A stretch of DNA of 64,000 nucleotides from Nitrospira japonica (GTDB lineage: Bacteria; Nitrospirota; Nitrospiria; Nitrospirales; Nitrospiraceae): assembly GCF_900169565.1 (NCBI RefSeq), contig NZ_LT828648.1, positions 3,632,501 through 3,696,500 of the forward strand. Reading direction: 5' to 3'. The notes under the pieces were generated by a model. The model ran no database searches and was not told the origin of the DNA. It saw nothing but the letters and a program-made list of their open reading frames with translations. This document shows positions 1-64,000 of the stretch, piece by piece (positions within the stretch are counted from its first letter, which is position 1; every line of letters begins with the position of its first letter). The position numbers and the translations under genes were made by a program.

Positions 1-2313
1 TCCCAGCAGCTCCTCTTCCAGCTTCTCCCCGGGGCGCAGACCCACGAAACTGATCGGAATCTCGTCACCAGGCACGAACCCTGATAACCTGACCAAATTT
101 CTGGCCAGATCGAGCACTTTAATCTGTTCGCCCATGTCCAACACGTAGATCACACCCTGCTCCCCAAGCGAGGCTGCCTGGAGCACAAGGTGAACGGCCT
201 CGGGAATCAGCATGAAGTATCGCTTCACCGCAGGATGTGTGACGGTGACGGGCCCGCCATTTTGGATCTGCTCCTGAAACCTCAGCAGCACACTACCGCT
301 ACTCCCCAGAACATTACCGAAACGGACTGTAAGGAAGCGGGTTGTACTTCGTCTGGCAAACTCCTGGACGATGAGTTCGGCCACACGTTTTGTGGCTCCC
401 ATGACACTGGATGGATTCACGGCCTTGTCCGTCGAGATCAGAACGAATCGTTCTACGCCAAAACGGTCAGCCGCCTCACACGCAAGCCGCGTTCCCATAC
501 AGTTATTCTTAATAGCCTCTGCAGGGTTCATTTCGACGAGCGGGACATGCTTGTGAGCGGCGGCATGGAACACAATATGCGGACGAGTTTGCTCCATGAC
601 CTCGGACAGCCGACGAGCATCGGTGATATCCCCGATAACGGGCCTGATCGAAGAAGCACACCCGCTATCGTCGAGTTGCTTACTGATTGTGTAAAGGCTG
701 TTCTCATGACGCTCATAAAGGACCAAAGTCTCGGGTCGCAATGCACAAATCTGCCGGGCGAGTTCCGATCCAATCGATCCGCCGGCCCCGGTAAGGAGCA
801 CACATTTTCCGCTCACCATGTCATGCAGCGCATCTGTGCATAGCCGAATCGGGGCTCTCGCCAACAGGTCATTCAGGGACACGCTGCGTATCTGACTGAG
901 AACGCTCTTTCCAGCAACAAAATCCTTCACGCCGGGTAGCGTCTTGATGGATACCTTGCACGATTCCAGTTCTGAAATAATTCGCCGCAACAATGACGGC
1001 TCTGCGTCAGGCATAGCAACGACAACCTCTTCCGGTCTGTATTCGGCTATGATTTTCGGGATGTCTTTCAATGTTCCGAGCACTTTGATTCCGTGGATCC
1101 GCTGATTCAATAGAGATGCCTCATCATCAACAAAACCGATAGGTTGATAGCGGTACGATGCCCGTGTCCGCATCTCTCGTACGATGCGTTCGCCTGAATC
1201 ACCTGCTCCTATGATGAGGACCTTGTTCTTGTTTCGGTACAACACCTGCTCCCTCAGTAAACGGCGAGGAAGACGGACGCCTGCAATGAAACCGACGAGC
1301 AACACACTGTCGATCACGAAGATAGATTGAGGATACTCCGTCATTGCCATTCCCCATCGAACCAAGAAATAGAAGGCCATGGTGCTGGTTGCAACTCCGA
1401 TGAGGATGTTCCGCAAATCCCAAATGCTGACGTACCGCCAAAGTCCTTCATTGAGGCGAAAGGCAACGAAGGCCGCTGCCCTAATCACAACCAGCCACGG
1501 TAACGTGGCGAGGAACCTTCTTACCTCCTCTGCCGGGATGGCGCCGTCGAACCTCAGCCAAAACGCCAGATAGTTCGCCAGAATAATCAAACCGATATCC
1601 AGCGCCACAATGAGAGGACGGCGCCATTGGACCACGCAGCTTCTTATCCACGTACCGCAAGACCATGCGCCGTGGCTTCCGGAAGACGACAATCCTGGCA
1701 GCTCGAATACCACCAATGGTATTCTCAGAATATGCAGGAAAGATTGAGCCATGATGGCAATGTCCAGCATCAGGGAGGCGTGTCTGACATACAGTTTCGC
1801 CAGTCTGAGTTTTTCTGGAAGAATCTTGTTCCGGTAGTCGTGCTCAGGCCGATCAGCTTGCTGGAGCAGCGTCGCCTCGTCGATGTACTTCAATGATGCC
1901 AGATCCGTCAGTCCCGGCCGGATTCGGAGAATTTCACCAAAGTCGACGCGGAACAGCTCGACATAGCGCGGAACCTCCGGACGGGGACCTACAATGCTCA
2001 TGTCGCCCTTGAGGATATTCAGCAGCTGTGGGAGTTCATCCATCTTCGTTCGCCGCAATAGCCTTCCGATCCGCGTGATTCGCGCGTCGTTTCCAAGTGT
2101 GATCAAGCCGCCTCTACTCTCGGCATCATCCACCATGGTCCGGAATTTCAGGATAGAGAACGGGCGGAGGCCGCGACCGATCCTCGTCTGCCGAAAAATG
2201 ATCGGGCCCCGCGAATCAAGTTTGATCAGGATTGCCGCAACCATCCAGAGGGGCCAGCTTGCAAGCACCCCGAGAACCGCAACAATTACGTCAAACGCGC
2301 GCTTCATCATCAT
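1..2313 (-). CDS. Fused phosphoglycosyl transferase / NDP-sugar 4,6-dehydratase (PglC-PglF-like), 3' end outside window
   Basis: One uninterrupted frame of 771 codons runs off the left edge. Residues 1-195 are a small monotopic phosphoglycosyl transferase: N-terminal hydrophobic segment (4-30), KFRTM (56-60), the Asp-Glu catalytic pair in MDELPQLLN (D92, E93) and GPRPE (109-113). After a linker, residues 233-345 carry membrane helices, followed by a CapD/FlaA1 dehydratase with GAGGSIGSEL (about 510), FHAAAHKHVP, STDKAVNP and VGLRPGEKLEEELL near the edge. The usual SDR Tyr is Met (VMGATK), as in known members of this dehydratase family. About 80-100 C-terminal residues are probably missing. 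The domains are normally separate proteins; here they should dehydrate a UDP-HexNAc at C4-C6 and transfer sugar-phosphate to undecaprenyl phosphate. The start ATG overlaps the aminotransferase stop (ATGA). Confidence 0.9.
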   Translation of the reverse strand, partial: MMMKRAFDVIVAVLGVLASWPLWMVAAILIKLDSRGPIIFRQTRIGRGLRPFSILKFRTMVDDAESRGGLITLGNDARITRIGRLLRRTKMDELPQLLNILKGDMSIVGPRPEVPRYVELFRVDFGEILRIRPGLTDLASLKYIDEATLLQQADRPEHDYRNKILPEKLRLAKLYVRHASLMLDIAIMAQSFLHILRIPLVVFELPGLSSSGSHGAWSCGTWIRSCVVQWRRPLIVALDIGLIILANYLAFWLRFDGAIPAEEVRRFLATLPWLVVIRAAAFVAFRLNEGLWRYVSIWDLRNILIGVATSTMAFYFLVRWGMAMTEYPQSIFVIDSVLLVGFIAGVRLPRRLLREQVLYRNKNKVLIIGAGDSGERIVREMRTRASYRYQPIGFVDDEASLLNQRIHGIKVLGTLKDIPKIIAEYRPEEVVVAMPDAEPSLLRRIISELESCKVSIKTLPGVKDFVAGKSVLSQIRSVSLNDLLARAPIRLCTDALHDMVSGKCVLLTGAGGSIGSELARQICALRPETLVLYERHENSLYTISKQLDDSGCASSIRPVIGDITDARRLSEVMEQTRPHIVFHAAAHKHVPLVEMNPAEAIKNNCMGTRLACEAADRFGVERFVLISTDKAVNPSSVMGATKRVAELIVQEFARRSTTRFLTVRFGNVLGSSGSVLLRFQEQIQNGGPVTVTHPAVKRYFMLIPEAVHLVLQAASLGEQGVIYVLDMGEQIKVLDLARNLVRLSGFVPGDEIPISFVGLRPGEKLEEELLG

Positions 2314-3467
2314 TGCCGAGTCTCCTGGATGATGTCCCTCACCGTCGAAATGACTCGCCGAACGTCTTGCTCGGTCATTTTTGAATAGAGCGGCAACGAA
2401 ACGAGACGTTGAAAAGCAGCATTGGCCGTGGGGAAGTCGGAGGCACAGTAGCCGTAGGTGTCTCTGTAATACGGGTGAAGATGAAGAGGGATAAAATGGA
2501 CGCTGCTGCCAACCTGCGCCTGCTGCAACCGTTCTATGAAATCATTCCTGCCGATGCGCAAGCGACCGAGGTCGAGCTGGATGGCATACAGATGCCAGGC
2601 GTGCTGTACGTGCGCTTGCGCCGCTGGAAGGGCGACCTCGGGCACATCGCGCAATCCTTCGTTGTACCACGCTGCGATCCGGTCGCGTGACTTCCAGAAA
2701 CGTTCGCACTTTTGCAGCTGGGCAATGCCTAATGCTGCAGCCATATCCGTTAAATTGTATTTGAAACCGGGAGACAGGATCTCGTAGTACCATGATCCAT
2801 GAGCCGTATAGCGGTTCCATGCATCACGACTCAATCCGTGGAGACTCATCGTTCGAATCCGTGAAGCGACGCCGGCATCATTGGTGACAACCATCCCCCC
2901 TTCCCCCGTCGTAATATTTTTTGTCGCATAAAAGGAAAAGCAGGTGATGTCCGACAGGCTACCCACCATCTTGCCTCGGTACCACGCCGGAAGGGCATGC
3001 GCTGCGTCCTCGATTACGTATAGACCGTGTGCCTTGGCAATCGCATGAATCTCATCCATTTCGCATGGATGCCCGGCAAAATGTACTGGGAGAATCGCTT
3101 TAGTCCTCGGAGTAATCGCTTCTTCGATGAGTTTTGGATCAATGTTAAGAGTATTCTCCGTACAGTCGACCAACACCGGCTTGGCCCTAAAATAGGTCAC
3201 CACTTCGGCGGTGGCCGCAAACGTCATGGTCGGAACAATGACTTCGTCTCCTTCCCGCACGCCAATCGCTTCGAGGGCAAGGTGCAGCGATGCAGTGCAC
3301 GAATTCACGGCCACGGCATGGCGGGCACCTACCATGGCAGCGAACTCATTTTCGAACTGCCTGGCCTTGGCTCCAGTGGTCAACCAGCCTGAACGGATTA
3401 CCTCCACAACGGCGTTGATCTCTTCTTGGCCCAAATCGGGCACATGGAAAGGCAGGAAGTTCGCCAT
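2310..3467 (-). CDS. DegT/DnrJ/EryC1-family sugar aminotransferase
   Basis: This is a 385-residue PLP-dependent aminotransferase of the PglE/PseC/ArnB type, which puts an amino group on C4 of a 4-keto-6-deoxy nucleotide sugar. Visible motifs are GWLTTG near residue 27, NSCTASLHLA (55-64), EDAAHA with the PLP-binding Asp (D154) and SFYATKNITTGEGG with the Schiff-base lysine K183. Length is normal. A GGAG lies 9 nt before the ATG. It overlaps the downstream dehydratase/transferase fusion by 4 bases, so the dehydratase product can pass straight to this enzyme and, after amination, back to the fused transferase. An acetyltransferase (PglD-like) is not in the window and may lie further left. Confidence 0.92.
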   Translation of the reverse strand: MANFLPFHVPDLGQEEINAVVEVIRSGWLTTGAKARQFENEFAAMVGARHAVAVNSCTASLHLALEAIGVREGDEVIVPTMTFAATAEVVTYFRAKPVLVDCTENTLNIDPKLIEEAITPRTKAILPVHFAGHPCEMDEIHAIAKAHGLYVIEDAAHALPAWYRGKMVGSLSDITCFSFYATKNITTGEGGMVVTNDAGVASRIRTMSLHGLSRDAWNRYTAHGSWYYEILSPGFKYNLTDMAAALGIAQLQKCERFWKSRDRIAAWYNEGLRDVPEVALPAAQAHVQHAWHLYAIQLDLGRLRIGRNDFIERLQQAQVGSSVHFIPLHLHPYYRDTYGYCASDFPTANAAFQRLVSLPLYSKMTEQDVRRVISTVRDIIQETRQ

Positions 3468-3642
3468 GTGAATTTCTCCAATAAGTAGGTAACGCCACCT
3501 GCTCCGCCACTCATTGGCGCCGAAGCATGGAGGGGAGACTGGCTAAATGTCGGAGTGCAATGTGGAAGATTGAGCTAGAAACGATGCCTGACGCAGCAGG
3601 AATACAACGTGTCGATGCGAATGCGTTGAGAAACGCCGAAGG

Positions 3643-5163
3643 CTAGACCACGCAAGATGGTGAGGGGAGCAACACCACAGCGATCGCTAAGGTAGACGCT
3701 CCAACCAACATGAGTAAGGGGTCCAGTGGTGCGTTGAATGTCAACACGCGAAGTCCTTGAGCTAGGAAGAACCCAAGCAAGCCAAGGCCGAGAGACAATA
3801 ATCGTCCAGGGCCATGGGGCAATTCTAGAAACGCAAACCTGCTCGCGATTCCCAACGGGAAAATCAAGACCGAATAAACCAACCACTTGAATGTCTCCCC
3901 TAGGCCACGAATGAGCATATCGCTGACGGAGAGTTGTTGCTGGACGACCATCCGCGCATGCTCTCTACCGTTGACATACAGCATCGTCACTCCGTCGCGA
4001 TAGACCGCCACCAAATGCTGCACGGAGCGATCGAGGGGAGAGTCTACGGTCGTTAAAGCGGGGTGTGCGCCGTTACGTCCCGACACCGGTGTACGTAACC
4101 GAAACACGATCTCCCTATTTTGCTGTGCGAGAGTAAAGTTTCGATCATATGGATCAATCGAGTAAGAGACGATTCGAGCCGGGCCACCCTGGTTTAGCTC
4201 GCCGGACGCAACCCAGGTCTCCAGCGATAGCTCTTTCTGATACGTAAGCGGCATGTCGGCGAGTTTTTGAGGGGCGATGAGAGAAGACGCCCCCGACCCG
4301 CCTTTGAACAAAAGTCCGTTAGGACTCAGCCAGGTGTACTTCGCCTTCTCACTGATCTGGAGATCGATCGGAGGCCTCAATGCGGATCGATCATGGACAA
4401 TCGTTCCATGCTGCTCGGTGAAATCGTAATAAAAGACCAGGTCCTCCTGGATTCGTTTCGTATGCGCATCGACCCCATATCCAGCAGAAAAGTTCGTCCA
4501 GACTGCATCGGCGGTTAACGCCCGATCATATAAAGCGGCCAGATATATCGCACCCTGCCAGGGACGGTCCAGGGTTCCCTCGTTCCCGAGAAACAAACGA
4601 TAGGAGGAGTTCCAGTTGCGAAAGTCACGGGGCACGGTCAAGGGCATCCCGATTGCCACGGCTAGTAACACAACATACACGCCCGCCATCGTTCCTGCCA
4701 CAGGCCTCCTCCAAACGCGCTGCCAACGACTGGCCTTCAATGTCGGAAGAGCCGCTAGGAAAAGCACTCCTGCGAGACCTCCCACTACGCCGCCCAACCA
4801 ATTGCAAAGAATGTCTGCTACGGAAGGTGCACGTGGAAGAAACACCTGCGCCGTCTCTACGAAACCGCTGAGCAACACTGAAACGCCGGAAATAAGTAAT
4901 AGTTTGAACCGCCAGCCACGCGAGTACGTTTGAGGTAACAGAACGATCAAGAAGCCGCAGGGAATGAAATAGAGAATGTTAGTCCAGATATCCCATAGCG
5001 TCACGCGGGAAATACCCGAGAATCCCTCGAACTTGTCTTGGTAGATGGACCTGAATGAATCGGCGTCGCCAAGAGAGAAGGTGAATGGTGCTAGGCCGAA
5101 CAGCACGATATACAGCACATATGCGATCAGCAACCCCACTACGATCACGGGGTAAAACCCCAC
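3643..5163 (-). CDS. VanZ-family membrane protein with embedded LamG/concanavalin-like domain
   Basis: The protein has 506 residues. The first 180 residues hold about five membrane helices with VanZ-like features (FIPCGFLIVLLP; ETAQVFLPRAPSVADILCN). Residues about 200-400 form a soluble, probably periplasmic, LamG/concanavalin A-like glucanase fold (FYYDF, LSLETWV, HLVAVYRDG, LYVNGRE). Two or three further helices close the C-terminus. VanZ-like proteins are common beside exosortases but their role is unproven; the LamG part suggests binding of a glycan. It overlaps the exosortase gene by 19 bases, suggesting coupled synthesis. The exact biochemical role is unknown. The 175 bp downstream, before the aminotransferase, show no gene. 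Confidence 0.85.
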   Translation of the reverse strand: MGFYPVIVVGLLIAYVLYIVLFGLAPFTFSLGDADSFRSIYQDKFEGFSGISRVTLWDIWTNILYFIPCGFLIVLLPQTYSRGWRFKLLLISGVSVLLSGFVETAQVFLPRAPSVADILCNWLGGVVGGLAGVLFLAALPTLKASRWQRVWRRPVAGTMAGVYVVLLAVAIGMPLTVPRDFRNWNSSYRLFLGNEGTLDRPWQGAIYLAALYDRALTADAVWTNFSAGYGVDAHTKRIQEDLVFYYDFTEQHGTIVHDRSALRPPIDLQISEKAKYTWLSPNGLLFKGGSGASSLIAPQKLADMPLTYQKELSLETWVASGELNQGGPARIVSYSIDPYDRNFTLAQQNREIVFRLRTPVSGRNGAHPALTTVDSPLDRSVQHLVAVYRDGVTMLYVNGREHARMVVQQQLSVSDMLIRGLGETFKWLVYSVLIFPLGIASRFAFLELPHGPGRLLSLGLGLLGFFLAQGLRVLTFNAPLDPLLMLVGASTLAIAVVLLPSPSCVV

Positions 5164-6131
5164 AGTTGTACAGAAAGGGGAGCGATCGCCAGAACCGAAA
5201 GCGAGACAAGAGCCATGACGGCGGCTTGCTTCATGACATGAGAACCACGATCACTGTTAGCAGAAGACCCAAGGAATACGACGTTCTTGGTCTCCTCCCA
5301 TCGGAGAGCGCACCAAAACAGCAGCGGCATGGTAAGACCATAGATGGTATAGCTGAAGATTCGATGGTCTGCGCCTTCGGCGACGCCCATGTAATCGCCC
5401 ATAATAATGCCATAGGCCCGGATACCATTTGCGATCATCAATATCACGGCACTGATCCCCAGAAAGGTGAAGCGGCGAACTGGTTGTTGATAGACCAGTG
5501 TCGCAAAGGCGTAGCTGAGGGCCAAGCCGGGGAGCAGATAGCGCAATCCACCGCAGTCGGGTGCAACCTCCCAAGTGCCTGATGCGATCGTAATCCGGTA
5601 TTCTTGAATGAGATAGGGAACGTCGACGAGCCGGAGTCCTCCCAAGATGAACAGAGTCGTGAAGTCCTGAAGCCACGGCTCAATCGAAGTTCCGACAGGC
5701 AACATGAAGATGAGAAGCCCTAACGGCCATGAAATAGCTCGAGCAATGGTTGTTCCCAGAAGAGTCCAGACCAGACCTGGCAATGATGCAATGACCGCCA
5801 GCTGTTCCAGCCAAATCAGGTTTAGGCGGTGTCCCACCAACCAAGCAGCACCGATTGCAGAGAGTGCGACGACCCCCCAAGCACTGGGTTCTGGAGTCAG
5901 AGGTAACCACGCTTGCCGGCAGCACCACACTAAATAGCCAGTCACGGGCAACATGAGAAACCCGTGTGCGAACGTTCTGGAGCTCGACCAGGCGGCTACC
6001 AACGATTCCACTGTGGGCCAGAACAAGCCAATGACGCAGACCGTCGTCGCTAGAACGATCAGTCCTATCACTTGCCATTCCCTGGAGGCCAGCCTGACGA
6101 CCGCCGCGGGCTTGATCAATCGAGCATCCAT
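5145..6131 (-). CDS. xrtA: Exosortase (XrtA/EpsH-like), without EpsI domain
   Basis: This 328-residue multi-pass membrane protein is a transpeptidase-type protease that cuts PEP-CTERM tails and anchors the proteins at the envelope. The catalytic triad is visible: Cys193 in APDCGGLRYLLP, Arg238 in NGIRAYGII and His256 in ADHRIFSY. The usual Ser after Cys is Gly. The NGIRAY and DHRIF contexts fit XrtA best. Many XrtA proteins carry a C-terminal EpsI (DUF3485) domain; here about 30 hydrophobic residues resembling its start remain, and the protein then ends inside the overlapping VanZ gene. A short PEP-CTERM protein is encoded directly upstream. Confidence 0.92.
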   Translation of the reverse strand: MDARLIKPAAVVRLASREWQVIGLIVLATTVCVIGLFWPTVESLVAAWSSSRTFAHGFLMLPVTGYLVWCCRQAWLPLTPEPSAWGVVALSAIGAAWLVGHRLNLIWLEQLAVIASLPGLVWTLLGTTIARAISWPLGLLIFMLPVGTSIEPWLQDFTTLFILGGLRLVDVPYLIQEYRITIASGTWEVAPDCGGLRYLLPGLALSYAFATLVYQQPVRRFTFLGISAVILMIANGIRAYGIIMGDYMGVAEGADHRIFSYTIYGLTMPLLFWCALRWEETKNVVFLGSSANSDRGSHVMKQAAVMALVSLSVLAIAPLSVQLWGFTP

Positions 6132-6276
6132 TGATGACCTAACCGCCCGAAGATGTCATGAACAGGTCTTCCTTCCTTACTGTTCAAGGAAGATTGCCAG
6201 GAGGGCGATTGTGTTTGAGCAGCGGAGGGAAGCAAACAGAATCTCGGAAGAGTAACCGGCTACAGAGAGGAAATGG

Positions 6277-6309
6277 GCCCTCTCGCCGTCCATATCGCAG
6301 CGAGAGGGC
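6277..6309 (-). terminator. Strong stem-loop between PEP-CTERM gene and exosortase
   Basis: A perfect 10-bp stem (GCCCTCTCGC / GCGAGAGGGC) with a 13-nt loop lies about 80 bp after the PEP-CTERM stop codon. No run of U follows, so it may be a partial terminator, a processing site or a 3' stabiliser that sets different levels of substrate and protease. The rest of the 255-bp gap shows no gene. Confidence 0.5.
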
Positions 6310-6386
6310 ACCGCCTGAAGTCCCGACATCTGAGAATTGCGAACACTCCTCACCCCACCGGCGCGTACGGATGGGACTCGAGAAAT

Positions 6387-6677
6387 TTACGAGCGTGTCT
6401 TCCGTTCACGCCAGAGTACCAGACCGATGAACCCTCCGGCCGCGAACAGGAGAGTACCGGGAACGGGAACGCTCTTCGTAGGATAATTGTTCTGGCTATT
6501 GCCGATATAGTTCCGCAAGGTGCTCGCCAACCAAGCGAGGAAGCTGTTTGAGTCCCAGGTAGCCATCGCACCAGATGACCCCCAGGCTGGAAGGGAGCCT
6601 GCAGCCTCCGCCTGCGGAGCGAAGAGGCCGATCGACAGAATCACGACGAGGAGTATTCCCAGCAATGCATCTCTCAT
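6387..6677 (-). CDS. Short PEP-CTERM (VPVPGT-type) sorting protein
   Basis: The protein has 96 residues with a signal peptide (1 to about 26, ending QAEAA), a short Ser/Asn/Trp-rich mature part of about 40 residues, and a C-terminal sorting tail: PVPGT (71-75), a hydrophobic helix (76-89) and a basic end (RERKTRS). This is the tripartite exosortase substrate layout with the VPxPGT variant. The start is fixed by an excellent Shine-Dalgarno (AGGAGGTGA) just before the ATG, much stronger than in most neighbours, so high expression is likely. It is encoded next to the exosortase. The mature part matches no family I recognise. Confidence 0.85.
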   Translation of the reverse strand: MRDALLGILLVVILSIGLFAPQAEAAGSLPAWGSSGAMATWDSNSFLAWLASTLRNYIGNSQNNYPTKSVPVPGTLLFAAGGFIGLVLWRERKTRS

Positions 6678-6804
6678 ATGTCACCTCCTAATAGAGAACA
6701 ATTCAAAAGTGCAAAGTGACTGTTTACACCGAACCGCTTGACTTCATCACGCGGGCTCATTGTCTTCTTCTTCGTGGTCGCCCGTCAAGAAAAATAGGGT
6801 AGTA

Positions 6805-7326
6805 CTACTTAGTTGGAGAACCGTGGGCACTTGAGCATCGGGAAGCCTGAGCGAAGCATTCCGCGGGTCCACAAAGAGATACGGAAGATGTCGCTGTAAC
6901 GCTGGCCGCTAACGCAACAGCGGGAGAATCGATGTGCCCCTTGGCACCCTTGACCCATCGAAGCCGAGCGGAACGAGTCGACAAGCCTTCCCGCTCCCAA
7001 ACGTACCGGACCATGCCAGGCGTGACACTGACGCCATCCAGCGTCATTTGTCGAGCGAGCCGCACATAGCTGACGGTCGGATTCGAGTGAGTTTTCAAGA
7101 GGATTTGCCGCTCCATCAAAGCTGGCGTACGGTTGGGCATGACCGGTTTACGACGGATCTTTGGCGCCAACCCGTCTCTGCCCTGCGTGTTGAGGGTCCT
7201 TCTCAGCGCGTAGTACTGGGATCGGCTGACTCCGGACAGCCTGCAAGCTTTGGCGACGTTCTTGAGTTCAGCGGCTATGGCAAGGATGCTCAACTTCGCC
7301 CTGATCACCCGTTCCCGGCTTGTCAT
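6805..7326 (-). pseudogene. Truncated IS481-like transposase remnant
   Basis: Residues 1 to about 130 resemble the N-terminus of IS481-family transposases: helix-turn-helix (VAKACRLSGVSRSQYYALRR), a basic linker (KIRRKPVMPNRTPA) and VRYVWEREGLSTRSARLRW. Full transposases are about 300-350 residues with a DDE catalytic domain. Here the frame runs into about 40 unrelated residues and stops at 173, so the catalytic domain is gone. It is a decayed insertion inside the exopolysaccharide locus; a domesticated DNA-binding role cannot be excluded. The flanking 200 bp (7327-7534) hold no convincing gene. Confidence 0.7.
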
Positions 7327-7534
7327 AATTACACCTCAGTAGACGGCAACCCGATGTTCCCATCTTCATTGACCGCCGACAGTTCTGTGCGCAAATGTCG
7401 TGGATTGTTCACAGATCTTCCACCAAACTCACGAGACTCTCCTCAACCGAGACAGTCCGAAGAGGAGTTTTTTGAATAAATTGCAGATTCACGACGACGA
7501 GAAAGCAGAACGCGAGGCATTCGTCGCAACATTG

Positions 7535-8605
7535 CTAGTGATGTGTTTGGGATTGAGAATGTACCTTCACTCGTCCGGCACGAAACTCGGAAGGGGTCAG
7601 CAGATTGCCCAGCCGTCCCTGGAAATGCTGAGCAACCGCGTGGCCGCGCTGCGCAATTTCCCTGGCGCAACGAACCCACGCGTACTTTGATATCCTAAAC
7701 CACGGAACCTGGATCGTGGTTCCACCATATTTTCTCTTGTACTCTCCACCACCGCCCATGTCATATAGTTGATTGCCCAGCTGTTTGCCGATTTTCATCG
7801 CGTGCCACTGAATTGCCTCATTAGGCCGCAATAGCCGATCCTCCCGTCGACTCGCTCCTCCCCAGAAATACATCAGCCCATTCAGATGAGGAAAAATACC
7901 CGTGGCGATGCTGCGGCCACTTCGATCGCGCGCACGGAGCAACAGAAGATTCCCCGTGGGAAGAATATGCTCGATTAGTCGCCGCACCCGTTCGACTTTG
8001 TAGGGAGGCACCAGCCTCTGTCTGGCAAATACATCCCCCAATTGCTCGTAATACTCGTCCGCAAAGGCCGAATCATGTGCTTGCTCGATCGAAACCCCCG
8101 CCTTTCCGGCTTTTCGGATACAACGTCGACACGCGCTAGTCATGTTCATGAACAATGCATTCTCATCGCGAGTCAGATCTATTTCGTAACTCGTGTAGAT
8201 CCGATGTTGGGTCTTAAGGTCATGAAGATCGCGTACGGTGATGCTGCGGTCCATCATTTCCAAATGCACGCAGCCAAGATCGTGGAACGCAAAATCAATG
8301 AGGGCCTGAATGGCCTTGGTCCGGATCGCACCGCTCGAGAGGTTAAGCCCCATGTAATCGCTACTCCATCCGGGAAACGGACTACCCAGTATTCGGAGAC
8401 CGAGTTTTGTGACAATCAGCCCGGTGAAATAGCCTACGGTGCTCCGGCCGTCTTTCAACGCTCCAATGACCGGCTCCCCGCCTTGAGTCTCGGAGAGAAA
8501 TGTCAACCACGTACGTGTCTGATAGATCGTTCGTTCCTGATGATTGTCGGTCGTGAGTGCCCAATCATTGGCGCGGGCATCGATTCGCTCGATTCTATAG
8601 GCCAT
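7535..8605 (-). CDS. FemAB/GNAT-fold acyl- or aminoacyltransferase, exosortase-locus type
   Basis: The protein has 356 residues with the double-GNAT layout of FemAB-like enzymes: an N-terminal half (YQTRTWLTFLSE, VGYFTGLIV) and a C-terminal half with RRCIRKAGKAGVSIEQ, then ARDRSGRSIATGIF, MYFWGGASR and a Gly-rich stretch before KRKYGGTTI. Family members transfer amino acids or acyl groups to cell-surface polymers; the substrate here is unknown. I chose the ATG preceded by GAGAGG; an upstream TTG would add 16 residues. It is one of three related proteins in the window. It follows a NodB-type deacetylase, which could expose amines for modification. Confidence 0.75.
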   Translation of the reverse strand: MAYRIERIDARANDWALTTDNHQERTIYQTRTWLTFLSETQGGEPVIGALKDGRSTVGYFTGLIVTKLGLRILGSPFPGWSSDYMGLNLSSGAIRTKAIQALIDFAFHDLGCVHLEMMDRSITVRDLHDLKTQHRIYTSYEIDLTRDENALFMNMTSACRRCIRKAGKAGVSIEQAHDSAFADEYYEQLGDVFARQRLVPPYKVERVRRLIEHILPTGNLLLLRARDRSGRSIATGIFPHLNGLMYFWGGASRREDRLLRPNEAIQWHAMKIGKQLGNQLYDMGGGGEYKRKYGGTTIQVPWFRISKYAWVRCAREIAQRGHAVAQHFQGRLGNLLTPSEFRAGRVKVHSQSQTHH

Positions 8606-8679
8606 ACGCCTCTCGTGCAGGGAATCTCCTCGGCTGGGCGCGATACAGACCAAAATGTCAGGTAATAATCTAGGCAGGA

Positions 8680-9624
8680 CTAGCTTCGGCCATTGGTATG
8701 AAAAATCTTATGCCAGAGCCACCTTCGCTCGAGCGCATTTCTCTCCGCCGTCGTAATGACGTGTGAACCTCTGACATGGCGGACATAATCGAGCAGTGTC
8801 CGGACCGGGACGAACCACCCGTTCATGCGGCTGATGCGTTCCAGAAGAAATTTGAATCGGCTGTTCAGTTCGCCATTGACAAAAAAGCCCGAGGCCAGAT
8901 GCGTATACATGATGCAGGCGCCCCCTTCCAGGGCCAATCTGTCTTGATTGGACTCGCACAATGTTTCGGTGAAGGAGTCAACTCCGCGCCCTTCCGAGGC
9001 GGCAAACCAATAATTCACGTAAGGCCGCAGGGCATCATGATAAGGCATGACAGGACATGCCTTTAGCGTGTTGATATCATCCAAGGTGAAGTTGCGAACA
9101 TATCTGATGTTGTCTTTGCAGAGATCGCCCCAAAACAGAGGGCTTGTTTCAATATGGCCTTCAAACGTCTGGCTTTGACCGTTCGGACGCAGATGAAGCA
9201 AGTCATAAATGACTCGCTGAATTCCCGATAAGCGGGCACGCCCCCAATATATGCCCTCATAGCATCCGGTATGATTGGCGAAAGAATTGGGATAGTGGTT
9301 GAACAAGCGACGAAACGTCTCAAGGCCTCGCCGCGTCTCCTCTCGTACGGACGTATGATAGGTGACATTGTGGAGCGCGATCTCAAAGCCGTCGTCCTGC
9401 AGGTCCTGCATCCATCGGAGATAAGGCTGATCCTCGCACGTAGTGCCGCCTATCCGAGGCGTGCAGTTGCCTTTGATGGGCCAGACGGCCTTTGTAGTAC
9501 GCAGCCCCAGGTCTCCTATGAAAGAATAGAGCGCCGCTACGTTTTCGACGGTGTCACAATCGGGATCGTCGAAAATCGTGAAGGCAAAGTCTTTTCCGTC
9601 AGGCCACACTATCCTTTGAGGCAT
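8680..9624 (-). CDS. NodB-like polysaccharide deacetylase family protein
   Basis: The protein has 314 residues with a divergent carbohydrate-esterase-4 (NodB) fold. The start of the catalytic barrel shows FTIFDDPDCDT (residues 15-25, metal-binding Asp candidates) and later ALHNVTYH with His candidates. There is no signal peptide, as in many exosortase-locus deacetylases. It probably removes N- or O-acetyl groups from a sugar or lipid-linked intermediate. It is about 25 bp from the start of the FemAB-like gene, so co-transcription is likely. The substrate is unknown. The 137 bp upstream show no gene. Confidence 0.72.
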   Translation of the reverse strand: MPQRIVWPDGKDFAFTIFDDPDCDTVENVAALYSFIGDLGLRTTKAVWPIKGNCTPRIGGTTCEDQPYLRWMQDLQDDGFEIALHNVTYHTSVREETRRGLETFRRLFNHYPNSFANHTGCYEGIYWGRARLSGIQRVIYDLLHLRPNGQSQTFEGHIETSPLFWGDLCKDNIRYVRNFTLDDINTLKACPVMPYHDALRPYVNYWFAASEGRGVDSFTETLCESNQDRLALEGGACIMYTHLASGFFVNGELNSRFKFLLERISRMNGWFVPVRTLLDYVRHVRGSHVITTAERNALERRWLWHKIFHTNGRS

Positions 9625-9761
9625 CGTTGCCCGTGGTCACGCATACGATATCGGATCCGCAGTTGAGCACATCACGACTGTTTCGCCGGATGATTTTCTG
9701 ATGTCGTGCCAAGTCAGGGCAGTCTATGCTCGGTAGGGATAGGCGTCAGAGGGGACGGTTC

Positions 9762-11087
9762 TCAAGGAAATACATACTCATAGGCACCGATATCGTGCTG
9801 CGCACCCTGAGGTCGGCGAACTCTGGCAAAATCATCTGTCACCTCGCTCAATGATGTACCCGTGTCAATCGCAGGACTTCCTTGTTGCAGAGAAAAATCA
9901 TGTGAGGCCGCATTTTTGAACTTTGGATCGATCAATAAGTTGGTTAGCAAGACCATCCCTTTGTCCGTTCCATCACTGGAAATGTTGGTTGGATTTTGAT
10001 AGACGATGTTGTTTGTGATCGCGGTATCTGTTGGAGCGTTGCTGAGCAGAATGCCAAACCGTCCATTGTTAACGATCGTATTGTTATACACTTTGGCCCC
10101 GGTCAGGCTTCCGTTCGCTGCATCGATGTTGATGCCTGCGATCTCGTTCGCATAGCTGATATTGTTGTAGAGGATATTCCCATTCCCTCCTCGCAGGACC
10201 GCAAAGCCGATGTAGTTGTTGTACGCGATGTTGTTATAAATCTGATTCCCCGTTCCAGAACTGGTGAAAAAACCGGCTGACCATCGATCGGGGTCGAGGT
10301 CCTTGCTATTGTCGTGGAAGATGCTGTTGCGAACTACATTATTGAACACGTTCCCGCTGGGCGTGTCATAGAATTTTCCGCCGTTGCCCGCATTGTTGTA
10401 CACCTCGCACCCATCGATCAAATTACTGTCGGTCGTGATATAGAACCCGTGGAAGTTGTCGTCGGGGACGCCGTTGGTATAGCCATTGTCGTGCACTTTG
10501 AGGTTGATAAATTCATTAAATCGAGTCGCCCCGTTGGAATTGAACGACAAGATGACGCCATTGGACTTTCCATTCTTGATTTCACCGTTGGCGAATCGCA
10601 CGTGGTGCGCGCCCCCGTTGAGGCCAATGACATCGCTCTCCGCATTGGACCCGTCGAAGATAATGCCGTCAAAGATCACATACTGGATGTAGGGATGAGC
10701 AAGATTGACTACCGCCGGGCCAGCTCCGGGTCGCATCGTCACAACCTGGCCAGGTACGGCCGCAATCATGACCGGCTTGTTCCAGGAACTCCCGCTAGGA
10801 ATAGTACTCTCATTGCTATCGAGTCTCTCTGCGTACGTTCCACCTGCGATGTAGAGTGTATCGCCAGAAGTCAATACACTGATTCCATGGCGAATTGTCT
10901 GGAAAGGACTCGTCCGTTCTCCTGAGTTTGAATCATTTCCCGTTGTAGCGACATAGTAGACTGAGCCGTTGGATTGACTAACGGATTGGGATGAGTCGGA
11001 CGGTGCGCAACCTCCCAGGTAGACGATCGCGAGGATGATCACTCGGGCGACGGCATGATCGCAGACTATCCTCAGGGTTGCAGTCAT
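9762..11087 (-). CDS. Parallel beta-helix lipoprotein (minus-strand paralogue)
   Basis: The protein has 441 residues with a lipoprotein signal (YLGGC, Cys27). It then has YYVATTGNDSNSG, DTLYIAGGTY and a long series of right-handed beta-helix coils rich in Asn (YNNIAYNNYIGF, VYNNTIVNNG), ending PAIDTG and DIGAYEY. This fold is typical of polysaccharide lyases, epimerases and surface glycan-binding proteins; no catalytic residues can be named with confidence. It is exported and likely anchored by lipid. The central coding part is nearly identical, in inverted orientation, to the plus-strand gene beginning at 13911; only the export signals and termini clearly differ. Confidence 0.85.
   Translation of the reverse strand: MTATLRIVCDHAVARVIILAIVYLGGCAPSDSSQSVSQSNGSVYYVATTGNDSNSGERTSPFQTIRHGISVLTSGDTLYIAGGTYAERLDSNESTIPSGSSWNKPVMIAAVPGQVVTMRPGAGPAVVNLAHPYIQYVIFDGIIFDGSNAESDVIGLNGGAHHVRFANGEIKNGKSNGVILSFNSNGATRFNEFINLKVHDNGYTNGVPDDNFHGFYITTDSNLIDGCEVYNNAGNGGKFYDTPSGNVFNNVVRNSIFHDNSKDLDPDRWSAGFFTSSGTGNQIYNNIAYNNYIGFAVLRGGNGNILYNNISYANEIAGINIDAANGSLTGAKVYNNTIVNNGRFGILLSNAPTDTAITNNIVYQNPTNISSDGTDKGMVLLTNLLIDPKFKNAASHDFSLQQGSPAIDTGTSLSEVTDDFARVRRPQGAQHDIGAYEYVFP
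9982..10426. repeat. Inverted repeat, left copy (445 bp, 1 mismatch)
   Basis: Aligned by eye with the reverse complement of 14641-15085: the two differ at a single base (A versus G in a Gly codon). Outside this tract similarity continues without gaps to about 10860 on one side and past 9930 on the other, but with many more differences. That boundary is what a recent gene-conversion tract would leave. Confidence 0.95.
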
Positions 11088-11137
11088 CCGAGCCCAAAAG
11101 GGATCATTTCAACGCAAGGGGCATGGGGGAGGATGAA

Positions 11138-12043
11138 TCAAGAAAGTCCAGAAGTCCGTTTACGGATTGAGCCTCGATTGACACTAGGAAGCTCGAACTC
11201 AGGCCAAACTTGGGAAGCGAGCATATCCTGCATACGCTGTCCTCCAAATTCATGCACAAATGAGTTGAAGCGCCGTTCAAAATATCTCCGGCCTGCTCCT
11301 TGGTGCCATCGGACACTCAACGGAAGCGAGATCGGAATCTCCTCAAGTTCCCATACGTCGAACTCATAGGGATGGCAGTAAAAGACGAACGGAGCAGTCT
11401 TCATCACCTGCCGCGCCAGCGAACGAGTCAGAAACCCGGGCAGCAGTCGATGGTATCCCCCGCCGCCGACAGGCCAGTTTTTCCCTAACATCTGAAACGT
11501 CGCCAATGGAGCCTCTTGAATGGTACGACCGTTCGCCAGCTTCACACGCACCGGCGCACCTGGCCAATCAGGAATTCCATACCGGACGACTCGAACCGGC
11601 ACAACACTGGAATCGTACTGAAAGCCTGCTTCCGCCAGTGCATCAAATGCCCATAGAGTGTTTTCGACTATCGAAAAGTCCGGAGCGCGATATCCCACTA
11701 CAGGCTCTCCGGTAATCTGCTCCAACAGATCCTTTGACCGCCGAACATCCGCCAGAAACTCGTCTGGTGACAACTGCGCAATCTCCATATGTCCATATCC
11801 ATGGCACGCCACTTCGTGCCCATCGGCTTGGATTTCCTTGACAAGATAGGGAAAACGTTCGGCGAGTTTGCCAAGTATAAACATCGTTGCCCGCACGTTC
11901 GCGTTACGAAGAATCCGGAGCACACGCCGCGTATTGCCCACAGCCCGGTCCGTAATCGGAAGATCACGATTCCAGGTCGATTGCGGCCAGTCCTCGACGT
12001 CGATCGAGATGACCGGAGGCCCGCAGGTCAAGGTTTTACGCAT
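11138..12043 (-). CDS. Exosortase-locus polysaccharide deacetylase (NodB + DUF3473)
   Basis: The protein has 301 residues from the chosen ATG (MRKTLTC). Motifs are ISIDVEDW (catalytic and metal Asp), HGYGHMEIAQ, YRAPDFSI and a late HPYEFD, the pattern of the PEP-CTERM-locus subfamily of polysaccharide deacetylases. There is no signal peptide, so action on a cytoplasmic lipid-linked or nucleotide-linked substrate is likely. The frame is open further upstream, but that part lies inside the methyltransferase gene; the chosen start overlaps it by 16 bases. It is the last gene of a tightly overlapping three-gene set with a GT2 and a methyltransferase. Confidence 0.88.
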   Translation of the reverse strand: MRKTLTCGPPVISIDVEDWPQSTWNRDLPITDRAVGNTRRVLRILRNANVRATMFILGKLAERFPYLVKEIQADGHEVACHGYGHMEIAQLSPDEFLADVRRSKDLLEQITGEPVVGYRAPDFSIVENTLWAFDALAEAGFQYDSSVVPVRVVRYGIPDWPGAPVRVKLANGRTIQEAPLATFQMLGKNWPVGGGGYHRLLPGFLTRSLARQVMKTAPFVFYCHPYEFDVWELEEIPISLPLSVRWHQGAGRRYFERRFNSFVHEFGGQRMQDMLASQVWPEFELPSVNRGSIRKRTSGLS

Positions 12044-12684
12044 ACGTGGTAATCCATGCCGGCGCCCGGAATTTTTCTCACTTCCACGGAACGGAATCCT
12101 GCGGCCTTGCAGAGCCTCTCGATGTCCGATTCGGTATAGAAGTAGACGGGGCACCGTCTGAGACGGTAACGCACTCTCCTAAACGGCGTGCGAAACCAAT
12201 GTTTGCTAGGAAAGGAGATAACGGCTGACCGTCTAACAACCGGTTTTAGTGCGGTTAAAAAGGAAGCGGCATCCTCGACATAGTCCATCACGCCCATGAC
12301 AATCGCGTGATCATGAGGTGTCACTGGTGCTCCGGGAAATTTGTCCTCTACCAAAATGCATCGTTCGTCGGCAAACCCACTGTTTCGAACACGAAGACGT
12401 CCAAGAGTCAGCATGTTTGGCGCCGGATCTATGCCCGTCACCAGGGAAGCGCCACGCTTGAGCGCCTCAGTGATGTAGGGTCCTGATCCACATCCGATAT
12501 CCACAATGGATTGCCCTCGTATGTTATCGAGAGCATCAAAAGTGAGTGTGTATCGTATGAACATGTCGCTTCGGAAGGTGCAGTCGACCCAGCGCATGAA
12601 TGCATTGCGCTTTTCATCGTAAATCGTATCGAACGTGTCCGCGAAGCCGTTAAAGAAGGTCGCAGCACTAGGTTCTTGACGCAT
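12028..12684 (-). CDS. Class I SAM-dependent methyltransferase
   Basis: The protein has 218 residues. The SAM-binding motif I is VDIGCGSGPYITEA, followed by TGIDPAPNML and a motif around VMGVMDYVEDAASFL. Its N-terminus (FFNGFADTFDTIYDEK) is typical of Methyltransf_11/25-type enzymes in glycan clusters. It presumably methylates a sugar or lipid-linked sugar; the acceptor is unknown. AAAGGAGA precedes the ATG, which lies inside the end of the upstream GT2 gene (17-base overlap). Confidence 0.88.
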   Translation of the reverse strand: MRQEPSAATFFNGFADTFDTIYDEKRNAFMRWVDCTFRSDMFIRYTLTFDALDNIRGQSIVDIGCGSGPYITEALKRGASLVTGIDPAPNMLTLGRLRVRNSGFADERCILVEDKFPGAPVTPHDHAIVMGVMDYVEDAASFLTALKPVVRRSAVISFPSKHWFRTPFRRVRYRLRRCPVYFYTESDIERLCKAAGFRSVEVRKIPGAGMDYHVCVKP

Positions 12685-13711
12685 GACATTCTCCTTTCAT
12701 GTGAGACGGGGACGAAACCACGGGGCGACGGCTGCTCACAGCCGCCCAGGTAAAACCGGTGGCATAAGCCGTATGTATGATCGAAGCGGCGACTGGCACG
12801 AGAAGGCCGATCCTCCACCCACTCGTTCGCACTAGACCCACACCTACTGCGGTAAGGATTCCTCCGTAGATAAAGGGCAGAAACGCTGCGGTCAGCCGCC
12901 ACCAACTAGGGAGCAGAAGTCCTCCAACCAAAGTTATGCAGGAGAGCAACAGAAAACACGGAGGAACAATCTGCCGAAAAGCCGATGGAAGACGGTGTTT
13001 TCTTAGCACCGCCACACGCCAATAACCATATTGGAAATATTGTCGGAATAGCTCAGACGGCGTTTCCCGCACGAAGTAAGTACATTGCGCTTTGGGTGAA
13101 ATGAAGACTTTTTCTCCATGCAACGCGACACGATAGTTGAGCTCATCATCCTGATTGCGAATTAAACTCGGATCATACAGCCCGATCTTGTCAAAGACGG
13201 CCTTACGAAACATGGGAAAACAGGCGCCCTCTGCATATCCCTCGTAGTTGGGATATCTGTGTTTTGCATTACCGATCCCAACGGGGTGCGCCATGACCGC
13301 AGCGACGGCACGCCCAAATAGTCCCCGCCCCTTGCTGATAATCGGTCCTCCAACGCAACAGGCCTCGGGATGGGCGGCTAGAAGTTCGGTGCAGGTACGC
13401 ACGTATGTGGGCGCATACTCCGTATGGGCACCCAAGATGGCGACATGCTGACCACGAGCTGCCTCAATACCGATGTTGAACGCGCAGGGTGTAGAACGGG
13501 AGGGATTGTCGACGACTCGGAGGTTGGTATTAGGCTTCGCGAGTCGCGCAAGGATTTCCCGAGTTCCGTCATCAGACATTCCATCGACGACCACCACCTC
13601 GAAATCCGTGGGCGGGAAATCTTGAGCAAGTATCGAGCGTATGCAAAGCTCTATGTACCGGCTCTCATTCCTACAAGGAACGATGATTGACACTAAAGGC
13701 ATTGTATTCAC
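12668..13711 (-). CDS. Family 2 glycosyltransferase with C-terminal membrane helices
   Basis: The protein has 347 residues. It begins VSIIVPCRNESRYIELC, with VVVDGMSDDGT for nucleotide binding and a later ILGAHTEY segment in place of the usual DxD (LGAHTEYAP is common in exosortase-locus GT2s), followed by RNQDDELNYR. The C-terminal 100 residues hold about three membrane helices, anchoring it at the inner membrane, where it would add a sugar to a lipid-linked chain. It is first in the three-gene cassette that sits between the inverted beta-helix genes. Confidence 0.9.
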   Translation of the reverse strand: MNTMPLVSIIVPCRNESRYIELCIRSILAQDFPPTDFEVVVVDGMSDDGTREILARLAKPNTNLRVVDNPSRSTPCAFNIGIEAARGQHVAILGAHTEYAPTYVRTCTELLAAHPEACCVGGPIISKGRGLFGRAVAAVMAHPVGIGNAKHRYPNYEGYAEGACFPMFRKAVFDKIGLYDPSLIRNQDDELNYRVALHGEKVFISPKAQCTYFVRETPSELFRQYFQYGYWRVAVLRKHRLPSAFRQIVPPCFLLLSCITLVGGLLLPSWWRLTAAFLPFIYGGILTAVGVGLVRTSGWRIGLLVPVAASIIHTAYATGFTWAAVSSRRPVVSSPSHMKGECHASRT

Positions 13712-13800
13712 AGCAATTTTCGGTATGCTGAGTCGTACAGAGTGTAGGTAATTTGCAACAATGCGCTGTTAAGGTTCAGGCTCGGATCGTGGCTTCCCCC

Positions 13801-13817
13801 ATAGCAATTGCTATAAT
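13801..13817 (+). promoter_or_regulatory. Palindrome merged with a TATAAT box upstream of the plus-strand beta-helix gene
   Basis: ATAGCAATTGCTAT (13801-13814) is a perfect 14-bp palindrome whose end is part of a perfect -10 hexamer TATAAT (13812-13817). No good -35 box lies 16-18 bp upstream, so the promoter may need an activator, or the palindrome may be an operator covering the -10 region. The start codon is about 95 bp downstream. Confidence 0.4.
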
Positions 13818-13862
13818 ACCCAAAGAGAGGATGTGGCATTGATTTTGCTCCTGAATCGACAG

Positions 13863-13878
13863 GGCTAGCCCCCTAGCC
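13863..13878 (+). promoter_or_regulatory. Small leader hairpin before the plus-strand beta-helix gene
   Basis: GGCTAG-CCCC-CTAGCC forms a perfect 6-bp stem with a 4-nt loop in the presumed 5' leader, 22 bp before the ribosome-binding site. It could affect mRNA stability or translation; function is not known. Confidence 0.3.
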
Positions 13879-13910
13879 GATCTCGTGGTTATGGACTACA
13901 GGAGTACGAT

Positions 13911-15356
13911 ATGCACAACCCATCCTTCACGAATGAACCATGTTCGCACCGCGCCAGATACTTTCAAATGAATGTGACGCCTTGGCTTGAAGAGTCGAAG
14001 AGAAGTCACCTCACACGGATCGCCAGGCTCGGCTGCATTCGTGTGTTTGTCTTGGGGGTTACTTTGTTCGCCGGAACAATCGCTGAGGCAGCAACCTATT
14101 ACGTAGCGACCAATGGCAGCGACAGCCGTACGTGCGGTGTTGCGACCAATGCCTCCAATGCAAAGCGTACAATTGGGAGCGCGGTTGGCTGTCTTATGCC
14201 TGGCGATACGCTCTACATTGCCGGCGGAACCTATGTTGAGAGACTCGATAGCAACTCAATGACGATTCCGGCAGGGACATCATGGACACAAGCAGTCAAA
14301 ATTGCGGCTTCACCTGGCCAAGTTGTGACGATGCGACCCGGAGCTGGCCCGGCGGTAGTCAATCTTGCTCATCCCTACATCCAGTACGTGATCTTTGACG
14401 GCATTATCTTTGACGGCTCTAATACCGGAAGCGATGTCATTGGTCTTAACGGGGGCGCGCACCACGTGCGATTCGCCAACAGTGAAATCAAGAATGGCAG
14501 GTACAATGGCATCATTTTGTCCTTCAATTATAATGGAGCGGCGCGATTCAATGAATTTATCAACCTCAAAGTGCACGACAATGGCTATACCAACGGCGTC
14601 CCCGACGACTACTTCCACGGGTTCTATATCACGACCGACAGTAATTTGATCGATGGGTGCGAGGTGTACAACAATGCGGGCAACGGCGGAAAATTCTATG
14701 ACACGCCCAGCGGGAACGTGTTCAATAATGTAGTTCGCAACAGCATCTTCCACGACAATAGCAAGGACCTCGACCCCGATCGATGGTCAGCCGGTTTTTT
14801 CACCAGTTCTGGAACGGGGAATCAGATTTATAACAACATCGCGTACAACAACTACATCGGCTTTGCGGTCCTGCGGGGAGGGAATGGGAATATCCTCTAC
14901 AACAATATCAGCTATGCGAACGAGATCGCAGGCATCAACATCGATGCAGCGAACGGAAGCCTGACCGGGGCCAAAGTGTATAACAATACGATCGTTAACA
15001 ATGGACGGTTTGGCATTCTGCTCAGCAACGCTCCAACAGATACCGCGATCACAAACAACATCGTCTATCAAAATCCAACCAACATATATAGCGATGGAAC
15101 CGATAAGAGGACCGTTTTAAAGACAAATCTATTAGTCGACCCAAAATTTAAGAATGCTGCAGCCAGAAATTTTTCCCTACAGACAGGCAGCCCTGCGATT
15201 GATGCAGGCACTGCATTGAGCGAGGTGACAACCGATTTCTCGAAAGTTCAAAGGCCGCAAGGTTCCAGCTACGATATCGGAGCATTTGAAGGTGGTGATG
15301 GCCCCACGGCCGATACAACCCCTCCTCTTCCTCCCACCAACGTACAATTGTTCTAG
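13911..15356 (+). CDS. Secreted parallel beta-helix protein (plus-strand paralogue)
   Basis: The protein has 481 residues. An extended N-terminus leads into a Sec signal (FVLGVTLFAGTIAEA, cut before ATYYVATNG), not a lipobox, so unlike its twin it should be released or surface-associated. Then come DTLYIAGGTY and the same Asn-rich beta-helix repeats as the minus-strand paralogue. It ends with a Pro/Thr linker (DTTPPLPPTNVQLF), which resembles the start of a fibronectin-type domain cut short. GGAG before the first ATG supports this start. It is the only plus-strand gene within about 49 kb, with its own leader and palindromes. Confidence 0.85.
   Translation: MHNPSFTNEPCSHRARYFQMNVTPWLEESKRSHLTRIARLGCIRVFVLGVTLFAGTIAEAATYYVATNGSDSRTCGVATNASNAKRTIGSAVGCLMPGDTLYIAGGTYVERLDSNSMTIPAGTSWTQAVKIAASPGQVVTMRPGAGPAVVNLAHPYIQYVIFDGIIFDGSNTGSDVIGLNGGAHHVRFANSEIKNGRYNGIILSFNYNGAARFNEFINLKVHDNGYTNGVPDDYFHGFYITTDSNLIDGCEVYNNAGNGGKFYDTPSGNVFNNVVRNSIFHDNSKDLDPDRWSAGFFTSSGTGNQIYNNIAYNNYIGFAVLRGGNGNILYNNISYANEIAGINIDAANGSLTGAKVYNNTIVNNGRFGILLSNAPTDTAITNNIVYQNPTNIYSDGTDKRTVLKTNLLVDPKFKNAAARNFSLQTGSPAIDAGTALSEVTTDFSKVQRPQGSSYDIGAFEGGDGPTADTTPPLPPTNVQLF
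14641..15085. repeat. Inverted repeat, right copy (445 bp, 1 mismatch)
   Basis: Partner of the left copy at 9982-10426 in opposite orientation. Paired positions add up to 25067 throughout and also in the more diverged flanks (checked near 14211 and 15138), so the whole similar region of about 1.1 kb is gap-free. Confidence 0.95.
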
Positions 15357-15404
15357 AAAACCATAACCGCATAGTGGGGCCCCATGCGTCAGTGAGGATG
15401 TTAT

Positions 15405-15420
15405 ACGCTGACGTCAGCGT
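15405..15420 (+). terminator. 16-bp perfect palindrome after the beta-helix gene
   Basis: ACGCTGACGTCAGCGT reads the same on both strands and sits 49 bp after the stop codon of the plus-strand beta-helix gene, between it and a convergent methyltransferase. It is followed by TTAAAT rather than a full T-run, so it may be a weak bidirectional terminator or a protein-binding site. Confidence 0.4.
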
Positions 15421-15486
15421 TAAATCTCTCACACTGACGGATGTAATTCGCAGCGATTCTCCCAGCTACTTCTATAGACACTACAA

Positions 15487-16203
15487 TCATTTCGACACGC
15501 AATATTGGAAGCTTGTCCAATTTGCCCCGACTGTGGAGTCTTCTCGGACATCAATAAGAGTTCCACCCGCTTGCTCAACAATACTCACAACTTCAAATCT
15601 TGTCATGGAATGGACTTCGAATCCGTATTTTGCTCGACGGTATCGGTTCACCCAGCTAGGGGGAATGATGCGAAATGCAAAGCCTTTGACTGTTGTCGCA
15701 GGTTCCGCTGGCAACTGGAAGATTAGTGCACCTCCTGGTGCTAACACGCGCAGAAATTCCTTGAGGTAGTTTTTAGCAAACGCTGGTTCCATGAGGTACA
15801 ATGTTCCCATGCTGCATATGTAATCGATGCTGCCCGTTTCAAATCCACGCAAATCGTTGGTCAAATTAAGCAGATACTGACACTTGGATCCATGGCGGTT
15901 GTGAGCTTTTGCAATATTAATGATTGACGGAGCAATATCGATTCCGAACACCTGATCAAAATACTTGGCCAATGCCTGGGTAGATCTACCCAGGCCGCAG
16001 CCAAAGTCCAGCGCTCTGTTATGGTTCAGTTTGATGCCGAGGCTAGAAATATACATGATCAGGTGGTCAGTCTCGCTCAGCCCAAACGAAAAATATTCAT
16101 CGAGTTTCGACAGGCGTCCTCTGAGGCTTGCTGGGAGCATCGCAAGCAGAGGTTCTGTTTTTCCCAGTCTGTCCATACTGGACTGCATTTCCTGAAGATC
16201 CAT
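15487..16203 (-). CDS. Class I SAM-dependent methyltransferase
   Basis: The protein has 238 residues with motif I ALDFGCGLGRSTQALA, then VFGIDIAPSII and the acidic motif SIDYICSMGTLYL, followed by LRVLAPGGALIFQLP. It is a typical Methyltransf_11-like enzyme, probably modifying a sugar residue. AAGGAG lies 6 nt before the ATG. Its coding region is noticeably more AT-rich than that of genes right of 54 kb, as for the next two genes upstream. The acceptor is unknown. Confidence 0.87.
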   Translation of the reverse strand: MDLQEMQSSMDRLGKTEPLLAMLPASLRGRLSKLDEYFSFGLSETDHLIMYISSLGIKLNHNRALDFGCGLGRSTQALAKYFDQVFGIDIAPSIINIAKAHNRHGSKCQYLLNLTNDLRGFETGSIDYICSMGTLYLMEPAFAKNYLKEFLRVLAPGGALIFQLPAEPATTVKGFAFRIIPPSWVNRYRRAKYGFEVHSMTRFEVVSIVEQAGGTLIDVREDSTVGANWTSFQYCVSK

Positions 16204-16289
16204 TGTCTGCTCCTTGAAGTGGTGGTGTTCATCAATTACATGCTCTGATGAGCCTTTACCAGACCTACTAATGCCCAGACTTACTCACC

Positions 16290-17351
16290 CTATGATCGGT
16301 CGGCTTGGTATCTCACTAGAGTTCGAATGATCGGTTTGAGGACCTTCTCCGCTGCGCGTGTCGCTCGAGCCAAGAATGGACGATAGACTTTAGTCCGCGG
16401 TGCATGCCAACTCTGCTCCATTGGGCGAAACCCACGCTTGAATTGTTCAACGCCCGACGAGACAGTGTTAACAAGGTCGTATGTGGCGACACGTCGTTTC
16501 ATTGCTTCGAGAATTGCGTGCCAATGCAGAAATTCAGCTGGACGACGCTCACTGAATTCTCTGCGGAAAGCCCCTGCCAAATAATAAGCAGTTTGGCCTG
16601 TATACAGGATATAAATTGCGCCTACCAGAGTGTCCTTCCACCATGCTTGCATGAGACTAACCCCTCCTTTGGGTGCAAACCATTCCCAGGTTGACCGCAT
16701 GCTTGCGTAGGGACGAGCACTGTACCCCTTTTGCATTGCCTGCTGCGCAACCAATTCGTAGACTTTGTGAAACGTTGCCTCATCTGCGGTGGTTCTTAGT
16801 TCAAATTCACTGGAAAGTGATTTGCGAATGTATTGTCTTGTCCGAGGGCGGAACGTCATCAGTACTTCCGCTTCACTCTTTCCAGCAAGATCAACTGTGA
16901 CGGGAGTACTGCTAAAACGGTGGCTGCCGAACATCGGTGGGTCTGTAAACCCGATTTCATGAAGGCGTGAGAGTAGGACGGAATTCTCGGTCAATTCGTG
17001 TGGATAGACCTGGGCATAAATTGCTCGGCTTTCAACGCAAATCTCGTCGAGCCTAGCCATTAAGAGTGACCAGCTCTGTAATGACGGAATCGACGGCAAC
17101 GGTCCATGGGGGATGATAAAGATCCGCCATGGCAACCAGGGTAGTTTGGTGACCAAGAATCCGACTCCAGCACGAATCACCCCGTTAATCTCACACACCA
17201 AAACGTGAGGAGTAAATCCCATGCTTTGATAAGAATGCAGCCAACCGTATGTTTGAAAGAAATGAGCCCCAGGCAGGTCAAAGACGTATCTATCCCAAGC
17301 CGCGAAGTCTTTTTCGCTTGCGCACAGGCGAACAACGACTGTATCTGGCAT
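16290..17351 (-). CDS. FemAB-like aminoacyl/acyltransferase
   Basis: The protein has 353 residues with strong FemA/FemX character: HFFQTYGWLHSYQSMGF near the N-terminus, RPRTRQYIRKSLSSEFEL in the middle, KDTLVGAIYILYTGQTAYYLAGA, and VSSGVEQFKRGFRP near the end. Fem enzymes add amino acids from aminoacyl-tRNA to lipid-linked precursors; exosortase-locus relatives have unknown acceptors. It is followed at 85 bp by a methyltransferase and preceded by another GNAT-like gene, forming a decoration block. Confidence 0.82.
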   Translation of the reverse strand: MPDTVVVRLCASEKDFAAWDRYVFDLPGAHFFQTYGWLHSYQSMGFTPHVLVCEINGVIRAGVGFLVTKLPWLPWRIFIIPHGPLPSIPSLQSWSLLMARLDEICVESRAIYAQVYPHELTENSVLLSRLHEIGFTDPPMFGSHRFSSTPVTVDLAGKSEAEVLMTFRPRTRQYIRKSLSSEFELRTTADEATFHKVYELVAQQAMQKGYSARPYASMRSTWEWFAPKGGVSLMQAWWKDTLVGAIYILYTGQTAYYLAGAFRREFSERRPAEFLHWHAILEAMKRRVATYDLVNTVSSGVEQFKRGFRPMEQSWHAPRTKVYRPFLARATRAAEKVLKPIIRTLVRYQADRS

Positions 17352-17427
17352 GTTTCTATGAGTGACAACGAGCAGTATCAGAGGCGTCTTGTTACGAGTA
17401 CTTCACGGCACTTGTATTTGAACTTGC

Positions 17428-18351
17428 TCACTGCTTATCAGTGAGTGTCGCAAGTAGCCCGGCCGTCTTGCGCAAGGATCGGTTCATCGGGCGAAGTGCC
17501 AACAATCTATTCACAGTCCAGAACGTCAAGCGGTTTGTAAAGGGGCGCAATAAAGGATGGAGCTCAAAAGCTCTATGTACTGGTTGTGCGCTAAATCCAA
17601 CTTTCGTCTTAAACGCGTGGAGTCCTTCGGCACTCGTCCCTGGCTGGATTGAACTTGCACCGTAACTTACAAGCCTTCTACCCTCATGAACTAGGTATTG
17701 CGAAAGTACCGTATACATCAAGATGTCGTTCGGCCTGAATTCCAGGAGCGCATCTCTTGAGAAACAGCCTTCAATCTCGGCCCAATCATCCACTTCGGTA
17801 ATGGACAAAAAGGCCGCCAGCAGGTTGTCCTTCCATGCACCGACGAAGACATGGGCTCGACATTGAGCCCGGACGCTGAAGCGTTTGCGAAAAGCATCTT
17901 CGGTCCCGTCCGCAAGGCCCACGCGCCGCCGCGTATCAGAAAAGGCAGGTAGGCCGTGCTGGATTACATCCTCAGCTGTTAAGGGAGCGACTCTCAATTC
18001 CTTTAACGCGCGCCGCACATTGCGCCGCATGCTTGGAGCAAGTTTTTCAAGCGAATATCCTGGGTCTTCACAGATATAGAGCCATGCGTTAGGCGGATGC
18101 TCAGCGCTAGTTTTCATCAAGTAGCTAGCAACGCCCGCCCGTCCTTGCTTGATGACCCGTCTGACTTCGCCGGGATCGGGAGAGTCCAAACAGAAGGTGG
18201 GCATGCGCCCGAGCGTATGATTCTCAACTTGGACCCAAAATGTCCCATGCGAACCAGTGACAATTCTGGCACCCTGCCGAGATAATATAGACCCGTATTC
18301 AGGCAAAGTGACAGTTGTCCTGCGGCACCTTGCTGTGGATTCAGGAGGCAT
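17428..18351 (-). CDS. GNAT/FemAB-like transferase, divergent
   Basis: The protein has 307 residues. The N-terminal part is short, and the recognisable core is MRRNVRRALKELRVAPLTAED followed by HVFVGAWKDNLLAAFLSITEVDDWAEIEG and a C-terminal YGASSIQPGTSAEGLHAFKTKVGF, the FemAB-type ending (lysine before VGF). It is a likely acyl or aminoacyl transferase for the polymer. It is shorter than a normal FemAB protein, so the first GNAT lobe is reduced. The substrate is unknown. Confidence 0.68.
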   Translation of the reverse strand: MPPESTARCRRTTVTLPEYGSILSRQGARIVTGSHGTFWVQVENHTLGRMPTFCLDSPDPGEVRRVIKQGRAGVASYLMKTSAEHPPNAWLYICEDPGYSLEKLAPSMRRNVRRALKELRVAPLTAEDVIQHGLPAFSDTRRRVGLADGTEDAFRKRFSVRAQCRAHVFVGAWKDNLLAAFLSITEVDDWAEIEGCFSRDALLEFRPNDILMYTVLSQYLVHEGRRLVSYGASSIQPGTSAEGLHAFKTKVGFSAQPVHRAFELHPLLRPFTNRLTFWTVNRLLALRPMNRSLRKTAGLLATLTDKQ

Positions 18352-18404
18352 ACGGCTCGAATTTGAGCTGAGACCGGTCGGTAGATCCCGGGGCTGCGCG
18401 AACT

Positions 18405-19541
18405 TTACAAGCGGCTGTGCAATCGGGATAGCTCTGGGATTGATTCGCCGCCCAGAAGAGACAGATAGACATTGCGAACCTGCTCCGCTATGTGGGAGAG
18501 ACCTAAGCTTGCAACGAGCTCCCGACCATTGCTTCTTTCTCTGGTTTGTAGGATCTCAACTACGGCATCACCAAAGACTCGAGGCTCTCTTGGTACTACC
18601 CGAGAAGGTCTTACATCGGCCAATCTCTCAGCTACGTCACCTACAGGAGTAGAGACGATAGGCAGGTTGCATGCTAGGGCCTCCTTAACCATATTGGGGG
18701 ACCCCTCTACGAGACTGGCGAATAGAAGAACGTCGGACGCTCGATAGTACAGTGGCATCCGAGATGGTTCGACATTCGAGATGATCTTTAACTCGGCAGT
18801 GGGAACTTGACGTCGTACATTCGCCATCGCGGCTTCGACGAGTTCAAGCCCTTTCAGTTTCTCCCGGTCTCCCCCTATGCTAAAGAGAGCAATAGGTCGA
18901 TCTAGGTCCCATCCTAACTCTTTGCGAGCTAGATGTTGTGGTCCGGGCTTGAATAGTTCGAGGTCAACTCCATCCGGTATGACGAATGCTCGACGCCGCC
19001 ACCATAAAGTTTGGTGCAACTCTTCACTTACGCAGATTACTTCAGAAGCCCACACAGCGGCCAAATTGGACAGCAGGAATCCGAGATACTGACGCAACAA
19101 GGGAATTTGTGGTCGGAGTAGCAGATCTCCTCCGCAAAAAGTTACTACGGACGGCCTCCCCGACAATGTCGACATAAAGCCCACGATAGTTCCATTTCTG
19201 CCATGAATGACATCTGGCTTAATGCTGTCAATCAGCCGTCTTAGCTTCAACCATTTCTTGAAGCACTGACTCAACGAAAGACTGGTTCCAACGTCAAACG
19301 TTGTTATCCTTACTCCCACATTTTCCAGAGAGTTTACCTGGCGATCGACAAACACACCTGCTGGAGAGCATTGTTTTTTCACACCCCAGTGATTGGATAC
19401 AACTAGTACATGTATCTCACGTGCGGGTATGGCCTGTTCGTCCCAGCCAACCTGCGATGATACGGCGATCCCTTCGTCCACAGATGATAGGCTCAGCGTA
19501 CTTTCACTGTTCTTGGACACGTGTTGATTAGTGTACGGCAT
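18405..19541 (-). CDS. GT-B glycosyltransferase (family 4 type)
   Basis: The protein has 378 residues from the ATG chosen; a TTG 108 bp further upstream keeps the frame open and would overlap the amidotransferase gene, and neither start has a clear ribosome-binding site. The N-terminal Rossmann domain starts at IHVLVVSNHWG, with DVIHGRNGTIVGF and VIPDGVDLELF. The C-terminal donor domain contains IGGDREKLKGLELV and the GT4 signature region ASLVEGSPNMVKEALACNLP with the acidic EGSPNxxxEA pattern. It adds a sugar from an NDP donor. Confidence 0.88.
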   Translation of the reverse strand: MPYTNQHVSKNSESTLSLSSVDEGIAVSSQVGWDEQAIPAREIHVLVVSNHWGVKKQCSPAGVFVDRQVNSLENVGVRITTFDVGTSLSLSQCFKKWLKLRRLIDSIKPDVIHGRNGTIVGFMSTLSGRPSVVTFCGGDLLLRPQIPLLRQYLGFLLSNLAAVWASEVICVSEELHQTLWWRRRAFVIPDGVDLELFKPGPQHLARKELGWDLDRPIALFSIGGDREKLKGLELVEAAMANVRRQVPTAELKIISNVEPSRMPLYYRASDVLLFASLVEGSPNMVKEALACNLPIVSTPVGDVAERLADVRPSRVVPREPRVFGDAVVEILQTRERSNGRELVASLGLSHIAEQVRNVYLSLLGGESIPELSRLHSRL

Positions 19542-19630
19542 AGTTTGACGAATGGAGCCACAAGGGCGATTTGCAAATCTACGAGTCAGAAGGAGAGCAA
19601 GACCCTCAGGCCCGCAGGCAATTAGTTGAC

Positions 19631-21583
19631 CTAGTTCAAATTGAGGCAAGGCACGGACATCGCCGGAAATTGATCGGGCTTTCGGCTTATTGCCAGTTGC
19701 AAGGAAAGTAGCATGATGATTCGTTGGTACAGTCCTTGTCGCGAAGTGTCGTGAGACTGTTTCCCATCACAGAAACCCTCGATGATGGGGCGATAGACCT
19801 CAGGCCTGAAGAACTCGGAAATCCGGCTGGCTCGACCGAGGAGTGCCTCCTTTAGCCGTGTTTTAAAATCGGCATCGACCCACCTGTCGACCGGTACTCC
19901 GAATCCACACTTGGACTTTCGAGCAACGGCAGGAGGTAGCCATCGCTTGGCAACTTCACGCAAGATGATCTTGCAAGTTTTGCCATGCACTTTGAGGTGG
20001 TAGGGAAGGCAGAGGCCGAGCGCAAAGAGATCTTCGTCCAGCATCGGCACCCTGACCTCAAGACTTTCCTTCATGCTCGCGTTGTCAACCTTGAACAGAA
20101 AGTCGTTACAAAGCACCAAGCGGACATTGACCTCGGTCGCAAGCGCAGACAATCGTTCAATTCTTGACGGTGTCTTGCGAAAGACATAATCCCATCGCGG
20201 TTCAAACAAGCGTCTGATCGAATCGACTTTACCCTCGTCCCAAGACAAACGCTGCAGCTCCTTACCGCGAATCCATGAATAAAGATCCTGGATGATGGCG
20301 ATATCGTCAACGCCAGAAAATTCACGCAGTCGGCTCGGGATGTGTGGGGGGATTAAGCAGAGCCGGGAAAATGGAGTCAATACAGCGGCCCCGGCCCACC
20401 ACATCGGCGAAGGGATGAGCTGGAGTCGGGCAATCCTAGCGAGTTGCCAGTAGAGATTGTAGCCGCCGAATCCCTCGTCGCCTCCATCTCCCGAAAGCGC
20501 TACGGTTACATGTTGTCGCATAAGCCGGCACACGGCGTTCAGGGCGAAGATCGACGTATCGGCAAATGGCTGGCCCGCATGCGACAGCAGATTCGTAATA
20601 CGGGTCCAAGTTCCTTTTTCTCCATCCATGTCGAGGACGGTGTGATCACTTCCGATATGGTTCGCGACCGATTTCGCTGCCCAGGTTTCGTCATAGGCGT
20701 CGTCAGAAAAACGCACGTTGAAGGTTTGTAGCCCTCCGCCGATGGCTTGCTGTGCCGCGGTGCTGACAAGGGAAGAATCGATGCCCCCGCTTAAGAGGCA
20801 GCCGAGCGGAACGTCGCTATCCAACTGCCGCTCGACCGACGAACGCAGCAGACCTTCTACCCTCCCGGCTACTTCGTCTGTTTGCATCGTCGGATCGGGC
20901 GCGACTGTCCAACGATGATGGCGCTTAATCCTCCATGTGACTTTCTGATGTTCCATCCGTGCCTCGAGGAGTTCACCTGCGTCGAGCGCCCGGATGCCTC
21001 GGTAGAATGTCTCCGGCGCCGGAATATAGAACAGTGCCGCATAGTCGTAGACCGCCTGCCTATCGATCCGAAGATCCATACCAGGCAGGTTTCGCAGTGC
21101 ATTGATTTCGCTTGCAAAGGAGAGCCGCTCTTCTTCGGGTGCGTAAAAGAGGGGTTTGATGCCGAAGCGATCCCGGGTGAGTACCAGACTATGGGATCGA
21201 GTATCATAGAGTGCGATCGCAAACATTCCACGAAGGACATTGACAAACTCCGTTCCCATCTCCTCATACAAATATGGGATGATTTCCGAGTCGGAATGCC
21301 CTGTGAAGCGATACCCTTTCCCCTCCAACCGCCGGCGCAGTTCACGATGGTTATAGATCTCTCCATTGAACACCGACCAGATGGTTCCACCCGCGTTGCT
21401 CATCGGCTGCTTGCCTGCAGGAGACAAATCAATGATGCTCAGTCGTGTGTGCACCAGTGTGGCATCCGGCAGCGATAACAGACCGTCACCATCCGGGCCC
21501 CTATGGCGCAAGGCTCGCACCATGCTCCGAGCCACTACTTCTGCATTTTCCCGATGCCCAATCCATCCCCCGATGCCGCACAT
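19631..21583 (-). CDS. asnB: Exosortase-locus amidotransferase 1 (AsnB-like)
   Basis: The protein has 650 residues. It starts at MCGIGGWIG so that Cys2 is the glutaminase nucleophile; an upstream open stretch lies in the neighbouring gene and is ignored. HRGPDGDG, FNGEIYNHRELR and SDSEIIPYLYE mark the glutaminase domain. LSGGIDSSLVSTAA is the PP-loop for ATP, and SGDGGDEGFGGY follows in the synthetase domain. Such AsnB homologues are regular members of exosortase/PEP-CTERM loci and probably amidate a carboxyl group on the polysaccharide (for example a uronic acid). The gene begins 1 base after the stop of the GT4 gene. Confidence 0.92.
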   Translation of the reverse strand: MCGIGGWIGHRENAEVVARSMVRALRHRGPDGDGLLSLPDATLVHTRLSIIDLSPAGKQPMSNAGGTIWSVFNGEIYNHRELRRRLEGKGYRFTGHSDSEIIPYLYEEMGTEFVNVLRGMFAIALYDTRSHSLVLTRDRFGIKPLFYAPEEERLSFASEINALRNLPGMDLRIDRQAVYDYAALFYIPAPETFYRGIRALDAGELLEARMEHQKVTWRIKRHHRWTVAPDPTMQTDEVAGRVEGLLRSSVERQLDSDVPLGCLLSGGIDSSLVSTAAQQAIGGGLQTFNVRFSDDAYDETWAAKSVANHIGSDHTVLDMDGEKGTWTRITNLLSHAGQPFADTSIFALNAVCRLMRQHVTVALSGDGGDEGFGGYNLYWQLARIARLQLIPSPMWWAGAAVLTPFSRLCLIPPHIPSRLREFSGVDDIAIIQDLYSWIRGKELQRLSWDEGKVDSIRRLFEPRWDYVFRKTPSRIERLSALATEVNVRLVLCNDFLFKVDNASMKESLEVRVPMLDEDLFALGLCLPYHLKVHGKTCKIILREVAKRWLPPAVARKSKCGFGVPVDRWVDADFKTRLKEALLGRASRISEFFRPEVYRPIIEGFCDGKQSHDTSRQGLYQRIIMLLSLQLAISRKPDQFPAMSVPCLNLN

Positions 21584-21584
21584 C

Positions 21585-22715
21585 TCATTCGTCCTTCCAA
21601 CCGGCCGCTTTATAGGCATCCAGCGTACGCGAGACGAGTCCATGAACGCTGAAATCCCGTTCCGCCCTTGCACGAGCATTTTCACCCATCGACTGACAGA
21701 GCAGTTGGTCCGTGAGTAGTGCGGCCGCGCGGTCGGCCAGAGCGGCATCGTCCCCAGGCGACACGACGAAGCCCGACGCGCCGTTCTCGATCAAATGCCT
21801 AACATCTCCCGCATCGGTCGCCACCACTGCTCTTCCTGCAGCCATAGCCTCCATTACGACATTCGGACATCCTTCTGCGTCAGAGGTATGGACCAGAAAG
21901 TTCGCCTTTGCCAAGAGCGTCGGAATGTCACGCACCGCTCCAAGAAACTCCAGGCAATCGGCCACGTGGAGTTCTTGCGCCTGCCCTTCTAGCATCTTGC
22001 GTAAGGGTCCCTCCCCTGCGACTTGAACCATGAATCGAAGCTTCCTTCGTTTCAGTTCCCGTACCATCGTCAACAACCGATCCCATCGCTTGATGGGCAG
22101 AAGAGACCCCACACTCAGAATAAGCGGCACTCCGCCTAACGGTGGCGGCACCTTGCTAAAGAGGTCCAGATCGACGCCATTGCGAACAACCGACAGTGTC
22201 CCGGGACGAAATATGCCAGTCGAGCGCCAGATGGTTTCTGCAGCTTGCAGATTGTTGGAGATGTGATGACGAGGAAACAGCGAACTCAACCTACCGAGCC
22301 ACGGACCAGCCTTATTTTGTTCGAAGAGAAAATTGCTCCGGATAGATCCAAGACAGATAGCCTGTGTACCTACGGCGGCGTAATACGCCGCAAAGTTCGT
22401 ATAAAAGGAATAAGAATGAATCACTTCCGGACTCAGTCGTCTCACGAGCGATCGACAATAGGACAGTTTGGCAGATGCGCCTGCTCCCGTCGGAACCGGA
22501 TGGATGGGAACCTCCAGCGCGGCAAGGTCTGAAAGATAGATGTCGTTTGGACTTGGGTTCCAGAGCATCACTGCCGGCCGATACCGCTTCCGATCGAGAA
22601 TCCGGAGGAGGTAGCACAGTTGACGCTCGAGACCTCCGCGTCCCAATTGTCCGACAAGATAGAGAAGTCGGCATGAGTGAGGCCGTAATTGAGGATCGCC
22701 AAATTCCATCATCAT
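21585..22715 (-). CDS. GT-B glycosyltransferase (family 4)
   Basis: The protein has 376 residues. The N-terminus has LLYLVGQLGRGGLERQLCYLL (acceptor-domain Gly loop), then VVRNGVDLDLF and ILSVGSLLPIKRWDRLL. The donor site is SDAEGCPNVVMEAMAAGRAVVATDAGD, the canonical EGxxNxxxEAMA of family 4. It transfers a sugar to the growing lipid-linked chain on the cytoplasmic face. It starts with three consecutive ATG-type codons, and the next gene, an amidotransferase, follows after 1 base. Confidence 0.92.
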   Translation of the reverse strand: MMMEFGDPQLRPHSCRLLYLVGQLGRGGLERQLCYLLRILDRKRYRPAVMLWNPSPNDIYLSDLAALEVPIHPVPTGAGASAKLSYCRSLVRRLSPEVIHSYSFYTNFAAYYAAVGTQAICLGSIRSNFLFEQNKAGPWLGRLSSLFPRHHISNNLQAAETIWRSTGIFRPGTLSVVRNGVDLDLFSKVPPPLGGVPLILSVGSLLPIKRWDRLLTMVRELKRRKLRFMVQVAGEGPLRKMLEGQAQELHVADCLEFLGAVRDIPTLLAKANFLVHTSDAEGCPNVVMEAMAAGRAVVATDAGDVRHLIENGASGFVVSPGDDAALADRAAALLTDQLLCQSMGENARARAERDFSVHGLVSRTLDAYKAAGWKDE

Positions 22716-22736
22716 GGAGATTGTACAAATCTACGC

Positions 22737-23969
22737 CTATCCGGCCCCTTGAAGCTCAAGGGACCGCCCGCGTGGAGCCTGCAACACCGCACGATCTGTC
22801 TGGCCCAAGCTCGCTGCGAGTGGTGTGGCCAATGCCACGGTGGCGACCGGCATCATAAAATCGAAATCTCCGCTCTGAACAAACAGCAACGTGTAGATGA
22901 CAAGTGGCTGGGAAAATGGACCTTCTGGTGTGGATCCTAGATCTTCAAGGAAGGTCACACGAGCTGCCTGCAACAAATAGCAAGAGAACAACACTAGAGG
23001 AATGATTCCTGAAGCTTGAGCAAGGAAGAGAAGACAATTGTGGGGTGTAAGATAGCGGCCCGTGTCCACCATTGCACCTGTATGAGATTCCCCGACCCCT
23101 ACCAACGGGGAACCAACAAAACTCTCTAGCACCAATGGCCATACCGCTAAACGACCTGTTTCCTCCGTACCCCTTGCCCCATACGAGCGGACAGCTTCCC
23201 CAAAGAGGCCAAGCTCGACTACGATCCCGGTCAGGCACGCCAGCATAAGGATCGGGAGTAAACCGTGTTTCAACAGATGACGGCCTGCGATGAGGATCGC
23301 CACGACCACCGCGACCAGAGTAGCCCGACTCACAGCTAGCGTGACCATATACAGACAAACAGAAGCCGCAAGCCAGGAAAAGAGGCGAGCAAGGTTCCGC
23401 TTCGTGAGAAATGCGAGCACCGAAAAATACACGGCGCAGAATCCATACCATTCTGCCATTGAGTTGGGATTGGCATAACCCACGGCCCTATCCAACCCTA
23501 GCCGCTGATAGCCTCCAGCTAGGGCGAAAATTTGGATGAAGGGGATAAAAGCTATCCCAATAAAGAACGCGGCCCAGGCAAATCTCCGGAGAAAATTGGT
23601 CTTTAGCGCAAGAGATTGAACAACTAGAAGTGTGATCCCCCACAAGATGAACGAACGAACCGTGCCGAGCAATGGCTCGTCATGGACTACTAGTTGAATT
23701 AATACATATGTGGCCGCGCAGCTCAGCGGAAAAGCTGCAAGGTGGATCACGGTTAGAAATCGGAAGCGTAGTTGAAAGACACACAAGATCAGAAGAAGAA
23801 GCAAGAAGCCCGTCCCGAGGTTGCTGACGAACAGGCCGAATGCCGCGCCCAAAAGCGTATAGAAGAGATACGTGTAATAACCCACTTCAGTAAGGATCGA
23901 AGGCACCGGAGTGGGCTGATTCCAAGCAGAAGCGCCTTCCTCATCGAATGGAGTAGAAGAGTGAGTCAT
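22737..23969 (-). CDS. O-antigen ligase / Wzy-like polymerase
   Basis: The protein has 410 residues with about ten membrane helices. The large periplasmic loop contains GARGTEETGRLAVWPLVLESFVGSP, GVGESHTGAM and the His in LTPHNCLLFLAQ, which is the Wzy_C/WaaL hallmark (G..R...W..........G.G....... H N). Enzymes of this family polymerise or ligate lipid-linked glycans in the periplasm. Its presence beside an ABC-type exporter is unusual. Its start overlaps the upstream GT4 stop by 4 bases (ATGA). Confidence 0.85.
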   Translation of the reverse strand: MTHSSTPFDEEGASAWNQPTPVPSILTEVGYYTYLFYTLLGAAFGLFVSNLGTGFLLLLLILCVFQLRFRFLTVIHLAAFPLSCAATYVLIQLVVHDEPLLGTVRSFILWGITLLVVQSLALKTNFLRRFAWAAFFIGIAFIPFIQIFALAGGYQRLGLDRAVGYANPNSMAEWYGFCAVYFSVLAFLTKRNLARLFSWLAASVCLYMVTLAVSRATLVAVVVAILIAGRHLLKHGLLPILMLACLTGIVVELGLFGEAVRSYGARGTEETGRLAVWPLVLESFVGSPLVGVGESHTGAMVDTGRYLTPHNCLLFLAQASGIIPLVLFSCYLLQAARVTFLEDLGSTPEGPFSQPLVIYTLLFVQSGDFDFMMPVATVALATPLAASLGQTDRAVLQAPRGRSLELQGAG

Positions 23970-25153
23970 TCTTTCACTCCCAAGCGCGAGGTGAGGACAT
24001 GCTCCAATCGTTCAGCACTTGCGGCCCAGCTATAATGTGTCCTTACGTACTCGACGCCAAAAGCACCGTTCAACTTCAAGGTTGCTCGATCTGCCATCAG
24101 CTTCCGCAAACAGGATGTCAGAGAATCATGTGACTGCTGTTCGAACAAATGGCCGCACCCCGCTTCCGCCAGCAACTTGTTTCCTCCAACGTCCGACCCA
24201 AGAAATGGGATCCCGCATGCCAACGCCTCGACGATGGCATTGGAGAAATTTTCATACCGGCTTGGCATCACGAGGAGGTCCATGGCGCGATACCAGTCTG
24301 CGAGTCGACCATGCGGGACGTCAGGTTCAAGGTGTACGAGCCCTCGAGCCAATTCGCATCTGAGGATGGCTCTGATTGCGCTCTCCTCTTCTCCGCTCCC
24401 CACAATTAAGAGTCGAGCATGTGGGGAAACGCGGGCAACCTCGCGGAACGCCGTTGCCAGCAGGTCGACCCCTTTGATGTGTATCAGCCTACCGACATAG
24501 CCGATAACGGAGCACTCCTCTGCCCATCCAAGGCTCTGACGAACCGAACGGGAATTCGGGAAAAATGTTCGGCTATCCACTCCCAGCGGGATTTCGATTG
24601 CGTGGTCGCCGAGAAACGTTCGGATTTGCACCAAGGCATCCCCGTTGGCGCACACCGCGTGCACTTGCCGCAAGACGGGGGCGAGTTCCTGGGATACAGG
24701 TCCCGGTAATCGGAGCACTGTTGGTCGAAATCGCGAAGCCAGGCGGGCGAGTTTCGAGCTACCATGCACATAGATAGCGTCAAACTCAGCCCAGCGGTTT
24801 GCGAAGACGTGTTCGGCACGTCGCTGAAATCGGCTTTCGTGCCACCGATGTATGCGCCAACAGATCCCTCCGCGCATCCGGTCCCACTGGTGTTTGAGCA
24901 GACTTGTCGATGGAATCCATGATCCGATCGACAGTAGTTGCGCTTGGCCAAATTGTCGGGACCACCACCCTGCCAGTGGAATCGGTGTGACGCCAGGCGG
25001 CAGACTGAAGGGGTACTGCCCGCTGGGATTGGCAACAAAGGCGGCCGTGACTCGATGTCCTCTGGTGCTGAACGCGGAGAAAAGGTTGCGCGTAAAGTTT
25101 TCTCCACCGCCTCGGAGCACCCCCAACTCAGAATGGAGAACGAGAATGTTCAT
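23966..25153 (-). CDS. GT-B glycosyltransferase (family 4)
   Basis: The protein has 395 residues. HSELGVLRGGGENFTRNLF is the Gly-rich acceptor loop; GYVGRLIHIKGVDLL starts the donor domain; MPSRYENFSNAIVEALACGIP carries the family-4 acidic motif. It has an Arg-rich middle part (QRRAEHVFANRW), common in membrane-associated GTs. It is linked to the Wzy-like gene by a 4-base overlap and follows the SGNH gene by 6 bp. Confidence 0.9.
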   Translation of the reverse strand: MNILVLHSELGVLRGGGENFTRNLFSAFSTRGHRVTAAFVANPSGQYPFSLPPGVTPIPLAGWWSRQFGQAQLLSIGSWIPSTSLLKHQWDRMRGGICWRIHRWHESRFQRRAEHVFANRWAEFDAIYVHGSSKLARLASRFRPTVLRLPGPVSQELAPVLRQVHAVCANGDALVQIRTFLGDHAIEIPLGVDSRTFFPNSRSVRQSLGWAEECSVIGYVGRLIHIKGVDLLATAFREVARVSPHARLLIVGSGEEESAIRAILRCELARGLVHLEPDVPHGRLADWYRAMDLLVMPSRYENFSNAIVEALACGIPFLGSDVGGNKLLAEAGCGHLFEQQSHDSLTSCLRKLMADRATLKLNGAFGVEYVRTHYSWAASAERLEHVLTSRLGVKE

Positions 25154-25159
25154 GAGGTC

Positions 25160-26383
25160 TTATCGCTCGCTCTTGCTTAAGGGCACGAGATCGTTGTTGT
25201 GAAGGAAGGCAAATAGTTCTTCTGCCGCTAGTCGATGCCCCTCATGATTCCAATGACCGCCCTGACTTGATCCAAAGCCGTGTAGAAACACTCCCGTCTT
25301 ATGATGATAGTCTCGAAAGATCGGCATGAGCTTCAGCATCATGATGCCTTCCTGTTGTGACAGTTCATCGAGAATGCGATCCGGCTGGTCGAAATCAAAC
25401 AGGTCGCCATACTTATCAGTTAGTTCCTTTGCCTTATGAGGGTGAACCTGTTCCGCATTGGACAGAGTAACAAGGAGGAACCTGCCACCATCCCCTTCGA
25501 CCGACGCTTTGAACTCGTGAATGATGCCCTTAGTGATGGCCACAGCCTCCTGCCATCGCGAACTCATCTCAGGGCGATAGATGTTGAGGTCAGAGAACTC
25601 GTCAGGTTGGATCGTGTTGGTTCTGACATCGCTACCTGACGTGCGTCCTTCGAAGTTCATGTGCCGCAGCTGCTCTCTGAGGAGAAATGCCCGCTCGGAC
25701 ACCAGGCTCACGAAGTAGGAATGACGCGCCAAAGCCTGAAACACGCGCTTCGTCAGCGTGAGGTTATGTTCGTACTCTTCGAAGAGCGAACGGTCCAAGA
25801 CGAGATTCTTGTTGAGGTCAAACTTAAAATAAAATGAAATGTTGTCTTGATTCAGATATCTCGAGTTGTCATGAAAGTCGTTGATGGTCGTAAAGGCGAG
25901 GACAACCAAGTCCGGGTCATATTTGGCACCGAAGTTCAAATACCTCATGTACGCATCGGCGGTTCCAAATCCTGATTGCCCGAGTGCAAGCACCTCAAAG
26001 GATTCGGATCGTGCATGCTCATTCAGCTTGCGCTCCAAAATGGCGGAGAATGAATCAGCCAGCGGGACTTGCAAAGCTTCGACGTAAGAATCTCCGAAGA
26101 CGAGAATACGAAACGTCCCTGCCGGCTTGCCATACGTCCGCTCGTAATCGCGAAATCCGTGCGAATTGAAATAGCCTTCGGAATACCCTTCCTTTGTATG
26201 GCGATAGAATGCATTGGGAATATAGGTCGTCCCTAGCTGAGGGATGAACCGGAGATTGGATCTTGTATTGATCTGCACCACAGCCAATCCGGTCTCAATC
26301 GTCACCCCAAGCAAGACCAGGGCGACAAGACACAGCGCTAAGCCAGCCGCGATTTTTCGTGGTAGAAAGGCCCGTGTGATCAT
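25160..26383 (-). CDS. Membrane-anchored SGNH/GDSL hydrolase
   Basis: The protein has 407 residues. One N-terminal helix (IAAGLALCLVALVLLGVTI) anchors a periplasmic hydrolase. Block I is VFGDSYVEA (Ser nucleophile at about 99), the Gly block is GQSGFGTADAY, an Asn candidate lies in TTINDFHDN, and the C-terminal HWNHEGHRLAA provides the catalytic His. SGNH enzymes in such loci add or remove O-acetyl groups on polysaccharide. The ATG chosen sits 4 bases after the upstream GT4 stop; the longer open frame would lie inside that gene. Confidence 0.84.
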   Translation of the reverse strand: MITRAFLPRKIAAGLALCLVALVLLGVTIETGLAVVQINTRSNLRFIPQLGTTYIPNAFYRHTKEGYSEGYFNSHGFRDYERTYGKPAGTFRILVFGDSYVEALQVPLADSFSAILERKLNEHARSESFEVLALGQSGFGTADAYMRYLNFGAKYDPDLVVLAFTTINDFHDNSRYLNQDNISFYFKFDLNKNLVLDRSLFEEYEHNLTLTKRVFQALARHSYFVSLVSERAFLLREQLRHMNFEGRTSGSDVRTNTIQPDEFSDLNIYRPEMSSRWQEAVAITKGIIHEFKASVEGDGGRFLLVTLSNAEQVHPHKAKELTDKYGDLFDFDQPDRILDELSQQEGIMMLKLMPIFRDYHHKTGVFLHGFGSSQGGHWNHEGHRLAAEELFAFLHNNDLVPLSKSER

Positions 26384-26387
26384 GTTG

Positions 26388-27479
26388 CTACGCTTGCAAG
26401 GAAGCCCCCGAGACGGCTGCTTCAAAGGCCTCCACGACTGCCGCATCACTGTGATACTGGGTCACGTATCGTTGCGTATGAACGGCGATGTCATCCCGTT
26501 GGTCTGCCGAAGCGATCAGTCGTGTGATGTCCCTTACAGCTCCCACGACACCGTTCGACATCGCACCGAGACCGTATCGTTTGATAATGTCGTCCGGATC
26601 AATCTCCAGACTCACGACAGGAGTTCCGCTGGACCACGCTTGCAGGAATGTGTTGGGAAATCCCTCACTGCTCGACGTTGAAAGAAGCACGGCGGCGTTC
26701 CGAATGATTCCTTCGGCATGTTCAGGCGATACCTGCCCGCAATAGTTGACGTTCGTGAGATCCCGCAGGCGGTTCATGATTTGCTCGCTATAGCCGGCTG
26801 TCGTGCCAAACGTGCTTTGCCCGCCGCAAAGGACGAATCGCAGTGCCGGAGCCTTCCTGGCGATTTCAATCAGCAGGTCTGGCCGCTTGTGTCGGCGCAA
26901 CATGCCTATCCAAGCCACATACTTCTCTCGCATCGCATGGGGCTTTACCGGTGCTCGCGCTCCCGCAATACTTCGTACGATGTATGCCTTGCTGCGCCAT
27001 TTTGTCGGCAGCCCGGAGAGTTGCCGGCCATGTTGCAAAAAGAGTTTCTCGACTTGGGCCAGACCCCAGGCGTACAAAGGCCATAAGCGGCGTCGGCGCG
27101 TGAGGGCTTCACGGGGTTGGATGTCCGTGTCAAACCCCGCGGAAAATATTGTCCGCACGTTGCTTACTCTTGCCAGTTGAACCATAGGGCCCAACAGAGG
27201 CTGGGCGCATCGCAGATAGAACCAATTGGGTCGTTCCGACCTCAAGAATCGGAAAAGGGCTGGGAGGTAGGGTCCAATGCCGATCCCAACATAGTCCACA
27301 CCATCAATCGTTTCCCGTCTTCCTCGTTCCAAACGATGACGCGTTCCGACTTTCACCGACCAACCGGCTGCGGCCAATGCGCGCGCGAGCAACCACTGTT
27401 GGCGTTCGGCACCACCGACTGCGGACGGATCTCCCGATGCGTACTCATGGATGCCGTCATTAACGAAGGCGATCTTCAT
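26388..27479 (-). CDS. GT-B glycosyltransferase (family 4)
   Basis: The protein has 363 residues, starting MKIAFVNDGIHEYASG with the Gly loop AVGGAERQQWLLARAL. The donor side has VAWIGMLRRHKRPDLLIEIA and STSSSEGFPNTFLQAWSSGTP. The GT4 Glu of EGFPN is kept, but the following EA pair reads QA. The start ATG overlaps the stop of amidotransferase 2 (ATGA). The acceptor and donor are unknown. Confidence 0.9.
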   Translation of the reverse strand: MKIAFVNDGIHEYASGDPSAVGGAERQQWLLARALAAAGWSVKVGTRHRLERGRRETIDGVDYVGIGIGPYLPALFRFLRSERPNWFYLRCAQPLLGPMVQLARVSNVRTIFSAGFDTDIQPREALTRRRRLWPLYAWGLAQVEKLFLQHGRQLSGLPTKWRSKAYIVRSIAGARAPVKPHAMREKYVAWIGMLRRHKRPDLLIEIARKAPALRFVLCGGQSTFGTTAGYSEQIMNRLRDLTNVNYCGQVSPEHAEGIIRNAAVLLSTSSSEGFPNTFLQAWSSGTPVVSLEIDPDDIIKRYGLGAMSNGVVGAVRDITRLIASADQRDDIAVHTQRYVTQYHSDAAVVEAFEAAVSGASLQA

Positions 27480-29329
27480 AAATGGACCGATCGCGCCATC
27501 GACCACGCGAGGAAGACGAAGGGGTTCCAAAGCTCTCGTCCGATTCCCCCTTGCGACAGATTGAGTCTGTGAAGGCGCCGAAGATACCTGTAGTCAAGAC
27601 ACGATAGGTGGGCTTCGCCCCAGTCCAGCGCCGTTTCGAGCGCTACTCTCCACTGCTGCGCCAGAAAACGATCCAGTGGCACGTCAAATCCATGTTTCGG
27701 TCTGTCCCACACCTGCCTTGGGAGAATACGACGGGCGATCGGAATCAGGAGCGACTTGAGCTGTCCGCCCACAATCTTCTGATCCGCGTGAAGTGGGACA
27801 ATACGATCTATGACCGTTTCGTCCAGATAAGGAACGCGTACCTCGAGTGAGGCCAGCATGCTGGCCCGATCCGTCTTCACTAGGCAGTTTTCACTCAGAT
27901 ACGTTTCAAGGTCTGCTCGCATCAGGACATCCGTGTCGATGTGAGGGCCATAGCGTTTGGCAACGCGTTCCCATGGCTCAAAATAATCTGAAACTTCGGC
28001 CGCCTGGTAACAGTCAAATGAAAGAATTTGGCGTAAATCCTTTCTGAATACTGGAAAATCACCATATCTGACCCAGGACCATCGGAAAAGGTCTCTAGGA
28101 GGCAACATTCTCCAATATAGATGCGCCATGCCGCGGGGCCTCCACGATAGAGCGCATAGCATTCGTTCGAAAGCTCGATGGCCCGGGAAGCGCGAGTGCC
28201 GGCCTTCGCGCCACAAGTATTTTGGGTAACCACCGAAGACCTCATCGCCCCCGTCCCCCGAGAGGGCCACTTTCACGTACCCCGCCGTCATTTTGGACAA
28301 GGCATACGTTGGAACAAGTGCCGGATCGGCAAATGGCTCATCAAGCTGGCCCAGCACCGTCAGCAACATTTCGGAACCCAGGTCCTCTGCAGGAAGCACC
28401 GTATGATCCGTGCCGAACTGTCTTGCAACGAGACCGGCAATGGATGATTCATCGGCGGCAGCATCTCTGAAGGCAATCGAGAAGGATCGGACAGGCTTTT
28501 GGCTTTGCCGAGCCATGAGCGCCACAATCAGTGAGGAATCGATACCTCCGGAGAGAAATGCTCCGATCGGGACATCGCTGACCATTTGGCGCTTCACGGC
28601 CTGCTCGAGTAGCGCTTCTAGCTCGAATTCATCGGGAGAACGTGCTGATAGATGCGCAGAGGGAGGCTTCCAATAGCAATCGATTGAAGGCTTTCCCATA
28701 CCGACGCGCCATTGAAATCGCCGTCCAGGTTCAAGCTTGTATACGTCGTGAAAGATCGTGCGAGGGGATGGAATGTAATCGAATGTCATCAGATCTCGAA
28801 CCGCGACGGGGTCGATCTGTGTGAAGCCATTCAGTGCACCGAGAGACTCGAGCGTGGATGTGACGATGAGAGCACCATCTCGGCAGGTCCATGAGAGAGG
28901 CTTGATCCCCACACGGTCACGCGCTCCGAACACCACCTTCTCCATACGGTCCCAAATCACGAACGCAAACATGCCGTTCAAGTGGTAGACGACGTCTACC
29001 CCCCAATGGCGATACCCCTCCAAAAGGATTTCGGTGTCGGACTCTGTTCGGAATACGGCCCCTTCACGCTCGAGCAAACGCCGCAATTCTAAGAAATTGT
29101 AGATCTCGCCATTGAAGGCAACGACGTAGCGTCGGTCATGGCTCTCCATCGGTTGGTAACCAGTCTTGAGGTCAATGATGGACAGCCGACGGTGAAACAA
29201 CCATATATCTTTCTCACGCCATTCGCCGCACGCATCCGGCCCCCGGTGAGCCATCCGAATTGAAGCCGCCCGTGCGACATCGACGTCATATATGGGCTTG
29301 TCCTGAAACAGCGCAATAAATCCGCACAC
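27476..29329 (-). CDS. asnB: Exosortase-locus amidotransferase 2 (AsnB-like), GTG start
   Basis: The protein has 617 residues. The open frame extends upstream, but processing to a free Cys nucleophile requires the start immediately before CGFIALF; that codon is GTG and lies 1 base after the deacetylase stop, so I place the start there. HRGPDACGEW, FNGEIYNFLELR and SDTEILLEGY mark the glutaminase half; FLSGGIDSSLIVALMA and SGDGGDEVFGGYP mark the ATP-binding half. It is the second of two AsnB homologues; exosortase loci often carry two. It is probably another amidation step on the glycan. Confidence 0.9.
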   Translation of the reverse strand: MCGFIALFQDKPIYDVDVARAASIRMAHRGPDACGEWREKDIWLFHRRLSIIDLKTGYQPMESHDRRYVVAFNGEIYNFLELRRLLEREGAVFRTESDTEILLEGYRHWGVDVVYHLNGMFAFVIWDRMEKVVFGARDRVGIKPLSWTCRDGALIVTSTLESLGALNGFTQIDPVAVRDLMTFDYIPSPRTIFHDVYKLEPGRRFQWRVGMGKPSIDCYWKPPSAHLSARSPDEFELEALLEQAVKRQMVSDVPIGAFLSGGIDSSLIVALMARQSQKPVRSFSIAFRDAAADESSIAGLVARQFGTDHTVLPAEDLGSEMLLTVLGQLDEPFADPALVPTYALSKMTAGYVKVALSGDGGDEVFGGYPKYLWREGRHSRFPGHRAFERMLCALSWRPRGMAHLYWRMLPPRDLFRWSWVRYGDFPVFRKDLRQILSFDCYQAAEVSDYFEPWERVAKRYGPHIDTDVLMRADLETYLSENCLVKTDRASMLASLEVRVPYLDETVIDRIVPLHADQKIVGGQLKSLLIPIARRILPRQVWDRPKHGFDVPLDRFLAQQWRVALETALDWGEAHLSCLDYRYLRRLHRLNLSQGGIGRELWNPFVFLAWSMARSVHL

Positions 29330-29330
29330 G

Positions 29331-30158
29331 TCAAGACTCCATGGACGAAACAACATCCCCGACCGAACGCCAAACGACCTTCTGATCATTGGATGCGCGC
29401 GCGATCAGTCGTAACAGATGCTCTCTGACAGTGGCGATCCCGCTTTCCTGGCAGGATGTATCAAGCTCCCAATAATGCGTAGCGGCGCAAAATACTCCGT
29501 CCACTCGAATCGCTTGATCGAAAATACACTCATTGAGGCGAAGACTTGCCGAAGGCGTCACCGGATTGCCTGCGATTTCTTTATGGTCGCCCAGATCGAG
29601 TATCCAGGGCACACCCAATCCTCCTCGGGCACGCCACCGGCGGAGTCGAAACCATGTGATCCAGGTTGCTGGTGAAAATGGAGACCACCCCGAACGTAGT
29701 CCCGCTACGCCCCCCAAATTCAATCTCTCGCGCGCGATGGCATGCAAGCCTTGTTTCCCGATGGCATTTTTGGGCGGCACAAATACTCGAACAGGCGCAC
29801 TGAGCAGATCCTCTAGATACGCACGTCCGTGACGCACGCGTTCGGAAAGGTCCCGTCCATCGGCAAATTCCAGTTGGGAATCGGGCTGATCATGGTGATA
29901 GCCATGAAGCATGGCCTCGTATCTCCCTGCTGCGATGCCATCGCGGAGATAGTCGACCAATGCCTGATTCTCATCGAGTGGATGAATGGACCATCGCCTG
30001 CGGTACTTCTCCGGAACGCCCTTGCTGGATCCCGCACGGCAGAAAGGAATAATCGCCAGGGAAACCGGCCCGTGCTTCGTCACCTCACCATAGGCGCGCT
30101 CCAAGTCTTCCGGAGCGGTGAAAAAGCTCGTATCGTCGTCACGTATGCAGAAGTGCAC
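29331..30158 (-). CDS. NodB-like deacetylase family protein (DUF2334-like)
   Basis: The protein has 275 residues, starting MHFCIRDDDTSFF, where the three Asp provide the metal/base positions, then LHGYHHDQPDS for the HxxxH-like metal ligands, and FVPPKNAIGKQGL as the substrate-arm motif. There is no signal peptide. This is the third NodB-fold protein in the locus, and it begins a coupled run: deacetylase, amidotransferase 2, GT4, SGNH hydrolase. The substrate is unknown. Confidence 0.78.
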   Translation of the reverse strand: MHFCIRDDDTSFFTAPEDLERAYGEVTKHGPVSLAIIPFCRAGSSKGVPEKYRRRWSIHPLDENQALVDYLRDGIAAGRYEAMLHGYHHDQPDSQLEFADGRDLSERVRHGRAYLEDLLSAPVRVFVPPKNAIGKQGLHAIARERLNLGGVAGLRSGWSPFSPATWITWFRLRRWRARGGLGVPWILDLGDHKEIAGNPVTPSASLRLNECIFDQAIRVDGVFCAATHYWELDTSCQESGIATVREHLLRLIARASNDQKVVWRSVGDVVSSMES

Positions 30159-30176
30159 GGTCGTTCAACAGGGGGG

Positions 30177-30968
30177 CTACGGGAGCTTTTCTGCAAGAAC
30201 TATCGTAGTGGACCCGAGATGGTTGAAAGGCCAAAACTGCAGATAGGACACCACTTCTGCTTTCCAATTGCCACATCCACGCCAACTCTTGGTCCCTGTG
30301 GTAAACCATGAAATGGCATATCCATTGCGTCGCAGCGTGGAGAGCAGTACATCCGAGGGAATCTCCTGGACGTCAAAGTTCATTTCATGTTGTGTCCAAT
30401 CACCCGGATCCAGCCGGAAGGAGGGTTCCTCTATCGTCACCCTATTCCTTAAGAACACATAGTTCATTAAGGCATAGGTCCGCGAGCGGGCCTGTTTTAT
30501 ACCACCGTTCTCAACGCGAATAAGAAGTTGGCCCCCCGGCCTTAGGACCCGATACAATTCTCTCAGCGCATACTCCCATCCGACGATGTGTTCGAGAACG
30601 GACTGTGAAAAGATGAAATCGAAACTGTGATCCTCAAAGGGAATCCGCTTTAGGTCCGCGACATGATACTCGGCGTTCTGCGGCGCCGCGGCTCGGGCGA
30701 GGTCCACCGCTATATGTGAAATGTCCGCTCCGAAAAAACGTGTTTCAGGGTGTCGTCTTGCAAACCAGTTGGTGATACAGCCTGGACCTGAGCCGGCTTC
30801 CAAAACGAGGTGTCCTGGTCGACAGGCGCTCTCAATGATTCGTTTGACATCAGCCTCGACGGCGAGACCGTCATGGCTGGCATGCCACTCCACCATCATG
30901 CGGTAGTAGGTCTCGTTGGAGTTGAGCACTTCCTTGACGCGGGCATCATAAGCGGTTTCGTAAGTCAT
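30177..30968 (-). CDS. Class I SAM-dependent methyltransferase
   Basis: The protein has 263 residues with LVLEAGSGPGCITNWFA (motif I), RFFGADISHIAVDLA, FDFIFSQSVLEHI and LRPGGQLLIRVENGG, all typical of Methyltransf_11. The C-terminal half has its own acceptor region rich in Trp. The start is secured by AAGGAG 6 nt before the ATG. It probably methylates a sugar in the repeat unit; the acceptor is not known. Confidence 0.88.
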   Translation of the reverse strand: MTYETAYDARVKEVLNSNETYYRMMVEWHASHDGLAVEADVKRIIESACRPGHLVLEAGSGPGCITNWFARRHPETRFFGADISHIAVDLARAAAPQNAEYHVADLKRIPFEDHSFDFIFSQSVLEHIVGWEYALRELYRVLRPGGQLLIRVENGGIKQARSRTYALMNYVFLRNRVTIEEPSFRLDPGDWTQHEMNFDVQEIPSDVLLSTLRRNGYAISWFTTGTKSWRGCGNWKAEVVSYLQFWPFNHLGSTTIVLAEKLP

Positions 30969-30986
30969 TGGGTTCTCCTTGAACTA

Positions 30987-32465
30987 TCACTCCTTCTTGC
31001 CGGGCCGCGCAGATCCCTCGCTCCAACGCTCTTCGTCAAAGTAGCGTTGCAAGCTTTTCGGAATGTCAACCGCACCGCGGATGAACGGATGATCTGCAGG
31101 CCTGCCTTCGAGCGCCTTGGTCAGTGCAACTGTCTGTCGTTCCACCGAAAACTCCTCACAGATTTTCCTGTCAGGAACGAGCGTGGAGAGCGTATGCGTA
31201 GACCATGCGCGCAGCACTCTCTTCAAAACACCGACGATCTCCTCGCTCGACTCCACGTCCGCAATGATGGGAGACTTGAGGCGGCGCAAGATAGAAGTCG
31301 TTTCGTCCGAGGGCAGCACCCCGATGATGGGCCGCCCCATGCGAAGGTATTCGAAAAGCTTTGCTCCCACCAACAGCTCATACCCCCTCATTGTCGGTAT
31401 TCTGCCGAGAACCAGAAATGCGTGGGCTTCACGCTGTAACCTAGCTACTTCGCTGTACGAGACCGGCCCTCTCGTTTCGATAAGGTCGGCAAGGCCCAGG
31501 CGATCGCCTACTGAACGAAGGGCCTCGGTGCCTTCTCCGACAAAGAGCAGACGGAGTTTGCAGGCGTCGGCTGAAGCCGTATCCTTCAGCATACGAAGCG
31601 CGTCGAGAAGTGTCTCGAATCGATATGAAGTCAGTGTGCCCGTGTAGAGGATCGTGCACCGTTTACAGTCCGGCTCGACGAACTCCTCGATGGCGCCTTC
31701 GTAGCCATTCGGGATGATGTGAACTTTTCGATAGTCTAGGGCCATAGGATAGGCCCGCCAGTAGCATTCTGCTTCCGTCGCATACCGAAACACGACAGCC
31801 TGCGATCCCTGCAGTAGCTCAAACATGCGTTTCCTGTCTCGGCGCACCGCCCAATCGGGCCTCCGGGATTCAAATTCGTTGTAAGAAATCGTCCAGGAGT
31901 CTCGGAAATCGAGGACGTAGGGAATCCCCGTCTGCTTGGATGCCGCCTGAGCGACGTAAAAGGAGGTCACCGGTCCGGCGGTGGCCCAAATGACCCGCAC
32001 GGCTTCACCGCTACACGCGCTGACGGTCGCTCGCACTGCCCGCTCGATCCAAGGAGCGGCCATGTCCGGGTGATAGCACCACGCTTCGAGGTTACGGGCG
32101 GCGTCTCTGATCCATGACGGGAACGTGCCCTGATCGGTTCCCTCTTGATCCGAGGGGATGTCAGGATTCTGATTCTGGCTCCGCTTATGTCGGGACCGCC
32201 AAGCCTGGAGGGCTTGCCACGCACCATACCCTTTCACTCGAATAACCTCGGTCTCACGGGGAACCAATTTCAGCAGCTCTGGATCATATCGCTCATATTG
32301 ACCTGGCACCGCGGAAATGACGGTGGTCTTCCAATTCATCTTCTGAAGTTGTCGGACAAATCGAAGTGGCCGATAGACGCCCGCATTCCCCTCTGGAGGA
32401 AAATCATGTACGATCATGACCACGCTGTTCATGCCGGGACCAGAATCCATGGGTGTATGGACCAC
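30987..32465 (-). CDS. GT-B glycosyltransferase (family 4 type, large)
   Basis: The open frame codes for 492 residues from a GTG; ATGs 15 and 33 bp further in are equally possible, since none has a clear ribosome-binding site. VVMIVHDFPPEGNAGVYRP is the N-terminal loop of long family-4 enzymes, YVLDFRDSWTI is characteristic of this subgroup, and ILYTGTLTSYRFETLLDAL opens the donor domain. The acidic motif is degenerate (KLFEYLRMGRPIIG). Longer than usual because of an insertion around residue 95. Confidence 0.86.
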   Translation of the reverse strand: MVHTPMDSGPGMNSVVMIVHDFPPEGNAGVYRPLRFVRQLQKMNWKTTVISAVPGQYERYDPELLKLVPRETEVIRVKGYGAWQALQAWRSRHKRSQNQNPDIPSDQEGTDQGTFPSWIRDAARNLEAWCYHPDMAAPWIERAVRATVSACSGEAVRVIWATAGPVTSFYVAQAASKQTGIPYVLDFRDSWTISYNEFESRRPDWAVRRDRKRMFELLQGSQAVVFRYATEAECYWRAYPMALDYRKVHIIPNGYEGAIEEFVEPDCKRCTILYTGTLTSYRFETLLDALRMLKDTASADACKLRLLFVGEGTEALRSVGDRLGLADLIETRGPVSYSEVARLQREAHAFLVLGRIPTMRGYELLVGAKLFEYLRMGRPIIGVLPSDETTSILRRLKSPIIADVESSEEIVGVLKRVLRAWSTHTLSTLVPDRKICEEFSVERQTVALTKALEGRPADHPFIRGAVDIPKSLQRYFDEERWSEGSARPGKKE

Positions 32466-32548
32466 GTACTACTAGTTCGATGAGACGTATACCTCAAGAC
32501 GGGATTACCCGAATCACTGACGATGCGGTTTCAAGGAAGATCGAGCAT

Positions 32549-33457
32549 CTATCCGCTTTGATCTTCCAACCATCGCTTTGGTCCCTTGGTCCGCAGGATC
32601 TGTACCACCTCGTTCACAAACTCCTTTCTCGATGTCACTGCGCCACGGACCAGTTTGTAGCTGATGGTCAATCGAGCACGAAGTCCGACTGGAGCACGCC
32701 ACACGGCGGCCAAACGCACACACAGCCGCTTCCAATGGCTCAAGTGAAGCTTGCCGCAGGTCGTGGGATCGAAGAACATTTGCCGATCCTTGAGCGTGGT
32801 TAAGCTGCTGTACGCTCCCGCGTGCATCCGTCTGAAGTACAGCGGTTCAGAAATTTCAAAGTATCGGCCATAGAGACAGAGCTCGATGAGCAGATCGACA
32901 TCGGCCCCTGGATAGCTGCCAAGGGGAGCGATCATCCTCAACACATCGGTACGCATTAGTCCATAGATCGCGTTGGCTCTTCCGATCTGAAGGGCTTGTC
33001 GATACCGCACGGCCGGATCTTGAGAGCGCAAGTCCAGTTTATCCTCGTAAGGTTCCAGCTGGTTTCCGTCCCCGTCGATGAGAATTGTCTTCGGATAACA
33101 CAACACGACATCGGGATGAGCGTTCAGCACTTCAATGCATCGTTCGAGGGAGGTCGGGGCAAACACATCGTCCGCGGGCGCCCAGCGAAAGTACGGCCCG
33201 GCTGCCAGGGCGATCAGTCGATTGTAGTTCCGAGCGGCACCGAGGTTGGTAGAATTCCGGAAGTATCGAATCCGTTGATCTTGCTCGGCATATTCGCTGC
33301 AGATCTCCTTCGTGCGATCGGTAGAGGCGTTATCCGAGATCACTATCTCGAAATCATCCACCGTTTGCGAGAGGAGTGAATCCAGCGACTGACGCAAGTA
33401 GTGCTCGCCATTGTAAACCGGCATGCCGACGGTGACGCAGGGAGACTTTCCAATCAT
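32549..33457 (-). CDS. Family 2 glycosyltransferase
   Basis: The protein has 302 residues. VTVGMPVYNGEHYLRQSLDSL starts the GT-A fold, ISDNASTDRT holds the nucleotide-binding Asp, and WAPADDVFAP is the DxD equivalent. The C-terminal 60 residues are basic and lack clear membrane helices. It adds a sugar in the cytoplasm. It follows the FG-GAP gene by 56 bp in the same direction. Confidence 0.92.
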   Translation of the reverse strand: MIGKSPCVTVGMPVYNGEHYLRQSLDSLLSQTVDDFEIVISDNASTDRTKEICSEYAEQDQRIRYFRNSTNLGAARNYNRLIALAAGPYFRWAPADDVFAPTSLERCIEVLNAHPDVVLCYPKTILIDGDGNQLEPYEDKLDLRSQDPAVRYRQALQIGRANAIYGLMRTDVLRMIAPLGSYPGADVDLLIELCLYGRYFEISEPLYFRRMHAGAYSSLTTLKDRQMFFDPTTCGKLHLSHWKRLCVRLAAVWRAPVGLRARLTISYKLVRGAVTSRKEFVNEVVQILRTKGPKRWLEDQSG

Positions 33458-33513
33458 GGTGCGGGCGTCACGGGTGGGATGTTGTACTTAGGAGGTCAGG
33501 ACGGGTGCGTTGA

Positions 33514-35901
33514 CTACGGTACCTGTATGGCCAGATTCTCATAGACCACGACTTGACTATGCCCCCACCCGATCGAGATGATATCGAGATCACCATCCCC
33601 GTCGATGTCCGTGGATAGAGCGCCATCGTGATGCTCATCGCCGGTATGGACGAGATGAGGAGTCCACGAGTGGCCCTTTCCGTCGAGGTTCTCAAATACG
33701 AGCAATCTGGCAGTTTCGGAAGCCTTGAGGTTATGTTCGCCGACAATGACGTCGAAATCTCCGTCCCCGTCCATGTCGATGACATCGAGACTCATCGGAC
33801 CAATGACCTCGGCGATGTGGTGTTCCTTCCAAACATCGGTCGCGTTGGGAGGTTGCTCGTACCATGCCAGCTTGCCTGGCACACTGATCGCTTCGAATCC
33901 CACGACGGCGTCCAGTCGTCCGTCGCCGTTCATATCAACTAAGCGGTTTCTATCAGGATTGCCCTCCTGCTCCGCGACCCGTTGCGGCTGCCAGCGAAAC
34001 CAGTTGGTTCCCAGGAACTGATCGATCATCCTGAACCGTTTTCGATATTGGGGACATTCATTGCACAACCAGTTGGTCCCAAGGAGCAGATCGATTGTGC
34101 CGTCTCGATCGATATCCGCGGCAGTGATTTGCTCGTCTTGAGAGGTCCTCGAGAGCGTTCGCCACCGCCACTGCATCTTCCCTGGGTCAGAAGGAACGGT
34201 CAACATTTGGATTCCCCGGCCTGCTTCATGCCAGGATACGGCAACCTCAAGCATCGCCTGATTGCTGTAAGTGGCCACCGCTGTCCCTTGAAGGAAATCC
34301 CCCTGGCCGGCATCAATATTCTCAAGCACCGTGAAGGTCCCCCTTCCGTCGTTGCGGGCCCACACGAACTTCGAATTGGCTTCCGAGCCCTTCCCTTTCG
34401 TTCCCAGGACATCGATGTCCCCGTCTCGGTCGAAATCATAGACAGCGGCCATGTTATTGAGTGGCCACCCTATGAGCTGTCGGCTCCAAACCCCTGCAGG
34501 CTTGCCAGGATTCCTGTACCACCACCCGCCGGTTATCAGGTCCCGCTTGCCGTCCCCATCGACGTCTGCGCTGTCGACGAAGACCGCACGCCACGGTCTG
34601 TCGGCATCGATGACATGGCGGCGCCACTTGTCCAAAGTTGGCTTTGCCGACGAGGCCTGCACGCTCTTGTTCAACCAGACATCGATCCGCGGAGAATCCC
34701 AGCGAAACGGTTTGCTTAGGATATCAATATCTCCGTCTCCGTCGAGGTCAGCCACCTTGGTTTCGTGATTGTCCATCCCTGAAGCCATCACGGACTTTGT
34801 GAAATGGCCGGCGCCGTCGCCAAAAAAGATCCACATTCTAGCACTTGGATGATCGTCGGCTTCGGACCACTGACGCATCTCCGCGCAGAACACATCCAGG
34901 TGCCCATCGCCGTTGAAGTCGGCCACTTGAAGACTGTGTCCATGAATCACATCTTCGCCGAGCAAGTCGTGACCAACCCATTGCCCGTCCGTCCACTCAT
35001 ACCATTTCAACCGTCCGATGCCGTCTCCTGTCACAAACACGACTTCCGGCCATCCTCCTTCCTTCACCTGACCCACTGCCGTACGCGAGAAAGTTTGTGT
35101 TGCGTCAATCATTTGGGTGGCAAACTGAGTCCCACCCAGATGCTTCAGCCATAGCCCGCCTCCCACGATGTCCACAATGCCATCTTGGTCCAGATCGAAA
35201 CTCACCAAGCCCTCGTAGTTTCCCGAAGGCCAGGAAAAGATTTCCGTATATTGCCAGGGCTGGGTAGTTCTTGGATCATCAGGAATTTCGGCAAGGAAAA
35301 GTTTTCGAGCCTGTTGGTTCCAGAAGACGAGTTCCGGCTTTCCATCCCCGTCAAAATCACCGGTGATCTGGTCGTGATGATTTGCATGCCCGGAATTCTT
35401 GATTTCTCGTCGAGTCCACGGTTGATGAGGCGCATAATAGGGATATGGGTTCTCCCACCACCATACTTTGTTGTCTCCCCCGTCCGCTCCAAAGACGATA
35501 TCGAGATCGCCGTCTCCATCGATGTCCAACCAGGTTCCCCCTGCTTCAATTGGAAGAGCAGAACTATCGATGACATACTTGGTCCAACCGAGTGTCTCCC
35601 GGCGGTACCAGACGACGGACGGTCCCACCTCTCCGGCAGCAATGACGAAGTCATTCAATCCATTTTTGTCGATATCCAATATCAAGCTTGCCGTTTGCGA
35701 ACGAGATGGACCGGACGGAGGAATGATTCCGGTCTTGCTGGAAAGGTGCGTCCACTGAGAGGTTTCTGGTGCCTTTGTTAGTTTCGTGCCCGCTCCGGCT
35801 ACAGCAGCGAAGAAGATGGCCCCGACCAAGGCCAGTAATTTGAAGAAGCGGCGAAGAGCCCCTGGTGGGGATTTTATGGCCTTGAGGCACACAGAGCTCA
35901 A
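33514..35901 (-). CDS. Secreted FG-GAP/VCBS repeat (beta-propeller) protein
   Basis: The protein has 795 residues from a TTG placed 3 bases after the Wzt-like gene's stop. Signal peptide: FFKLLALVGAIFFAAVAGAG. The rest is a series of calcium-loop repeats such as DIDGDGDLDIV, DFNGDGHLDVF, DLDGDGDIDIL and DMDGDGDFDVI, i.e. one or two seven-bladed propellers of the FG-GAP/VCBS type. Such proteins bind sugars or other proteins outside the cell. It lacks a PEP-CTERM tail. Placement directly after the transporter ATPase suggests a role in handling exported polymer, but this is an inference. Confidence 0.85.
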   Translation of the reverse strand: MSSVCLKAIKSPPGALRRFFKLLALVGAIFFAAVAGAGTKLTKAPETSQWTHLSSKTGIIPPSGPSRSQTASLILDIDKNGLNDFVIAAGEVGPSVVWYRRETLGWTKYVIDSSALPIEAGGTWLDIDGDGDLDIVFGADGGDNKVWWWENPYPYYAPHQPWTRREIKNSGHANHHDQITGDFDGDGKPELVFWNQQARKLFLAEIPDDPRTTQPWQYTEIFSWPSGNYEGLVSFDLDQDGIVDIVGGGLWLKHLGGTQFATQMIDATQTFSRTAVGQVKEGGWPEVVFVTGDGIGRLKWYEWTDGQWVGHDLLGEDVIHGHSLQVADFNGDGHLDVFCAEMRQWSEADDHPSARMWIFFGDGAGHFTKSVMASGMDNHETKVADLDGDGDIDILSKPFRWDSPRIDVWLNKSVQASSAKPTLDKWRRHVIDADRPWRAVFVDSADVDGDGKRDLITGGWWYRNPGKPAGVWSRQLIGWPLNNMAAVYDFDRDGDIDVLGTKGKGSEANSKFVWARNDGRGTFTVLENIDAGQGDFLQGTAVATYSNQAMLEVAVSWHEAGRGIQMLTVPSDPGKMQWRWRTLSRTSQDEQITAADIDRDGTIDLLLGTNWLCNECPQYRKRFRMIDQFLGTNWFRWQPQRVAEQEGNPDRNRLVDMNGDGRLDAVVGFEAISVPGKLAWYEQPPNATDVWKEHHIAEVIGPMSLDVIDMDGDGDFDVIVGEHNLKASETARLLVFENLDGKGHSWTPHLVHTGDEHHDGALSTDIDGDGDLDIISIGWGHSQVVVYENLAIQVP

Positions 35902-35904
35902 CCG

Positions 35905-37257
35905 TCACTTCAATATGTCTGGCTGACAGTCGGTGTTCGACACTTGAGTCTCTAGCTCGTTGGTGTGTTCGTGCCCATCGCCCAGCGGTCCCCACCTGCA
36001 TGGAAAAACGACGAGGCCGAACTTTCTTTCTACTCCCCTCCCGGACCCATAGTAATCACGAGCTTCGACATCGAAGCTTGCGCATCGGTCGATCTTGTCA
36101 TGCCAACGAGGACCCACTCCGGCCAACCAAACGGATAGGTAGTATTGGGACGGCATTAGGGTGAGGGAATCAACCTCCAAATCGATAAATCCGTCGCCCG
36201 GTGATAGGAGAGGGACTTCATATCCCGAACTCCATGTGTTCAAGCTGGCAATCATGGTGCCCAGTTCATTGTAAATTTCAACGCCGAAATACGGATACGA
36301 CACCGGTTCTGTCACCGTATAGTGAAGCCGAAGAGCCATGCGTTCTCCCGTTCGCACAATCTCTTGACCGGAGTGACCATTCAAGAATTCGAGGCCCGTA
36401 TATCGAATTGCTCCCCCTGCCTTCTGCCTTTCCATTGTCCGAAGATCTTTATAGGCATCCTGTTCGCTGCCGAAGCTCGCCAGATACTTCTTGACCACGT
36501 CCGAAGTACGACCGTCTTCTCTGATCCGTCCCTCATCAATCCAAATCGTGCGTGAGCAGTGGTTTTCTATCGCCGCAAGGTTGTGGGAGACGAATAACAC
36601 CGTTCTTCCCTTTTCGCGTAACGCTCCCATGGTTCCAAGACATTTCTTCTGAAATCCGGCGTCACCCACCGCTAGGACTTCATCGATCAGGAGGATGTCA
36701 GGCTCCAAATGCGCCGCGACGGAGAACCCCAATCGAACCGCCATGCCAGTCGAATAGTGCTTCACCGGCGTGTCGATAAATTTTTCGACCTCCGCGAACG
36801 TGACGATGTCGTCGAACTTCCGCCTGATCTCGGTCATCCCCATCCCCAAAATCGCTCCATTCAGAAATACGTTTTCTCTTCCGGTGAGTTCCGGGTGAAA
36901 ACCGGTGCCGACCTCCAACAAGGTTCCAATCCGACCCCGCAATTCAACCCAGCCGCTGCTTGGTTCCGTAATTCTGGACAGGAGCTTGAGCAATGTGGAC
37001 TTACCTGCTCCGTTCCGGCCGATGATGCCGACTATTTCGCCGTGCTGTATCTCGAATGAGATATCTTTTGCCGCCCACAGTGACGGCTCAGGGTCGCCTG
37101 AGCCCTTCAACCGTCCATTGCCCAGGCCGCGAACTGTTCTCAACGGATAGGTAGCGACTTGCATGATGACGTCGCGCAATGATTGATAGGACTGAGCGGC
37201 CGAACCCAGCCGATACTGTTTACTCAACGCCTCCGCTTTGATTGCAATCACACCCAT
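35905..37257 (-). CDS. wzt: Polysaccharide ABC transporter ATPase with Wzt C-terminal carbohydrate-binding domain
   Basis: The protein has 450 residues from an ATG with AAGAGGA upstream. The N-terminal ATPase has Walker A IIGRNGAGKST (about 79-88), signature HYSTGM (about 167-172) and Walker B ILLIDEVLAVGD. Residues from about 265 on (FLNGHSGQEIVRTGERMALRL; VEIYNELGTMIASLNT) form the Wzt_C beta-sandwich that binds the finished glycan before export. Its membrane partner is probably the ABC-2 permease at 44 kb, 7 kb upstream in the same transcript direction. About 20 extra residues precede the usual start of the ATPase fold. Confidence 0.92.
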   Translation of the reverse strand: MGVIAIKAEALSKQYRLGSAAQSYQSLRDVIMQVATYPLRTVRGLGNGRLKGSGDPEPSLWAAKDISFEIQHGEIVGIIGRNGAGKSTLLKLLSRITEPSSGWVELRGRIGTLLEVGTGFHPELTGRENVFLNGAILGMGMTEIRRKFDDIVTFAEVEKFIDTPVKHYSTGMAVRLGFSVAAHLEPDILLIDEVLAVGDAGFQKKCLGTMGALREKGRTVLFVSHNLAAIENHCSRTIWIDEGRIREDGRTSDVVKKYLASFGSEQDAYKDLRTMERQKAGGAIRYTGLEFLNGHSGQEIVRTGERMALRLHYTVTEPVSYPYFGVEIYNELGTMIASLNTWSSGYEVPLLSPGDGFIDLEVDSLTLMPSQYYLSVWLAGVGPRWHDKIDRCASFDVEARDYYGSGRGVERKFGLVVFPCRWGPLGDGHEHTNELETQVSNTDCQPDILK

Positions 37258-37285
37258 GCGGTCGTTCCTCTTCTTGTCCACGCCA

Positions 37286-38542
37286 TTACTCGTACACCTG
37301 GACCGTGGGCACAGGAACGACGAACTTTCCGCCCCATTCTCGAATATAGGCCAACTGGTCCATGATTTCTTCTTTGATATTCCAAGGCAAGATCAGGACG
37401 TAGTTCGGTCTCGAATCCCGAATTGTCTCCGGACTGTGAATTGGAATCCTGGTGCCTGGCGTATGCTTGCCTTGCTTGTAAGGGCTCCGGTCAACCAGAT
37501 AGTCAAGAAAGTCCGTTCGGATGCCGCAATAGTTCAGGAGCACGTTTCCCTTTGCCGGCACCCCATAGCCTACGATGGTTTGTCGTTCACGTTTTAACCG
37601 CACCAGACACTCCAGCAGGTTACGCTTGGTGTCTTCAACCTGTTTCCTGAATGAAGCATAGTAGTCCATGGTTTTCACCCCCCAGGCTTCCTCCTTGGCT
37701 CGAAGCCTCGCCACCTGCTCTGTCGGCGGCTTCACTCCGGCCGAGCGGTGACAGGCATAGATTCTCAGCGAGCCGCCGTGCGTCGGAAGTTCTTCCACGT
37801 CAAACGGGAAGAGTCCCTGGCGCAGAAAGATCTCCTCAACCGCCGTGAAAGAGAGATAGGAGAAGCGATCGTGGTAGATCGTATCGAACTGATTGCCCTC
37901 GATGAGTTTGCAGAGGTGCGGAAATTCCACTACAACGACCCCGTTTGGCTTTAGAAGAAGCTTTAACCCCGAGACGAAGTCATTGATATCCGGGACGTGG
38001 TCCAAGACATTGACTGCCAGCATGAGATCCGCCTGCTTGCCTTCATCGCGTAAACGGCGGGCGGTCTCGACACAGAAGAACTTCGAGACGGTCGGAATTC
38101 CCTTGCCAATGGCCACCTGGGCCACATTTACTGCAGGCTCGACCCCAATCACTGGAATACCCTTCTCCATGAAATACTGGAGGAAATAGCCGTCGTTGCT
38201 TGCCGCCTCGATGACTTGACTGGTCGACCCCAGATTGAATCTCTTCGTGAGCGCGTCGGCCGAGGCCCGGACGTGCTGCAACCATGAATCAGAATGCGAA
38301 GAAAAGTATGCGTACTCGGTGAAGATATTTTGGGGAGCGACATACTCTGGAAGTTGTACGAGGAAACAACGGTTGCAGACATAGGCATGCAACGGATAAA
38401 ACGGTTCCATGTTGTCGAGTTGATGACGCTCGATATAGGTTTGACAGAGGGGAAAGAGGCCGAGGTCGATGAACGTATGCAACGACCTTTCTCCACAACC
38501 ACGGCATAGCGCCGAGTCAACGCTTTCGTCTTGTTCGTTCAT
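37286..38542 (-). CDS. Sugar C-methyltransferase homologue with altered catalytic motif
   Basis: The protein has 418 residues with the three-part architecture of sugar C-3 methyltransferases (NovU/TcaB9 group): N-terminal Zn-binding CRGCG...FPLCQTYIE...CNRC, central SAM fold (VIEAASNDGYFLQYF) and C-terminal half (GVPAKGNVLLNY...FLDYLVDRSPYKQGKHTPGT). The catalytic stretch normally reads YHEHFSY; here it is YHDRFSY, losing the His that acts as base, and NNVLAHVPD has become VNVLDHVPD. The start is fixed by GGAGGAGGAG before the ATG. It may be inactive or changed in function compared with its paralogue 1.4 kb away. Confidence 0.85.
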   Translation of the reverse strand: MNEQDESVDSALCRGCGERSLHTFIDLGLFPLCQTYIERHQLDNMEPFYPLHAYVCNRCFLVQLPEYVAPQNIFTEYAYFSSHSDSWLQHVRASADALTKRFNLGSTSQVIEAASNDGYFLQYFMEKGIPVIGVEPAVNVAQVAIGKGIPTVSKFFCVETARRLRDEGKQADLMLAVNVLDHVPDINDFVSGLKLLLKPNGVVVVEFPHLCKLIEGNQFDTIYHDRFSYLSFTAVEEIFLRQGLFPFDVEELPTHGGSLRIYACHRSAGVKPPTEQVARLRAKEEAWGVKTMDYYASFRKQVEDTKRNLLECLVRLKRERQTIVGYGVPAKGNVLLNYCGIRTDFLDYLVDRSPYKQGKHTPGTRIPIHSPETIRDSRPNYVLILPWNIKEEIMDQLAYIREWGGKFVVPVPTVQVYE

Positions 38543-38580
38543 GTGCTTCTCCTCCTCCAGGACAATCTCCGGGGCATTAA

Positions 38581-39945
38581 TCATTCGTGTACTTTCACTA
38601 AGCCGCAGGCCGTCAGGGAATCCGCAGCTTGTTTGATCTCGTCAAAGCTGAAGCCCGACATCTCAGCTATATCGAGCAGTGAATGCATTCCGTCTGATTG
38701 GTTCAGGACCCATAGAACGGGAAGCTCCTTCACCTTGCCAACACCATTCAAGTCGCTGGTCATGCGATACAATCCTCGCTTGCCCAATTGCGGTTCGCAT
38801 TTCGGATTCAAGTTCTGATAGGTCTTGTTCGCTTCTAGAATCGAGAGAATATCGAGGCATTTGACATACGAATCGGAGAGTGATTCCGGCTTGACACATT
38901 GAAGATTGTCCGCCGACGTATGGTATTCGGGGAAGCGGCCGCTCGGCGCCCGCCTCAAATTCCCCACCGGAAGATTGAAGCCGGGAGAACAGTATTGTCG
39001 TTCGTCGTATCCATGGGGATAAAAATCGAGGACTTCATGAGGCAGGCCGGAATGTCGAAGAACATGGACCGCGGCCCGATCAATTTCGGCGGTGCCCTGG
39101 CGACTTTTCTTATAGGTTGAAAAACCTGCGTCTCCGAGCGCAGTTAGCACCAAGCCGTGTTTGATTCGGGGTACGATGGCCTCATTCCGCGCCAGCCAGG
39201 TGATGGAGCCGATCTGAACGGGAATGAAGAGAAATCGATAGGAGTACCGTCGTGAGGACTCGGTCAATGCGCGGGCCAGGAAACAGGAAATGGCGATGCC
39301 CGACAGGTTGTCATTGCACATCGACGGATGGCAGACATGCGTCGAGATCAATACTTCGTCAGGCTGGTCTCCCGGCAGATAGTACTCTCCATACGTGAGG
39401 TGTCCGTCGGCTAGAGTCGAGTCGATGCAGACCTCATATTCTCCATCGTCCAGGGAGAGATACTGATTATGACTGAGAGAAAATCCCCAGTCTGGCTTGT
39501 AATAGGATGTTCGCAGAGGCACCCAGTCCGGGTGTTCCGGAAGGGTATAGAGGTGGGGTTTCAGATCCGCTAGGGACAACGTGGCCCGCACGGGAATACT
39601 GTATCCCCACACATGCAAATTCGACTTGCGAAAGTCGACCACGCGTTCCCCTTTGGCGTTCTTGATGTATGCATCGGTAATGTTCCATTCTTTCGGCACA
39701 TTCCAATCGAACACCTGAGTCCCGCTTGGAACCTCGTGGATCTGCAAGGGCACGTTTCTGCCAATGATACTCAGAGTTTGCCGCACTCCGTTTCCCGTGA
39801 GGCTGCGGCACAGCGGATACAACTCGGTGATCAACTCCATGAGCGCACGGCCAAGTTCACGCTGATCCAGAGCCTGCCGCAATTGGCTGACCTGCGGGAG
39901 TTCCGAAGAGAGGGTAAATGACCCGTCCATAGACTGACTATTCAT
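38581..39945 (-). CDS. DUF4910/aminopeptidase-like family protein
   Basis: The protein has 454 residues and is recognised as a DUF4910 (M28-peptidase-like) protein: ELYPLCRSLTGNGVRQTL near the N-terminus, STHVCHPSMCNDNLSGI (metal-binding His/Asp region), GSITWLARNE, YPHGYDERQYCSPG and EYHTSADN. A winged-helix-like C-terminal end (SLLDIAEMSGFSFDEIKQAAD) is present. Despite the peptidase fold the family is common in glycan clusters beside C-methyltransferases; its reaction is not established. GGAGGTG sits 7 nt before the chosen ATG, and the start overlaps the upstream C-methyltransferase by 8 bases. Confidence 0.82.
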   Translation of the reverse strand: MNSQSMDGSFTLSSELPQVSQLRQALDQRELGRALMELITELYPLCRSLTGNGVRQTLSIIGRNVPLQIHEVPSGTQVFDWNVPKEWNITDAYIKNAKGERVVDFRKSNLHVWGYSIPVRATLSLADLKPHLYTLPEHPDWVPLRTSYYKPDWGFSLSHNQYLSLDDGEYEVCIDSTLADGHLTYGEYYLPGDQPDEVLISTHVCHPSMCNDNLSGIAISCFLARALTESSRRYSYRFLFIPVQIGSITWLARNEAIVPRIKHGLVLTALGDAGFSTYKKSRQGTAEIDRAAVHVLRHSGLPHEVLDFYPHGYDERQYCSPGFNLPVGNLRRAPSGRFPEYHTSADNLQCVKPESLSDSYVKCLDILSILEANKTYQNLNPKCEPQLGKRGLYRMTSDLNGVGKVKELPVLWVLNQSDGMHSLLDIAEMSGFSFDEIKQAADSLTACGLVKVHE

Positions 39946-41197
39946 AGATCGCCACCTCCGGAATCGGCACGATGAACTTGCCACCCCATTCACGAATGTA
40001 TGCCAACTGCTCCATGATCTCGTTCTTCAGATTCCAGGGGAGAATGAGCACGTAGTCCGGCTGGGTCGTTCGAATCCTGTCTTCCGGATGAATCGGTATG
40101 TGGGTTCCCGGTGTATACTTCCCTTGCTTGTACGGATTACGATCCACCGTGTAGTCTAGAAAGTCGGTACGAATTGCACAGTAATTGAGGAGCGTGTTTC
40201 CCTTCCCGGGCGCCCCGTACCCGGCTATGCGTTTTCCCTTTCGTTTAATTTCGATCAGGGTTTCCAACAGACGCCGTTTGGTATTCCCCACTTGGTTTCT
40301 GAATGAGCGATAGTGCTCCAATTTTCCGAAGCCTGCCCCGAACTCTCGTGTACGTAAGGTTTCAACAGCGGCTGAAACGGGCATCGAGACAGCTTCCGTG
40401 TGTCTCGCATAGATGCGAAGTGACCCCCCGTGCGTCGGCAACTCTTCAACGTCAAAGATCGTGAGACCGTGGGCTGCGAACAGTCGCTCTACGGTACAGA
40501 ATGACAAATAGGAGAAATGCTCGTGATAGATCGTGTCGAACTGATTGCCCTCCATCAATCGCATAAGGTGCGGAAACTCCATCGTGATGACGCCGGTCGC
40601 TTTCAACAGAAGCTTCATGCCGCGGACAAAATCATTGAGGTCAGGAACGTGGGCCAGCACGTTGTTGCCGAGAAGAAGATCCGCGTGGCTATTTGAAGCA
40701 ACGAGTTCCTTGGCGGTCTCTGCACCGAAGAACTTCGTCACCGAAGGGATTCCCTTCTCTATGGCAACCTGTGCCACGTTCGCAGCCGGTTCGATGCCCA
40801 ACACAGGAATGCCTTTCTTGGCAAAGTACTGCAGGAGGTAACCGTCATTGCTGGCAATCTCTACGACGCGACTCGCAACGGAGAGACCGAGACGCTTCAC
40901 CATGGCTTCGGTATAAGCCTGCGCGTGTTGGAGCCAGCTGTTTGAATAGGAAGAAAAGTAGGCATATTCCGTAAAGATATCCTGAGGAGCGATGTAGGCT
41001 TTCAACTGGACCAGGAAACACTTAGCACATACGAATGCATGTAGCGGATAAAACGCCTCCATATGGTGCAACTGATGTGGCTCGATGTGAGTCTGACAAG
41101 GCGGCGACATCCCCAGATCGACGAATGTGTCCTCGAGCGGGGCGCCACAAAATCTGCAGTGACCGTTTTCCGGATGCATGTGCGTGACGATCGGCAT
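39938..41197 (-). CDS. Sugar C-methyltransferase (NovU/TcaB9 type)
   Basis: The protein has 419 residues. CRFCG...PPCQTHIE...CAKC is the N-terminal Zn module, VVEIASNDGYLLQYF the SAM site, NNVLAHVPDLNDFV and YHEHFSYLSF the intact catalytic motifs, GAPGKGNTLLNY and PYKQGKYTPGTHIPIHP the C-terminal Rossmann-like part. It should C-methylate a keto-deoxy nucleotide sugar, giving a branched sugar. The ATG follows the PIG-L stop by 4 bases. It is clearly paralogous, over the full length, to the altered copy at 37286-38542. Confidence 0.92.
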   Translation of the reverse strand: MPIVTHMHPENGHCRFCGAPLEDTFVDLGMSPPCQTHIEPHQLHHMEAFYPLHAFVCAKCFLVQLKAYIAPQDIFTEYAYFSSYSNSWLQHAQAYTEAMVKRLGLSVASRVVEIASNDGYLLQYFAKKGIPVLGIEPAANVAQVAIEKGIPSVTKFFGAETAKELVASNSHADLLLGNNVLAHVPDLNDFVRGMKLLLKATGVITMEFPHLMRLMEGNQFDTIYHEHFSYLSFCTVERLFAAHGLTIFDVEELPTHGGSLRIYARHTEAVSMPVSAAVETLRTREFGAGFGKLEHYRSFRNQVGNTKRRLLETLIEIKRKGKRIAGYGAPGKGNTLLNYCAIRTDFLDYTVDRNPYKQGKYTPGTHIPIHPEDRIRTTQPDYVLILPWNLKNEIMEQLAYIREWGGKFIVPIPEVAIYE

Positions 41198-41201
41198 ATT
41201 G

Positions 41202-41858
41202 CTACCGAAGAACGAGCTTGCGACAGTGGAAAGCTTCAGCATAGGCCGTTGGCGAATTCGCTTCCACACCACGAATTCTCATCATGGCCCAAAACGTGTC
41301 CTCGGTGAACCAGGCCTTGGATCTTTGGGTGGCAAAGTGTCGCATGAGATGAATCACCTTGGTCTCACCGATCCGCTTATCGAGTGGCACGAACACGTTT
41401 GGCGAGCCTAGATCCCCGTCGTACTTAGGAATCTCGTACTCAAAAATGAGATGCCGTCGCCACGTATTCCACGTGAGATCGGATATGATGCGGTGGTCCT
41501 GATGAAGGTCATGACGATAGTGAGTAAAGATTACGTCGGGATCCCAGTCGCGTTTTAACCGTTCAAATTCCTTCTTGATGGCCGCAAGCTGTGACGGAAA
41601 GAAGCTTTCTCGAAATGTTCTCACCGACACGGTTTTTCGCGGAACTCCGCGCAGATGATCGGCCGCACTCGCCTCGGCTTCACTCCTTCGTCTCCGCCCT
41701 GCGCTGAAGACGATCCAGCCGACGCTGATCTGGGGAAAAGTCTCAACCAAGCGGATAATGGTCCCCCCGCACCCGATCTCGATGTCATCCGGATGCGACC
41801 CCAGACAGAGCACCGTGATTCCCGGCTTGTTTGCGGTCTCCAGCGAAGACAACAGCAT
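41202..41858 (-). CDS. PIG-L/LmbE family deacetylase
   Basis: The protein has about 218 residues from the ATG chosen; an upstream TTG would add 11 and overlap the nucleotidyltransferase, and no ribosome-binding site settles the matter. GSHPDDIEIGCGGT holds the zinc ligands (HPDD) and TFTHYRHDLHQDH-like residues near 100 carry the second His group (HQDHR). Family members remove an N-acetyl group from a GlcNAc-type sugar. It is sandwiched between the nucleotidyltransferase and the C-methyltransferase, so it probably serves the same branched or amino sugar. Confidence 0.88.
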   Translation of the reverse strand: MLLSSLETANKPGITVLCLGSHPDDIEIGCGGTIIRLVETFPQISVGWIVFSAGRRRRSEAEASAADHLRGVPRKTVSVRTFRESFFPSQLAAIKKEFERLKRDWDPDVIFTHYRHDLHQDHRIISDLTWNTWRRHLIFEYEIPKYDGDLGSPNVFVPLDKRIGETKVIHLMRHFATQRSKAWFTEDTFWAMMRIRGVEANSPTAYAEAFHCRKLVLR

Positions 41859-41863
41859 GGGGC

Positions 41864-42646
41864 TCAGTCGTTCTTTCTCCACACTTCCCAAGGGGCTCGC
41901 CCCTGCGCATAGATCTCGTCCAAGACCTGCTTGTCCTTGAATGTATCCATGGCGGCCCAGAACCCGTCGTACCTGTAACCGATCAACTGGCGATCCTTGA
42001 TCAGGCGCCGAAAAGGTTCTTGCACCAATTCCTCGCCGGGAAGAAGATAGTCGAAGATCCGACGCTTGAAGATGAAGTATCCCCCGTTGATTCGGAGGCT
42101 CGTCTTGTTCATTTCCTGAATGGTCTCGACCACGCCGTCGGCGTCAGCGGACACCAAATGATAGCTGAGTCTCGGGGTGATACTGGCAAAACTTGCAACC
42201 TTATTCATTTTCCGGAAATGCGCGAGTTGAACCGGCAAGGGGAGATCGGTAAGACCGTCGCTGTAGTTCGCCAGGAATTCTTCATCATCACCGAGGTACT
42301 TTTCAATGGCTTTCAAACGCTGACCGATATTGGCATTCGCTCCAGTCTCGACGAACGTAATGCGCCAGTCCTGAATATCGGTATTGATGAGGTCTACCTT
42401 TTTCCCGCCCTCTGACATGACAAAATCGTTGGAAGCACATTCGCTGTAGTTGAGGAAATATTGCTTGACGACGTCAGCTGCATGCCCCAGGCACAGAATG
42501 AACTCCTTGTGTCCGTAGTGGGCGTAATACTTCATGATGTGCCATGCCACGGGACGATACCCAATCGGCACCATCGGTTTCGGAATGTTCTGGGAATATT
42601 CCCTGATGCGAAGTCCCAGTCCTCCGCAAAACAGCACGACCTTCAT
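41864..42646 (-). CDS. Sugar-1-phosphate nucleotidyltransferase, RfbF-like
   Basis: The protein has 260 residues. VVLFCGGLGLRIREYSQNIPKP is the signature with nucleotide-binding GGxG and the lysine of PKPM; PMVPIGYRPVAWHIMKYYAHYG and FLANYSDGLTDLPL follow. It is closest in layout to glucose-1-phosphate cytidylyltransferase, except that the usual T after GLG is L and the spacing around EYS differs, so the nucleotide (CTP, UTP or dTTP) is not certain. It activates the sugar that the neighbouring deacetylase and methyltransferases alter. Confidence 0.85.
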   Translation of the reverse strand: MKVVLFCGGLGLRIREYSQNIPKPMVPIGYRPVAWHIMKYYAHYGHKEFILCLGHAADVVKQYFLNYSECASNDFVMSEGGKKVDLINTDIQDWRITFVETGANANIGQRLKAIEKYLGDDEEFLANYSDGLTDLPLPVQLAHFRKMNKVASFASITPRLSYHLVSADADGVVETIQEMNKTSLRINGGYFIFKRRIFDYLLPGEELVQEPFRRLIKDRQLIGYRYDGFWAAMDTFKDKQVLDEIYAQGRAPWEVWRKND

Positions 42647-42735
42647 GTCACGAGTCTCCGCTTGGCAAGTTTTGTGTTTCGATCCGAATGCTCTTGCTCA
42701 TCGAAAATTCACAACGTGTTCAGACTTCGAATCCG

Positions 42736-43731
42736 TCACGGGACGCGTTCCAGCCACGCTTCACGCCAGAACACATATTCCGATCGCGGACACAATTTCA
42801 TGAAATCTCCGTGACATGTCGCACCATCCAGCAAAATGCAGGGGCTTTGATCGGCCATGTGGATCATCTTTCCTGTCCGCTGATCGATCAACCGCAGCGC
42901 TCGAATCGCGACCCGATATTCGCCCTCGCAATAACGGAACATTCCGACGTCGAACCGCAACCCTCTGGTTCTGCAGTTCGCATCCAATGTGTTGACAATT
43001 TCTTGGGGAGGCCTGACCTTCACCAGATCGCCTGGTTGGAGCCGCAGATCATCATTGGGGGTTTTCTTCAATGGTCCCCCCTCCATGGAGGGATAGCAGG
43101 CCCCTCCCCGCTTGTCCTGCACCCAACTGAACAGACCCAACAGTAGCGCTCGCACCACTTCCATGATCCGGCGATTACCGCTTCTGATATCAGCCACAAA
43201 ATGGCGCAGATCCCACCATGCCATCGAGAGGCTCGCCCGCTTCATCTCGGTAATGAGGCACATGTAGACTGGTTCCCCTCCCATTCCCGGGGTATCGTCC
43301 GCGCAGGCAGCCTTTCGAACTCTGGCCTCCAGTCGTACAAAGTCAGGGTCTCTTGGAAGGCTGCCATTTCCATTCCCGCGGCCCTGAGTTTCGATGGCAA
43401 TCGCCGCTGATTGACCGGGAGCGAGGGCTGGCTTAATCCATTGTTCTTTCCAGAAAATCATGCACCCTGCTTGGCAACCGCCGTGGTCCATCCCGCTGCA
43501 CCGTACGCCATCCAACAGGACGGTCTCCTTGACACGACGGAAACCAGCTTTATCAATGGTGTCGCAAGTTTTGGTGGCACGTTTGCAGATTCTGAAGCGC
43601 TTGCCGATGCAAGCGAGCATCTCGGGCATGAAAGGCATCCCGTCTAGAGTGCCACGGTTGTCCAGGGTCCCTAGGATCTCCCCGGCACTCTTCACTTCAA
43701 CCCAGTCGCCGACCACAAACTTGTTGGCCAT
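42736..43731 (-). CDS. Uncharacterised protein with duplicated cysteine-bearing domain
   Basis: The protein has 331 residues; start ATG preceded by AAAAGGA. Residues 8-99 and 234-327 are two copies of one domain: GDWVEVKSAGEIL versus GDLVKVRPPQEIV at the start, LLDGVRC versus LLDGATC, and FWKEQWI versus FWREAWL at the end. Three cysteines align in both (41/268, 78/306, 86/314). The segment between (100-233) is unrelated and contains one hydrophobic patch (VVRALLLGLFSWV). There is no signal peptide. I recognise the domain as a recurring family but know no function; aligned Cys suggest metal, cluster or disulphide chemistry. Its neighbours are the exporter permease and nucleotide-sugar genes. 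Confidence 0.8.
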   Translation of the reverse strand: MANKFVVGDWVEVKSAGEILGTLDNRGTLDGMPFMPEMLACIGKRFRICKRATKTCDTIDKAGFRRVKETVLLDGVRCSGMDHGGCQAGCMIFWKEQWIKPALAPGQSAAIAIETQGRGNGNGSLPRDPDFVRLEARVRKAACADDTPGMGGEPVYMCLITEMKRASLSMAWWDLRHFVADIRSGNRRIMEVVRALLLGLFSWVQDKRGGACYPSMEGGPLKKTPNDDLRLQPGDLVKVRPPQEIVNTLDANCRTRGLRFDVGMFRYCEGEYRVAIRALRLIDQRTGKMIHMADQSPCILLDGATCHGDFMKLCPRSEYVFWREAWLERVP

Positions 43732-43742
43732 AAGTTGTCCTT

Positions 43743-44003
43743 TTAGAAATGTGCCCGCCCTTTTACGTCGTTCTGTAGGGCTAGTACGCCGCCCAGAGCG
43801 ATCGCATATCCGTAGAGGGCCAATCCAAGAAGTGGGACACCGCTGCCCCACGCAAGCGCCGGATGGAGGACAAAAGAGAGTCCGGTCCATGGAATCCCGA
43901 TGGACTGCATGAGCAGAAGCCAGCCGGATAACACAAGACTCAGGGTTCCTGCCGCAGCGGCTAGAAACGTGGTTTTCTTGTAACTGGACCTATGGGGGGT
44001 CAT
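43743..44003 (-). CDS. Small two-helix membrane protein, hypothetical
   Basis: The protein has 86 residues with two likely membrane segments (TFLAAAAGTLSLVLSGWLLL and VPLLGLALYGYAIALGGVLAL). It lies 24 bp after the permease stop and 11 bp before the duplicated-domain gene, in the same direction, so it is most probably a real gene of the operon. A small partner of the ABC permease is possible, but no homology is recognised. Confidence 0.6.
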   Translation of the reverse strand: MTPHRSSYKKTTFLAAAAGTLSLVLSGWLLLMQSIGIPWTGLSFVLHPALAWGSGVPLLGLALYGYAIALGGVLALQNDVKGRAHF

Positions 44004-44027
44004 TCGATACTCAAGTCATGAGGGTTG

Positions 44028-44879
44028 CTAGATTACATCCGCAAACGTCTTTTCCATTCGCCTGAAATAGAATGCGCCGCCTACGAGGAGCAGCAACGTG
44101 GCCAGAGTGGATACGGCAATCATCGGACTCGGCGCCTCCGTTGTTCCAAGAAGCGCCCACCGAAACCCTTCCACGACTCCGACCATGGGATTGAGGGCAA
44201 AGAGCGTCCGCCACGGTTCGGAGAGAAGACTGCTTGGATAAGCGATGGGCGTGGCAAATAGCCAGAGCTGAGTGAGAAAAGGGATGGTGTACCGGACGTC
44301 GCGATACTGAACATTGAGAGCCGAAAGCCACAGCCCTATTCCCAATGCCGTGACAAAGGTCAGGAGCACCAAGAGGGGTAACCAAACGACGTTAACGGTC
44401 GGATACATGCCATAAAACAGCATCATCCCGAGCAGCACGACAAATGCGATGATGAAATCCACTCCACCCGATATCACAGCGGCAATCGGAACAACGAGAC
44501 GGGGGAAGTATACCTTTTTGATTAAGTTCGAACTGGAAACTAAACTATTCGATGACTCGGTCAGACCATTAGCAAAATATGCCCAGGGAACCAGCGCGGT
44601 AAATGCAAAGAGTGGATATGGGATGCCATCAGACGGCATATTCGCCAGCTTTCCGAAGAAAAGACTGAAGACAGCCATGGTCATAACCGGCTGAATCACG
44701 GCCCATGCGGCACCCAACGCAGTTTGTTTATAGCGAATCTTGATGTCTCGCCAGGCGAGGAAGTACAAGAGTTCGCCGTATTGCCAAAGCTCTCTGATGT
44801 TCAGCGCGCGCCATCCGCGCGATGGCTCGATGCGTCTGAAAGGCACCGCTGCAAGACTCATATTCTCAGATGCATCCAC
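44028..44879 (-). CDS. wzm: ABC-2 type polysaccharide permease (Wzm-like)
   Basis: The protein has 283 residues, six membrane helices expected. The amphipathic N-terminus YGELLYFLAWRDIKIRYKQT and LGAAWAVIQPVMTMAVFSLFF are diagnostic of Wzm/RfbA-type permeases; NPMVGVVEGFRWALLG is the late conserved loop. It carries undecaprenyl-linked glycan across the inner membrane with the Wzt-like ATPase encoded 7 kb downstream. The start is GTG at the frame's beginning; an ATG 18 bp further in is an alternative. Confidence 0.93.
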   Translation of the reverse strand: MDASENMSLAAVPFRRIEPSRGWRALNIRELWQYGELLYFLAWRDIKIRYKQTALGAAWAVIQPVMTMAVFSLFFGKLANMPSDGIPYPLFAFTALVPWAYFANGLTESSNSLVSSSNLIKKVYFPRLVVPIAAVISGGVDFIIAFVVLLGMMLFYGMYPTVNVVWLPLLVLLTFVTALGIGLWLSALNVQYRDVRYTIPFLTQLWLFATPIAYPSSLLSEPWRTLFALNPMVGVVEGFRWALLGTTEAPSPMIAVSTLATLLLLVGGAFYFRRMEKTFADVI

Positions 44880-45036
44880 CGTTCAGATCCTTTTCTAATG
44901 TTGGAGGATGGTCCTGCTTCAATACAAACGCCGTCCGGGCACACGGATCAAACGGATGCCCGTCGTCTTCTGCCCCAAAACCTGGTTCTTTGCGAATCGG
45001 ATGATCGGATGGATGCAAGCGGACAGTCGGTTCCTG

Positions 45037-46320
45037 CTATTTCCACATTGCCTGGACCGACAACATCACTACACTCCGCTCGACCAGATATGGCAAGGCT
45101 CCGACCTGATTGAGATCGAAGTAGGTGTAGGTATATGAGAGCGATGCAAAAGTGTCACGAAGAAACATGTACCGTAGTTCGCCGGATGCTCCATAGGAAT
45201 AATATTTTGTGCCCTTGATCGGAGTCGTTTCGCTGTAACCGGCGTTCCCGCTCCCTAGGAGACTGACATCTCTCGCAAATCGGTGCACCACGAATACCGA
45301 CGCCGTATTGCTGACGAGTGCTCCTCCCGTACCGAAGAAGGCGGGAGCGATATCGCGCGATGCTCTGACCTGAAGCTGCACGTTCTGTTCAAGGGCATGT
45401 GTGACCTCGAATCGGCCCGTTGCAAATGCAGAATTGCCTGGTTCGACGACCTTGACCCCCGCTGCCACCTTCGTGATCCAACCGGGAGCGAGTTTGGAAT
45501 TGTATTCTAGTTCGCCTCCTCGGGCCAAAAAGTTCAACGTCGGTCCTGCCCCCGTCTGGCTCAATTGGTATTGTCTGTAGCTCAGGCTCAGCGTATCCCC
45601 CCGTGACAAGTGCAGACTCGGACCCAGGGCCCAATCATTCACCTTCGTATCGAAAAACCCCACGCCTCCCGTCGGACCTGTGACGAAAAGAGTCCCGACT
45701 GTGAAGATCGAATTGGTGTACTGCCCCTTCAGATCGACGGTATCCATCATCTGGAACGTGGCGACGGCTGAAGCGATGTTGGAGAATGTGTTGGCTCGAA
45801 ACGCTTGGATGCCTCGGCTAAACGTATCCGCCGGTGCGGAGGTAGTGCCACCCGTCACAAAGGCGGGAGGCTCAGGGGTATAGAGAAACGTATCGGACAG
45901 TTTCAACGTGGACCCGCGGAAAACCTGGCTGACCCAGCCGTCGAGATTGGCAACGCCGGCCACATCCGTCGAGAGGAATCCCAAGTCTTTGTTATAGGCG
46001 AACATGTTGGCAGTGCCCCCGGCGGAAAGAGTGGCGTCGACCCTCTTTTCGCTCTTGCTCTTAATTTCAAGCCGAGGAGAGAGCGTCGTAACAAAGTCAT
46101 CGAGTGGCAGGTCTGCAGGCACTAACGAGCGGGGAGCAAACCACACGTTGGAATCGTACCGTTCTGAGACGCTCATTGATGGAATAATACGTGTCTCTGC
46201 ATAGGCCACCGGTTTTCCCAGCCCATGATTCAGGATGGTCTCTAGGATCAGGAGGAAGAGAAGCCATACCTTTTCAGGACATGCTCGTGTGGAACCATCA
46301 TGGTACGACAACGGTGTCAC
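45037..46320 (-). CDS. Outer-membrane beta-barrel protein, exosortase-locus type
   Basis: The frame codes for 427 residues, start GTG (a TTG 9 bp on is possible). Hydrophobic signal VWLLFLLILETILNHG...YAETRI, then ERYDSNVWFAP, a pattern of about 16-20 amphipathic strands with alternating hydrophobic and polar residues, and an aromatic-ended last strand (VVMLSVQAMWK). It resembles the outer-membrane proteins of PEP-CTERM loci. It probably acts as a pore or scaffold for export with the two Wza-like lipoproteins. Its start codon lies inside a remnant of an export-lipoprotein gene. Confidence 0.8.
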   Translation of the reverse strand: MTPLSYHDGSTRACPEKVWLLFLLILETILNHGLGKPVAYAETRIIPSMSVSERYDSNVWFAPRSLVPADLPLDDFVTTLSPRLEIKSKSEKRVDATLSAGGTANMFAYNKDLGFLSTDVAGVANLDGWVSQVFRGSTLKLSDTFLYTPEPPAFVTGGTTSAPADTFSRGIQAFRANTFSNIASAVATFQMMDTVDLKGQYTNSIFTVGTLFVTGPTGGVGFFDTKVNDWALGPSLHLSRGDTLSLSYRQYQLSQTGAGPTLNFLARGGELEYNSKLAPGWITKVAAGVKVVEPGNSAFATGRFEVTHALEQNVQLQVRASRDIAPAFFGTGGALVSNTASVFVVHRFARDVSLLGSGNAGYSETTPIKGTKYYSYGASGELRYMFLRDTFASLSYTYTYFDLNQVGALPYLVERSVVMLSVQAMWK

Positions 46321-46351
46321 CGGATAGGATAATCATATTCCCGGATTCACC
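46298..46351 (-). pseudogene. C-terminal remnant of a third Wza-like export gene
   Basis: In a frame overlapping the barrel gene's start, the DNA reads ESGNMIILSGDTVVVP then stop. The intact export lipoprotein at 47600 ends ESGNMILLSGDTVVVP then stop: 15 of 16 residues agree, and the DNA agrees at roughly three quarters of positions. No longer frame precedes it. It is most simply the tail of a lost paralogue, left after the oxidoreductase gene came to lie between them. Confidence 0.65.
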
Positions 46352-46388
46352 TTCCCCACCCCGCAGATCCGCCCAACTATTCATGGCG

Positions 46389-47420
46389 CTATCCCACCGT
46401 ATCCGCAACGGGAACTGTACCGGTCAGAATGACCTCACTCCGCGTCCCTTGACTTTGCTTACACGCCTCAACCACCTTCAGAGTTCGTATCCCGTCTTCC
46501 AGTGTGCACGTCTGATCAAAGTTGTTCCCGTCCAAGATATTTAGGAACTCTCGCGCGACACTCAAAAACATGTCGTTCCGCTCGATCGAGAAGTATTCCG
46601 TTTCCCATCTCAACTCCGGCATTCGACTCAGTCGCAACGCATCAGGAGCAAATAGACACTGAATGGTGCCTTCTTCGCCGGTCACGACAATGTGCTGTTC
46701 ATGGGGGCGCCCGAATGAATCCATATGAAACGTGACCAGGACCTGGTCGGCATAGCCTGCCACAATGTCCACGACATCGTCGGCTTCTCTTTCCAGATTT
46801 GATATTTTCCCCGTGCGGGCAAAGATCCTGTCAGGCATCCCGAAGATCCAAAGCATGAGGTCGATGAAATGAATCTGCTCCAACAATACACCGCCATTGA
46901 GATCGTGTTTGGCACTGGAGAGGGCTTGCTCAGCCTGCACCGGATTAACGTGCTTTGCGTGCGCGCTCATCACAAACCGTGCATGTCGCGGGACGCCGAT
47001 TGCTCCCGCGCTAATCAACGTCTTCAACTGGCGAACAGGTGTCCACCACCGGTAAGGATAGTCCAAGAGGAGTTTTCCGCCCTGCTGCAATCGAGTTTGC
47101 AACGGATTGCAACTGTCGACATCGGTGGAAACAGGTTTTTCCACCAACACCGGCAAGTCAAGATCCAGTACAGCCCGAGCTTGCTCTACATGGCACTGCG
47201 TTGGAGAGCATACCGCAACTCCAGTGAACTCTGAGGCACGCGAAAGTGCGTCATTGAGACTTGTGAACTGATGAATGACCGGCACCTCTTTGATGATCTC
47301 TTCCAGTGGATCAGGACGAGTATCCATACACGACACCTGGCATCCCAGCCGATGCAGGTTTCTGGCATGGCGGCGGCCGACCATGCCGCATCCTAAAATC
47401 AGTATGTGGTGAGATTGCAC
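46389..47420 (-). CDS. Gfo/Idh/MocA-family oxidoreductase
   Basis: The protein has 343 residues, GTG start. LILGCGMVGRRHARNLHRLG is the NAD(P)-binding loop, VEKPVSTD the EKP motif with catalytic Lys, and GGVLLEQIHFIDLMLWIFG holds the HxxD/L active-site helix. Such enzymes oxidise or reduce nucleotide sugars (for example UDP-GlcNAc to the 3-keto or uronic form). It sits between an export lipoprotein gene and the tail of a similar one, an unusual place for a sugar enzyme. A 179-bp gap to the upstream gene shows no gene. Confidence 0.9.
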   Translation of the reverse strand: MQSHHILILGCGMVGRRHARNLHRLGCQVSCMDTRPDPLEEIIKEVPVIHQFTSLNDALSRASEFTGVAVCSPTQCHVEQARAVLDLDLPVLVEKPVSTDVDSCNPLQTRLQQGGKLLLDYPYRWWTPVRQLKTLISAGAIGVPRHARFVMSAHAKHVNPVQAEQALSSAKHDLNGGVLLEQIHFIDLMLWIFGMPDRIFARTGKISNLEREADDVVDIVAGYADQVLVTFHMDSFGRPHEQHIVVTGEEGTIQCLFAPDALRLSRMPELRWETEYFSIERNDMFLSVAREFLNILDGNNFDQTCTLEDGIRTLKVVEACKQSQGTRSEVILTGTVPVADTVG

Positions 47421-47599
47421 GGAACGAATCCCTCTCCCATGATTGCTAATACTTTTTTGCTTGGCTGGAGTAATGGAGAATCCTCCGTGTCGGCGGCCCA
47501 GTCATCCGCGCTCCGCGACAATCCGGTTCTGTCAGACAAAACAGGAATTGCGCGCTTCCTCTTGGATCATGTTTGGCCGGTGGTAAGGAGGAGCTGTCT

Positions 47600-48226
47600 C
47601 TATGGAACGACGACCGTGTCGCCTGAGAGCAGGATCATATTGCCGGACTCGATCCTTCCGGCCACTACATCGTCATACCGCACTGGAATATGAATCTCGC
47701 GCAGTTTTTGATCCCCGTTCGACTTCAATCGGACGACCTGCATCTTGTTCTTTTTTGCAAAATCGGTGAATCCACCGGCCAATGAGATCGCCTGTAAGAC
47801 CGTCGCGTAGGATTTTAGCTGATATTTTCCTGGCTTCGTGACTTCACCGACTACAAATACAGCATAGCTATTCAAGTCCTTCACACTGACGGACACGCTG
47901 GGATTGGCGATGAATGGCTTTAGGCGTTCTGTGACGCGCTGCGCCAGAGCATCCGTCGTCAAACCGGCCGCCTGCACCTCACCGATAATCGGCATGGAAA
48001 TGGCGCCATCGGGACGAATTGCCAGAGTCTTCGTCAGTTCTAGATTTTTCCACACGGCAATCTCTACGACATCCTCGGGTCCGAGAAGGAATTGTTGAGG
48101 AGCGTCATACTCTCGCTCCTGAATGGTCGGCTGCGCGCATCCCGGCACTCCTCCAAATGAGGCTGCAACCGCAGCCAGAAGTATTACTGCTCGAAGGCAT
48201 ATTCCTCGTCGAATCATTTCATGCAT
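47600..48226 (-). CDS. Polysaccharide export lipoprotein (OPX/Wza-like) 1
   Basis: The protein has 208 residues with a lipoprotein signal and lipobox GVPGC (Cys30; Pro at -2 is atypical). FLLGPEDVVEIAVWKN starts the Poly_export domain, with RPDGAISMPIIGEVQAAG, and SYAVFVVGEVTKPGKYQL starts the SLBB domain. It forms the outer-membrane/periplasm exit channel for the glycan. Unlike the second OPX gene just upstream, it has no C-terminal extension. Short OPX proteins such as this belong to systems using a separate barrel, which fits the neighbouring outer-membrane barrel gene. Confidence 0.92.
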   Translation of the reverse strand: MHEMIRRGICLRAVILLAAVAASFGGVPGCAQPTIQEREYDAPQQFLLGPEDVVEIAVWKNLELTKTLAIRPDGAISMPIIGEVQAAGLTTDALAQRVTERLKPFIANPSVSVSVKDLNSYAVFVVGEVTKPGKYQLKSYATVLQAISLAGGFTDFAKKNKMQVVRLKSNGDQKLREIHIPVRYDDVVAGRIESGNMILLSGDTVVVP

Positions 48227-48250
48227 AGTGCGAGGAAACCGTCCCGACTG

Positions 48251-49015
48251 TTAGTTAGGCCTCTGCCCCGGAAACACCACCATCGTTTCGCTCGGAACCA
48301 CCACGGTGTCACCTGCCTTCAATTCCAGGTTTTGCCCGATTCCTCCGCGCAGCACGATGTCGTCGTAACTGGCGCTCAGTGTTCTTGTACCGTTACCGTT
48401 CTCATCGAATCTGAAAATCACCACTTGGTTTCGTGCTGCAACCGGGGTAAATCCCCCGGCGATCGTGATCCCCTGGAGTAAAGTGGTCTTACTCTTGAGT
48501 GGGTACTTTCCCGGCTTTAGGACCTCGCCAAGAAGAAATACGTTATAGCTGTTCACCTCTTTCACGCTAATGGCCACCACCGGATTTTGGACATACTCCT
48601 TCAGCTTCTTGGTCAACTCATCGCCTAGTTGCGACGGCGTCTTTCCGATGACCACGATGTCACGAACGACAGGCAGAGAAATTCTCCCATCAGGTCGAAC
48701 TTGCACGACCCTCGAAAGGTCTGGATTCCTCCACACACTGATTTCCAGAATGTCTTCGGCTCCGATCAGATAGTCGCCGGTCACAGCGTTGAACAGCTTT
48801 TCTGCCGCATCCACAGCAGATCGGGTCCCGTCCGCGTAGGCCGGACTCTCCACTTTTTCGATACTGACCGGCGATACATGCAGCACCGATGCATCGGTTC
48901 CCATTTTTGCGGTCGGAACCGATGACGCCGTCCCTGACTGCGCGTTTCCGGAAACGGCTGCCGAGCATATAACGACTGCCAGACCCATCGATACGGCGGT
49001 GTAAAGATGCGTCAT
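48251..49015 (-). CDS. Polysaccharide export protein (OPX/Wza-like) 2
   Basis: The protein has 254 residues from the ATG preceded by AGAGG. It has a Sec signal without lipobox (VICSAAVSGNAQ). YLIGAEDILEISVWRN and RPDGRISLPVVRDIVVIG are the Poly_export part; SYNVFLLGEVLKPGKYPL the SLBB part; the end is AGDTVVVPSETMVVFPGQRPN. It is about 50% identical to OPX 1 in the core. Having two OPX genes in tandem suggests a mixed ring or alternative channels. It lies 22 bp after the NusG-like gene. Confidence 0.9.
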   Translation of the reverse strand: MTHLYTAVSMGLAVVICSAAVSGNAQSGTASSVPTAKMGTDASVLHVSPVSIEKVESPAYADGTRSAVDAAEKLFNAVTGDYLIGAEDILEISVWRNPDLSRVVQVRPDGRISLPVVRDIVVIGKTPSQLGDELTKKLKEYVQNPVVAISVKEVNSYNVFLLGEVLKPGKYPLKSKTTLLQGITIAGGFTPVAARNQVVIFRFDENGNGTRTLSASYDDIVLRGGIGQNLELKAGDTVVVPSETMVVFPGQRPN

Positions 49016-49037
49016 AATGCCTCTGAGATTGTTAAGG

Positions 49038-49673
49038 TCACAATTGATGCGACCCGAAACGTTCGTTGTACCGGTCCGGGCTCCTGTCTCTGGATAGACC
49101 ACTATAGTGGTAAGGCTGGTGTTGATTGGATTCAGGAAGAACATCACCCGTACTGACAGGAACGATGCATGACGCATCAATCTCGACCGCCACCGCTTGC
49201 TGAATCAGACTGATGCTGATCACGATCCGACAATGCTTATCTTGTCGGACGACGCGTCCTTTCACTCCTTGAAAGGGACCACTGACAACCTCCACGAGCA
49301 TTCCCTCCTTCAGAAATGGATGGACGGCGTACTGGTATTGCGCGCGATTGTTCATTACGATCATCAGTGATTCGATTTCAGGAGCGGGAATCGATTCGGG
49401 ACGGCCATTGCGGCCAATTATGCGGACTACACCTGTGGTCTGAAGGACCGGCAGGCGGGCGTCCAATGAAAACCTCGCAAAGCAGTACCCACTGAACAAA
49501 GGAAACTCGATCTTTTTCTTCCTATCCGTCCACTGTCGTAGCCGCGTCATCAAAGGCAGGAAATTTTCGATGTCCCGCCTGAGCAGTTCATCGCGCACGA
49601 CTTTCTCATGGCGTGATCTTGTCTGGAGCGCGAACCAGCGTCGGTCATCCACTTGCTCCGCCTCACTTTGCAT
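49038..49673 (-). CDS. NusG/RfaH/UpxY-family transcription elongation factor
   Basis: The protein has 211 residues. WFALQTRSRHEKVVRDEL begins the NGN domain, FPLFSGYCFARF is its RNA-polymerase-facing strand, and LVEVVSGPFQGVKGRVVR is the KOW motif. A 25-residue tail follows. It is the first gene of the long minus-strand locus, the standard place for operon-specific antiterminators (RfaH, UpxY, LoaP). It probably travels with RNA polymerase to prevent early stops over the 49-kb locus. GGAGGG precedes the ATG; an adjoining GTG is also possible. Confidence 0.9.
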   Translation of the reverse strand: MQSEAEQVDDRRWFALQTRSRHEKVVRDELLRRDIENFLPLMTRLRQWTDRKKKIEFPLFSGYCFARFSLDARLPVLQTTGVVRIIGRNGRPESIPAPEIESLMIVMNNRAQYQYAVHPFLKEGMLVEVVSGPFQGVKGRVVRQDKHCRIVISISLIQQAVAVEIDASCIVPVSTGDVLPESNQHQPYHYSGLSRDRSPDRYNERFGSHQL

Positions 49674-49712
49674 CACGCTCCCTCCATTCTCCCATCGCCC
49701 TCTCAGCGCTTC

Positions 49713-49744
49713 GCCCTTTCGGCCCCATCACGCGTTCGAAGGGC
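49713..49744 (-). promoter_or_regulatory. Imperfect leader stem-loop before the NusG-like gene
   Basis: GCCCTTTCG (49713-49721) pairs with CGAAGGGC (49737-49744) apart from one bulged base, leaving a 15-nt loop. It lies about 40 nt before the ATG on the presumed transcript, where a hairpin could serve as a loading site for an operon-specific elongation factor or control translation. Confidence 0.3.
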
Positions 49745-49852
49745 CTAACCATTGACCGCGGGCGGATTGTGCAGGAGATCGACCGGTTTGACATCGGACT
49801 GTTGTGCTTCTACTTTGGAACCCTTCGTTAGATAATTGTTCCAGGATGATCT

Positions 49853-49880
49853 AGGGGCCTCTCACACAAGAGTGCCCCCT
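49853..49880 (-). promoter_or_regulatory. Stem-loop in the upstream control region
   Basis: AGGGGCCTCT and AGAGTGCCCCCT pair over 10 positions with two one-base bulges and a short loop (CACACA). It lacks a T-run on either strand, so a simple terminator is unlikely; an attenuator-like leader structure about 180 nt before the NusG-like start is possible. Confidence 0.3.
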
Positions 49881-50042
49881 AAGATCAACTCCTAGTGGTT
49901 CCATTCCCCTGGACGGCCATATGTCATTCAGGTGGAATTGCCGCAAAGTTCTGTCGGATCAGCCCAAACAGAAGCCGCAGAGCACTTCTGTGCTGCGTAG
50001 TTCCCATTAGCTCGAAAGAGTCCCTTTCATTCAGCGGCCGAG

Positions 50043-50074
50043 TTTGACATAAGGATACCTGTCATTCTGTCAAA
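50043..50074. promoter_or_regulatory. Inverted TTTGACA pair (candidate operator or facing -35 boxes)
   Basis: TTTGACA (50043-50049) and TGTCAAA (50068-50074) are perfect 7-bp inverted repeats separated by 18 bp. Each contains TTGACA, the -35 consensus, one for each strand, but no good -10 box follows at 16-18 bp on either side. It may be a dimer-binding site for a regulator; the adjacent LuxR-type regulator is a natural candidate. Confidence 0.4.
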
Positions 50075-50367
50075 GCGGCTACTGGCAATGATTATCTGGA
50101 TTCACGCGATTTAGTAGTTGATAAAACCCGCATCAGATGTCGATTTGCACCGTGTCAAAAAAACATGAAGACAGGGCCGTTTGTCGTGGCCAGGAACATG
50201 TGGACGAGGGCTTTTTGTCCAGTGTGAAACGGGGCGATGCGGATCAGAGTCACCAGACAGCGCTGACACGAACATGTTGTCCTCCGTCTCTCGAGCAATT
50301 CTGGTTCAATTCCATTAATACATATGCCTAAGGGCGTCATATATAACTTGTTAGGTGAGGGAGTGAG

Positions 50368-51072
50368 ATGACTCAGATCAGCAAGGGCGTCCTCGTGAAG
50401 GCGCTAATACTCAGCGACAATCACATCACGCGCTCAGGATTACGGCGGATTCTGGAATCGCATACAGGATTTCAAGTGTTGGGGGAAGGCAGCGTGGGGA
50501 GCACCAATATCGTTGAATCTCTCGTCCGCCAGCATCCTGAGGTGATTCTCCTCGACCTTGATCCCAATGGCATCGATGCCCTCGGGTTCCTTCGCAATCT
50601 GGAACGACTCACCCGTTCTTCCTCCGTGATCATCTTATGCGACCTGGGAAATGATGAACTGGCGCGCAAGGCATTGGCGCTGGGCGCTGCAGGTATCGTG
50701 CTGAAAATGCAGCCTCCGTCTGCCTTGATCGCAGTTATTCAAAGTCTCAGCGGTTCTGGCAAAGAGGACTTCGAGAGCAGAAGACCGGTCAAGCAGACCG
50801 ATGCGGTAGGGTCAACGGGACCAACTCATCATGCATCGCATACTGTGGACAGGATCGGAAGTCTGACGACCAGGGAGCGAGAAATCATTCGCCTGATCGC
50901 CGCAGGGCTCAAGAACAAGGAGGTCGCAAGTCGGCTCCGGATCAGTGACATCACCGTTCGTCACCACCTGACCAGTATCTTCAGCAAGCTCGACGTCTCA
51001 GATCGACAAAAACTATTGATCCTCGCCCATGAGCATGGTCTCGTCGAACTGGCTCTCAGTCAGAATGCTTAG
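50368..51072 (+). CDS. NarL/LuxR-type response regulator with atypical receiver
   Basis: The protein has 234 residues. The receiver has D17, the phospho-acceptor candidate D63 in VILLDLDPNG and K113 in AAGIVLKMQP. The acidic pair is only SD, and the conserved Thr/Ser (position 91) is Cys, so phosphorylation may be weak or absent. The C-terminal LTTREREIIRLIAAGLKNKEVA is a canonical LuxR helix-turn-helix. AGGTGAGGGAG precedes the ATG. No sensor kinase is next to it. Its divergent position makes it the best local candidate to control the glycan locus. Confidence 0.9.
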   Translation: MTQISKGVLVKALILSDNHITRSGLRRILESHTGFQVLGEGSVGSTNIVESLVRQHPEVILLDLDPNGIDALGFLRNLERLTRSSSVIILCDLGNDELARKALALGAAGIVLKMQPPSALIAVIQSLSGSGKEDFESRRPVKQTDAVGSTGPTHHASHTVDRIGSLTTREREIIRLIAAGLKNKEVASRLRISDITVRHHLTSIFSKLDVSDRQKLLILAHEHGLVELALSQNA

Positions 51073-51234
51073 CCTTTGAGACTTCCTATTTCCAAACTCT
51101 CTTCATATGCTCTTCAACGAGATTAGGATCGCACCAATACCTGAGCGACCCACTGCCTGTCGATCCCTCCCCCCTTGCGCTGAATCGTTCCGCCTGCTTC
51201 AATAGCATAGGGTTTTCCACGCGGCGAGGCGGCC

Positions 51235-51438
51235 ATGCTCAACCAGCCATCAGAATTTAAGCAGGGCCCCAAGGTGTGGATTCTCGCCTTTCTCCTATTG
51301 GCGCTGCTGATCGCTGCCTACGTCGTGTTTGAAGACTGGATTTCTGGACCGAGCTACCCGCCGCGCAGTCCAGTCGTGCCTATCCCACGCCAGCATCCGA
51401 ATGAACCGGCACCGCCAGCCCCCTCGACATTGCCATAA
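51235..51438 (+). CDS. Small single-helix protein with proline-rich tail
   Basis: The protein has 67 residues. After a short polar N-terminus, VWILAFLLLALLIAAYVVF is one clear membrane helix, followed by a Pro-rich, probably periplasmic tail. GCGAGGCGGCC precedes the ATG. No family recognised. The 162-bp gap upstream and the 298-bp gap downstream show no further gene; the latter has only a small AGAAAC/GTTTCT stem at 51680-51695. Confidence 0.5.
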   Translation: MLNQPSEFKQGPKVWILAFLLLALLIAAYVVFEDWISGPSYPPRSPVVPIPRQHPNEPAPPAPSTLP

Positions 51439-51736
51439 TAAAGCGGAATGGTGCAGGATACTCTCATCGACAGGGGTTTCTCCGAGTGGGACCTCCTCCT
51501 AGGGTGGTTTATGGTTGAATGAGGCTATGCTGGGCGCTCTATCGAAGCAATTGATTGAAAACTCTCCATGCCGTCCACTCCCACTCCCGCAATATCCTGC
51601 ACCCTTCCTGCTGCATCAGCGCCTTGCTAGAACGACAACACCGATTCTCAGGGGAAACTTCTGCCGAGATGGGCACGGTAGAAACAAGCGTTTCTTTGAG
51701 CCGGTTACTGCAGAGCAAATGCTGTAAGGAGCGGCG

Positions 51737-52705
51737 GTGCGTTCGGCATGGCGCGTCATTAGGCAAACCACGGCATTCCTTTCGTTAAGCATGGGTCTTC
51801 TACCTGCTGCGTGGGCAGAACCCGTCGCACCGAGTGTGCACTGGGGCGCAATCGCGTACCCCGATCAGGAACAAACGCTCGTCGCAGGCATGACGTTCAA
51901 TCGCTTCACCGAGTTCAACGGGAAGGGCGAACGATTCAATGCCATACAAGAGTCTGCCGGACTCAATTTCGCCACGGTCAGTTGGACCGAACGTCTCAAG
52001 AAATTCCCGGGTTGGAGCACCAACCTGACGGTCGGGGCAGGGCCAACCCAGGCGAATCCGACGCTGTACTTGCAGAATGACGTCACGCACCAACTGTTCG
52101 GGAATTCATCGGTCCCGGTCACGAAAGAACGAGAAGCGACTGATTTCATGGTCAACGGAACGCTCACGCGATGGGCCAAGCTCTTTGGGGAACGCGAGGT
52201 CGGTTTTATGAGTCTCGGATTTGCCGCGGGGTCACTCTACCAGGAAGCCTTCGCCCAGATGGGACTACGCCGCCTCTCGCTCGCCGAGGCGCTGGAGCCG
52301 GTCGTGGGAACCAGCACATTCTTGCGGGGATTCTCTCAGTTCGTCCGATTTTCCGGTATGGGACGATACGGCCAGCTTTTCGGTGGTGCAGCCTTCCGCG
52401 ATGCCACGGTCGCCGCTCAAAACTACCTCGGGCAGGTTTCGATGTCGATCGCCTCCTATGGCGACAGTGACGAGATGCCTCCCCGATGGGAATTGGAGTT
52501 CGCCTTCACGATCGATTCAGGTTTGTTCGCCGATCCCAGTGGACACTCAATCGAGAGGCGATTGGGATCGGTAGCGCTCCGTTTCCCGTATGGATTCCTG
52601 GAAACGTGGAACGATGGGATAGGAGGGACTGACAGCGGGCCTACCTTCGGTTTTCAGATCATGATCGATCTGCGCAGGATCTACAAACAGGTGACGGCGC
52701 CTTAA
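51737..52705 (+). CDS. Exported outer-membrane-type protein, hypothetical
   Basis: The protein has 322 residues with a GTG start placed 5 nt after AAGGAG. Signal peptide ends AAWA before EPVAPS. The mature part alternates aromatic and polar residues (HWGAIAYPDQEQTLVAGMTF; WSTNLTVGAGPTQ; FGFQIMIDLRRIYKQ), consistent with a beta-barrel of 10-12 strands, with a possible catalytic-looking but unproven SFGDS-like stretch absent. I cannot name the family. It is transcribed away from the glycan locus and may be independent of it. Confidence 0.72.
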   Translation: MRSAWRVIRQTTAFLSLSMGLLPAAWAEPVAPSVHWGAIAYPDQEQTLVAGMTFNRFTEFNGKGERFNAIQESAGLNFATVSWTERLKKFPGWSTNLTVGAGPTQANPTLYLQNDVTHQLFGNSSVPVTKEREATDFMVNGTLTRWAKLFGEREVGFMSLGFAAGSLYQEAFAQMGLRRLSLAEALEPVVGTSTFLRGFSQFVRFSGMGRYGQLFGGAAFRDATVAAQNYLGQVSMSIASYGDSDEMPPRWELEFAFTIDSGLFADPSGHSIERRLGSVALRFPYGFLETWNDGIGGTDSGPTFGFQIMIDLRRIYKQVTAP

Positions 52706-52783
52706 GAATCCAGCGTCCGTTCTAGCAACAGGCGACGATCGTCTCCGAGTGAGCTGCAGGCTCAGGTTGGAGTCTGCCCAGAA

Positions 52784-53506
52784 TCAATAGCAGTCGGTAC
52801 GAACCGCTCCGCCGACCACGGTGCTCGTGCAGGAGACGGGAGGAGACAGCGGCGCGACCGGCATGCCCAATCCAGGCTGAACCGGCTTCACCACCACGGG
52901 ATGCTTGGAGACCGACAGTGACACGGACGGTTGCGCCTGCCCGCTTTCCCCGGCCAGCCCCACGAGGGAAAACTCGCGTTCACGCGGGCGCTGCTGTTCG
53001 GCCGCGCGAGCTTGCTCCCTGGCTTCAATGCGCGCTACGGCTCGTTTCGCGCGAACTTCCGGCTGTTCGCTCGCAACCTCGTCAGGGTGACTGAGCCGGA
53101 GGAGTTCCGCTTCGATCCCGTCGAGACAGCGGCGAGCACTTTCCGGATAAGGCGCTCGTTGACAGGCTGCGGTTCTGATCCCTCTCAGCCATGCTTCGTG
53201 GTCGGGCCTCGTCCACAGCCGGCGGAGTTCATCGGCCCCCTTCGCTCGGGCCAGCTCGATACGGAAATTGTCATCGCGCGTCAAATGATCCCCGCGAAGT
53301 TTGGCGAGGGTACCGTCAAGCGCGAGCGCGCATCCCTTCCGGCTCTCTGGTCCCGGCAGCCGATCGCAGCTTTCCTTCATGGGGCCGCGAAGCCAGGCCC
53401 GCGTTGCAGCAACATCCTGCACATTGCGTTCTGCAGGCGTAGGCGTAACCCCTGTGCATCCGGTGATGACAGCGAACCCGAGGACAATGCCGATGCCTCG
53501 TCTCAT
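52784..53506 (-). CDS. Lipoprotein, hypothetical
   Basis: The protein has 240 residues. The chosen ATG has AAGGAGGGAA immediately upstream, and the lipobox VITGC (Cys16) follows a hydrophobic stretch (GIGIVLGFAVITGC); an open frame further upstream is ignored. The mature part is charged, with repeats of Arg/Glu (RAKRAVARIEAREQARAAEQQ, likely coiled coil), and a Pro-rich end. Four Cys in C-x-n-C spacing (ESC...KGC; TAC...RRC) resemble a duplicated LysM-unrelated helical hairpin. No function recognised. Confidence 0.75.
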   Translation of the reverse strand: MRRGIGIVLGFAVITGCTGVTPTPAERNVQDVAATRAWLRGPMKESCDRLPGPESRKGCALALDGTLAKLRGDHLTRDDNFRIELARAKGADELRRLWTRPDHEAWLRGIRTAACQRAPYPESARRCLDGIEAELLRLSHPDEVASEQPEVRAKRAVARIEAREQARAAEQQRPREREFSLVGLAGESGQAQPSVSLSVSKHPVVVKPVQPGLGMPVAPLSPPVSCTSTVVGGAVRTDCY

Positions 53507-53642
53507 GCTGTTCCCTCCTTCAGTGCAGACAGGACCAGGCGCGAACTGGCCCATCTTACCCTTGATGCACAGGGATTGCGAGTCGTAATGTACCGACGAA
53601 AGATACTGTGCGTTGGAAGAACTGCTTTTTACGTCAGGAAGA

Positions 53643-54446
53643 TTACTGTTTCGGAAGACGCTGCAGCACGTGCGCCGCGATGGCAACCGTGGAGGCGACA
53701 TTGAGCGACTCCATGTCTCGGCTCAACGGGATGGTCACACGGCGAATGGCGAGTCTCTTCGTGTGCTCGGACAGTCCCTGTCCCTCGCTGCCCACGGCGA
53801 GAAGCAGACGCGGTGGCACATGTTCGATTTTTTCCAACTCCACGACGCCGGGGCCGCCGACCTCGGCGGAGAACAGACAACAGCCCCGACGCGTCAATGG
53901 GATCACCGAATCAGTCATGAATACCGGAAGGCACAAGAGCCCTCCGCTCGTCGCCCGGACGACCTTCGGATGAAACCGATCGGCCGAATCGGGCGTCAAC
54001 CACAAGGCGCTCACACCGAGAGCCGCGGCGGTCCGAATGATCGTGCCGACGTTCAGCGGATCCTGAATGCCCTCTCCGTAAATGCCGAACAACGTCGGAC
54101 GGTCCATCACCTCTGCTTCATTCCACTCGGGCTGGCGCGCGACCGCCAGAATTCCTTGAGCCGTATCGAGGTTGGAGATTCCGGCAAAGAGGCTTTCGGA
54201 ACAGGTGTAGGACGGGCAGGCGGCGGCAAGGCGGACTCGGAGATCGCGGGGCTCTTCTCCGTCACGATACGCCGGTGTCGTGACGACGAAGCGGACGAGG
54301 GACGGATGATGGGCAAGGAGATCCCGAACCGCCTTGGCACCTTCGATCACGAAGGTGCCGTCGGTTTCTCGAGCACGTTTGTCCCGGATGAGCTCTCGAA
54401 TGTGCGCGGTCTGCGCTCGGGTCAGTGGAGGGATGACGGAGGACAC
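53643..54446 (-). CDS. TrmH/SpoU-family RNA 2'-O-methyltransferase
   Basis: The protein has about 267 residues with the SPOUT-fold motifs GIQDPLNVGTIIRTAAALG (motif 1), LAVGSEGQGLS (motif 2) and IPLSRDMESLNVASTVAIAAHV (motif 3). The N-terminal domain (LIRDKRARETDGTFVIEG) is the substrate-binding part common to RlmB-like enzymes. It methylates a ribose in rRNA or tRNA. The start is uncertain: I put it at the GTG just after the neighbouring gene, although the frame stays open for a further 64 codons inside that gene. Confidence 0.88.
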   Translation of the reverse strand: MSSVIPPLTRAQTAHIRELIRDKRARETDGTFVIEGAKAVRDLLAHHPSLVRFVVTTPAYRDGEEPRDLRVRLAAACPSYTCSESLFAGISNLDTAQGILAVARQPEWNEAEVMDRPTLFGIYGEGIQDPLNVGTIIRTAAALGVSALWLTPDSADRFHPKVVRATSGGLLCLPVFMTDSVIPLTRRGCCLFSAEVGGPGVVELEKIEHVPPRLLLAVGSEGQGLSEHTKRLAIRRVTIPLSRDMESLNVASTVAIAAHVLQRLPKQ

Positions 54447-54469
54447 CCGACCTGGCCGTAGGCGTGCGC

Positions 54470-54811
54470 TCAGCGGCGTTTCCGCCCCGAGGCTGCCTCT
54501 GCGGCCCGGATACGTTGCGCGCGGGCTTTGGCCCGCTTCAAGGCAGTCAGTTTGCCGCGCGTGCGATCGTCTTCGTGCTGCAACTGTTCGAGCTGCGACT
54601 TCAGATGAGCTTTTTCCTGGCGATGAAGGGTTGCGCACTCCTCCTTCGACAGTTGGATCCAGTCTCCCCCGGTTCTGGCCCTCTTGATTCGTTGATCCAA
54701 TGATTCGCGAAGCTGCTTCGACCTCATGGACAATAGGGACTTCAACGCCTGGCGCCTGCGCTGAACTTCTTCCTCTTCCGCCATGATTCCACGGATATCT
54801 GTTCCCAACAT
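54470..54811 (-). CDS. Small basic coiled-coil protein, hypothetical
   Basis: The protein has 113 residues, rich in Lys, Arg, Glu and Gln, with heptad-like helical stretches (EEEVQRRRQALKSLLSMRSK; HRQEKAHLKSQLEQLQHEDD) and a basic tail. AGGAGGT precedes the ATG by 4 nt. It lies 23 bp from the methyltransferase gene it is probably transcribed with. Its basic nature suggests nucleic-acid or ribosome contact, but no family is recognised. Confidence 0.6.
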   Translation of the reverse strand: MLGTDIRGIMAEEEEVQRRRQALKSLLSMRSKQLRESLDQRIKRARTGGDWIQLSKEECATLHRQEKAHLKSQLEQLQHEDDRTRGKLTALKRAKARAQRIRAAEAASGRKRR

Positions 54812-54987
54812 GGCTACCTCCTCACCCGCGACGAAATTGATGATGTGAGCGTCATTGTACCCGATTTGGAGGCCTATCTTCCACTACTGGGATGGCCTCG
54901 CAACCTCATGAAATCCCTGTCTCTGCCTAGGAAATGGCCCAGCGAGTGCGGTTGCGTGAACCTGTCCGTTTCAGTATGATCCGCCGT

Positions 54988-55443
54988 ATGGGGGTCGGCG
55001 CATACATTCAAGCCTGGAGACTGTCCCGCGGCCATTCGATCGAGGCTCTGGCAACCGAAGCCCAAATAACTTCCTATACCCTTGAAAAGATTGAGACTGA
55101 GGAGGTCGATCCCGGCACCTCGACCCTCGAGGCATTGGCGGGCGCGCTCAAGATTCCGGCAGCCTGGCTGTTTACTCACCCGACCAGCTTCCAGCACCTC
55201 TTTGCGGATGACGAAGGAGTCGAGATTCCCTCTGGTCCGGACCCAGTGACGGAACGAATCCTCACGGGCTCCCGCATGGACCGCTCGCTCTTTATCTTGT
55301 TAACCGCCCTCATCCAGAGTGCCGAACCGAAGCTCCTCCGAGCCGCCGAAATGAGCCTGCGAAGCCTGGTCAAGCAGTCGAAACAAGCGACGGTTCCCTG
55401 GCAGAACCGGCCGTCGGGACATTTCGAACCACCAAGTGATTGA
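54988..55443 (+). CDS. XRE-family helix-turn-helix regulator
   Basis: The protein has 151 residues from the chosen ATG (an ATG 12 bp earlier or 54 bp earlier is possible). GAYIQAWRLSRGHSIEALA and TSYTLEKIETEEVDPGTSTL form the Xre/Cro helix-turn-helix. The C-terminal half has no recognised effector domain. It likely binds DNA as a dimer; the target is unknown. Confidence 0.8.
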   Translation: MGVGAYIQAWRLSRGHSIEALATEAQITSYTLEKIETEEVDPGTSTLEALAGALKIPAAWLFTHPTSFQHLFADDEGVEIPSGPDPVTERILTGSRMDRSLFILLTALIQSAEPKLLRAAEMSLRSLVKQSKQATVPWQNRPSGHFEPPSD

Positions 55444-55568
55444 AGGACGCTGAAACGGGCCTTCGGCTGCGTTCTCGCTTCTCTCGGAGGCTCGACATAC
55501 CAAACAACGTATGCCTCACCCCTCCCTTGCTGCGGCCTTGCCGAAGAAACCGTTTGAGCGTCCTTAGC

Positions 55569-55595
55569 TTCGAATTTCGAGACTCGAAATTCGAA
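55569..55595. repeat. 27-nt near-perfect palindrome between convergent genes
   Basis: TTCGAATTTCGAG and CTCGAAATTCGAA are 13-bp perfect arms around one central A. The next 40 bases keep the same flavour (GGATTTCG, GGATTTCGAATTTGG). It lies between the convergent XRE and rRNA-methyltransferase genes. It could be a bidirectional terminator lacking T-runs or a copy of a dispersed intergenic repeat. Confidence 0.6.
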
Positions 55596-55642
55596 ACTCT
55601 GATCGAAGTTTGGATTTCGTGCTTCGGATTTCGAATTTGGGC

Positions 55643-56836
55643 TCAGAGCACTTGCATGATGCAGCACTTCAAGTAGCGCGTCTCGGGCATCGCGGCCAGA
55701 ATCGGATGGTCATCCGCCTGTCCCCGCTGTGCCAGTAGACGCACTTCTCGTCCTGCGTCCCTTGCCGCCGCACGGATAGTCTGCCAGAAGTCCTGCTCCG
55801 ACACGTGGTGTGAGCAGGAACTCGATATGAGAAACCCTTCCGGCTTCGTCAATCGCATCCCGAGAAGGTTGACGTCTTTGTAGCCCGCCAGCGCTCGCGG
55901 CACCGCCTGTCGGCTTCTCGCAAATGCGGGCGGATCCAGCAACACCAGATCATAGCGGCGGCCGGACCGGTCCAACCGGCGCATCTCTTCGAAGGCGTCG
56001 GCCTGTCGGTAGGTACACCGGTCTGTGACCCCGTTCAACTGGGCATGATGCCGGGCGGAGGCCAGCGCCTCTTCTCCCACATCAAGCCCTTCCACGGACG
56101 CAGCGCCCGCCAGTGCCGCATGGATGCCGAAGGCGCCGGTATGACAGAAGACCTCCAGGACGTCGGCCTTCGGCGCAAACGTCGCCGCTTCCAGGCGGTT
56201 TTGCCGTTGATCGCAAAACCATCCGGTCTTCTGGCCACGCGCGAAATCCACGATGAACCTGGCCCGGCCTTCATGCACCTCGATGGTCGTGTCTCCCCCA
56301 CCCATGAGAAACCCCGTCTCCATCGGCAACCCTTCGAGCACCCGGCTCTTGGCGTCATTCCGTACGTACACCCGCTTCGCTCCGCTCTCCTCACATAAGA
56401 TCTCGGCCAACCGCTGCTTGCGCCGGTCCATGCCGGCCGAAAGTGTTTGAAGCACGAGCACGTCCCCATAGCAGTCGGCGATCAGTCCGGGCAAAAAATC
56501 CGCCTCACCGTAGACCAGCCGATAGGCATCCGTACCGGACACGAGGCGCTTCCGCAGACGGACGGCTTTTCCGATCCGCTCTCGCCAGAATGCATCATCG
56601 ACCGGCTCATCCTGGAACGTGAGGATCCGCACGCGGATTTTCGAGGCGGGATTATACAGGCCTCTCGCATAGAATCGGCCGTCCGGATGCGCCACATCGA
56701 CGAGGTCCCCTGCTGCGACATCGCCGCTCGCCGGCTGGACGAAGCCGGCATAGATCCAGTAATGGCCCGGCTCCGACCGGTCTTGTCTCCGGGCGAGCAT
56801 GAGTTTCGCCGCCGGCTGTTCGTGTGAGATTTTCAT
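55643..56836 (-). CDS. rlmI: Class I rRNA methyltransferase, RlmI-like
   Basis: The protein has 397 residues. The N-terminal PUA-like domain (HYWIYAGFVQPASGDVAAGD) is followed by a SAM fold with FARGQKTGWFCDQRQNR, LEVFCHTGAFGIHAAL (motif I), LVLLDPPAFARS (motif IV) and the Cys of SSCSHHVSE. This is the RlmI pattern, an enzyme methylating a cytosine of 23S rRNA at C5; the exact target is inferred by similarity. Gene density and GC content are typical of the core chromosome. The 243-bp gap to the next gene shows no gene. Confidence 0.9.
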   Translation of the reverse strand: MKISHEQPAAKLMLARRQDRSEPGHYWIYAGFVQPASGDVAAGDLVDVAHPDGRFYARGLYNPASKIRVRILTFQDEPVDDAFWRERIGKAVRLRKRLVSGTDAYRLVYGEADFLPGLIADCYGDVLVLQTLSAGMDRRKQRLAEILCEESGAKRVYVRNDAKSRVLEGLPMETGFLMGGGDTTIEVHEGRARFIVDFARGQKTGWFCDQRQNRLEAATFAPKADVLEVFCHTGAFGIHAALAGAASVEGLDVGEEALASARHHAQLNGVTDRCTYRQADAFEEMRRLDRSGRRYDLVLLDPPAFARSRQAVPRALAGYKDVNLLGMRLTKPEGFLISSSCSHHVSEQDFWQTIRAAARDAGREVRLLAQRGQADDHPILAAMPETRYLKCCIMQVL

Positions 56837-57079
56837 GGCTTACTTATCCGACGACGCGCGCGCCGCGTCAAGTCCTCGAGCGCCGAGGTCGCAGGTCGGT
56901 TTGCCATTACAAGCACTGCAGCGTGTCATGATGAGAGCTGGATGCCCGTTCCAGGGCATGACGCAAGAGAAACCGATCGCCACCAGCGCCGATGTTCAAC
57001 TTGACGATTGGACGACGCTATGGTTTGCTGCAGGCAGATACACGACGTTTACGATGCACAACCCGATGAGACACGCGAC

Positions 57080-58741
57080 ATGAACGAAAAAGAGACGGCG
57101 ACGATCGGCTCGGCGGTGATTGAACGGCTGCACCAGTTGGGAGTCCGCCATATTTTCGGCATTCCCGGCGACTACGTCTTGAGCCTGTATCAGTTGATCG
57201 AACGCTCACCTATTCGCCATATCGGCACGACCCGGGAAGACTCCGCCGGCTTCGCCGCCGATGCGTATGCGCGCATCAACGGCATCGGCGTCGTCTGCGT
57301 GACCTATTGCGTCGGCGGACTGAACACCGTCAACGCCATTGCCTGCGCCTATGCGGAGCGTTCACCCGTCGTGCTGCTGACCGGATCACCCGGTCTGTCC
57401 GAGCGGATCAAGATGCCCTACATGCATCACATGGTGCGCGAGTTCTCGACGCAGCGCGACGTCTTCGAGCGGATGACGGTCGCCGCCGTCTCGCTCGACG
57501 ATCCGATTACGGCCGAACGCGAAATGGATCGGGCATTTTCAGCGCTGCTGCGCTATCGTCGTCCCATTTATATAGAAATCCCCCGCGACCTGGTCCATAC
57601 GCCCTTGGCGGCACCGCTGAAACCCCTGTGCCTGAATGACGAGCCCAGCGACTCCGGCGCATTGGAGGAAGCCATCACCGAGGTCAAGGCCATGCTGGCC
57701 TCCTCAAAACGGCCGGCGATTCTGGCCGGAGCCGAGATCGGGCGGTTCGGCCTTCAAGATCACCTGGCCCGTCTGGTCGAACGGCTCAACGTCCCCATCG
57801 CCTCGACGCTCTTGGGTAAATCGATCATCCGCGAGGATCATCCGTTATACGTGGGAGTCTATGGAGGCCTGATCGCGCGTGACGAAGTCCAGCGGTTCAT
57901 CAATGACTCCGATTGTCTGCTGATTCTCGGCTCCATCCTGTCCGACATGGAAGGCCTCGACGCCGACTCTCCGTTGTTGTCGCAAGGACGGACGATCCAT
58001 GCGACGGCCGACCGCGTATCGATCAAACACCACCGGTACGATTCGATCCGGTTCCAGGACTTCGTCCAGGCCTTGAGTGCTCATCCGTTCCCGGGCTTCG
58101 CGGCGCGGCCGCTTCCTCCTCCCCTCCCGGTGGAGGACAAGCCGGTCGCACCAAAGGAACAGGTCTCGCTTCGCGGACTCTTTCGCCACCTGGACAGCGT
58201 GCTCGACGCCAAGACCCTGATCGTGGCGGACGTGGGCGAGTCTTTGTTTGCCGCAGCGGATCTTCACGTCCATCGGCGGTTCGAGTTCCTGTCGCCTGCC
58301 TACTACACTTCCATGGGGTTTGCGGTTCCGGCGGCGGTCGGAGCGTCGTTCGCCGATCCGAACGTCAGGCCGATCGTCCTCGTGGGTGACGGCGCCTTTC
58401 AGATGACCGGGACCGAACTCGCCACCGCGGTGCGCTACGGACAGGTCCCTATTGTTATTGTGCTGAATAATCGAGGCTATTCGACCGAGCGAGAGATCCT
58501 GGAAGGGCCCTTCAACGACGTGCACGAGTGGCAATATGAGAAGGTCTGCGACCTGATCGGTGGCGGAGTCGGTTCCAGAGTCAGGACTCAGGAGGAATTC
58601 GAACGAACCTTGGCCGCTGCGCTGGCCGACTCAGGCCGGCTCCATGTCCTGAACGTCCTGCTCGACCCGGCCGACCGGTCTCCCGGGATGGTCAGGCTGG
58701 CCCACCGACTCGCCAAGCGGCTGTCCACCGATCGGCCCTAG
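57080..58741 (+). CDS. ThDP-dependent 2-keto acid decarboxylase (pyruvate/indolepyruvate type)
   Basis: The protein has 553 residues from an ATG that removes 24 unlikely residues. Glu53 in TTREDSAGFAADAYAR is the ThDP-activating Glu; KMPYMHHMV carries the His pair typical of pyruvate and indolepyruvate decarboxylases; LVGDGAFQMTGTELATAVRY to VIVLNN is the GDG...NN cofactor motif. It decarboxylates a 2-keto acid to an aldehyde; which one cannot be read from sequence. It is followed by an unrelated gap of 248 bp in which I see no gene. Confidence 0.88.
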   Translation: MNEKETATIGSAVIERLHQLGVRHIFGIPGDYVLSLYQLIERSPIRHIGTTREDSAGFAADAYARINGIGVVCVTYCVGGLNTVNAIACAYAERSPVVLLTGSPGLSERIKMPYMHHMVREFSTQRDVFERMTVAAVSLDDPITAEREMDRAFSALLRYRRPIYIEIPRDLVHTPLAAPLKPLCLNDEPSDSGALEEAITEVKAMLASSKRPAILAGAEIGRFGLQDHLARLVERLNVPIASTLLGKSIIREDHPLYVGVYGGLIARDEVQRFINDSDCLLILGSILSDMEGLDADSPLLSQGRTIHATADRVSIKHHRYDSIRFQDFVQALSAHPFPGFAARPLPPPLPVEDKPVAPKEQVSLRGLFRHLDSVLDAKTLIVADVGESLFAAADLHVHRRFEFLSPAYYTSMGFAVPAAVGASFADPNVRPIVLVGDGAFQMTGTELATAVRYGQVPIVIVLNNRGYSTEREILEGPFNDVHEWQYEKVCDLIGGGVGSRVRTQEEFERTLAAALADSGRLHVLNVLLDPADRSPGMVRLAHRLAKRLSTDRP

Positions 58742-58989
58742 GGTCCCACCAGCCGGCCCTGGCCGAGTCAGCCGCCTGTGTGTATGGTTCTTCCCCCATC
58801 CCTTCACTTTTACTTCGTGTCCCTAACCCAACTATCCCGATCTTCAAAGACCTCCAGGTGGCATGCGGGCTGCAAATGTGACGGCCTCGGTCGGTCCTGG
58901 GAACCGTGTGCCGAGACCTCTCGCCTCTCACGGTCAAGCATTGAGGGCCCTCCGGACGGTACCGGTTTCCGATCCCTTGCAACGAAGGT

Positions 58990-60240
58990 TTGGTCTTGTC
59001 GGACTTCTACCAAAACGGCGTGGTCACGGTGCTCCATCGTCTGGGCCCCTCGAACGTGGCGCAGCTGGAACGGGAACTGGCGCGTCATGGCAGCACCCAT
59101 CCCATCGCCCTCGTCCTCCCCTGCCTGTACGCCGAGCTGGCCAGACCGGCGCTGCGTCACATACTGGACACGCTCAGCGGCCTGTCCTATCTCAATGAAA
59201 TCGTGGTGTCTCTCGATCGGGCATCGGCGCTGGAATTCCGCCTGGCCAAGCAGTATTTTTCGGCGCTGCCTCAACGTGTCCGCCTCATCTGGAACGATGG
59301 CCACCGCATCCAGTCGCTGCTCAAGCTGTTCGTCGCCAAGAACCTCGATATCGGCCATCCGGGAAAAGGGCGAGGCTGTTGGATGGCGTTCGGATACATC
59401 CTGGCCCGCAACGAGAGCCAAGTCATCGCCCTCCACGACTGCGACATCGCCAGCTACAGCCGGGAATATCTGGCAAGGCTGTGCTATCCGATCGCCAATC
59501 CCAACCTGAACTATGAATTCTGCAAGGGCTATTACAGCCGCGTGACCGACCGGTTGCACGGGCGGGTCACCCGGCTGTTCATCACGCCGCTCATCCGGAG
59601 CCTGCAACAGCTCGTGGGCCCCCACCCGCTCCTGACATTTCTCGACAGTTTCCGCTATCCCCTGGCGGGCGAGTTTGCGATGGTGCGCGATCTGGCCTGG
59701 ACCAACCGCATCCCGGGCGACTGGGGGCTGGAAATCGGCGTCCTGGCGGAGATCTATCGCAACTGCGCACTCCGCCGCATCTGCCAGGCCGACATTGCCG
59801 ACACGTACGACCACAAGCATCAACCCCTTTCGGACAACGATGCGGATACCGGCCTGCTCAAGATGTGCGTGGACATCACCAAGTCCCTGTTTCGCAACCT
59901 GGCGAGCGAAGGAGTCGTGCTCTCCGACAGCGTGCTGAAGACCTTGCGGGCCACATACGTGCAGAGCGCGCAGGAAGCCATCAACCGGTATGAGAACGAC
60001 GCGGCCATCAACAGCCTGATGTTCGACCGCCATGAAGAGCGGACCGCGGTGGAGGTGTTCCTGCAGGGCATGAAGCTCGCCACCGAGGGATTTCTCGACG
60101 ATCCCCTGGGCGTTCCCATGATTTCCAATTGGAGCCGTGTGACCCATGCCATTCCCGACGTCTTCGACCGCATGATCGAAGCGGTGGAAGAGGACCATGC
60201 CTGGGATCCCACGGCCGAACCGGCCGTCACACCCCGATGA
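58990..60240 (+). CDS. gpgS: Glucosyl-3-phosphoglycerate synthase-like glycosyltransferase
   Basis: The protein has 416 residues. The start is TTG, with a second TTG 6 bp later nearer the ideal distance to AAGG. YQNGVVTVLHRLG, EIVVSLDRASALEF (nucleotide loop), ALHDCDIASYSREYL (DxD-like DCD) and GDWGLEIGVLAEIYRNC are features of GpgS/MpgS-type enzymes (GT81/GT55), which join glucose or mannose to 3-phosphoglycerate. The product would be dephosphorylated by the phosphatase two genes on. Its stop overlaps the next start (ATGA). Confidence 0.75.
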   Translation: MVLSDFYQNGVVTVLHRLGPSNVAQLERELARHGSTHPIALVLPCLYAELARPALRHILDTLSGLSYLNEIVVSLDRASALEFRLAKQYFSALPQRVRLIWNDGHRIQSLLKLFVAKNLDIGHPGKGRGCWMAFGYILARNESQVIALHDCDIASYSREYLARLCYPIANPNLNYEFCKGYYSRVTDRLHGRVTRLFITPLIRSLQQLVGPHPLLTFLDSFRYPLAGEFAMVRDLAWTNRIPGDWGLEIGVLAEIYRNCALRRICQADIADTYDHKHQPLSDNDADTGLLKMCVDITKSLFRNLASEGVVLSDSVLKTLRATYVQSAQEAINRYENDAAINSLMFDRHEERTAVEVFLQGMKLATEGFLDDPLGVPMISNWSRVTHAIPDVFDRMIEAVEEDHAWDPTAEPAVTPR

Positions 60241-61568
60241 GCCACGACCGCATCCCACTGGCGCCGGCGACGGAGAGTCGCCTGCGGGAGATCGACTTCG
60301 CCGACATTCTCGTCGGCATTCCCAGCTACAACAACGCCGCCACGGTCGGCCATGTGGTTCGCGCGGTCGCGGCCGGCTTGGCAAAGTATTTTCCCGCCAA
60401 ACGCGCGGTGCTCGTGAACGCCGACGGCGGCTCCTCCGATGATACGACCGCCGTAGTCGCGCAGACGGCGGTGGACCATCGCCAGCTCTTGATCGCCGAC
60501 CGGCAAAGCGTGCTCCACCGGATCGTGACGCCCTACCACGGCATCCCCGGCAAGGGCAGCGCGTTCCGGACCATTTTCGAGATCGCACGGCAGTTGAACG
60601 CCAGGGCCTGCGCCGTGGTCGATGCCGATCTGCGCAGCATCTCGCCCGAATGGATCGAGATGCTTTTGCGCCCGACCGTGGAGGGAGAATTCGACTACGT
60701 CGCCCCATTCTATCTGCGCCACAAATACGACGGCACCATCACCAACAGCCTGGCCTATCCACTCACCCGCGCGCTGTACGGCAACCGGATCCGCCAGCCG
60801 ATCGGAGGCGAGTTCGGATTCTCCGGCGCCCTCGCGGCCCATTATCTGGATCAGCACGTCTGGGAATCGGAAGTCGCACGGTTCGGCATCGACATTTGGA
60901 TGACCACGGAGGCCATCGCCTGCGGCGCCCGCGTGTGCCAAAGTTTCTTGGGCGCGAAGATCCACAACCCCAAAGATCCCGCATCCGATTTGTCCGACAT
61001 GCTGCGCCAGGTCGTGGGGTCGTTGTTCGCCTCCATGGAACGGCACGTCACGGGCTGGTCCGCGGTCGTAGGCTCGCATCCCGTCCCGCTTTTCGGCTTT
61101 CCCTACGAAGTCAGCGTGGAGCCGGTCCACGTGGACGTAGACCGCATGGTCTCCTATTTTCAGCAGGGACTGACCGACCTGGCGCCGCTGTGGCGGGAGA
61201 TTCTGAGCCACGCCACCTTCGAACACCTGATCGATCTGAACGGCCAAAGGGGAAAAGACTGCCGTATTCCGGATGAACTGTGGAGTCACATCGTCTTCGA
61301 CGCAGCCGCGGCCTATCACCATCAGGTCCTGCCCCGCGAACACCTGCTGAAATGTCTGACTCCGCTGTACCTGGGCCGGACTGCGTCCTTCGTGCTCGCC
61401 ACGATGGGACTCACGTCTGTGGAGGCGGAACGAGCCATCGAGCAGCTCTGCGCGACCTTCGAGGACCGCAAACCCTATCTGCTCGAGCGGTGGGAAGAAC
61501 GGCCGTCGCGATGGACCGGCACGGCCGGCGTTGACCACGACGGCGCCGGAGTCGGGAGGCCGTCATGA
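60237..61568 (+). CDS. ggs: Glucosylglycerate synthase-like glycosyltransferase
   Basis: The protein has 443 residues. The ATG overlapping the upstream stop is chosen; the longer frame would lie inside the neighbouring gene. DILVGIPSYNNAATVGHVVRAV is the GT-A start, NADGGSSDDTTAV the second nucleotide loop, and VVDADLRSISPEW carries the DxD. IGGEFGFSGALAAHYL resembles mannosyl/glucosylglycerate synthases that condense NDP-sugar with free glycerate in one step. It probably provides the single-step route beside the two-step one. It overlaps the next gene by 4 bases. Confidence 0.75.
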   Translation: MSHDRIPLAPATESRLREIDFADILVGIPSYNNAATVGHVVRAVAAGLAKYFPAKRAVLVNADGGSSDDTTAVVAQTAVDHRQLLIADRQSVLHRIVTPYHGIPGKGSAFRTIFEIARQLNARACAVVDADLRSISPEWIEMLLRPTVEGEFDYVAPFYLRHKYDGTITNSLAYPLTRALYGNRIRQPIGGEFGFSGALAAHYLDQHVWESEVARFGIDIWMTTEAIACGARVCQSFLGAKIHNPKDPASDLSDMLRQVVGSLFASMERHVTGWSAVVGSHPVPLFGFPYEVSVEPVHVDVDRMVSYFQQGLTDLAPLWREILSHATFEHLIDLNGQRGKDCRIPDELWSHIVFDAAAAYHHQVLPREHLLKCLTPLYLGRTASFVLATMGLTSVEAERAIEQLCATFEDRKPYLLERWEERPSRWTGTAGVDHDGAGVGRPS

Positions 61569-62269
61569 ACACCTTTATTGAGCAAGCGCTGATGGCTCCC
61601 TTGACCGTGCTGGCCGGTTACGCTACGGCCATCTTCCCCAACCTCATCGCGATGGGCATCCTCCTGCTGGCCGGCCTGCTGGCCGCTCGCGGGGTTGGCT
61701 TCCTCGCCGAACGGTTGCTGCGTGTCCTCGGCTTCGATCACCTGTGCAACCGGGTCGGCGTCACGGCGGCGTTGCTGCGCGCCGGGGTCAAGACGGATCC
61801 CTCGCGCCTGGTCGGCCGAGGTCTCCACTGGACCGTCGTCCTCGTGACCGGCGTGGCGGTCGTCAGCGCGCTCAACCTGGCTCCCATCAACCAAGTTGCC
61901 CAGTCGCTGTTGGCCTACGTGCCCCGCCTGATCACGGCGAGCATCATTTTGCTGGCCGGCTATGTCGCCTCGAATTTCGCGTCCCAGGCGATCCTGATCG
62001 CCGCGGTCAATGCGGGCCTGGCACCCGCCCGATTGCTGGCGACCTGTTCGCGCTGGGGACTTCAACTGCTTGCCGTGGCCATGGCGCTCGAGCAGCTGGG
62101 CATCGCCGAACAGATCGTCGTGGTGGGCTTCGGCATCACGTGGGGCGGACTGGTCTTGGCGGCGGCCATTGCATTCGGGTTCGGCGCAACGGACCTGGCC
62201 AAGGCCTTCCTCGAGAAAAAGTTGCTTCCGACCAGGACCGACGTGCCGGACGACCTCCGCCACTGGTAG
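61565..62269 (+). CDS. MscS-related small membrane protein (TM-helix family)
   Basis: The protein has 234 residues with about five membrane helices: AGYATAIFPNLIAMGILLLAG, TVVLVTGVAVVSALNLA, LLAYVPRLITASIILLAG and a final VVVGFGITWGGLVLAAAIAFGFG, which resembles the pore helix of MscS-type channels. There is no large cytoplasmic domain, so it is a reduced member. Placed between osmolyte synthesis genes, it could release osmolyte on sudden water stress. Function inferred from context. Confidence 0.72.
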   Translation: MNTFIEQALMAPLTVLAGYATAIFPNLIAMGILLLAGLLAARGVGFLAERLLRVLGFDHLCNRVGVTAALLRAGVKTDPSRLVGRGLHWTVVLVTGVAVVSALNLAPINQVAQSLLAYVPRLITASIILLAGYVASNFASQAILIAAVNAGLAPARLLATCSRWGLQLLAVAMALEQLGIAEQIVVVGFGITWGGLVLAAAIAFGFGATDLAKAFLEKKLLPTRTDVPDDLRHW

Positions 62270-62292
62270 TCATTCGCACAAGCTGGACGACG

Positions 62293-63177
62293 ATGATTTC
62301 AAGCCTCAGCCACGACGGTTCCGACACGCTCCTGGAGCGGCCGGTTACGCAGTTCGTCCTTTTCACCGACCTGGACGGCTCGCTGCTGGACGGCATGACC
62401 TATTCTTTCCATGCGGCGATCCAGGCCCTGCGCGAGGTCCGGGCCCGCGGCATTCCGCTGGTGCTGGTGTCGAGCAAGACCCGCGCCGAAATGGAGCCCC
62501 TCCGCGCGCGCCTCGACCATCGGGATCCCTTCATCGTGGAGAACGGCGCGGCGGTCTTCATTCCGCAAGGCCGTTTCGACTTCCCGATCGAACGGGCACG
62601 CAAGCGATCCGCCTATGACGTCATCGAATTGGGATTGCCCTATCACATGCTTCGGGACGTGTTGAAGCAGATCGAGGAGGCGGTGGAAACACCGCTGCGC
62701 GGGTTCGGCGATCTCTCGGTCGGCGAGATCATGCGGGTGACGGGGCTGTCGAAGACGGACGCGGAGCTGGCCAAGCAACGCGAATACGACGAACCCTATC
62801 TGGTCGAAGGCCCGCCGAGCCTCGTGGCGGAAGTCTGCCGGCAAATCATCATGAGGGGCCTGCACTGGACCAAAGGCGGGCGGCTCTTTCACTTGACGGG
62901 TCGGAACGACAAGGGCCAGGCGGCGGCTCTGCTGCTCCGCTGCTATCAACGGCAGTTCAGGCTGCAGGAGGGACCGATCCGCATCGAGACGATCGGCATC
63001 GGCGACAGCCTCAACGATGCGCCCCTCCTGACCATGGTGGATCACCCGGTCCTGGTGCAACGGCTGGACGGCACCTACGATCCTGACGTACGCGTGCCGG
63101 GAATGATTCGCGCGGACGGCATCGGCCCGGTGGGATGGAACCGGGCGGTATTAGACATTCTGGACCGCCATTCCTGA
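62293..63177 (+). CDS. gpgP: Mannosyl/glucosyl-3-phosphoglycerate phosphatase (HAD)
   Basis: The protein has 294 residues from the ATG (the open frame upstream belongs to the shadow of the previous gene). VLFTDLDGSLLDG is HAD motif I with nucleophile Asp, VLVSSKTRAEMEPL motif II with the mobile cap start, and GIGDSLNDAPLL motif IV. The cap (LPYHMLRDVLKQIEEAVETPL) is C2B-type as in MpgP. It would remove phosphate from glucosyl- or mannosyl-3-phosphoglycerate to finish the compatible solute. It is 23 bp after the membrane-protein gene. Confidence 0.85.
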   Translation: MISSLSHDGSDTLLERPVTQFVLFTDLDGSLLDGMTYSFHAAIQALREVRARGIPLVLVSSKTRAEMEPLRARLDHRDPFIVENGAAVFIPQGRFDFPIERARKRSAYDVIELGLPYHMLRDVLKQIEEAVETPLRGFGDLSVGEIMRVTGLSKTDAELAKQREYDEPYLVEGPPSLVAEVCRQIIMRGLHWTKGGRLFHLTGRNDKGQAAALLLRCYQRQFRLQEGPIRIETIGIGDSLNDAPLLTMVDHPVLVQRLDGTYDPDVRVPGMIRADGIGPVGWNRAVLDILDRHS

Positions 63178-63186
63178 CGCGGATCA

Positions 63187-63204
63187 GCCCGATCTTACTC
63201 GGGC
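63187..63204. terminator. Stem-loop between convergent genes
   Basis: GCCCGA-TCTTAC-TCGGGC is a perfect 6-bp GC-rich stem with a 6-nt loop, 9 bp after the phosphatase stop and 13 bp before the end of the convergent gene. It has no U-run but is well placed to stop transcription from both sides. Confidence 0.5.
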
Positions 63205-63217
63205 CCCATGATTCGCG

Positions 63218-64000
63218 TCATACTTCAGAACAGAACGCCGGCTGTGACGCGCAAGCCGCAACAGAGTTGTGCATTTCCAAGGCTGAAGAGCGCGCCAGCA
63301 CAAATATTTTCCCATACGGCGGATAGGTCCCGAACTCCTTGGCTTGAAAATAGGGATGAGCCTGAAGGAATTCATCGAACGCTCGTTTCTCGCCCAGACT
63401 CCTGTCCGCCAGAGGGAACCAGTCGTCAAAGACAATCACTGTCTCATCGACGATCAACGGGGCACAGAATTCCAAGGCAGTTTTCGCCGAGAGATACATG
63501 TCGCAATCAATCATGATGACGCTGGCCTTGGTGATATGCTGTTTCGCCCGTAAATCTGTTGTGAGCGTCGACTCGAAGAACCCTTTCGTCAAGACGACTC
63601 TTTGAAAATTGATCTTCTCCCAATGCAATACCTGCATGGTGAACGCATGCTCGGATTTGAACGAGCCGGGACGCCAATGCCCTTCATCATCGTAACTGGC
63701 CTCCACGGGCAATCCCTCGAATGAATCGAAGCCCAATAACCGCACATGCTCGAGACCGAGGTCTTCCAGCACACGATGCATCTGGGTCAGAGACGTGCCG
63801 TTGTAGACGCCAAATTCCAGATAATCTCCCAGCGAGCCCGGACCATACTTATCGGCTAAATACGTGAGAGCCTCACGATACTTGCTCCTCAATGGTTCTT
63901 CCATGACCAGCTTGTCTCGTGCCTGGATGGTGTTCCGTAACTTGACGTAATTTCCACAAGCCTGAAACGGCGTGTATTGCAGCCAATGCTCACCCTTTAG
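63218..64000 (-). CDS. TylF/MycF-like methyltransferase, 5' end possibly outside window
   Basis: An ATG at 63904 gives 228 residues, but the frame stays open to the window edge with protein-like sequence (TPFQACGNYVKLRNTIQARD), so the true start may lie further right. LGDYLEFGVYNGTSLTQMH is the SAM motif, LLGFDSFEGLPVE follows, and VIMIDCDMYLSAKTALEF and VIVFDDWF carry the metal-binding Asp residues of TylF/MycF sugar O-methyltransferases. It may belong to another sugar-modification locus beyond the window. Confidence 0.8.
   Translation of the reverse strand, partial: LKGEHWLQYTPFQACGNYVKLRNTIQARDKLVMEEPLRSKYREALTYLADKYGPGSLGDYLEFGVYNGTSLTQMHRVLEDLGLEHVRLLGFDSFEGLPVEASYDDEGHWRPGSFKSEHAFTMQVLHWEKINFQRVVLTKGFFESTLTTDLRAKQHITKASVIMIDCDMYLSAKTALEFCAPLIVDETVIVFDDWFPLADRSLGEKRAFDEFLQAHPYFQAKEFGTYPPYGKIFVLARSSALEMHNSVAACASQPAFCSEV

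Follow-up and report, generated by a model that had tools for sequence, protein, structure and literature searches.

Near-identical cores in two diverged beta-helix genes of a Nitrospira japonica exopolysaccharide cluster: probable ectopic gene conversion

How two genes facing away from each other across an exopolysaccharide cassette can share an almost perfect core while differing at both ends is the question raised by a locus of Nitrospira japonica NJ1, a hard-to-culture and environmentally important nitrite oxidiser. In the window (the whole 64,000-nucleotide stretch of DNA that was analysed), gene A (9762-11087, minus strand) and gene B (13911-15356, plus strand) are divergent, with their 5' ends toward a three-gene cassette, and form together a 1,090-nt inverted repeat of 88% identity (full left arm 9778-10867, minus strand; full right arm 14200-15289, plus strand). 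The original prediction had drawn attention to 9982-10426 and 14641-15085 as reverse complements with one mismatch and with lower similarity outside. Both observations hold: the mismatch lies at 10191/14876, and at the 3' edge the identity per 50 bp drops from 100% to about 62-72%. The near-identity is longer than these 445 bp and defines a tract of 536 bp with 2 mismatches, the second at 10457/14610 (9982-10517, minus strand, in gene A; 14550-15085, plus strand, in gene B), nested in the larger repeat, with a sharp 3' edge and a graded mosaic on its 5' side. The repeat occurs genome-wide in these two copies only, the NJ1 genome being a single contig of 4,084,817 bp.

Both products match the Beta_helix profile (PF13229) and, above the curated cut-off of 25 bits, the choice-of-anchor Q profile (NF041518; 47.3 bits for A and 53.9 bits for B). 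This last domain spans residues 394-438 of A (9774-9908, minus strand), where it lies outside the tract and has diverged from its counterpart in B, residues 416-460 (15156-15290, plus strand). The export signals differ as had been predicted: going by its sequence alone, A (441 aa) carries the lipobox LGGC (residues 24-27; 11007-11018, minus strand) after a hydrophobic stretch (VIILAIVYLGGC, residues 16-27), as bacterial lipoproteins do, whereas B (481 aa) has a Sec-type N-terminus. Similar lipobox/Sec pairs recur in five relatives (G061, G084, G088, G108 and G148), as recognised by a regular expression and by eye only. B ends in a 21-residue C-terminal tail (GGDGPTADTTPPLPPTNVQLF; 15291-15353, plus strand) and tails of this kind are conserved in the family: 51 of the 58 family members compared continue for 13-25 residues past the last DIGAYE-type motif of the domain, often with the pattern P-x-x-[LV]-x-[VIA]-x, while the tail is missing in six, including A, and one could not be parsed. 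The tail pattern was found in 36/55 helix proteins versus 16/564 other ORFs, many of these 16 not being real genes. This tail is kept across genera although the protein bodies are down to about 25% identical, and it resembles the first strand of an FN3 domain with a stop directly after. That it represents a frameshifted FN3 domain was rejected, an FN3-like continuation being seen in no downstream frame. The combination of PEP motif, transmembrane stretch and basic cluster expected of PEP-CTERM proteins is found neither at the end of A (DIGAYEYVFP) nor at that of B (TTPPLPPTNVQLF); judged by their C-termini, A and B would not be PEP-CTERM substrates of XrtA.

Regarding the fold, a phmmer search with B alone against the PDB returned no match, and a structural model of B was obtained (mean pLDDT 78.7, pTM 0.79). 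Its best match is the pectate lyase Pel9A (1ru4; Foldseek 4.5e-13; VIA Z 38.9, 341 aligned residues, rmsd 2.6), followed by a PL9 rhamnogalacturonan lyase (Z 33), so that the right-handed beta-helix of polysaccharide lyase family 9 is common to the model over most of the protein. Pel9A possesses an aspartate cluster and a lysine that serve as its calcium-binding and catalytic residues. At the aligned positions A and B have no aspartate or lysine: in a profile alignment read by hand, NSDDGFDLF of Pel9A is aligned to NNAGNGGKFY of A/B, and GFKLGG to a stretch devoid of lysine. The fold is hence PL9-like while the PL9 catalytic residues are apparently missing, and the likeness does not imply lyase activity.

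The cassette has the predicted composition, as Pfam and NCBIfam matches confirmed. It comprises, all on the minus strand, a glycosyltransferase of family 2 (GT2; 12668-13711), divergent from B across 199 bp, a SAM methyltransferase (12028-12684) and a polysaccharide deacetylase of the XrtA-system type (11138-12154; TIGR03006 at 247 bits, under the cut-off of 276). It is embedded in a leftward exopolysaccharide (EPS) cluster of about 49 kb (window 1-49676) headed by a NusG-family antiterminator-like gene (49038-49676, minus strand), marked as an XrtA locus by exosortase A (XrtA; 5145-6131, minus strand) and also containing export proteins by profile matches; B is the only clear gene oriented against it. 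Among the other occupants of the cluster are two XrtA-type asparagine-synthase-like amidotransferases (19631-21748 and 27476-29389), a protein of 795 aa with FG-GAP repeats and a dockerin-like match (33514-35901) and a 314-aa protein without Pfam or NCBIfam match (8680-9624), of which a 66% identical homologue in another genome (G012) adjoins a FemAB-like gene as in NJ1. Between exosortase A and the FemAB-like gene lies the remnant of an IS481-family transposase (6805-7326; profile positions 2-117 of 284). The GC content of window 1-52000 is about 54%, versus 59% for the genome. The cluster is accessory, since nothing closely similar to the methyltransferase, the amidotransferase or the two beta-helix proteins was found in the other six genomes of the genus. 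A phage origin was rejected (no phage match; one viral contig match at 27%), the search for plasmid relatives gave only matches of about 28%, from Rhizobium, and relatives sought in the contigs of named genomes were limited to distant matches. Promoter and terminator scans yielded sites no more frequent than in shuffles.

The per-segment divergence between A and B (Nei-Gojobori counts) indicates how the two cores became alike. Over the 178 codons of the tract, dS is 0.01 and dN 0.002, and the N- and C-terminal segments flanking it are saturated (pS 0.87-0.88); two patches 5' of the tract are intermediate, with dS of 0.23 and 0.58, which implies that the genes exchanged sequence at two or more different times. 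When codon columns were permuted, none of 5000 permutations reached 536 bp with at most two mismatches, the permuted maximum being 145. A tree of the C-terminal segment pairs A with B as sisters (100/97), but with an identity of only 71-72% there and saturated synonymous sites they are paralogues older than the tract. The N-terminal tree leaves them unpaired, a separation that is not significant for this short segment (AU p = 0.22), and a four-residue insertion in B is common to two relatives (G047 and G051). A recent whole-gene duplication was rejected because synonymous divergence is saturated on either side of the tract, and protein-level selection alone because identity extends to synonymous sites. 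A and B are thus very probably old paralogues whose helix cores were homogenised by recent ectopic gene conversion. With one N. japonica strain compared, either gene may have been the donor.

Relatives of these proteins are present in 39 of the 175 genomes of the family, NJ1 counted, and similar events can be recognised among them. In an exact-run test on 34 same-genome and 1,619 cross-genome pairs, one pair (G128, direct tandem, L073 2015-5256) shares a 768-bp exact run for 88% amino-acid identity overall, and another (G055, direct, about 7 kb apart, L075 3818-13628) a 444-bp exact run for 86%, both genomes being multi-contig assemblies. Shorter excess runs were found in same-genome pairs of G110 and G106, and only 3 of the 1,619 cross-genome pairs, all at the signal peptide, had runs over three times expectation. 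The G055 pair reproduces the NJ1 pattern, with an identical core and differing signals and C-terminal regions; in the G128 pair the signal and the first 245 residues are identical and divergence starts after these. Together with the near-zero dS of the tract, its saturated flanks and the older 5' patches, these comparable tracts give good support to the recurrent gene conversion of the original prediction. As the pairs of relatives are direct repeats, the inverted layout in NJ1 is incidental and not needed for conversion. Exchange of the body also occurs between species: in a genus other than that of NJ1, G051 and G030 are 93% identical upstream, 92% in the signal and 53% in the body, compared with 68%, 77% and 90%, respectively, for G051 and G047, so that the bodies have been replaced while the promoter and the signal peptide in front of them were conserved. 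Of note, a syntenic beta-helix gene is found in six loci (L032, L033, L034, L035, L036 and L047), with promoter and signal up to 93% identical and bodies about 53% identical between species.

Could another history have left the same trace? A recent duplication of one gene, followed by the replacement of both ends of one copy from other family members, would account for the nearly identical tract, the more so as ends behave as modules in this family, and a core copied into the ends of a third gene would leave nearly the same pattern. We nevertheless hold the duplication scenario to be improbable: it requires two end replacements versus one internal event, the intermediate-age patches imply prior exchanges, and the C-terminal segments of A and B, mutually closest yet saturated, fit old paralogy followed by conversion. 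As for an assembly artefact, by which reads of two diverged copies were collapsed to one consensus, the tract may be longer than short reads, but collapse is expected only of nearly identical copies, two mismatches are retained in the tract, and its sharp edge coincides with saturated divergence; with a single-contig genome and the pattern found again in other genomes, this explanation is extremely unlikely.

The original prediction alternatively allowed for inversion between the arms, which would switch the orientation of the cassette and exchange the signal types. Such a functional switch, in which RecA-dependent or site-specific inversion of about 4 kb would flip the cassette and swap the 5' halves (lipobox/Sec), is allowed by the geometry, with 536 bp of inverted near-identity and differing signals, and RecA-dependent inversion is possible in principle. 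However, the cassette is codirectional with the cluster in four relatives (G116, G117, G104 and G082) as in NJ1, making the assembled orientation the ancestral one, and a flip would turn three genes against the NusG-headed operon. Across the loci compared, the beta-helix gene is antiparallel to the EPS genes in 24 and parallel in 11, NJ1 counted, and the antiparallel gene is often divergent from GT2. B keeps this canonical place and its tailed C-terminus; the copy that departs from the rule is A, codirectional within the operon. Among the proteins scanned from 1 to 53.7 kb no site-specific recombinase was recognised, the IS481-like fragment being the only find. Considering also that the conversion pairs of relatives are direct repeats, the supposed switch is unsupported and we regard it as very unlikely.

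For gene conversion, the following course of events can be proposed. A and B would be old paralogues from a PL9-like beta-helix family of XrtA exopolysaccharide clusters in Nitrospiraceae, B holding the conserved position and A being an extra lipoprotein-type copy in the direction of the operon. Ectopic homologous recombination, presumably RecA-type non-crossover gene conversion to judge from the mosaic, would have homogenised the helix cores at least once before the latest conversion over 536 bp, the signals at the N-termini and the anchor regions at the C-termini staying distinct. The likely consequence would be two differently addressed proteins with one carbohydrate-interacting core, which selection or drift may maintain, and inversion of the cassette would at most be a side effect of this recombination. 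On a wider scale, it is conceivable, though we consider it doubtful, that Nitrospira EPS clusters contain a recombination-driven system of modules in which a carbohydrate-interacting beta-helix core is exchanged among lipoprotein, Sec, tailed and untailed shells, the products tracking the current polysaccharide. In that case the 13-25-residue tail would serve in sorting or docking, as a so far undescribed signal; this short conserved tail and the recurring lipoprotein/Sec pairing are directly testable. The probable gene conversion by itself shows how secreted beta-helix proteins of exopolysaccharide loci can evolve, paralogues exchanging their cores while export and anchor ends are kept.

Invertible surface or capsule loci have inverted repeats around genes, together with a site-specific recombinase. 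In NJ1, in contrast, the repeats are the gene bodies themselves, no recombinase was recognised, and the single assembly displays one orientation. Closer parallels are found in gene conversion, which in bacteria leads to contiguous tracts (PMC5485169). In Salmonella, conversion between tufA and tufB likewise involves contiguous, non-reciprocal tracts in two chromosomal paralogues, but the tuf genes are housekeeping genes that are nearly identical over their whole length (PMC5485169), whereas in NJ1 only the core of anciently diverged secreted proteins is homogenised. As far as the cited account outlines it, recombination of the babA/babB type in Helicobacter pylori is also an intragenomic conversion between paralogues encoding surface or outer-membrane proteins (PMC4552749); set against that outline, the NJ1 locus, for now known from sequence, is distinguished by its place in the XrtA exopolysaccharide cluster of a nitrite oxidiser and by the PL9-like fold of its products.
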